Virus record (IMG/VR): IMGVR_UViG_3300022539_000238
Location: 1 to 22,633 of that record
Origin: a virus
Direction: 5' to 3' (one strand)
Length of the DNA stretch: 22,633 bases
Shown here: positions 1-22,633 of the stretch, piece by piece
Layout of the letters: each line of letters starts with the position of its first letter
How positions within the stretch are numbered: the stretch's first letter is position 1
Notes under the pieces: generated by a model
Told to the model about the DNA's origin: nothing
What the model saw: the letters and a program-made list of their open reading frames with translations, nothing else
Databases searched by the model: none
Program-made: the position numbers and the translations under genes

Positions 1-553
1 GGCACTTCTCAACCCAATAGTCGCGGCTGTTCGTTCGCTGTGCCAGCTGCCGCCCGCATTCCCGATTTGTCCCTTGCAGGTTTTTTAGTTCATCCCGGGC
101 CTGCGCCAGTTCGGTTAACGCCTTAGAGAGCGGATGCTTAGGACAGGACTCGATGTGCTCTGCCATCACAGCGAAGTTTTCCGTGCCCGTTCCCGCTGAA
201 TATTTGTAGCCGCAGTATCCGCATATTTGAGTTTGGGCGGCCATCCGCTTTCGCAATTGCGCCAGCTCAGCGCGGGCCTGTGCCAAGTTTCTATCGCGTC
301 CCTCGGCTATCTCGATGAAGAATTGACGTGATGTCTCTAGTCTGTCATGTTCTTTTGCCAGTGCATCACGGGCAGTGCAGGCGTCAGTGAGCGCCGCATC
401 CAATTTGTTTGTCCTGATCTTTGCGTGCGCCAGTTTGTCACGGACTTGCACCAGTTCCTTCCTGCACTCCATTGCTTTGCGGAACCATAACTGTGCTATC
501 CGCTTTGTGTCGGTCAGTTCATCACCTGGCCGCTCGATCGTTTGTTCTGTCAT
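1..553 (-). CDS. Coiled-coil protein with embedded zinc finger (C-terminus outside window)
   Basis: The frame is open from an ATG at 553 to the left edge, giving 184 visible residues. An SD (GGGGAG) lies just before the ATG. Residues 20-105 are charged and alanine-rich in heptad style (for example LAQARAELAQL), suggesting a long coiled coil. A zinc-finger-like knuckle follows: C111-x2-C114 and H133-x3-C137. A second coil begins after it (LTELAQARDEL). I do not recognise a family with a known job. The layout suggests a structural or adaptor role, but that is inference. It overlaps the end of the upstream gene by about 30 bases, so the two are probably co-transcribed. Confidence 0.75.
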   Translation of the reverse strand, partial: MTEQTIERPGDELTDTKRIAQLWFRKAMECRKELVQVRDKLAHAKIRTNKLDAALTDACTARDALAKEHDRLETSRQFFIEIAEGRDRNLAQARAELAQLRKRMAAQTQICGYCGYKYSAGTGTENFAVMAEHIESCPKHPLSKALTELAQARDELKNLQGTNRECGRQLAQRTNSRDYWVEKC

Positions 554-719
554 TGCTCCCCTTTTTTTGCGCTTCCATCACCTCTGCCTCGGCCCACTCC
601 AATAGTGCCGCTCGATATTCCCGTTCCTTAGCAACCGCCGCCCGTCGCGCTTGAAGTTCCACGAGCCACAGTTGCTCAGTTTCGGCGAGTAGTGCTTTGA
701 CTATTTGTTTGGTTATCAT
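522..719 (-). CDS. Small charged helical protein, 65 aa
   Basis: The protein starts MITKQIVKALLAETEQL and is almost entirely predicted helix, rich in Ala, Glu and Arg with a basic tail. The ATG at 719 sits in an ATGA overlap with the stop of the reconstructed upstream zinc knuckle, which favours this start. The same frame stays open to an ATG at 788, but the residues before 719 (RRTGAGPRG and similar) look out of frame. No family is recognised. The 3' end overlaps the next gene downstream. Confidence 0.55.
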   Translation of the reverse strand: MITKQIVKALLAETEQLWLVELQARRAAVAKEREYRAALLEWAEAEVMEAQKKGSNDRTNDRAAR

Positions 720-788
720 GAGTCCTCGCGGGCCTGCTCCAGTTCGGCGCGCAGCGCCGCACAGCGGACATGACTTCAACTCACTCAT
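716..788 (-). pseudogene. Short zinc-knuckle gene with an apparent one-position frameshift
   Basis: A good SD (GGAGG, 7-base spacing) precedes the ATG at 788. The first residues, MSELKSCPLCGA, match the start of Lar-like zinc ribbons. After that the frame in use turns into a Gly/Pro/Arg run, while the neighbouring frame reads LRAELEQAREDS then stop, a typical heptad tail like those in nearby proteins. That stop overlaps the next ATG as ATGA. I infer a frameshift near 750-755, either a real mutation or a sequence error. The alternative is one 88-residue ORF from 788 to 522 read without any shift. Confidence 0.4.
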
Positions 789-1009
789 ACGTCACCTCCA
801 TCAGCTCCACGCGCATGGAAGTCGCCCCCCTCGCTGGCGGCGTCCACGCCTTCACCGTATTGCCGACCGTCATCATGCCGAGCAGCACGGCCAGCGGCGC
901 GGCGACGTTCAACCGCCCGTCGCCGTCGCCGTCGGCAGCGACGAGGGTGAAGCGGCGCTCGTCGTCGTCGAGCAGGACGACTACTTTGGGTTCCCGGTAT
1001 CAATCTCAT
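781..1009 (-). pseudogene. 75-residue protein broken by an apparent single-base frameshift
   Basis: The ATG at 1009 overlaps the upstream stop as ATGA, a normal arrangement here. Read straight, the product becomes an arginine-run artefact. Skipping one C of the CCC run (988-990 on the plus strand) gives a balanced protein: MRLIPGTKVVVLLDDDERRF at the start, then a GDGDG turn, a hydrophobic stretch (APLAVLLGMM), and an end in VELMEVTYE. That frame stops at 781-783, overlapping the next start in the usual way. The restored protein looks like a small beta-rich fold of unknown function. The defect may be real or a homopolymer error. Confidence 0.5.
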
Positions 1010-1893
1010 GGCGATTCTCTCCAGGCGCGACCGTCCAGCAGGTGGCCGGCGCGCTTCTTGCCGACGCGAATCATCGTCACAGTTTCCTTGTAGGACGGAT
1101 CACATGAACCAGATACATGCATGAACCGTATCCTAGAGCCCCAGTTGGTGCGACCTTGCCAAGTAGATAGTGTACTCTTATGCTCCTCGTTCTTGTACGG
1201 CATCCAAGCGCCCCAGGCTTTGAAAAAGTAGGCAATGCCATTCTCTTGGCAAAAGTCCCGCGTCCCCCTGTGCCAGTCGGGATGCGACGGCCTGGCTCCT
1301 GGCCCCGATTCTCCCCCAGATATAATTTGCGATACGAACTCCCAGCCCGTCCAGTCCACCGGCCCCAGCGCAGGCTCGTAGGAAACGAACTTGACGGCGG
1401 CTGGACACCGCTCCAGATACTCGCGCCGCTCGTCGGCTGTGGCCTGATTCTCAACGCTGACGCCGAGCCAGAGATTTCGTTGAGGTTCTTCTGCCTTGCT
1501 TCCATAAGCGGCCCGCAGCTTGGCGTAATACTCACACATAACAGGGGCCATTCTCCCTGGTCGTTTAGTTAGAATTTGGTAGGTATGCTGTGGTGTATCT
1601 CGTGTGACCTTGAGTACACGGAATATGAATGGCTCAAGCACATCTTCGTGGAATAAGTCGCCCATCGAGCACACAAAATAAATGGTTGGCTTCTTGCGCC
1701 TCAATGGTATATCGAGCCTGTCAGGGTGCAATGTCACATCGAAGTGATGAGGCGCTTCAGGGTAGCCATGCCTGCCTGCCAGCCTGCGAGCCATGCGCTT
1801 GGCATAGCAGTGAGTACAGCCGAGCGAACAGGGCGTACAGCCGGTCACGGGATTCCAGGAAAATTGCGTCCACTCAATTTTGGTCTTGGCCAT
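1006..1893 (-). CDS. Phage Gp37/Gp68-family (DUF5131) radical-SAM-like protein
   Basis: The protein has 295 residues, a normal full length for the family. The N-terminus (KIEWTQFSWNPVTGC) and the motif C22-x3-C26-x2-C29 match the DUF5131/Gp37/Gp68 family. The cysteine spacing is that expected for a radical SAM [4Fe-4S] cluster. Further family features are YQILTKRP near residue 105, LWLGVSVE near 142, and ISGGESGPGARP near 190. The biochemical role of the family is not established, though it is common in phages. The start is fixed by AAAAGGAG before the ATG. It sits in the leftward operon and its stop overlaps the next start (ATGA). Confidence 0.9.
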   Translation of the reverse strand: MAKTKIEWTQFSWNPVTGCTPCSLGCTHCYAKRMARRLAGRHGYPEAPHHFDVTLHPDRLDIPLRRKKPTIYFVCSMGDLFHEDVLEPFIFRVLKVTRDTPQHTYQILTKRPGRMAPVMCEYYAKLRAAYGSKAEEPQRNLWLGVSVENQATADERREYLERCPAAVKFVSYEPALGPVDWTGWEFVSQIISGGESGPGARPSHPDWHRGTRDFCQENGIAYFFKAWGAWMPYKNEEHKSTLSTWQGRTNWGSRIRFMHVSGSCDPSYKETVTMIRVGKKRAGHLLDGRAWRESP

Positions 1894-1917
1894 TTCTCTC
1901 CTTTTCTCATTTGCGCC

Positions 1918-1951
1918 GAGGCGGGCTCAGGTTAGCGAGCCTCCACCCGCC
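1918..1951 (-). repeat. Intercistronic GC hairpin
   Basis: GGCGG (1920-1924) pairs with CCGCC (1947-1951), continuing inward as GCTC/GAGC. It lies between a gene end and the SD of the DUF5131 gene. There is no U-tract in the leftward direction, so it is more likely an RNA-stability or translation-insulating element than a terminator. Confidence 0.5.
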
Positions 1952-1955
1952 CCGG

Positions 1956-2063
1956 CTACCAAGCCGCTTGCGCCCAAACCTCGAAGTCACGGGCCAGGAA
2001 ACCCATATTTTGCAACTCCTCAAAAGACGAAAGCAGATGGTTCCTATTGTCGTGCTTTCCCAT
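1956..2063 (-). CDS. Hypothetical 35-aa microprotein
   Basis: A short frame begins one base after the stop of the 129-residue gene upstream and reads MGKHDNRNHLLSSFEELQ, ending AQAAW. The composition is protein-like and amphipathic. No strong SD is visible (only GGAA), so translation would depend on coupling to the preceding gene. A GC-rich hairpin (1920-1951) follows, as after many real genes in this cluster. Function unknown. Confidence 0.45.
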   Translation of the reverse strand: MGKHDNRNHLLSSFEELQNMGFLARDFEVWAQAAW

Positions 2064-2064
2064 G

Positions 2065-2454
2065 CTAGTTCCACAGTGCCAGCGCCGCGAAACCCGGGTT
2101 GCATTGCTCCTCCATTACCTCCTGGCGTGCATGAACGCGCCAATCGTCATTCCTTGCCATTGCAGCACCAAGTGAGGCAATTCTAGCAGTAGACACATCA
2201 CGGAGACTGTCTGGCAAAGTCTTCGCTGTCATCTTCTCAACCCACTGCTGGTGTCCATTCTCTGCTAATTCAACCGAGTCGTACATTTCCACGATCACGA
2301 GCTTGCCGCCATTATATGCTGGATGCGCAACTGCCGTTTCATACGGTTGCTCCGAATCTGAGACGGCACAGGTGTCTATGAAAAGATCACCTTCATCGTA
2401 GCGGTCAATGGCCCGCACGTCATAACTTGCTAGCATATTCGTAAAGTTAAACAT
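2065..2454 (-). CDS. Conserved-looking phage hypothetical protein, 129 aa
   Basis: The start at 2454 has AAGGAG five bases upstream. The protein is acidic and soluble. The middle (VSDSEQPYETAVAHP, then GKLVIVEMYDS) and the following helix (ENGHQQWVEKMTAKTLPDSL) resemble a small protein seen in many phages with no assigned role. There is no signal peptide and no membrane segment. It is coupled to a 35-residue frame directly downstream. Confidence 0.75.
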   Translation of the reverse strand: MFNFTNMLASYDVRAIDRYDEGDLFIDTCAVSDSEQPYETAVAHPAYNGGKLVIVEMYDSVELAENGHQQWVEKMTAKTLPDSLRDVSTARIASLGAAMARNDDWRVHARQEVMEEQCNPGFAALALWN

Positions 2455-2469
2455 ATTCTCTCCTTTTCA

Positions 2470-2945
2470 TTATGCCGACGGGATGCGCCGCCGGTGCTGT
2501 TGGTGGTGCGGTACAGCGGCAAAGTCGGCCCTGCTTTCTCTCAATCACAGATCGCGCTTACCTCCGCCGCCCGCACCATACCCATGAATTGTCAAGATCA
2601 CAGAGGCAGGCCAGGTTCCCCACGCTGGCTCCCAGGTCGTCCCGTACTGGGATCGCCCATCCATTGCCCAGGTATTGTTACCTCTGCCTCTGTGAAGGCG
2701 CGGGGCCGGTCTCAATCCGGCCAACCTGTGCACAAGTGCCCGGTGCTGGGCCGTTTCACTACTCATCAGAGGCCATCCTGACTTTCGATCCTTGCTGTGC
2801 TCTGCGAGTCGCTTGCACCCACTGCGTTTCATCCTGGCAACGCCGCCCGCGCCAAGTTGTTATTGTCAATCTCTCTCGGTTCTTGGTGAAGTGGCTACCT
2901 TGCCCCGGTGTAGCCACGATTTGCTCTGCCGGGCCAGAACATCAG
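2470..2945. other. Gene-poor stretch rich in inverted repeats; one doubtful ORF
   Basis: Three perfect inverted repeats are visible: TCACAGAGGCAG (2598-2609) with its complement at 2684-2695; GGCCGG/CCGGCC at 2704-2722; and GTGGCTAC/GTAGCCAC at 2891-2917, just past the end of the leftward 379-residue gene. One leftward ORF (2832 to 2545) crosses the region and ends in a Trp/Gly-rich section (DGRSQYGTTWEPAWGTW). It lacks an SD at either possible ATG, so I do not call it as a gene. Best described as a candidate structured RNA or cis-acting DNA region. Confidence 0.45.
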
Positions 2946-2947
2946 GT

Positions 2948-4087
2948 CTACAGCCAGTCCATAACCTTCGCAGGGTCGCAGCCCTGGAAATCTGGCTCGC
3001 TGGAGATATTCTGCAACACCACCGGCGGAGGCCCTGCAATACCCTTGGCCTTGAATCGTTTCACTGCCTCATGGAACATCTCAGGATAGTCTTTGTACGC
3101 CTCTGGGACGGCTTTCTTAGTACTGGCACTTGTCGTTGACGTGCCCTCACTCTCGGTACCCTCCGCCTCGGCCGCGGCATGTGCCGCCGCTTCATTGGCG
3201 AAGATCTCCACCAGTGCGGGAACGTTCAGTCGCCCCACATCTCCGCTGCTACGTGATGTGTACACTGCATCCACGCGGGGGTCTGGCACAAGCACTAAGC
3301 GGCCCCAGATGGGTTTGCTCCACTTGGTGGCTAGAATTTGGAGACACTTGCTCAGTTTGCCGCTCTCGGTGTCAAAGCGAGTGCCCCGTCCGATAGGTTG
3401 GTATTTCTTGGGGTCGCTTTCCCCAAGTGCACTCCACAACACAGCGCGGCGCTTCCACATCACGGATTGCTCATAGTCAGCGTCTTTGTACTTGTTCCTG
3501 CTGGGTGCATCCTCGTCCACCCACGACCCAATCAGTTCCCGCTGTTTTGTCTCAGTAGCAGCCACGTCTTGCCCAAGTTCCAACAGTTCATCCATTGGGA
3601 ACCCAGGGTTGGCGAATCCAAGTTTATTTGCACTTGCCGCTACAGCCGCAGGGAGTGCAATCATGTGAATCTCATGCCGCGCTTTGTTGCTGCGCAGAGT
3701 TGCGACTTGTGCCGCGAAAGTGGCAGGGTCACCGAACGGGTTATTGTCTTGACTTACGTTGAGGAGGTTAGCGGCCGACGTCTCAAACCTCCATTCTTGG
3801 TCAGGGCGTTTGAGCTTCCCGAAACTCTCGACGCCCAGAGTCGCAATTGCCTCCCGGCACTCCTCGAACGTCTTGAAGAAAAACCGATACCAGGGGCCAC
3901 TGCCTGTCACGAGGGAAGGTGTAACTCCTTCGCTCTCAACCACGCTTGCATCCAGTTCGGCAAGGAATGAGTAGGCGATACCGCCACTCCAGTACCCGAT
4001 GAGATCGGATGTCATAACCCCGCCGACTGGGATTCGTACTTCCTCGTCGCTGAGGAAATCTAAGCCTTTCAATATGTCTGTCATCAT
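2948..4087 (-). CDS. Hypothetical 379-aa protein with FLSD motif
   Basis: This is one of the largest proteins in the window. The ATG at 4087 follows AGGAG with 8-base spacing. The N-terminus has the motif KGLDFLSDEE (residues 7-16), nearly repeated inside the 304-residue protein at 7797-8711. The body is globular, with regions such as FFKTFEECREAIATLG, MWKRRAVLWSALGES and WGRLVLVPDPRVDA. Residues about 305-330 form a low-complexity Ala/Glu/Ser/Thr linker before a C-terminal tail ending PEDFQGC-like and VMDWL. No catalytic motif is recognised. A nucleic-acid-binding role is possible but unsupported. Confidence 0.8.
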   Translation of the reverse strand: MMTDILKGLDFLSDEEVRIPVGGVMTSDLIGYWSGGIAYSFLAELDASVVESEGVTPSLVTGSGPWYRFFFKTFEECREAIATLGVESFGKLKRPDQEWRFETSAANLLNVSQDNNPFGDPATFAAQVATLRSNKARHEIHMIALPAAVAASANKLGFANPGFPMDELLELGQDVAATETKQRELIGSWVDEDAPSRNKYKDADYEQSVMWKRRAVLWSALGESDPKKYQPIGRGTRFDTESGKLSKCLQILATKWSKPIWGRLVLVPDPRVDAVYTSRSSGDVGRLNVPALVEIFANEAAAHAAAEAEGTESEGTSTTSASTKKAVPEAYKDYPEMFHEAVKRFKAKGIAGPPPVVLQNISSEPDFQGCDPAKVMDWL

Positions 4088-4097
4088 TTGCGTTCTC

Positions 4098-4178
4098 CTA
4101 TTCTGATATGGATTGAATATTAGGTGCTTCTGGGTCTATGTTGGGATTGCCAGTCCTGTAATGTACACTAGCGGGCAT
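4098..4178 (-). CDS. Hypothetical 26-aa microprotein
   Basis: A very strong SD (AAAAGGAGGTG) runs almost into the ATG at 4178. The frame reads MPASVHYRTGNPNIDPEAPN and ends ISE at a TAG ten bases before the next ATG. The SD quality and fit between neighbours argue for translation, but the SD-ATG spacing is unusually short. Function unknown. Confidence 0.45.
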   Translation of the reverse strand: MPASVHYRTGNPNIDPEAPNIQSISE

Positions 4179-4205
4179 CACCTCCTTTTCTCTCTCTGTT
4201 GCACT

Positions 4206-4412
4206 TTAAGAACTCGACGTTGAACTTCTATGAGCAAACAGACAGGCTGAGAGTAATGAAATACTAAGCGCCTGCCAAAAGGTGACCGTAGTCAGACCGA
4301 AGATTTCTGGCATGAGCGCATTCCACAAGTAGTAGACAGGGAGTGCCATTAGAAGCGCCAATGCTACAGCCAGAAACACAAATCCGATTACGTCAGCGAT
4401 AATTGCCTTCAT
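4206..4412 (-). CDS. Small two-pass membrane protein, 68 aa
   Basis: MKAIIADVIGF starts a first membrane helix (about residues 5-28, ALALLMALPVYYLW). A short loop (NALMPEIFGLTTVTF) leads to a second helix (WQALSISLLSACLF) and a polar tail of serines. The start at 4412 is preferred because AAGGAGG lies 8 bases upstream; a GTG at 4421 lies inside that SD. Proteins of this layout are frequent and uncharacterised in phages. It could act in the host inner membrane, but nothing marks it as a holin. Confidence 0.75.
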   Translation of the reverse strand: MKAIIADVIGFVFLAVALALLMALPVYYLWNALMPEIFGLTTVTFWQALSISLLSACLFAHRSSTSSS

Positions 4413-4508
4413 TTTTTTCACCTCCTTTTCTCAGTATGGATTACTTGCCTGCCCACAGCGTTTCAACCCGAGTGAGGCATCAGGTGCGTAGGCTTGGCCC
4501 GATCCGAA

Positions 4509-5111
4509 CTATGACTCCCTGTCGTTGACATCATAATCCGCTAATGCTGCTGATAGTATGCTGGCGAGCAGGGAGTTGAGACTGAGATCCTCCAACATTG
4601 AGCACGGAATTTTTGTCTTCATTTCTGCCTCGCCACGTTGGCCCCGAAATATATCCTCTTCATTTCCCACTTGGACCCCCAATGTTATCACACATATAGT
4701 TGGCATCTCTTTGTTTTCCGTTTTCCTCAATGCCCATATTGATTCAAATTCATCCTCTAACTGTTCTTCTTCGTCCATATATGCGGACAGAGCACTGTTC
4801 AAGTTAGAACGAATTCGGCTCAGGTTTAGGATTTCCCTGTGTAGTTCTATTTGTGCCTGCTCCAATGCCTTGTACTTTTTGGTCCAGTGGTCATACTCGC
4901 TTTTTATGAGGGCGAGTTCATGGAGTATAGACTCCATGTTCTCTCGTCGATTGTTCCAGCACTGTGCTACTTCCTCCTCTGACTTCTCCATTTTGAGGAA
5001 AACAACTGCTATCTGACAGGTGGGGCATTTGATGCGGCCTTCCCCGCTGACTGGATAGCGACTATATGCTACTTGTCCGCCGCAAAATGGACATGGCTTT
5101 AGTTCATTCAT
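4509..5111 (-). CDS. Lar-like zinc ribbon with C-terminal coiled coil, 200 aa
   Basis: The first 55 residues carry C7-x2-C10 and C29-x2-C32 and then a WNNR motif (52-55), the signature of the Lar/restriction-alleviation-like zinc-ribbon group. Residues about 60-140 form a charged coiled coil (IKSEYDHWTKKYKALEQAQI). The C-terminal third contains ICVITLGVQVG and ends acidic. Classical Lar modulates type I restriction, but most phage members have no tested function. The ATG at 5111 overlaps the previous stop by 8 bases. An upstream in-frame extension to 5189 has no SD and I reject it. Confidence 0.75.
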   Translation of the reverse strand: MNELKPCPFCGGQVAYSRYPVSGEGRIKCPTCQIAVVFLKMEKSEEEVAQCWNNRRENMESILHELALIKSEYDHWTKKYKALEQAQIELHREILNLSRIRSNLNSALSAYMDEEEQLEDEFESIWALRKTENKEMPTICVITLGVQVGNEEDIFRGQRGEAEMKTKIPCSMLEDLSLNSLLASILSAALADYDVNDRES

Positions 5112-5652
5112 ATTGCTTCTTTTCCTCCAAGTTCTTTCTAACGATAGCCGATAGCGATGTGCTAATCGTGCTTGCCCCTTCAATATCACGATGCTGAATC
5201 TTCTGCCAGGGACATAGAGTATCTGGTGCTTTGCGATCCTTCAGCCAAAGACCTACATCATAAGCCTCTCCCTTCAGCATGAAGTCCCACACGCTTTGGT
5301 CAAGGTCAAGTTTTATTGTAATCGGAAACCTAACTTCGTGCTCAGTTTCCTTCTCTGGCCCAAGGCAATTGCAGATATTCCTCGTGATGTCGTGGGCGAG
5401 AAGCGAGAACAGTTCATCGAGGCTATCTCGGAATCGCCCAATGGCTTCCTGTTCTGAGCAGTTGATGTCAAAGCCAACTTCGTAAATGAGGAAGTGGCGT
5501 GGCTTCTCAAATGGAGCGTTTACAATAGGACGAACCGGGAGAAAAGAGCCAAAATTGTCAGGATCAAGTTGATAGATAGTGTTGTCATCAGGTTTATCAT
5601 TTGGCTCAAATAGAATCCGAAGTGCCCTCTTTAGTTTTGATGTGAATTTCAT
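5104..5652 (-). CDS. Hypothetical 182-aa soluble protein
   Basis: The ATG at 5652 follows AAGGGGAAAG. The N-terminus is basic (MKFTSKLKRALRILF), the rest mixed alpha/beta with segments such as RHFLIYEVGFDINCSEQ and VRFPITIKLDLDQSVWDF. No family is recognised, and there is no membrane segment or signal peptide. It shares an 8-base stop/start overlap with the zinc-ribbon gene downstream, so the two are likely translated together. Bases 5136-5176 near its 3' end are a diverged copy of 5921-5954. Confidence 0.7.
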   Translation of the reverse strand: MKFTSKLKRALRILFEPNDKPDDNTIYQLDPDNFGSFLPVRPIVNAPFEKPRHFLIYEVGFDINCSEQEAIGRFRDSLDELFSLLAHDITRNICNCLGPEKETEHEVRFPITIKLDLDQSVWDFMLKGEAYDVGLWLKDRKAPDTLCPWQKIQHRDIEGASTISTSLSAIVRKNLEEKKQYE

Positions 5653-5666
5653 CAAACTCTTTCCCC

Positions 5667-5897
5667 TTATTCCTGCTCATTGGTTGGATAGAATGTATCT
5701 GGGTTGCGCCCTACAAACTTGGCAAAGGTCTCGGTAGGATCATCCCACCTGACTCCCCTTTTGCCAACCCGGTGGGATTTACCAGTATAGTACCATACGA
5801 CGGCGAACAGAACCAAGATCAATGTACCGCCGCATGCCATACATATCGTTCCAGTTCCTAGCGTTCCTAGCGGGAGCCAATCCATTAGCCAATTCAT
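5667..5897 (-). CDS. Single-pass membrane protein, 76 aa
   Basis: AAGGAG with 7-base spacing precedes the ATG. Residues about 14-38 (GTGTICMACGGTLILVLFAVVWYY) form one membrane helix, followed by a basic stop-transfer stretch (TGKSHRVGKRGVRW) and a polar tail. This predicts N-out/C-in topology in the inner membrane. No lysis or superinfection-exclusion signature is visible. Confidence 0.75.
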   Translation of the reverse strand: MNWLMDWLPLGTLGTGTICMACGGTLILVLFAVVWYYTGKSHRVGKRGVRWDDPTETFAKFVGRNPDTFYPTNEQE

Positions 5898-5922
5898 TTT
5901 TATTCTCCTTTTCTCTCAGTTT

Positions 5923-6108
5923 CTAACGATAGCGATGCGCTAGTCGTGCTTGCCGTTGCCGCTTGCGTCTAACGCGCAGTGCGCGATGCCAGCCGTGCGG
6001 TGGGCGCTGGCTACGCCTATGCTTGCTGCTACCGGCGGCGCGCCTCTTGCCTTCCTCGCCGCCGCCGAGGGCAGTTACCAGCCGTTCAAACCAGTTACGC
6101 CTTTTCAT
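5923..6108 (-). CDS. Very basic 61-aa protein
   Basis: The start is supported by AGGAG six bases upstream and overlaps the previous gene by 14 bases. After MKRRNWFERLVTALGGGEEG the chain is dominated by Arg, Lys and His and ends RQARLAHRYR. Such composition fits nucleic acid or membrane-surface binding, but no fold is recognised. Its last bases, including the stop, belong to a repeat also found at 5136-5176. Confidence 0.55.
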   Translation of the reverse strand: MKRRNWFERLVTALGGGEEGKRRAAGSSKHRRSQRPPHGWHRALRVRRKRQRQARLAHRYR

Positions 6109-6337
6109 TGCTCTCTCCTAGAACCTCGACAATCTCTGCAAGTGATGCACGGCAAGGAATCTCCTCTCCAGGTATCCAGGCCCCACTCAAGACCCCGAGG
6201 CCACCAGTAGACTCTTCTGCGGGTGCAACGGGAAACCATGCTTCCTCGTCAGAATCGAAATCCCGAAGTGCTATGGCAATGAATATCCCCTTGCGTCGAT
6301 GCTCAATTCTCAATCTTTGTCCCTGCTTGATCTTCAA
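6095..6337 (-). CDS. Hypothetical 80-aa protein with TTG start
   Basis: No ATG fits. AAAGGAG followed by 7 bases leads to a TTG at 6337 that overlaps the upstream stop as TTGA, so I choose it over an SD-less ATG at 6388. The protein begins KIKQGQRLRIEHRRKGIF, a beta-rich basic part (it resembles a small SH3-like or PilZ-like barrel only loosely), then turns acidic (DFDSDEEAWFPV) and ends in a helix (LAEIVEVLGES). Function unknown. Confidence 0.65.
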   Translation of the reverse strand: MKIKQGQRLRIEHRRKGIFIAIALRDFDSDEEAWFPVAPAEESTGGLGVLSGAWIPGEEIPCRASLAEIVEVLGESNEKA

Positions 6338-6657
6338 CGGCTGTCTCCTTTCACCACCGCTATGGCGGCGCGTGCGATTGCATTGCATTGATGAAATATC
6401 TTTAGTATATCATTAGCGTCGCCCCACGGGGGATACTTTAGCGCCGCGATTTTCTCCAGCGCCTCCAGCATCTGCGGCGCTGCGAGGATGAGGCGGAAAT
6501 CTGCTTCTCCTTCTGGACAAGGTTCCAGGTGGTGTTGATGATGAGTAGAGAAGACATTCCATTTTGTCCATACCTGACAAATGATACGGGTCTCATCTTC
6601 GTTGGTGATCTCGCGATAGTGTTTGCCGCAGTCGCCGCTAGCCCTCCAGGTCGTCAT
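6334..6657 (-). CDS. Hypothetical protein, paralogue of the adjacent upstream gene
   Basis: The 107 residues begin MTTWRASGDCGKHYREITNE and contain GEADFRLILAAPQMLEALE. Both match the neighbour at 6638-7105 (MTTWKDGGDYGRYSREITDE, GEANFRLILQAPQMLEALE). This pattern is common in phage early regions (ANARLIAAAPELLEAL-type proteins) with no known role. The shorter C-terminus lacks the extra domain of its paralogue. It overlaps the neighbour by 20 bases, consistent with a tandem duplication. Confidence 0.75.
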   Translation of the reverse strand: MTTWRASGDCGKHYREITNEDETRIICQVWTKWNVFSTHHQHHLEPCPEGEADFRLILAAPQMLEALEKIAALKYPPWGDANDILKIFHQCNAIARAAIAVVKGDSR

Positions 6658-7105
6658 GGTGTTTCTTTCCCTCCATTATCTCATCACGGATGAGCCGTGT
6701 CATCAGTATAGAACTCATGTTAAACTGCGCGGCGAATTCTTTTATATTTCTGCCAAGAATAAGCCCCTTGCGGATTATTGTCAGCATTTCATCTGGTGTA
6801 GGCTTTGCTGCTGCTATGGCGGCATTGGCAGTGCTGCGCACTGGCTGCCAATCTGTCCAGTCCACTGATCCATCGCGGACTTCCATCATGTTATCTGCCT
6901 TGTCGCGAATAGTCTCCAGTGCTTCCAGCATCTGCGGCGCTTGCAAGATGAGCCGAAAGTTGGCCTCGCCGTCGGGCCAGGGTTCGTCACCGTGTCCATA
7001 TCCGCTTTGCCGTGTACGGACGTGGCAAATAACCCGTCTGCCCTTTTCGTCGGTGATTTCGCGGCTATATCTGCCATAGTCACCGCCGTCCTTCCAGGTG
7101 GTCAT
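6638..7105 (-). CDS. Hypothetical protein with C-terminal HTH-like domain, paralogue of 6334-6657
   Basis: The 155-residue protein has AAAAGGAG before its ATG. Residues 1-95 are shared with the downstream paralogue. Residues about 100-150 (TPDEMLTIIRKGLILGRNIKEFAAQFNMSSILMTRLI, read in parts) look like a small helix-turn-helix, with EFAAQFNMSSILMTRLI as the putative turn and recognition helix. It could therefore bind DNA where the shorter copy cannot. The HTH assignment is by eye only. Confidence 0.7.
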   Translation of the reverse strand: MTTWKDGGDYGRYSREITDEKGRRVICHVRTRQSGYGHGDEPWPDGEANFRLILQAPQMLEALETIRDKADNMMEVRDGSVDWTDWQPVRSTANAAIAAAKPTPDEMLTIIRKGLILGRNIKEFAAQFNMSSILMTRLIRDEIMEGKKHHDDLEG

Positions 7106-7617
7106 TGTCTACTCCTTTTCTCTGCTTCCCTTCTGTTGACGTTGAATCCTGCTTTCTCCAATCCATCGTCTATGCACCGTCGGACAATCTCCGCCAAGCT
7201 CAGTCCAGTTTGCATAGAGTGCATTCTGAGTAGTTTGACTTGGCGCTCTGTGAGATAGTGATTTGTTCGCTTCATTTTGTCTTTTCTGGTGGCATGGAGA
7301 GGTGGTTGAGGTCCCCCATCTTTCATGTTGCAAAGGTTCTTAAGTCCATAGTGAGCAATCCAGTGTTGCTCACGTTCTGCCCAGTTGTTTTCGTCAGTCT
7401 CTTCAATGGTCACAAGTCTTGGTTCAAGCCCCTGTTGATGTAGTTCCCTTAACCATCTATATACATATGTGTTTTGGTGATACTTTTTGCTCTGGGCGAT
7501 GTATAGATGCTGCTTGAATCTCAATTCTGGGTTTTGGGATTTGCCCACATATCGTACCTTGTCAGTAGTAGGACATACAAGACCATATATTGCAACAGTT
7601 CTTTGTCTCTTAGTCAT
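7102..7617 (-). CDS. GIY-YIG nuclease-like protein with C-terminal ribbon-helix-helix
   Basis: Residues 10-27 carry the split GIY/YIG signature (IYG at 10-12, YVG at 23-25). A plausible catalytic Arg is R33 and a plausible metal-binding Glu is E81 or E83, in WAEREQHWIAHYG. Residues about 119-165 (LTERQVKLLRMHSMQTGLSLAEIVRR, read in parts) look like a ribbon-helix-helix DNA-binding tail. GIY-YIG domains cut DNA in homing endonucleases, UvrC and similar enzymes. The ATG at 7617 overlaps the stop of the ribbon-helix-helix gene upstream by 8 bases. Read with that gene, it forms a cassette with its own promoter. Confidence 0.85.
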   Translation of the reverse strand: MTKRQRTVAIYGLVCPTTDKVRYVGKSQNPELRFKQHLYIAQSKKYHQNTYVYRWLRELHQQGLEPRLVTIEETDENNWAEREQHWIAHYGLKNLCNMKDGGPQPPLHATRKDKMKRTNHYLTERQVKLLRMHSMQTGLSLAEIVRRCIDDGLEKAGFNVNRREAEKRSRQ

Positions 7618-7765
7618 CGGTGATGCCTTTTTTCTCTGCCTCTTCGCGTATAAGCATCTCAATGATACCTGTTTGACTAGCGCCTATCCGCTTTGCTAAT
7701 TTCTCGAGTAGTCGTTTACTTTTGGCACTGAGGCTGAAGCTGGTTTTCTTCTTCTTCTCATCCAT
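7610..7765 (-). CDS. Ribbon-helix-helix (CopG-like) protein, 51 aa, leaderless
   Basis: MDEKKKKTSFSLSAKSKRLL shows a basic start, a short beta strand (TSFSLS, residues 8-13) and two helices (14-27 and 31-46), the classic RHH arrangement and length. There is no SD. Instead, the -10 box TATAAT ends seven bases before the A of the ATG, so the transcript should start at or next to the start codon. A 7-bp palindrome fills the promoter spacer and would suit a dimeric RHH repressor, suggesting autoregulation. Longer in-frame starts up to 7900 lie upstream of the promoter and are rejected. Confidence 0.8.
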   Translation of the reverse strand: MDEKKKKTSFSLSAKSKRLLEKLAKRIGASQTGIIEMLIREEAEKKGITDD

Positions 7766-7771
7766 GCTGCT

Positions 7772-7800
7772 ATTATACCGCACTTTGCGGTATACGTCAA
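7772..7800 (-). promoter_or_regulatory. Sigma-70-type promoter with palindromic operator for the RHH cassette
   Basis: Leftward TTGACG (7795-7800), a 17-base spacer and TATAAT (7772-7777) form a near-consensus promoter. The spacer and its edges contain ATACCGC-AAAGT-GCGGTAT, a perfect 7-bp inverted repeat placed to block polymerase when bound. The -35 overlaps the 3' end of the 304-residue gene, so the cassette is transcribed independently of the main operon as well as by read-through. Confidence 0.8.
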
Positions 7801-8711
7801 GTCGCATCTGGCTCCGCCACCATCGCCAGCGAGGGGAACAGCGCTTGGCAGACTTCCCGCTCGTTGGTGATGCGGCTGCCTTGGGGAATCTTGCTATCAT
7901 CTCCTATTATCAGCACAGGAGGATATGCACACCGATATAGCCGATACACTCCAGGCCGGACTACCATCGCCTTCACGACGAACAGCATCATGTCCCCGGC
8001 CTCAATGTCGCTAGGGTCTACTGTTTCGTCAATGGCAGTTTCTGCTTCCTCCATCTCGGCGAGGTCGCCCAATATCTGCGCATCATCGTCGCTGAGGAAG
8101 TTCAGCCCTTTTGAGGTCTGAGTGTCCTCCTGGATACTGTTAGAGGCATCTTTTAGTGTCGCTAAGGTGTCTCCCGTGGCATTGGCGTCCTTCCAGTCGT
8201 TCTCAGCCTTAGAAGCGAACCAAGGCGGTATTTTGGATTTCTCATCCAGCCACACGAATTGACTTTCCAGGCCACAATGGGAGCACTTGGCAAAGGGGCG
8301 GCCTTTGTTTGCACCTTCTTTCTTGACCTTCCAAATCCCCTTTGGCTTGTCACACTTTGGGCAATCTCCCGCTCTCAGCCGCCACAGCCACAGAGTGCGC
8401 AGTGTCTCACGCAGCCGTTCTTGCCAGCCAGGGAGCCGTGTAGTCCAGCGTGTGACTTTAGAGCCAAGTGGTTTGCCGGTACTGGCGTCCACTAACCAGG
8501 CGCGAAGCGAGTCCTTGCCGCTCGGAGCTGACATGCCGTCTGGCCCGATGCTGCTCCTCACCTCGATTGATGTGGTACGATCAGGCCCAGCTACCCTGTA
8601 TGTGTACTCGGACTGAAGCAGTCCGAGGCACACCCACAGCGGCTCGCCAGTCTCACGGTGCGTGGGCAGGGCGTCCTCGAATTCTGACTTGGTGAAGGTG
8701 TCAATTGTCAT
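7797..8711 (-). CDS. Zinc-ribbon phage protein, 304 aa
   Basis: The start at 8711 has AAAGGAG six bases upstream; an upstream extension has no SD. The N-terminal half is beta-rich (PLWVCLGLLQSEYTYRV). Residues 117-120 and 143-146 (CPKC and CSHC) form a zinc ribbon of the kind used to grip DNA, RNA or a protein partner. Residues 201-210 read KGLNFLSDDD, nearly the same as the N-terminus of the 379-residue protein. An acidic segment follows, then a beta-rich end (MMLFVVKAMVVRPGVYRLY). Family not recognised. A role in DNA metabolism is a reasonable guess only. Confidence 0.75.
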   Translation of the reverse strand: MTIDTFTKSEFEDALPTHRETGEPLWVCLGLLQSEYTYRVAGPDRTTSIEVRSSIGPDGMSAPSGKDSLRAWLVDASTGKPLGSKVTRWTTRLPGWQERLRETLRTLWLWRLRAGDCPKCDKPKGIWKVKKEGANKGRPFAKCSHCGLESQFVWLDEKSKIPPWFASKAENDWKDANATGDTLATLKDASNSIQEDTQTSKGLNFLSDDDAQILGDLAEMEEAETAIDETVDPSDIEAGDMMLFVVKAMVVRPGVYRLYRCAYPPVLIIGDDSKIPQGSRITNEREVCQALFPSLAMVAEPDAT

Positions 8712-8952
8712 CTGATTCTCCTTTGGCTGCCTCTTTGAGTTGCCTATAAGCCTGCCAGAAGGGGCCATGGTCGCGGGATAGTGGCTCGTTAGTCCAAACC
8801 GAGACATTGCCTGGTACTGGACTGTCGTGGACTGTGATACTGAATCCTATCTCCTCTGCTGCCTCGCGGATGAACTCCGCGTTTTCAGAGGGGATGTTTG
8901 ATAGGAATTCTGGTGAAGACTGATACTGTTCTTGATACTGTTCTGGTGTCAT
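8701..8952 (-). CDS. Hypothetical acidic protein, 83 aa
   Basis: AAAGGAG then four bases precede the ATG, and the ATGA overlaps the stop of the upstream HTH gene. The N-terminus is glutamine-rich (MTPEQYQEQYQSSPEF). Helix AEFIREAAEEIGFSI, a central beta part and helix AYRQLKEAAKG follow. No motif is recognised. Coupling to the HTH gene suggests coordinated synthesis. Confidence 0.65.
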   Translation of the reverse strand: MTPEQYQEQYQSSPEFLSNIPSENAEFIREAAEEIGFSITVHDSPVPGNVSVWTNEPLSRDHGPFWQAYRQLKEAAKGESDDN

Positions 8953-9158
8953 TTTACTCCTTTCTGAATTGCGCTGAGCAAAGATACCCGTTGCTCTGGC
9001 GTCGCCAGATCTAGCAGCGCACCAAACACCGGCGCTGATGGCCTCCGCTCTCTGCTCTCGTAGCGCGAGATGGAAGCCTCGCTGACATTGAGCAGGGTTG
9101 CGAACTGTTTCATTGTGCTATCGCCTCGCACTTCTTTGATGATCTTGGCTAGGTCCAT
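8949..9158 (-). CDS. XRE-family helix-turn-helix regulator, 69 aa
   Basis: The protein consists of little more than the DNA-binding domain. LAKIIKEVRG is helix 1, MKQFATLLNVSEASISRYES carries helices 2 and 3 with the turn at NVSEASI, and RRPSAPVFGALLDLA is helix 4. The size fits Cro-like single-domain repressors. The ATG at 9158 follows AAAAGGAG with 7-base spacing. It is the only classical XRE regulator seen in the window and is a candidate ligand for the divergent control region at 15.6-16.0 kb, but no direct evidence links them. Confidence 0.85.
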   Translation of the reverse strand: MDLAKIIKEVRGDSTMKQFATLLNVSEASISRYESRERRPSAPVFGALLDLATPEQRVSLLSAIQKGVK

Positions 9159-9181
9159 AATGATGCTCCTTTTGGTCTCCT

Positions 9182-9216
9182 TGCCCCGATGCGGCGAATG
9201 CACGCGCACCGGGGCA
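9182..9216 (-). repeat. Intercistronic GC hairpin
   Basis: TGCCCCG pairs with CGGGGCA at the base and TGCG with CGCA inside, giving an 11-bp interrupted stem between the 88-residue gene and the XRE gene. No U-tract follows in the leftward direction. Confidence 0.55.
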
Positions 9217-9224
9217 GGTTGTTG

Positions 9225-9491
9225 CTACTTCTGTTCCAATCTCTCGACACGATGTATGAGCCCGTTTATTGCTCTCCTCAGGCTTCCAACATCTTGCCCC
9301 AACTCTCCTACGCGGATGTACATGTCCTCTGACGATACCAAAAGAGATTTGATGTCAAGTAGTTTCTCTCGGACTACGTGCAATGTCTCGACCTCAGACT
9401 CTGCTTCATCGGAGTGTACTTCGTTGATACATTCCGACAGATCAGCGATTGCCAAGATAATTAGGTTCATTGCGGTATCTATATCACTCAT
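9225..9491 (-). CDS. Helical coiled-coil protein, 88 aa
   Basis: The ATG at 9491 follows GGGAGGG. After MSDIDTAMNLIILAIADLSE the chain is one long set of heptads, ending GLIHRVERLEQK. This is typical of small oligomerising adaptor proteins. There is no membrane segment despite the hydrophobic start, because acidic residues interrupt it. No known family. Confidence 0.65.
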   Translation of the reverse strand: MSDIDTAMNLIILAIADLSECINEVHSDEAESEVETLHVVREKLLDIKSLLVSSEDMYIRVGELGQDVGSLRRAINGLIHRVERLEQK

Positions 9492-9492
9492 C

Positions 9493-9717
9493 TCATCCCT
9501 CCCTTTCCGCCGCGTACCGCTCTGCCCGTGCCTGTGCCAGTTCGGCGCGTTCTGCCGCGTAATCGGCTTCTTTAGCAGTCTTATCCATCCGCTCGCAAAT
9601 CGCAATCAGCGCATGGGCGATGGCGAGTTGGGCGTTGAGTTGTGCTGTCTCTACCACGTCGCCTATAGAATCTGCGCTATGGGCATAGAACTGAGCTTCT
9701 TTCAAGTGGTCAACCAT
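9493..9717 (-). CDS. Alanine-rich helical protein, 74 aa
   Basis: The protein is almost wholly helical, with repeated Ala/Glu/Arg heptads (KEADYAAERAELAQARAERY) after an amphipathic part (AQLNAQLAIAHALIAICERM). Similar small phage proteins exist without a function. The SD is GGAGGG at about 10 bases. One base separates it from the next start, so the two coiled-coil proteins are probably coupled and might interact. Confidence 0.65.
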   Translation of the reverse strand: MVDHLKEAQFYAHSADSIGDVVETAQLNAQLAIAHALIAICERMDKTAKEADYAAERAELAQARAERYAAEREG

Positions 9718-9723
9718 ATCGTC

Positions 9724-10146
9724 TCATCCCTCCATTCCCGCGCTCTCGCGGTCTATCTCCGACGCCAGCACCGGCTCAGGCTCGGCGGCCAGCGCGTCAT
9801 AGTCGGGTTGCATTGGGTCGCGGTCAAGCCAAGTCATTACCTCTGCCACAGTCAATGACGTGTAGCCATCGGGGACGTCTCGATCTGGATTGCAGAAGTG
9901 GCAGGGATAGAATAGCTCCTCATCGTTCTGTTGGTATTGATACTTGCCTGCCAGCCATTGGATAGTGACTGCCGCCATATCCTCCAGCGCCTCCCTACAA
10001 ATAGCTTGCATCCCGTCCACGCTTCCGCACTCGCGGCAGCAGGTGAACTTGCGCCTGCCGACGTACCGATCCTGCGGCTTGGCGTCCATCGCCTCATCTC
10101 GTTGCATCGCTGCCGTTTCTTCACTGATGTTAGAATACTTGGGCAT
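9724..10146 (-). CDS. Cysteine-rich hypothetical protein, 140 aa
   Basis: GGAGG six bases before the ATG at 10146 sets the start. Two cysteine clusters, C36-C37-x2-C40 with C50 and C82-x2-C85, could form one split zinc site. The region between them is helical (ALEDMAAVTIQWLAGKY). The tail is acidic and proline-rich. It overlaps the upstream gene by 17 bases. No family recognised. Confidence 0.65.
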   Translation of the reverse strand: MPKYSNISEETAAMQRDEAMDAKPQDRYVGRRKFTCCRECGSVDGMQAICREALEDMAAVTIQWLAGKYQYQQNDEELFYPCHFCNPDRDVPDGYTSLTVAEVMTWLDRDPMQPDYDALAAEPEPVLASEIDRESAGMEG

Positions 10147-10330
10147 TCTCGGCCTCCTCGTGGATGATCGCCTCCAGCCAATCGGCGGCAAATTTGTACG
10201 CGCTGGCCCTGCCGTCGCTCTGGCCCCCCCAGTATTCACCTGCGTAGTCATCTCTTTCACTGGCGTTTCTTGCTGATATATCGCGTAGGGTCTTAACTAG
10301 TGCCCTGGCGTCCTCGTCTGTTATCATCAT
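10130..10330 (-). CDS. Hypothetical helical protein, 66 aa
   Basis: AAGGAGG lies four bases before the ATG at 10330. The protein starts MMITDEDARALVKTLRDISA, has a central GEYWGGQSDGRASAYKFAAD segment and ends in a helix. The look is of a compact phage helical protein. The start overlaps the stop of the DUF5419-like gene. Confidence 0.65.
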   Translation of the reverse strand: MMITDEDARALVKTLRDISARNASERDDYAGEYWGGQSDGRASAYKFAADWLEAIIHEEAENAQVF

Positions 10331-10485
10331 GCTGCCTCCTTGATAGCCCACACCGCCGCCTCGCTCGGTGTCATGCCGTCATCGTACCAGTCGCGGCATA
10401 GGTAGTCTGGCAGATCGTAGACGCTGCAACCCGCCAGCATGTACACACGGTCATCCACCTCTTTCATCCATTGGTCGAAACTCAT
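10327..10485 (-). CDS. DUF5419-like small protein, 52 aa
   Basis: MSFDQWMKEVDDRVYMLAGC, then SVYDLPDYLCRDWYDDGMTP and SEAAVWAIKEAA, matches the pattern of the DUF5419 group: an aromatic acidic helix, a DLxDY(x)RDxYDDG core and an SxxEAA end. Its function is unknown and it is frequent in phages. AGGAG six bases upstream supports the ATG. The stop overlaps the next ATG. Confidence 0.75.
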   Translation of the reverse strand: MSFDQWMKEVDDRVYMLAGCSVYDLPDYLCRDWYDDGMTPSEAAVWAIKEAA

Positions 10486-10495
10486 CGCTATCTCC

Positions 10496-10554
10496 TCGTT
10501 AGGGTGGGGTGCTCCCGTCCCAGCGCCGGGGCCGGAACGGGATGCGCGGGTTAA
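10496..10554. repeat. Dispersed spacer repeat, copy 1
   Basis: This spacer shares a run of GCGCCGGGGCCGGAACGGGA and most flanking bases with 10788-10847. Here CCCGT pairs with ACGGG around the GC core. It occupies the whole gap between one gene's stop and the next gene's SD. Confidence 0.75.
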
Positions 10555-10781
10555 TCAAAGCAGTCTTTGATAGCCAGTTCCAGTGAGCACTCGTAAACTT
10601 CATATGAGTATGACATGCCGTCAATACCCAGGTGCTCACAGCGATTCTCAAAGTTCACCATAATCCCTGTGTCGCCGAAGCCGGTTTGCGGCACTGTGAC
10701 GAGGGCGGCGATTTCCTGCTTGCACTTTGGACAAACGTGTTTTTCTGTATGCGTCCTCGCCTGCCAATAGTTGCTCATCAT
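10551..10781 (-). CDS. Zinc-knuckle protein, 76 aa
   Basis: C17-x2-C20 lies near the N-terminus (HVCPKCKQEI), and C48, H50 and C65 are possible further ligands. The middle is beta-rich (TGIMVNFENRCEHLG). GAGGAGG lies directly before a double ATG, so either methionine may start. Probably a small metal-binding protein. Partner unknown. Confidence 0.7.
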   Translation of the reverse strand: MMSNYWQARTHTEKHVCPKCKQEIAALVTVPQTGFGDTGIMVNFENRCEHLGIDGMSYSYEVYECSLELAIKDCFD

Positions 10782-10787
10782 TTCCTC

Positions 10788-10847
10788 CTCGTGTAGGGTA
10801 GGGCGCTCCTGTCTCAGCGCCGGGGCCGGAACGGGATGCGTGGATTA
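10788..10847. repeat. Dispersed spacer repeat, copy 2
   Basis: This is the diverged partner of 10496-10554, with about ten substitutions over 58 bases. The GC core is unchanged. Some changes fall in the paired arm and keep pairing in one strand only (G-U). Confidence 0.75.
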
Positions 10848-11111
10848 CTCCTCTGCGAACAGCAATGCAATGCCAAATTGATTGGAATACTCTGCTAGCG
10901 GTATCCATTGGCAGTATTCTGACACCTGTTGTGTATTGAACGCTGCTGATTCCGGCTCAAGGATTATCCAGAATGGTCCAAGAATCTCTTGCATTTCCAA
11001 CGCCGTGTGGGGTTCATTGTCCTTGCGAAAACAATGTCCCTCGGTATCACAGAATATGCCACGCTGTCCTTTGTTGCACCAATTTACAGTTAAAAAGTAC
11101 GCTTCGTCCAT
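10845..11111 (-). CDS. Hypothetical soluble protein, 88 aa
   Basis: GGAGGT with 7-base spacing supports the ATG. MDEAYFLTVNWCNKGQRGIF suggests an N-terminal beta hairpin. FWIILEPESAAF and FGIALLFAEE are further strands. No family recognised and no membrane helix. Confidence 0.7.
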   Translation of the reverse strand: MDEAYFLTVNWCNKGQRGIFCDTEGHCFRKDNEPHTALEMQEILGPFWIILEPESAAFNTQQVSEYCQWIPLAEYSNQFGIALLFAEE

Positions 11112-11274
11112 TTACGTTACCTCCTTTGAATTGGCTACCGTCTCGGTCGCCGTCACGTCGGAACGGGTGAGTGGGCGATAAAAAGCCAATCTCTAATATC
11201 TACCGTTTCCGCTTCTTACCACTGGCTTGACTCTCGCGCCGACGTGACGAGGGCCGAGGCCCTGCGTCGTTTTG
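11112..11274. repeat. Structured intergenic spacer with 11-bp inverted repeat
   Basis: CGTCACGTCGG (11151-11161) pairs with CCGACGTGACG (11239-11249). A small hairpin, AGGGCC-GA-GGCCCT, follows at about 11250-11263. No ORF with an SD is present on either strand. Confidence 0.55.
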
Positions 11275-11478
11275 TCAAGTGATACTTTTGCACCAGCCAT
11301 AGCAATCTACTCTGTGAAGATTCACTAGCCCCTCTGGTGTCTCAATTATGGCGGTGCGGATAGCGCCAGGCCACCGCTTGCGCCCATCTGCTATCTGGGT
11401 AGAGGTCTGGGTAATCTCTCCGCCCAACTCCTGCGCTGCCTGTTGTAGCGATTCCCAGAATTTGCTCATGTCTAACAT
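11275..11478 (-). CDS. Hypothetical 67-aa protein
   Basis: AAGGAGG five bases before the ATG supports the start. An N-terminal helix (MLDMSKFWESLQQAAQELGG) is followed by a basic beta part (RKRWPGAIRTAIIE) and a C-terminal VDCYGWCKSIT with two close cysteines. Function unknown. Confidence 0.7.
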   Translation of the reverse strand: MLDMSKFWESLQQAAQELGGEITQTSTQIADGRKRWPGAIRTAIIETPEGLVNLHRVDCYGWCKSIT

Positions 11479-11533
11479 GTTAACCTCCTTATGAGTATAA
11501 ACTGATAGCCTCCCTCCAGCCTCCCCGGTGGCT

Positions 11534-11746
11534 CTAGACTATTCCCCATTCTTCAGGCATAAAGTCACCTGGCCTGAATCCTTCCGGGGGCTCTGTAAAG
11601 ACCCAACGGGCATTAATACTATCCCAGCGGACTACTCCTCCACCTTGGGTATATGCGTAGTCTGTGTTGTACTTTGGATTGTACGGGCACCCAGGTGCAT
11701 GTTCGCCATCAGTCCATCCGCAAAAACTACAATCTTGCCTTTCCAT
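11534..11746 (-). CDS. Zinc-finger-like protein, 70 aa
   Basis: C6-x2-C9, H16 and C20 form a compact C2HC knuckle (CSFCGWTDGEHAPGC). A tyrosine-rich linker and an aromatic beta part (WVFTEPPEGFRPGD) follow. The ATG at 11746 follows AAGGGGGT. Longer frames upstream read through a spacer hairpin and are rejected. Confidence 0.7.
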   Translation of the reverse strand: MERQDCSFCGWTDGEHAPGCPYNPKYNTDYAYTQGGGVVRWDSINARWVFTEPPEGFRPGDFMPEEWGIV

Positions 11747-11791
11747 TTTTACCCCCTTAGTCCCTCCAGCTTCCCCGGTCGCTCTCGCGTA

Positions 11792-11850
11792 CCCGGCGCA
11801 AGTCGCCGGGCGGGCTGCCGTCGGTTCGGCTGCCGGGTATTGCGGCCCGG
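11792..11850. repeat. Two GC hairpins in an intercistronic spacer
   Basis: CCCGGCG/CGCCGGG (11792-11810) is followed by CCGGG/CCCGG (11833-11850). The second is preceded by TCGGTTCGGCTGCCGGG (11821-11837), which recurs exactly at 12081-12097. Confidence 0.65.
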
Positions 11851-11861
11851 TTGAGGGCTGG

Positions 11862-12065
11862 CTACTTCCCTTGTAGTGAAGCCTTGCATATTTCCAAGTA
11901 GCGTACCCAGGCGATATGTTCCTTTTCAACTGCCGCTTGGTATCCTTCACATATATCCAGGTCCTCAACACAAGACACCTTGCCGTCAGCTACCAGCGCG
12001 TCGTGGATTGCCCATGCTGTTGCCCGCGCGTTGGCGTATTCTATATATGCTTCACTTGCGTTCAT
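11862..12065 (-). CDS. Hypothetical helical protein, 67 aa
   Basis: The ATG at 12065 follows AAAAGGAG. MNASEAYIEYANARATAWAI begins an all-helical protein with two cysteines (VSCVEDLDICEGY) and an end helix ICKASLQGK. No family recognised. Confidence 0.7.
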   Translation of the reverse strand: MNASEAYIEYANARATAWAIHDALVADGKVSCVEDLDICEGYQAAVEKEHIAWVRYLEICKASLQGK

Positions 12066-12080
12066 TGCTCTCCTTTTCTT

Positions 12081-12111
12081 TCGGTTCGGCTGCCGGGCGT
12101 CGATAGCCCGG
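12081..12111. repeat. Spacer hairpin, copy of the 11821-11850 element
   Basis: It shares the 17-base TCGGTTCGGCTGCCGGG with 11821-11837 and folds as CCGGGC/GCCCGG with a 7-base loop. It lies between a stop codon and AAAAGGAG. Confidence 0.7.
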
Positions 12112-12129
12112 TGGCGGGGGGAGAGGGGG

Positions 12130-12345
12130 CTACTTTCCATATAGCAGTCCTAGCAGTCGTGCAATATGCTGCTGGCCGTATTCCACGACCATTATGGCAG
12201 AACACATCTGGCTGCTATTGCTACGAGTGCAACCCTTCTCGGCCAGGTCGTCAATCTCTTCGTTGGCTGCCGCCACTCTCGCTCTGGCGTCGGACAGAGC
12301 AGCTTGCAGCGTGCCCTCAGTTACTACGAATGTTTTCTCAGACAT
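12130..12345 (-). CDS. Hypothetical helical protein, 71 aa
   Basis: AAAAGGAG six bases before the ATG at 12345 sets the start. After MSEKTFVVTEGTLQAALSDA comes a coiled coil (RARVAAANEEIDDLAEKG), then two cysteines and a hydrophobic end (MVVEYGQQHIARLLGLLYGK). No known family. Confidence 0.7.
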   Translation of the reverse strand: MSEKTFVVTEGTLQAALSDARARVAAANEEIDDLAEKGCTRSNSSQMCSAIMVVEYGQQHIARLLGLLYGK

Positions 12346-12405
12346 TGCTCTCTCCTTTTCCGTTCTCTTGCCGCCGCCCTGCGAACTCAAGACGGCGGAT
12401 GATGC

Positions 12406-12636
12406 TTATTCTTTGACTATCACCAATGTGGGCGAAATGCCTGCTCTCGGAAATTGATATGTAAAAGCGAAGCCTTTGTATCGCAATGGCCGCTCATATG
12501 CAAACCATTGCTCCAGTTCCTTCCTCGAAACAGATATACCGATTCCATTAGCCAGCCTCGTCAATGAGCGGCTCCCCACGCCAAATCGCTCGTGTTCGGA
12601 AATTAGTGCCTCCAGCAGTTTCGTTTTGTTGTCCAT
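12406..12636 (-). CDS. Hypothetical 76-aa protein, possible HTH
   Basis: The ATG at 12636 follows AAGGAGG at short spacing. NKTKLLEALISEHERF is a helix, and SLTRLANGIGISVSRKELEQ could be a helix-turn-helix. The end (FTYQFPRAGISPTLVIVKE) is beta. A DNA-binding role is possible but only weakly indicated. Confidence 0.65.
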   Translation of the reverse strand: MDNKTKLLEALISEHERFGVGSRSLTRLANGIGISVSRKELEQWFAYERPLRYKGFAFTYQFPRAGISPTLVIVKE

Positions 12637-12663
12637 TGCCTCCTTCTCTATCTCCTGCGCTAG

Positions 12664-12682
12664 CAGCAGCAGGGGGGCTGCT
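12664..12682. repeat. Short spacer hairpin
   Basis: AGCAG and CTGCT enclose a run of Gs between the 145-residue gene and the next SD, in the same position as the other spacer hairpins. Confidence 0.4.
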
Positions 12683-12685
12683 ACT

Positions 12686-13123
12686 CTATGGAAATACTTT
12701 CCTGAATGCCTCTTCTGGCGTCGTGTTGTAAACGCTGGTGGCCCACACCGCCTGGTGTACCCGGTCGCAAATCGCCACATTGCCCACCCTCACTGTACTG
12801 GTGAGATATGGATCAAATTCGCCGCCTCTTACCTCTAGCACGCCCACGCCGTAATGCCTGGTGAAGGCTTCCGCCGCTGCTACCATTACGGCGCGGGTGA
12901 TAGTGCGGCGAGTTCCAATATACTCGTTCAGGTATTCGCCGCCCTTCAAGTGTGCTGTTTTGTCGGCTACTTCCGTCTCTGTAGGGCCGTCTATCCAGAT
13001 GATATTGACAGATGAGCCCATGCTGAACCGCTTGACGCGGACTGAGAACTTGGTATTGGGATACTCTGCTTTGAGCACCCTGCGAACAGCCTTTGCACTT
13101 TCGGTTGTGTCTTTGTATACCAT
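12686..13123 (-). CDS. LPD29-like domain protein, 145 aa
   Basis: Residues 8-60 (AVRRVLKAEYPNTKFSVRVK, then GSSVNIIWIDGPTETEV) match the LPD29 pattern: a short helix, KFSVR strand, glycine/serine turn, and WxDGPT. LPD domains are found in large polyvalent proteins injected by phages and plasmids and also as stand-alone proteins. Their activity is not established. The C-terminal half (TRAVMVAAAEAFTRHYG and onward) may be a separate small domain. GGAG four bases before the ATG supports the start. Confidence 0.75.
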   Translation of the reverse strand: MVYKDTTESAKAVRRVLKAEYPNTKFSVRVKRFSMGSSVNIIWIDGPTETEVADKTAHLKGGEYLNEYIGTRRTITRAVMVAAAEAFTRHYGVGVLEVRGGEFDPYLTSTVRVGNVAICDRVHQAVWATSVYNTTPEEAFRKVFP

Positions 13124-13132
13124 TCTTCTCCT

Positions 13133-13333
13133 TTACCCCCTCCGCGTCCCGTCAGTGCTAAGAACACCGACAGCCTGCGCTGAGATGACGTATGCTGTTT
13201 TATTCCTGATCATCGCCTGCGCCCGTGCCTGTGTCATCTGCGCAGTTATCATGACGCCGTCCCGCCAGAATTGCACTCTGGAGGTTTCGACATTCTCCGC
13301 GTCTCGCTGCCACTTGGTTGGCTTCTTGTTCAT
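13133..13333 (-). CDS. Basic 66-aa protein
   Basis: GAGGAGGAG precedes the ATG. MNKKPTKWQRDAENVETSRV is basic. VQFWRDGVMITAQMTQARAQ is a strand followed by a helix, and the end is beta plus a basic tail. It could bind nucleic acid, but no family is recognised. Confidence 0.65.
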   Translation of the reverse strand: MNKKPTKWQRDAENVETSRVQFWRDGVMITAQMTQARAQAMIRNKTAYVISAQAVGVLSTDGTRRG

Positions 13334-13350
13334 CTTCTCCTCCTCTGTTT

Positions 13351-13380
13351 CTGCGCCAACGCGGTCGCACGGGGGCGCAG
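13351..13380. repeat. Spacer hairpin related to 14001-14030
   Basis: CTGCGCC (13351-13357) pairs with GGCGCAG (13374-13380). The loop contains CGCGGTCGCA, which recurs in the spacer at about 14001-14025. Confidence 0.6.
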
Positions 13381-13391
13381 TGGCTGAGATG

Positions 13392-13625
13392 CTAGATTGC
13401 TATTGCCTTCGCCAGATGATTGAAAAAGTGCATCACGTCACCGTTGACGAAGTCAATCTTGATTAGCATTTTCTTGATTGCTGCCTGCTCTTGCTTGGTG
13501 GCGATCGTGATGTATTCAACCACGACCGCTAGCGGGATGAGGTTGAAGCCGCTTGCGCCCTCAACCTCAAAGACGTGGTCAGTATCTAATTCCTTCTCTC
13601 CTACGAACTTATTAATCCAAGACAT
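13392..13625 (-). CDS. Hypothetical 77-aa protein
   Basis: AAAAGGAG six bases before the ATG at 13625 sets the start. MSWINKFVGEKELDTDHVFE is followed by a hydrophobic strand/helix region (LIPLAVVVEYITIA) and a helix (KQEQAAIKKMLIKIDF). The hydrophobic part is too short and broken to be a confident membrane helix. Function unknown. Confidence 0.7.
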   Translation of the reverse strand: MSWINKFVGEKELDTDHVFEVEGASGFNLIPLAVVVEYITIATKQEQAAIKKMLIKIDFVNGDVMHFFNHLAKAIAI

Positions 13626-13687
13626 TGCTTGCTCCTTTTGACTTAGTTTACCGTCGGCCACTCCTGATTGCCGGGAAGGATACCGGG

Positions 13688-13984
13688 CTATTTCTCTACC
13701 TGATTGATAAATACTTTTTTGTAGATACGGTGGTCCTTGCCCCGCATCCTTTCCACACGTAAGTGCGGATGCGAAGTGCATTTGAACCACGATGGCACGA
13801 CGAGGTATTGGTAAGCCCAGTCATCTGGTACTATAATGATTAGATCTGCCATATCGTTGCAGTGGCAGGCCGGGAATTTTATCCCGAAAGCTTCCACGCC
13901 CTTGTTTACGCGCTCCACGTTCTCTGCGACGCTATCTATAACGTGGATGGCGCTCTTATGTTTCCCTTCAAATTTGTATCTCAT
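13688..13984 (-). CDS. Hypothetical 98-aa protein
   Basis: AAGGAG with 7-base spacing precedes the ATG at 13984. The protein is basic and mixed alpha/beta: MRYKFEGKHKSAIHVIDSVA, then CHCNDMADLIIIVPDDW and a His/Arg-rich end. Cys-His-Cys at the centre plus later C and H residues could bind metal. No family recognised. Confidence 0.7.
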   Translation of the reverse strand: MRYKFEGKHKSAIHVIDSVAENVERVNKGVEAFGIKFPACHCNDMADLIIIVPDDWAYQYLVVPSWFKCTSHPHLRVERMRGKDHRIYKKVFINQVEK

Positions 13985-14032
13985 TACTCTTCTCCTTATT
14001 CTGCGCTGGCGCGGTCGCATGGGCCGTGCTGA

Positions 14033-14218
14033 TCAAACTGGCTTTATGATAATCATGTCGCTATCATCGTCCTGACAAATAGAATAGAATTGACTGTATT
14101 CCTCACACACAGCCAGCACATGCTGCGCTCGCGGAGATGATACATTGAGCGCTTTGCCTGGCTCGGCAATGACCTCGCCGCTTTCAGGATGTACTATATC
14201 ACATTGAACGAATAACAT
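14033..14218 (-). CDS. Hypothetical 61-aa protein
   Basis: AAGGAG six bases before the ATG at 14218 sets the start; an in-frame GTG at 14269 has no SD. MLFVQCDIVHPESGEVIAEP is a beta hairpin, followed by a helix (RAQHVLAVCEEYSQF) and an acidic-to-hydrophobic end (DDDSDMIIIKPV). Unknown function. Confidence 0.7.
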   Translation of the reverse strand: MLFVQCDIVHPESGEVIAEPGKALNVSSPRAQHVLAVCEEYSQFYSICQDDDSDMIIIKPV

Positions 14219-14924
14219 CTTTTTCTCCTTTTTGAGTAAGTAGATGCTCATGCGCATCTTGCCATCCACCGGCCACCAGTCGGCGGCGACCCGGTCGGTG
14301 TTATTCGCCGAGCATTACTCCGGCACGTCCGTGCGTCCCGGACAACCGATGGACGCCAAGATAAGCGTGAGCCAGTTGGGCCAGCGGCCAGCAGGGGCCG
14401 AAGCCCGCTGCCTGCGCGACTCTTTGACAGATAGATGACTGCGTTGCCTTCCGCTACCACTTCCTACCCATACGCTGGGGCGTTACTCCCAGGCTTCACG
14501 TTCATTCCGGCTTGGGTTTCAGCGCGTCCATTCCTGCGGTGCTCAAATTGCGACTTCGTAATCTGCCGCAACCAGGCCCTGTCTAGGCGGTATGCGCCAA
14601 TCCCAGGCCTCCCGTGGCTTGGCCTAAAGCGGGATGAGTTTGGCCAGAACGTCTACCGGTTGGACCTCACCAATCTGTCATCTATCTGTCAAAGAGCCGC
14701 TGCCTGCGCGTTTTCGTTCCGATGATTAGCAATGCCGGTTCCCCCTTCCCGGCCTCCTCAGCCCGCCACGAGTACTCGCGGTGGCGTTCCCCGTTTGCCT
14801 CACGGCTCCGGCGCAAGTTCCCCGCAGGCGCTCACATTTGCCTGCGTGCTGGATTTTACCAGCCCCCTTGCTAATCATCTTGCTGCCGACGCGTTTTTGT
14901 CCAGGTCGCGCCCCCTGGGAGATA
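14219..14924. other. Long gene-poor island with remnant coding sequence
   Basis: No ORF with an SD is found on either strand. In the leftward frame an open stretch (14831-14697) reads LRRSREANGERHREYSWRAE and looks protein-like, but it has no start and is cut by the inverted-repeat element. Past the element the same frame continues (RWPNWLTLILASIGCPG) to a stop at 14315. I read this as a decayed gene split by an insertion. Confidence 0.45.
14405..14710. mobile_element. MITE-like element: 20-bp inverted ends with 14-bp flanking direct repeats
   Basis: CTCTTTGACAGATAGATGAC (14420-14439) recurs as its exact reverse complement at 14677-14696. Immediately outside, CCGCTGCCTGCGCG occurs in direct orientation at 14405-14418 and at 14697-14710. 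This is the layout of an insertion with a target duplication. The interior (237 bases) has no transposase and several hairpins. It could be a non-autonomous transposable element or, read as RNA, a long 20-bp stem enclosing a structured RNA. A 14-bp duplication is longer than usual for most DNA transposons. Confidence 0.6.
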
Positions 14925-15182
14925 TTAGTCTCCAAAGACCAAGCCTTCCTCGTCCCACTCGACGGTGTAACCCCTGCTTTCGGCGAAGTCCTCTTGACGC
15001 CTTCGCTCATTCACGTCATCGCCCATATCAACGTACTTTTCAAAAACCTTGCCGCTAGGCCAGGTAGCCTTGAACTTCGTCAATCCTGCTTCCATTGTTT
15101 CCTTGATGACTACTGTACCTTTTGACATTTTATTACTCCTTGTTTCTTGTACCATCTTTCCGCCACAGCAAGGACATGTCAT
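14925..15182 (-). CDS. Cysteine-cluster protein with two possible starts, 85 aa
   Basis: GGAGG six bases before the ATG at 15182 gives MTCPCCGGKMVQETRSNKMS. A second SD (AAGGAG, 7 bases) precedes an in-frame ATG at 15126 (MSKGTVVIKE), so both a zinc-half form and a shorter form may be made. The body is amphipathic and acidic (DMGDDVNERRRQEDFAESRG). A CPCC cluster alone cannot complete a zinc site, suggesting dimerisation or redox chemistry. Function unknown. Confidence 0.7.
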   Translation of the reverse strand: MTCPCCGGKMVQETRSNKMSKGTVVIKETMEAGLTKFKATWPSGKVFEKYVDMGDDVNERRRQEDFAESRGYTVEWDEEGLVFGD

Positions 15183-15183
15183 T

Positions 15184-15309
15184 TCACGCCTCCTCACCAC
15201 ACTTGACGCACCTGTACACGACAACGGTAACGTACCGTTTGGTCACCTTACACCACACCCGTTTGAGGGTGCGAACTGCCCATTCACCACAAAGTTTACA
15301 CTTTAACAT
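15184..15309 (-). CDS. Zinc-ribbon microprotein, 41 aa
   Basis: AAGGAGG six bases upstream gives an excellent start. C4-x2-C7 and C34-x2-C37 (with C20 between) form a minimal zinc ribbon: MLKCKLCGEW at one end and YRCVKCGEEA at the other, joined by basic beta strands. Proteins this small often bind RNA polymerase, ribosomes or nucleic acid; which applies here is unknown. It is the first gene of the leftward operon and has one base between its stop and the next ATG. Confidence 0.8.
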   Translation of the reverse strand: MLKCKLCGEWAVRTLKRVWCKVTKRYVTVVVYRCVKCGEEA

Positions 15310-15472
15310 TTCACTCCTCCTTAGGGTTTCTCTCTTGCTCATTCAGATTTAACCGACCCAACCATTGCCAGTTCCTATTTCGTTTCCCTGCTGCTCAATC
15401 GAGTTTCGTTCGGTTCCTATGCGGGCTTGTCATTGTTTTAGTGCCATTGAAAACCTCGCTTTTTACGCAAAA

Positions 15473-15588
15473 CTCCCCGCTTGTGTACGTTGGTGTCTAG
15501 CCAAACGTAGGGCGCTAAGCCTACACAAGAGGGGAGCTTTACCTCCAAGTATGCAATTGAAAACGCCCTATTGAGCGTTTGGCTAGAC
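15473..15588 (-). promoter_or_regulatory. Leader RNA with two interlocked inverted repeats (pseudoknot-like)
   Basis: Stem A is GTCTAGCCAAACG (15495-15507) with its exact complement at 15576-15588, continued by TAGGGCG/CGCCCTA (15508-15514 and 15564-15570). Stem B is CTCCCCGCTTGTGTA (15473-15487) with 15522-15536, one mismatch. One arm of B lies inside the loop of A and the other outside it, so the order is B-A-B-A. Stem A begins where the proximal leftward promoter should start transcription. This fits a regulatory 5' leader for the zinc-ribbon operon. A DNA-level operator or origin is also possible. Confidence 0.6.
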
Positions 15589-15594
15589 GGTCTT

Positions 15595-15623
15595 ATTATA
15601 CTGCATGATTGGAAATAAAGCAA
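15595..15623 (-). promoter_or_regulatory. Proximal leftward promoter
   Basis: TATAAT (15595-15600, leftward) has a partial -35, TTGCTT, 17 bases upstream (15618-15623). The start would fall near 15588, at the foot of the leader stem. The weak -35 suggests activation or weak basal use. Confidence 0.5.
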
Positions 15624-15826
15624 GTTCCCTGCCCACCCGCCTCCTCCAGCGCCTGGGCTATTTCGCCGTCTCCCCTTTCAGTTTACCAGTTACTATTCAG
15701 TCTCTGCGACTTACCGCCTCGGTGGCCGGTCTTTATTTGGCCTTCCGATTGTGCCTTCCTGTTCGCCTTCCGGGGTTTCGGTTGTTAATGTTCCTTTGGT
15801 TCGTTTCCTTCGTTTACTACGCTATA

Positions 15827-15855
15827 ATAATATCATATAACTTACCGGAAGTCAA
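15827..15855 (-). promoter_or_regulatory. Distal leftward promoter
   Basis: TTGACT (15850-15855), 17 bases, TATTAT (15827-15832). It faces the leftward gene cluster and would add a leader of about 500 bases that has no start codon upstream of the second promoter. Confidence 0.65.
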
Positions 15856-15890
15856 GTCTTTTGGGCAAATTGGTCACGGATGGTTGTTTC

Positions 15891-15943
15891 TGCAAGGTTT
15901 CCGACGTGATTTTGCAGGGTTTTTGCGCACTTTTGCAAGGTTC
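15891..15943. repeat. Three direct repeats between divergent promoters
   Basis: TGCAAGGTTT (15891), TGCAGGGTTT (15913) and TGCAAGGTTC (15934) are spaced 22 and 21 bases apart, about two helical turns, so one face of the DNA could bind a protein array. They lie between the distal leftward and the rightward promoters and are likely regulator sites. Confidence 0.5.
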
Positions 15944-16003
15944 TTGGGGATGAAAAGTGGTGAGAATCTATTGACTTGTTTGATTTTCAAGAATTGCCTC
16001 TCG

Positions 16004-16032
16004 TTGACACATCTGCTAAAGTGTGCTATAAT
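16004..16032 (+). promoter_or_regulatory. Consensus rightward promoter
   Basis: TTGACA, 17 bases, TATAAT: a full consensus match. The expected start is at 16039-16041, that is, on or next to the ATG at 16041, so the first gene may be translated from a leaderless mRNA or from an ATG 12 bases further in. Confidence 0.85.
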
Positions 16033-16040
16033 CGGTACAA

Positions 16041-16421
16041 ATGGGGGAACAGATGGAAACGAGCAAATTGAAAAGCATCAATCTCTCCGCCATAGGCGGC
16101 GTAGACACGGCGGTCATCTTGGAAATGGCGCGCGGCTGTCTTGCCGTTCTCACGTCAGCACGCAAGTCAGCGGCACTGTTACTCCCCTGGCCGTGGTCCA
16201 TCAGGATCGCCGAACTCGCCGCCGAGGACTGTCGCACGATGCAAAATGTCCAGCAGTATGGTGGACTCAAAACAGAAGTCCTCGCATCTCTCGCTGACGG
16301 CCAATTTCGCACTGTCTGGCTGCGGGCTGCTGAGCCGGTGGCAATTCTGTCGCGGTATCCGCAGGACGAGGCCGAGCGTGAGGACATAGCACAGAGATAT
16401 TTGGCACTTTTGGAGGACTAG
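16041..16421 (+). CDS. Hypothetical 126-aa protein, first gene of rightward operon
   Basis: The first ATG (16041) is at the predicted transcription start. A second in-frame ATG (16053) follows GGGGGAAC and may be the ordinary start. The protein is helical and soluble: VDTAVILEMARGCLAVLTSA, a hydrophobic helix (ALLLPWPWSIRIAELAAED), and an acidic end (DEAEREDIAQRYLALLED). No HTH is evident. Its position directly behind a strong divergent promoter would suit a regulator, but the sequence does not show this. Confidence 0.75.
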   Translation: MGEQMETSKLKSINLSAIGGVDTAVILEMARGCLAVLTSARKSAALLLPWPWSIRIAELAAEDCRTMQNVQQYGGLKTEVLASLADGQFRTVWLRAAEPVAILSRYPQDEAEREDIAQRYLALLED

Positions 16422-16424
16422 AGG

Positions 16425-16745
16425 ATGTCTATTACACTATTCTGCTGTCCACACTGCAATACCTATTCTCTTGATGCAACTGTGAGGCTATATATCGGCG
16501 CTACTTTGGAACCCCGGCGTGGCAAACTACGAGTAAGTGACGATGCCTCACTACCGGAGGGAATAAGTATTCCATTGGAGGACATTGTGGAAAGCCACTG
16601 CCCAGAGTGTAGCAGGATTACAGAATTAGTTGTTCTGGATGAATGCCCGCACCAATGGAAAGCATGGCGAACAGATGCTTGGGGAGTGCCACATAGCATT
16701 TGTCGGTTCTGTGGTGAAACGCGGAAGGGGAAAATAGTTCTCTGA
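16425..16745 (+). CDS. Multi-knuckle zinc-ribbon protein, 106 aa
   Basis: Three cysteine pairs are visible: CCPHC near residue 8-11, CPEC near 70, and CRFC near 93. ECPHQW near 80 adds a Cys and a His. The product is likely a zinc-bound beta-rich protein. It begins three bases after the previous stop, with GGAGG as SD. Family unassigned. Confidence 0.75.
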   Translation: MSITLFCCPHCNTYSLDATVRLYIGATLEPRRGKLRVSDDASLPEGISIPLEDIVESHCPECSRITELVVLDECPHQWKAWRTDAWGVPHSICRFCGETRKGKIVL

Positions 16746-16753
16746 GATGTGGT

Positions 16754-16826
16754 TCGGGGCCAGGCGGCGGGTCTTGCATACCCGTTCTCCTTTACTCGCG
16801 AAAGCGGGGTTTCCGCTTGGCCCCGA
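16754..16826 (+). ncRNA. tRNA-like three-stem fold between genes
   Basis: TCGGGGCC pairs with GGCCCCGA as a closing stem. Inside, CGGGT-CTTGCAT-ACCCG is a 5-bp/7-base arm with U33 and a UGC triplet, exactly an anticodon-arm shape. AAGCGG/CCGCTT sits where a T-arm would stack on the acceptor. There is no D-arm and no TTCRA T-loop, so it is not a normal tRNA gene. It may be a degenerate tRNA, a tRNA mimic or an intercistronic processing structure. Confidence 0.35.
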
Positions 16827-16857
16827 CACTAAGTCTAAGTTTTAGGAGGTCAGTAAA

Positions 16858-17034
16858 ATGACACACATAGTTACATCAGCTGGATTCATCATCGTGGCTG
16901 TCGTCGTCGCCTTTGGCTTGACGCTGCTAGCGACCGTGATGATAGCCAACTTCAAGGCTGCTAGGCAAGAGCGAGAGGGACGCGAGCCGCCACCAATGCA
17001 TCCAGACGATGCAGAATTCAAGAGAGGAGCATAA
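16858..17034 (+). CDS. Small membrane protein, 58 aa
   Basis: The SD is TAGGAGGT. MTHIVTSAGFIIVAVVVAFG through LTLLATVMI forms one long membrane helix (about residues 8-32), followed by a basic then acidic cytoplasmic tail (RQEREGREPPPMHPDDAEFK). The stop overlaps the next ATG as TAATG. It is the first of a run of four membrane-anchored products. Confidence 0.75.
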   Translation: MTHIVTSAGFIIVAVVVAFGLTLLATVMIANFKAARQEREGREPPPMHPDDAEFKRGA

Positions 17035-17171
17035 TGGATACCTTCACGATCATCGTGATTGCACCAACCGTCGTGGCGGCACTGGTAGTAGTCGCTCTAT
17101 GGTTTCGTGGCAGAGTGACCGACGTCCGTTCTCATCCTGGCGGAGGGTGGGAAATGGATATAAAGGAGTGA
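17034..17171 (+). CDS. Small membrane protein, 45 aa
   Basis: MDTFTIIVIAPTVVAALVVV gives a single membrane helix, then FRGRVTDVRSHPGGGW and MDIKE. GAGGAG four bases upstream supports the ATG. The layout (short periplasmic start, one helix, basic loop) matches the preceding gene, so the two may act together. Confidence 0.7.
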   Translation: MDTFTIIVIAPTVVAALVVVALWFRGRVTDVRSHPGGGWEMDIKE

Positions 17172-17173
17172 GG

Positions 17174-17422
17174 ATGAATACAAACAAAAAGTTTTTGAGT
17201 CCTGAGCAGACTGGCGGTCCAACGATCTTCTGCCAGAATCACAGTGAATATCTGGCAATCGAGGGCGACCAGATACGCATCTTCCACATTGCGCATCTAG
17301 CAAAGGTGCTCGGTGATCAATGGCAGGCGGGAGTCACTCCACAGGAACACGCCTCACTGATTCTTCTCGCGTGTTGTGGCAAAGGATTGTTTGAATGGTT
17401 AGGTACAGGAGGTACGGCATAA
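17174..17422 (+). CDS. Hypothetical soluble protein, 82 aa
   Basis: AAGGAG lies five bases before the ATG. MNTNKKFLSPEQTGGPTIFC is followed by a beta section (YLAIEGDQIRIFHIAHLA) and a helix ending LLACCGKGLFEWLG with paired cysteines. The stop and next start overlap as TAATG. Unknown function. Confidence 0.7.
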   Translation: MNTNKKFLSPEQTGGPTIFCQNHSEYLAIEGDQIRIFHIAHLAKVLGDQWQAGVTPQEHASLILLACCGKGLFEWLGTGGTA

Positions 17423-17811
17423 TGACTAGAACCAGCAATTTAGGATTGCCCATTATGTTATTCGGGATGCTCATTTTGTTTGGCGTCATCGCGCTGGTGA
17501 TGCTTGGTCAAGTCCAAGATTTGGAACTGCCATATCCAGTGCCAACTGTTGTGTTTGGCTTAAAGCCAGAGCATCATGGCGAGTTAAATAGGATAGGCAT
17601 ACCTACTGCCAGATATGACGAGTTACGGAGAGAATACGAAGGTGATTCAGTCGCACAGCAGCAAATAGATGTATATGATCCTGCCACGGAATACCACAAA
17701 AGATTGAGGGAGTACGTTGAGGCGTTCAAGTTAAGCGACGGGGAAAAAATCACGGAATTGAAGGATTGGTTCGAGGAACATTATCCCGATATCCATATAG
17801 GAGGTAAATAG
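17422..17811 (+). CDS. Membrane-anchored protein, 129 aa
   Basis: MTRTSNLGLPIMLFGMLILF continues as a single N-terminal membrane helix (to about residue 30). A charged soluble domain follows (RYDELRREYEGDSVAQQQ) and ends in an acidic helix (KDWFEEHYPDIH). The SD is AGGAGGT. The first 10 residues and helix pattern recur in the next gene, but the soluble domains differ. No motif is recognised. Confidence 0.7.
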   Translation: MTRTSNLGLPIMLFGMLILFGVIALVMLGQVQDLELPYPVPTVVFGLKPEHHGELNRIGIPTARYDELRREYEGDSVAQQQIDVYDPATEYHKRLREYVEAFKLSDGEKITELKDWFEEHYPDIHIGGK

Positions 17812-17812
17812 A

Positions 17813-18262
17813 ATGACGAGGACAAGTTCATTAGGGACTATGGTACTGTTGTTCGTTATGACGTTGATCATAAGTGCTTTTGCTCTCACTATGCTCAGCA
17901 GCGCCAGTATCACTTTGCCAGCCACCGGTGCTACAGTTCACCAGGCCGCTGCAATAGACTGGCTGCGACCTGACCAGGTACCTGTGCCGAACAATCTGAT
18001 TATCAGTGCACATGCCGCCAAGCATCACGGAGACACTGAGCAAATATACGCAAATCTCCTGCAAGGCAAATGCGCTGAGGTTGCCAAGTTCTGCGGTGGG
18101 TCTGAGCAGGAGTTCGCGTACTTTTGCGTAGACCCAGTGACCGGCATTGTTGGCGCTATACTACAGATCGGCGATGAGATAACGACGGGTTACTACGAGA
18201 AGCCTGGCTCAGAATACTGGGTCAAGCGTGTGCCGCGTGAGAGATGGGAGGTGTGCAAATGA
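17813..18262 (+). CDS. Membrane-anchored protein, 149 aa
   Basis: MTRTSSLGTMVLLFVMTLII gives the N-terminal membrane helix, a near copy of the previous gene's start. The soluble part has NNLIISAHAAKHHGDTEQIY, a helix with paired histidines, then a beta-rich end (FAYFCVDPVTGIVGAILQIG). The layout loosely recalls small toxin-like or BrnT/DUF4258-like folds but no catalytic set is secure. It overlaps the next ATG as ATGA. Confidence 0.7.
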   Translation: MTRTSSLGTMVLLFVMTLIISAFALTMLSSASITLPATGATVHQAAAIDWLRPDQVPVPNNLIISAHAAKHHGDTEQIYANLLQGKCAEVAKFCGGSEQEFAYFCVDPVTGIVGAILQIGDEITTGYYEKPGSEYWVKRVPRERWEVCK

Positions 18263-18483
18263 CTGCTGCCAATGTGAAAAAAATAACTACCGAGGAATTC
18301 TGGCAAGAGGCTGAGACGTGGCTTGATGGTGTCGCGAATATGGTCTCGCATAGGTGTTATCAGGAACACAGCATGGTAGGGATACGGGCAATTCAACGTG
18401 ATGTGCGCAAGCATCTCACCTGGATTGACGAGGCGCTATTGCAGATCGAGTTGCGGGAAGCGAAGTCTGTGAAGGAGAACTAA
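18259..18483 (+). CDS. Hypothetical helical protein, 74 aa
   Basis: GGAGGT six bases before the ATG at 18259 sets the start. MTAANVKKITTEEFWQEAET is followed by two amphipathic helices and a charged end (IELREAKSVKEN). No family. Confidence 0.65.
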   Translation: MTAANVKKITTEEFWQEAETWLDGVANMVSHRCYQEHSMVGIRAIQRDVRKHLTWIDEALLQIELREAKSVKEN

Positions 18484-18789
18484 ATGTCGGTCAGTATTTG
18501 CGTGGAGGCACATCGTAGAATCAGTGAGGCCGACATGGAATACGTGGCTATTTACAACAGTCTTGTTTCCAAGGGAATCAAGCCGCCAGCGGCAGTAGTC
18601 AAACATCTACAGGGAGCCTTGGGTAACAACAACTTTTTCCCGGATGAGAAAATTACTATATCACCCGACACTGAGATGATAGCTATCAGTGTTGGGGGTG
18701 CGGGCGATGCCAGACATAGTGGTGGCATGATTATTAAGATTGCCGACTTGCCGCCAGGGACTGAGGCGCTGAGAATCTATATGAGTTAA
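18484..18789 (+). CDS. Hypothetical 101-aa protein
   Basis: AAGGAG precedes the ATG, which directly follows the previous stop. MSVSICVEAHRRISEADMEY is mostly helical. The C-terminal half is beta-rich (KITISPDTEMIAISVGGAGD, GGMIIKIADLP). Unknown. Confidence 0.7.
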   Translation: MSVSICVEAHRRISEADMEYVAIYNSLVSKGIKPPAAVVKHLQGALGNNNFFPDEKITISPDTEMIAISVGGAGDARHSGGMIIKIADLPPGTEALRIYMS

Positions 18790-18823
18790 GGCTATCCTGG
18801 CACACAGATGGAGGCGGTTTAGA

Positions 18824-19207
18824 ATGACAGGTTATCATATCACATTGGGATACAACGGCGTAGCGTGCATTGACTACGATGATATGTGGGAAATCCTTAA
18901 ACAGAAGGTGCGTGAAATCTGCGACCAGCCGCGAGTTATAATTGCCGAGGCCCGCAGACTTGGCGCGCCAGAAGCTTGCTCAAAAGGGTGTTGCAGTTTG
19001 GATACCTATGCCGATAATTATGCAGAGTCCTTTGAGACCTATGGACATCCTATCTCAATAATCAACCGAGGTGAAGGCGATCGTCAAATTATGCAATTAG
19101 CATCAACTGCTGGCCCCATTAAGTATCATGTCCGCAGGGCATTTGTGCGACTTTTAATTGAGGCAATGCACAGAGAAGAAATTGAGGTAAGCCTGATCGT
19201 TGCCTAA
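18824..19207 (+). CDS. Hypothetical 127-aa protein
   Basis: GGAGG nine bases before the ATG supports it. MTGYHITLGYNGVACIDYDD starts a mixed alpha/beta protein. EACSKGCCSLDTYADNY contains three close cysteines, and RAFVRLLIEAMHREEIEVS is the C-terminal helix. No family recognised. Confidence 0.7.
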   Translation: MTGYHITLGYNGVACIDYDDMWEILKQKVREICDQPRVIIAEARRLGAPEACSKGCCSLDTYADNYAESFETYGHPISIINRGEGDRQIMQLASTAGPIKYHVRRAFVRLLIEAMHREEIEVSLIVA

Positions 19208-19254
19208 TAATAGTATCGTTGAGTTGGGCTAGTTGCGGTACGCAAAAGGAAAGA

Positions 19255-19560
19255 ATGATGGCTTCTGACATCATCATGATGCTCATCCTCAGCGCCACTG
19301 CTTGCATTGCCGTGCTGCTCATGGCCAGAGTTCCCGATGTGCCAGGTCATTACACTGATCCCACCTGGATCGTGGCCGCGATGTCGGCGGTGCTGATGGT
19401 GCTTGGGTTCTATACGGTGACGTGGTTGTGTCGGATGTTCCGAGCATTTGAACGACTACTGCTCATCCTGACTGGCGTCGAGCCAGAAGAAGCACAGTTT
19501 CACCTTCGCGCGACGCTGAAACGAATGCGGAAGTTGATCGAGGAGTTGACACACGGATGA
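19255..19560 (+). CDS. Two-pass membrane protein, 101 aa
   Basis: AAAGGA before a double ATG at 19255. The first helix is SDIIMMLILSATACIAVLLM. A loop (RVPDVPGHYTDPTW) leads to a second helix (IVAAMSAVLMVLGFYTVTWL). A basic cytoplasmic tail contains a helix (HLRATLKRMRKLIEEL). No holin signature such as a charged C-terminal cluster typical of lambda S is evident, though size and topology do not exclude a holin. Confidence 0.7.
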   Translation: MMASDIIMMLILSATACIAVLLMARVPDVPGHYTDPTWIVAAMSAVLMVLGFYTVTWLCRMFRAFERLLLILTGVEPEEAQFHLRATLKRMRKLIEELTHG

Positions 19561-19940
19561 AATTGGTTGAGGTTGCTCGGCAGATCGTAATCACTGATGT
19601 CGATGTTCTCTCTCCAAGACTGGGGGAGTCGCTGATGTTCGCTGTTAGATATGCACGCCGACAGAGCTTGGAACCCGATTTGGTTCTATCACGTTCTGAC
19701 TTTGAGAGACTGATCGATTACTGGCCCCGATTTTACCTGGAAGGCCCTGTTGTGAAGACTCGTGATAAGGATATTTGGTTTTGGCTGAGGCGATTCTTTG
19801 CCAGAAAGAGGAGAATGCCGCCATTGTTGTCATTATCATTGAACGACGAGATGCTGGAGAGCTTCAAAGAACGAATGCTAGAAAAGCAAGCAATCCCGAT
19901 TGATGGCGTCTGGGTTCCTGTGGATATATTGGGTGAGTAA
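19557..19940 (+). CDS. Hypothetical 127-aa protein
   Basis: It overlaps the previous stop by 4 bases (ATGA). MKLVEVARQIVITDVDVLSP starts a soluble basic protein. FWLRRFFARKRRMPPLLSLS is a basic amphipathic middle, and the end (KQAIPIDGVWVPVDILGE) is beta. Unknown. Confidence 0.7.
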   Translation: MKLVEVARQIVITDVDVLSPRLGESLMFAVRYARRQSLEPDLVLSRSDFERLIDYWPRFYLEGPVVKTRDKDIWFWLRRFFARKRRMPPLLSLSLNDEMLESFKERMLEKQAIPIDGVWVPVDILGE

Positions 19941-19958
19941 TTCTCTAATGGGTGAGCA

Positions 19959-20555
19959 ATGAAGGAATGCTTACGCCGCCTCCGCACTCCCGGTCCCTGG
20001 CTATTCAGACAAGCCTGGTCTGGCTATGCTGAGGTCAAGCGCCTCCACCCCGGCGCAGAGGCATGGAGACGCAGTGGCGAGGGACTACGCGGGGCTTGGG
20101 AAGCCTTCATGCAGTCCATTCTCAGCCCCACGGCATGGACAGCACTCTGCTTGCTACTAGAGCGTCAATATGACCTGCGCTGGCTGTGGATCAAGCCTGG
20201 CGGCTATTTCTACACTAAAGCCGGGAATCGCCGCAAGGTCATTCGCAAGAAACTCGTCCCGCGCATCATCACGGTGACACTCCGCGACCGTCTGGCTCAC
20301 GCTGAACACATCTACTACGAATCGCTCAAATCGGAAGTCTTTGATTCCAATGCCGTCGTAGTGATGACCCTGGCTCTCGCGGGTTCTATCACTGGCGGTA
20401 AGTTCTCTGCCGCCACAGCACACATCAAGCGCGAACCATTGAGACAGAGACGTAAGCGGTGGCGGCTCTGGCTGCCGAGCAGGACTTCTAGTCTGCGCTA
20501 TCTCAGAGATATTGGCTTCCTGCAGCAGTCAGACGATGATGGACCGCTGCTTTGA
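19959..20555 (+). CDS. Basic Trp-rich hypothetical protein, 198 aa
   Basis: The ATG has a weak SD (GGGTGAG). The protein is strongly basic, with many tryptophans (PGPWLFRQAWSGYAEVKRLH, DLRWLWIKPGGYFY). A central helix (LRDRLAHAEHIYYESLKSEV) is followed by a hydrophobic strand (AVVVMTLALAGS) and a basic tail (REPLRQRRKRWRLWLP). It may bind nucleic acid. Family unknown. Confidence 0.65.
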   Translation: MKECLRRLRTPGPWLFRQAWSGYAEVKRLHPGAEAWRRSGEGLRGAWEAFMQSILSPTAWTALCLLLERQYDLRWLWIKPGGYFYTKAGNRRKVIRKKLVPRIITVTLRDRLAHAEHIYYESLKSEVFDSNAVVVMTLALAGSITGGKFSAATAHIKREPLRQRRKRWRLWLPSRTSSLRYLRDIGFLQQSDDDGPLL

Positions 20556-20573
20556 TAATGTAAGGATTCTGTA

Positions 20574-20888
20574 ATGATACGAGAACTTCAATCCCAAGTG
20601 AAACACTTGTATGCCGAACGCGGCTATGATGCAAAGGTGCAGACTCTCCTCCTTGGCGCAATGGAGGAAATGGGCGAATTGGCTCAGGCGATTCTTTTGA
20701 CGGAGTGTGAAGATTTCAAGCCGTCGGCTAAGAAGATGCCTTTGATCTGGGCAGATGCCCGTGACCCTGGGCGGCGCATCGTTGCTCATGAAGTAGGCGA
20801 TTGCATTACTTATCTTCTGGCATTGTGCAATCGTCTTGGGATTGAGCCTTACTTTAAGTGGCTCCATGACAATGACCCTCGGATTTGA
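20574..20888 (+). CDS. MazG-like nucleotide pyrophosphohydrolase, 104 aa
   Basis: E31-E32-x2-E35 (AMEEMGELAQA) and the downstream E73-x2-D76 (HEVGDCITYLLAL) form the EExxE...ExxD metal-binding pattern of the MazG/all-alpha NTP pyrophosphatase family. Such enzymes split NTPs or alarmone-related nucleotides to the monophosphate and pyrophosphate. Phage versions are thought to alter host stress nucleotides or clear modified dNTPs. It is the last gene of the rightward operon. Length fits a single MazG domain. Confidence 0.85.
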   Translation: MIRELQSQVKHLYAERGYDAKVQTLLLGAMEEMGELAQAILLTECEDFKPSAKKMPLIWADARDPGRRIVAHEVGDCITYLLALCNRLGIEPYFKWLHDNDPRI

Positions 20889-20987
20889 GTCTAGAGGCTC
20901 CCCCTGAGTCAACCTACCATGGCAAGTACCAGGGTCAGACCGGCCCCACACCCGCGCGTCCCTAGTTTTTTCTACCACTGTCTTTTC

Positions 20988-21016
20988 TTGACAGATTCGA
21001 TAAACTCTGGTATAAT
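20988..21016 (+). promoter_or_regulatory. Consensus promoter for a small RNA
   Basis: TTGACA, 17 bases, TATAAT, a full consensus match. The predicted start (about 21023) coincides with the first base of a GNRA hairpin. Confidence 0.85.
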
Positions 21017-21022
21017 ATAGTT

Positions 21023-21108
21023 GCGTCGAAAGACGCTGGTGGATGGCACAGAGTAGCCTACTACTCGGCCCCCTATGCCCTGGTGAAAACCAGGGCATTT
21101 GCTTTGCT
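21023..21108 (+). ncRNA. Three-hairpin small RNA
   Basis: Three perfect stem-loops follow the promoter: GCGTC-GAAA-GACGC (21023-21036), GAGTAG-CCTA-CTACTC (21051-21066) and ATGCCCTGG-TGAAAA-CCAGGGCAT (21075-21098), the last followed by a modest T-rich run as a terminator. The only frame (ATG at 21043) lacks an SD. I do not recognise a known RNA family. It may be a regulatory sRNA or a decoy. Confidence 0.6.
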
Positions 21109-21155
21109 CAGTCTGGCTCTAACTCCCTTCTAACCTTTCCCCCTTTTATCCCCCC

Positions 21156-21184
21156 TTGACAATCCCGCTCAAATCTGCTATACT
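21156..21184 (+). promoter_or_regulatory. Second strong rightward promoter
   Basis: TTGACA (21156-21161), 17 bases, TATACT (21179-21184). It should drive the non-coding stretch, the 35-residue microprotein, the tRNA-like gene and possibly the terminase genes. Confidence 0.8.
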
Positions 21185-21190
21185 GTCTGT

Positions 21191-21455
21191 AAGACGGTAG
21201 GATAAGTGGCATGGTAGCGCTAGGGTTGTTTGCGTTGCGGGGACTGGCAACTGCTATGAGGCCAGTACCAAACAGGAGGAGGCCGACGAGTCGGAGGTGA
21301 TGCATCACTTCTAAACGATGATCGCGGTACTCCAAAACTGACACCCCTGAGGGGAGAGACGCAACAAATGAAGAGTAGGGAGCCAGTAGGGGAACCTGGC
21401 CTTGTCCTGCTGTTCTGGAGACTGCATTTCTGCTATGCTGTTACCATGATTAGAG
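21191..21455 (+). other. Transcribed leader with hairpins and tiny frames
   Basis: Structure includes ACTGGC/GCCAGT (about 21244-21266), CCGAC-GA-GTCGG (21283-21294), the 12-bp palindrome GTGATGCATCAC and CCCC-TGA-GGGG. A 29-codon frame (21211-21300) ends in TGATG, overlapping a 4-codon frame behind GGAGG, which could be leader peptides. No recognised riboswitch or ribozyme core is visible. Confidence 0.4.
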
Positions 21456-21473
21456 AAATAGGAGGAGTATAGA

Positions 21474-21581
21474 ATGTTAAGGCGCAGGTTTTTGCAATTC
21501 GTGGCTGCAGTGGCTGTCTTTGGCACACTTTTGCTGCTGGCTGTCGCGTGTTATTGTATTGAGTGTCCTTGTCTATTTTAG
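21474..21581 (+). CDS. Cysteine-rich membrane microprotein, 35 aa
   Basis: AGGAGG lies eight bases before the ATG, an ideal SD. MLRRRFLQFVAAVAVFGTLL and LLAVACYC form a basic start and one membrane helix or signal peptide. The tail CYCIECPCLF has four cysteines, and AVAC is a weak lipobox. It may be a tiny inner-membrane or lipoprotein peptide. A toxic or lysis-related role is possible but unproven. Confidence 0.65.
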   Translation: MLRRRFLQFVAAVAVFGTLLLLAVACYCIECPCLF

Positions 21582-21598
21582 CGTAATCATCGACATAA

Positions 21599-21688
21599 TG
21601 CGGGGTAGTGGAGTGGCGTCAAGCCGGGCACTAATCCAGAGACACCAGGTCTAATCCGGAGACCCAGGTTCGATTCCTGGCCCCGCTA
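21599..21688 (+). tRNA. tRNA-like gene with internal 20-base duplication; isotype uncertain
   Basis: The T-arm is perfect (CCAGG-TTCGATT-CCTGG), and the acceptor pairs GCGGGG with CCCCGC, followed by discriminator A. D-loop landmarks AGTGG are present. CTAATCCAGAGACACCAGGT (21631-21650) is followed at once by a near copy (21651-21669). Removing one copy leaves about 70 bases, a normal tRNA length. No unambiguous anticodon arm with U33 forms, so the isotype is unclear; CTA and AAT triplets are exposed. It may be decayed, or processed as a class II-like tRNA. Confidence 0.5.
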
Positions 21689-21893
21689 CTGTACCAAGTG
21701 CAAGGCAGCTGGGAGGGCTACTCAGTTACCAAGTGGCTTGCTGAGACCTCATCTCACTTGGCTGTCTAACTTAACATAATAGCCGCACCCAGGAGCGGTG
21801 CGAGGCGCATCTGCATCTCTTGCGCTCCTCCTTTTCTCTGGGTTGCCTGCGGAGCCCCCCGCCCAAACTCCGCAGGCAACCAAACTCAAGCCA
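21689..21893 (+). promoter_or_regulatory. Hairpin-rich region before the terminase genes
   Basis: CCAAGTG occurs twice (about 21694 and 21729) with its complement CACTTGG near 21755. CGCACC/GGTGCG (21784-21802) holds AGGAG in its loop. GGTTGCCTGCGGAG (21841-21854) pairs perfectly with 21868-21881. The small terminase ATG is 12 bases beyond and has no SD. A pac or terminase-recognition site, or translational control, are the likely explanations. Confidence 0.5.
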
Positions 21894-22484
21894 ATGGGCA
21901 GTCAACTAACTGGCAAACAAGCGCGATTTGTTGAGGAATACCTCCAAGATTTCAACGCCACCCGTGCAGCCGAACGAGCAGGCTATGCAGGCGATGATAA
22001 CTCGCTTGCTGTCCGGGGGTATGAGTTAGTAAGAAATCCTAAGATTCAGGCTCTGGTTAAGATACGCCTCAACGAGTCAGCGATGACTGCTAATGAAGTC
22101 CTGGCTCGACTGGCCGCCATTGCTCGCAGTGACTACAGTAGATACCTCAAAGAAGATGCAACTGTTGACTTTGCTAATCTGCTCGCTGATAGTCAGGGGT
22201 TCCTTGTCAAGTCCATCAAGGAAACCAAGTATGGCAAGCAGGTTGAATTCTATGACGCTCAGCGGGCGTTAGAGACTCTTGCTAAGCACTTTGGGCTGTT
22301 CATTGAGCGCCATGTCATTGTAGACTGGCGCAGGGAAACACGGGAGGCAGGCTTTGACCCTGCAGCCGCTTTTGAAAGACTCGTCCAAGAGGCCGTCGAA
22401 ACTGTCGCTGTCGCCACAGGCAATGGACAGCCTGATGTCGGAAGTGTGGCAGGAAGCCAAAAGACGGCTGAGGGAACGACCTAA
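21894..22484 (+). CDS. terS: Terminase small subunit, 196 aa
   Basis: LTGKQARFVEEYLQDFNATR, AAERAGYAGD and NPKIQALVKIRLNE are the classic N-terminal features of the Terminase_2 small-subunit family (DNA-recognition HTH, then helix). The middle (ANEVLARLAAIARSDYSRYL) is the oligomerisation region. The C-terminal tail is loose and acidic. It recognises phage DNA and directs the large subunit to cut and package it. The ATG at 21894 is chosen at the start of the conserved block; a GTG at 21798 would add an unlikely N-terminus. Confidence 0.9.
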   Translation: MGSQLTGKQARFVEEYLQDFNATRAAERAGYAGDDNSLAVRGYELVRNPKIQALVKIRLNESAMTANEVLARLAAIARSDYSRYLKEDATVDFANLLADSQGFLVKSIKETKYGKQVEFYDAQRALETLAKHFGLFIERHVIVDWRRETREAGFDPAAAFERLVQEAVETVAVATGNGQPDVGSVAGSQKTAEGTT

Positions 22485-22633
22485 CCAATTATCACTCCTG
22501 GCCTGGACACAATCCAAGCGCCCTCTACTTGGCCCCGACAAGCCAGTCGACTTCACCGCGCATTCCTACCTCCTCGACATCTACAGTACCGATGCTAAGC
22601 GCCTCGTCATCTACAAAGCTAGCCAGATGGGCG
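22423..22633 (+). CDS. terL: Terminase large subunit, N-terminus only
   Basis: MDSLMSEVWQEAKRRLRERP leads into SYLLDIYSTDAKRLVIYKAS followed by QMG at the window edge, the typical approach to the ATPase Walker region of phage terminases. The protein is the packaging motor and nuclease. It overlaps the small-subunit gene by about 60 bases. An in-frame ATG at 22435 is an alternative start. The rest lies outside the window. Confidence 0.85.
   Translation, partial: MDSLMSEVWQEAKRRLRERPNQLSLLAWTQSKRPLLGPDKPVDFTAHSYLLDIYSTDAKRLVIYKASQMG

What the first reader, a model, noticed from the sequence alone, without database searches (positions are those of the whole stretch)
15473..15588. Interlocked inverted repeats at the head of the leftward operon
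Two long inverted repeats (20 paired bases with a 5-base bulge, and 15 with one mismatch) are arranged B-A-B-A, so they can form a pseudoknot or alternate. The outer stem starts at the predicted transcription start of the proximal leftward promoter. Downstream, at 15447, a five-codon frame (MALKQ) with GAGG as SD overlaps a second short frame. Together this resembles an attenuator or riboswitch-like leader of unknown type.
Basis: partly seen in the sequence, partly recalled or inferred. Interest (0 to 1): 0.75.

Follow-up and report, generated by a model that had tools for sequence, protein, structure and literature searches.

The report
Interlocked-stem leader RNAs in a phage
An uncultured bacterial virus appears to start at least five, probably six, of its messages with differently spelled RNA leaders that share one unusual design, two long stems threaded through each other, probably a built-in control on how the first gene is translated.

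Summary
On the minus strand, from the predicted +1 of a TTGCTT-17-TATAAT site, stem B (20/20 pairs, 5-nt bulge) and stem A (18/19 pairs) interlock B5'-A5'-B3'-A3'. A longer record of the same virus (109,607 b) has five more leaders of this layout at promoter-like sites. They precede a GIY-YIG gene, a LAGLIDADG gene, a weakly scored HNH gene, a primase-polymerase and an unknown gene. Interlock scores of the six (own scoring) are 88, 87, 86, 75, 72 and 55. At 4000 other sites of the virus the 99.9th percentile is 57 and the maximum 73. E1 (this one) and E2 are homologous; with arms aligned by hand, 11 of 36 pair columns changed on both sides and stayed paired. The other four share layout, not clear sequence. 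No Rfam, phage or relative-virus match was found. Most likely mechanism (inferred): B folds first, A later; in three leaders A buries the first Shine-Dalgarno, a kinetic or topological gate on translation. E1 fits this least well. A riboswitch or terminator-type attenuator has little support. A very structured, about 700-nt stretch without convincing genes lies 0.5 kb downstream.

The parts
15618..15623 (-). -35 box TTGCTT of proximal leftward promoter-like site
   Evidence: sequence
15595..15600 (-). -10 box TATAAT (17-nt spacer); predicted +1 about 15588
   Evidence: sequence
15564..15588 (-). B5' arm: 13 nt outer (15588-15576), 5-nt bulge (15575-15571), 7 nt inner (15570-15564)
15541..15563 (-). 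loop L1, 23 nt
15522..15540 (-). A5' arm, 19 nt
15515..15521 (-). loop L2, 7 nt
15495..15514 (-). B3' arm, 20 nt
15488..15494 (-). loop L3, 7 nt
15469..15487 (-). A3' arm, 19 nt, ends GGGGAGUUUU
15430..15447 (-). minicistron MALKQ, GAGG as SD; its stop overlaps the next ATG (ATGA)
15395..15433 (-). minicistron MTSPHRNRTKLD; a TTG frame 15398-15375 overlaps its stop
15339..15365 (-). minicistron MVGSVKSE (9 nt after the end of the TTG frame); its stop overlaps ATG 15342 of the frame that runs into the zinc-ribbon-like gene
15184..15309 (-). 41-aa CxxC...CxxC protein, first sizeable gene of the leftward operon (SD AAGGAGGA)
   Evidence: (no Pfam match above cut-off)
15827..15855 (-). distal leftward promoter-like site TTGACT-17-TATTAT

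Best explanation
A leader RNA design reused through one virus, defined by shape rather than sequence. Each copy starts near its own promoter's predicted +1 and carries two long helices interlocked B5'-A5'-B3'-A3'. Shown by computation: the layout, its recurrence, the compensatory changes between E1 and E2, and the order of folding expected from minimum-energy folds. Inferred: B closes as soon as B3' is transcribed and traps A5' in its loop; A3', which in three of six leaders (E2, E4, E5) contains the Shine-Dalgarno of the first cistron, is then free for ribosomes; later A3' pairs with A5', by unzipping B or by threading into a pseudoknot, and closes the ribosome site. The leader would thus limit translation of the first cistron to young mRNA, or hold it at a low set level. 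In E1 the A helix ends 21 nt upstream of the MALKQ start, beside its ribosome site rather than over it, and the signal would reach the 41-aa gene through a chain of mostly overlapping minicistrons.
For: Six of 102 promoter-like sites in this virus score 88, 87, 86, 75, 72 and 55; background of 4000 sites outside the leaders: median 35.5, 99.9th percentile 57, maximum 73. Dinucleotide shuffles reaching the observed score, E1-E6: 0, 0, 0, 0, 0 and 1 of 1000. E1-E2 local alignment score 64 against 21.7 +/- 4.3 (0 of 300); on the arms aligned without gaps, two-sided pair changes 1 of 10 (B outer), 2 of 7 (B inner), 8 of 19 (A), with one pair changed on one side and one broken; on the plain MAFFT alignment every B cell with letters is paired. 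Before A3' is made, the minimum-energy fold holds B wholly or in part in all six (20/20, 13/20, 15/15, 9/9, 13/13, 11/11); afterwards A is in the minimum-energy fold in E3-E6. SD inside A3' right before the start in E2, E4, E5. Downstream genes: GIY-YIG 1.1e-12, LAGLIDADG_1 2.9e-17, Prim-Pol 5.6e-37, HNH 0.0017 (below cut-off). Precedents: T4-type homing endonuclease genes have RNA helices over the ribosome site (PMC3014915, PMC2988022; passages); the MS2 leader allows translation before the final fold forms (PMC6733600; passages).
Against: In E1 itself the used SD is outside A, and B (-57.3) beats A (-52.3) in nested folding; E2 also ends with B, and in E6 the two are equal (-45.9, -46.0). 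E1, E3 and E6 have starts 21, 20 and 14 nt beyond A3'. Three other endonuclease-like genes of this virus have no such leader (scores 36, 0 and 34). +1 sites are predicted. The family was seen in one virus only; E3-E6 are not found by a model of E1+E2, so covariation rests on one pair of paralogues. On the automatic alignment A is out of register (80% and 69% of cells paired) and the covariation measures do not stand out (73 of 500 shuffles reach them). E6 (score 55) is marginal: 15 of 4000 background sites reach 55. Energies ignore pseudoknots, temperature and ribosomes.
Confidence: 0.42

Rival explanations
1. A permanent pseudoknot or 5' cap: B holds the 5' end from +1 and A locks it, protecting phage mRNA from 5'-end-dependent decay; translation effects are secondary.
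For: B starts at the 7th or 8th nt after the -10 box in E1, E3 and E6 and spans the predicted +1 in E2. A bulge or internal loop inside B recurs in E1, E2, E3 and E5 (arm blocks).
Against: B starts at about +11 to +16 in E4 and E5. Protection should need only a simple hairpin (recalled, no call); interlocking and buried SDs are unexplained. L3 of 7 nt against a 20-bp B in E1 looks tight for a full pseudoknot (inference).
Confidence: 0.24
2. RNase III-type processing site: long A (19-36 nt in E1-E5) and B duplexes are cut to separate the 5' end or free the ribosome site.
For: Long near-perfect duplexes, especially E4 28/28 and E5 34/36.
Against: Interlocking is not needed. The virus record shows no RNase III (0 matches to PF14622; the control rings in 8 of 14 genomes), so a host enzyme is assumed.
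Confidence: 0.1
3. Transcription attenuator: A is a terminator and B the antiterminator.
For: A3' ends in a U run in E1, E2, E4 and E5 (UUUUGCGU, UUUUGUCA, UUUUGUGU, UUUUUUGUGU).
Against: Loop of 34 nt in E1, U run inside the stem, no U run in E6 and a weak one in E3. Arms interlock but do not share bases, so B does not simply compete with A. The start codon follows at once in E4, after 2 nt in E2, and lies inside A3' in E5.
Confidence: 0.1
4. put-like cis antiterminator that binds the elongating polymerase.
For: Position just after promoter-like sites; E1 heads a leftward run of frames of about 15 kb (read by eye).
Against: putL and putR share sequence and consist of two stem-loops in about 70 nt (PMC9378689, passages). 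Here most leaders share no clear sequence and the stems interlock.
Confidence: 0.06
5. DNA-level signal (operator, recombination or replication site) rather than RNA.
For: Inverted repeats near a divergent promoter region; the cumulative GC skew turns at about 15.5 kb.
Against: Arms start near the predicted +1; six copies with different sequence, whereas sites for one protein would be alike; the skew turn coincides with the change of gene direction.
Confidence: 0.03

Closest known systems
RBS-sequestering RNA structures of T4-type homing endonuclease genes (I-TevI, segB, Aeh1 mobE)
   Same: Phage; endonuclease genes of several families; SD inside an RNA helix (E2, E4; also the primase leader E5).
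   Different: There, for I-TevI and similar cases, the structure forms only on transcripts from upstream promoters, and a late promoter is placed so that its transcripts lack it (PMC2988022 passages). Here the promoter-like site lies before the whole structure, a second interlocked helix is present, and non-endonuclease genes use it too.
MS2 maturation-gene leader and type I toxin mRNAs (hok, aapA3): kinetically ordered folds
   Same: An early fold gives way to a later, translationally inert fold (PMC6733600 passages).
   Different: aapA3 closes by a 5'-3' interaction of the whole message and is paired with an antisense RNA; here the two folds interlock within the leader, and no antisense RNA was looked for.
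T4 gene 32 translational pseudoknot
   Same: Pseudoknot-type pairing in a phage mRNA leader (PMC3014915 passages).
   Different: Gene 32 has one leader bound by its own protein, with an A+U-rich stretch; here there are very long stems, six leaders and no binding sequence common to all.
HK022 putL/putR
   Same: Structured RNA downstream of phage promoters.
   Different: Two stem-loops with shared sequence.
epsC (EAR; the second name recalled) and STAXI pseudoknot motifs
   Same: Bacterial RNA motifs with pseudoknots (PMC2864571 passages).
   Different: No Rfam match in the window or in the pieces holding E2-E6.

Membership tests
H-type RNA pseudoknot (layout) | two helices interlocked 5'-S1-S2-S1'-S2' | tested here: met
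   six leaders
H-type RNA pseudoknot (layout) | both helices present in the same molecule | not testable with these tools
   needs probing; nested folding cannot show it
T4-type RBS-sequestering hairpin | SD or start codon inside a helix | tested here: inconclusive
   met in E2, E4, E5; not in E1, E3, E6
T4-type RBS-sequestering hairpin | promoter placed so that its transcripts lack the inhibitory structure | tested here: not met
   promoter-like site precedes the whole structure in all six; an additional promoter inside a leader was not looked for beyond the promoter scans
Intrinsic-terminator attenuator | short-loop GC stem followed by an unpaired U run | tested here: not met
   34-nt loop; scan of 14000-17500 lists no terminator at A (it allows loops of 3-8 only)
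Intrinsic-terminator attenuator | terminator and antiterminator share bases | tested here: not met
   A and B arms do not overlap
Riboswitch | conserved aptamer sequence among members | tested here: not met
   of 15 pairs only E1-E2 aligns far above shuffles (0 of 300); E1-E4 3 of 300 and E1-E3 15 of 300 are weak, the other 12 pairs 51-295 of 300; no Rfam match
HK022 put RNA | two stem-loops in about 70 nt with shared sequence | tested here: not met
   definition passages
Any Rfam 15 family | covariance-model match | tested here: not met
   0 matches: window at gathering, 14000-15920 at E up to 5, L084 and L087 at gathering, L085 1-4000 at gathering
Kinetic leader (MS2/hok type) | early fold replaced by a later one | tested here: inconclusive
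   B in the minimum-energy fold before A3' in 6 of 6 (E2 in part); A in the final fold in 4 of 6, not in E1 or E2

The most novel reading that the evidence does not exclude
A topological RNA timer used genome-wide by one virus: a co-transcriptional stem closes a loop round the anti-SD strand, so the SD-hiding helix can form only by threading or unzipping. This gives every new mRNA a built-in translation window set by stem lengths rather than by sequence, ligand or protein.
Probability: 0.2. Interest if true: 0.85.

Novelty: new variant of a known kind. Interest (0 to 1): 0.6.

Why it matters
A virus that reuses one RNA shape with different letters in front of unrelated genes points to control by folding path alone, which sequence-based RNA family searches miss; none of the six leaders matches Rfam. 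If the gate is real it is a simple, protein-free way to limit endonuclease and primase synthesis, and a ready test case for co-transcriptional folding of interlocked helices. Four literature searches (37 of the 94 papers found were listed, counted per search) listed no paper whose title or abstract start describes such a leader family; the library holds only open-licence PMC papers.

Tried and rejected
Tried without result: blastn of E1 (with flanks), E2 and E4 leaders against 50,697 phage records (no match; E3, E5 and E6 were not tried); E1 DNA and the 85-aa neighbour protein in 35 viral records with TerL 48-91% identical (one 14-base match at E 0.11, L083, with no such stems seen around it; no protein match, and no positive control in that call); related-locus scans with the 85-aa protein, primase, GIY-YIG protein and E3 protein, each finding only this virus; covariance model R1 (E1+E2, stem B) over 301 Chloroflexota genomes (0 of 301, stricter filters, no positive control) and 70 held sources (only E1, E2 and their reverse complements).

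Scan of relatives: 497 promoter-like sites in 102 loci (1.26 Mb, partly overlapping loci) and 69 sites in 17 loci (13 newly fetched, and L110-L113, which were already). The three best (85, 78, 74) were looked at and set aside: L082 is an array of palindromic repeats (only short frames there), L054 lies inside a 367-aa reading frame, L018 has a strong A but a weak B and a different layout before a 99-aa frame. The next best score 57 or less. Of the 35 nearest records, 13 were fetched whole or nearly whole; the others were held as the loci returned round TerL, which for short contigs is the whole contig.

Considered and dropped: a second copy of the B motif in L086 (inside open frames); CsrA-type GGA boxes between the two promoters (9 GGA against 8.1 in shuffles); amber recoding suggested by a CUA tRNA (TAG ends 18 of 67 mechanical frames of 200 aa or more, a rough test). 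Helix coordinates typed were off for E2-E4 and were corrected; only values are used. The leader strings of E2-E5 begin with the last base of the -10 box, those of E1 and E6 with the base after it (seen); positions relative to +1 in this report allow for that. The contig coordinates above 87,100 are shifted by 125 because two pieces were joined without finding their overlap; they are not used.

Full report
The observation. The window is an IMG/VR virus record of 22,633 bases. At the head of the leftward operon, on the minus strand, stem B (15588-15564 with 15514-15495) has 20 of 20 pairs with a 5-nt bulge, and stem A (15540-15522 with 15487-15469) has 18 of 19. The arms interlock. B5' begins at the 7th nt after TATAAT of a TTGCTT-17-TATAAT site, the predicted +1. 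The RNA of this strand folds far better than shuffles (z -4.5); the other strand does not (z -1.7). MALKQ and its overlapping neighbour frame are there.

A longer record of the same virus. The 85-aa neighbour protein leads to IMGVR_UViG_3300022538_000472, 109,607 bases. Window 9928-22633, compared through two overlapping pieces, is 99.99% and 99.89% identical to it; by coordinates the window is the reverse complement of its end, though window 1-9927 was not compared. Its TerL (named by its matches to annotated terminase large subunits) has 35 relatives of 48-91% identity in other viral contigs and more at 27-32% (capped at 80). In genome contigs four relatives were found: two Chloroflexota assemblies at 55-56%, an Anaerolinea assembly at 31% and a Planctomycetota assembly at 30%. 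The host is probably in Chloroflexota (inference).

A family inside one genome. A scan for promoter-like sites (-10 at least 5 of 6, at least 9 of 12 in all) followed by interlocked helices (own scoring: A-U 2, G-C 3, G-U 1, mismatch -5) gave 102 sites in the record (six pieces). Six stand out, named with the last base of the -10 box: E2 88 (L084 6661), E4 87 (L084 18403), E5 86 (L084 9488), E1 75 (window 15595 minus), E3 72 (L087 7169), E6 55 (L085 1974 minus). At 4000 random sites of the same virus, leaders excluded, the 99.9th percentile is 57, 15 sites reach 55 and one reaches 70; that one is the window stretch near 14.2-14.4 kb described in the notes. Dinucleotide shuffles of each leader reach the observed score in 0, 0, 0, 0, 0 and 1 of 1000 cases for E1-E6. 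E6 alone would be a weak case; five are strong.

Anatomy. B pairs: E1 20/20, E2 20/20, E3 15/15, E4 9/9, E5 13/13, E6 11/11. A pairs: 18/19, 20/20, 20/21, 28/28, 34/36, 8/8. B is split by a bulge or internal loop in E1, E2, E3 and E5. A3' contains the SD directly before the start in E2 (GGAGG, AUG), E4 (GGGGAG, GUG) and E5 (AAGGAG, GUG, then two minicistrons with ATGA overlaps before the primase; read by eye). In E1, E3 and E6 the start lies 21, 20 and 14 nt beyond A3'.

Homology and covariation. E1 and E2 align with score 64 against 21.7 +/- 4.3 (0 of 300 shuffles); of the other 14 pairs the best are E1-E4 (3 of 300) and E1-E3 (15 of 300). A pattern drawn from both occurs in the viral collection only at E1 and E2 (it was made from them, so this shows rarity, not independence). 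With arms aligned without gaps, 11 of 36 pair columns changed on both sides and stayed paired, 1 on one side, 1 is broken, and 23 are the same. On the sequence-only MAFFT alignment every B cell with letters is paired, with 3 two-sided changes, but A falls out of register, and the overall covariation measures do not clearly exceed shuffles (73 of 500). The A result therefore depends on the arm-wise alignment. A model of E1+E2 does not find E3-E6, so those share layout only, by great divergence or by convergence.

Genes served. E2: GIY-YIG (1.1e-12). E4: LAGLIDADG_1 (2.9e-17). E5: Prim-Pol (5.6e-37) with PriCT_1. E6: HNH (0.0017, below cut-off). E3: no Pfam family. E1: a 41-aa CxxC...CxxC protein with only sub-threshold Pfam matches, several of them to zinc-binding domains. 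Other endonuclease-like genes lack the layout: L084 12333 score 36, L084 15721 score 0, window GIY-YIG gene (homing endonuclease by PHROGs) score 34 (the two L084 genes were called HNH-like by eye, and the Pfam scan of the first gave helix-turn-helix matches). So it is not an endonuclease attribute as such.

Mechanism. Folding the RNA as far as the start of A3' gives B in all six, in E2 its outer 13 pairs. With A3' added, nested minimum-energy folding holds A in E3-E6 (a tie in E6) and B in E1 and E2. I read this as an ordered fold: B first, A second. Where A carries the SD, the order means open, then closed. The interlocking matters because B closes a loop round A5', so A3' must thread or wait for B to open; this step is inference. 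For E1 the case is weaker: its A does not cover the MALKQ site and B is the more stable fold. It may act as a 5' structure beside the ribosome site, passed on through mostly overlapping minicistrons to the 41-aa gene.

Comparison. T4-type phages hide endonuclease ribosome sites in RNA helices (PMC3014915 and PMC2988022, passages), but with a late promoter whose transcripts lack the helix; that feature is not met here. MS2 and type I toxin mRNAs use ordered folds (PMC6733600, passages). The put RNAs are two-stem-loop elements that share sequence (PMC9378689, passages). The T4 gene 32 pseudoknot was called possibly the only viral example used in translational autoregulation (PMC3014915, passage; a 2010 statement). 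Nothing in Rfam matches. Four searches of the paper library listed no such leader family (I saw listings, and passages of five papers: PMC3014915, PMC2988022, PMC6733600, PMC9378689, PMC2864571).

Limits. One virus; predicted promoters; nested energy models; no expression data; relatives scanned are mostly fragments. The claim that these are real, selected RNA leaders is strong (about 0.9); the claim about how they work is moderate.

Noticed in passing
window 14930-14200, minus strand: About 700 nt with no convincing frame (by eye) and very strong structure: MFE -318.7 kcal/mol against -279.2 +/- 7.9 for 20 shuffles (z -5.0); no Rfam match at E up to 5, no phage blastn match. Possibly a new large structured RNA.
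   Followed up: partly
window 14372-14207, minus strand: A seventh interlocked pair at the 3' end of that stretch (score 73): its A3' covers the AUG of the frame 14215-14033. It is not among the best promoter-linked sites, so no promoter-like site lies directly before it.
   Followed up: partly
window 14416-14439 and 14677-14700: 24-nt inverted repeat, 96% complementary, 237 nt apart, enclosing most of a plus-strand 96-aa frame without Pfam match; could be a small inserted element or a long RNA helix.
   Followed up: partly
window 21599-21689: tRNA-like gene with CUA anticodon (called Pyl); TAG nevertheless ends 18 of 67 mechanical frames of 200 aa or more in the pieces examined, so no sign of recoding in this rough test.
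   Followed up: partly
window 15826-15620, minus strand: 206 nt between the two leftward promoter-like sites with only 10% T, so a very U-poor leader.
   Followed up: no
L004 8810-13387: A 1525-aa frame that looks like a portal protein interrupted by an intein (read by eye, no family search made).
   Followed up: no
L018 150-345: In a TerL relative, a leader with a GC hairpin, a competing pairing, a terminator-like stem with U run and a long hairpin before a 99-aa frame; a candidate attenuator of another kind (by eye).
   Followed up: no
window 10481-10556 and 10774-10850: Duplicated segment of about 77 nt, 84% identical (its core also).
   Followed up: no
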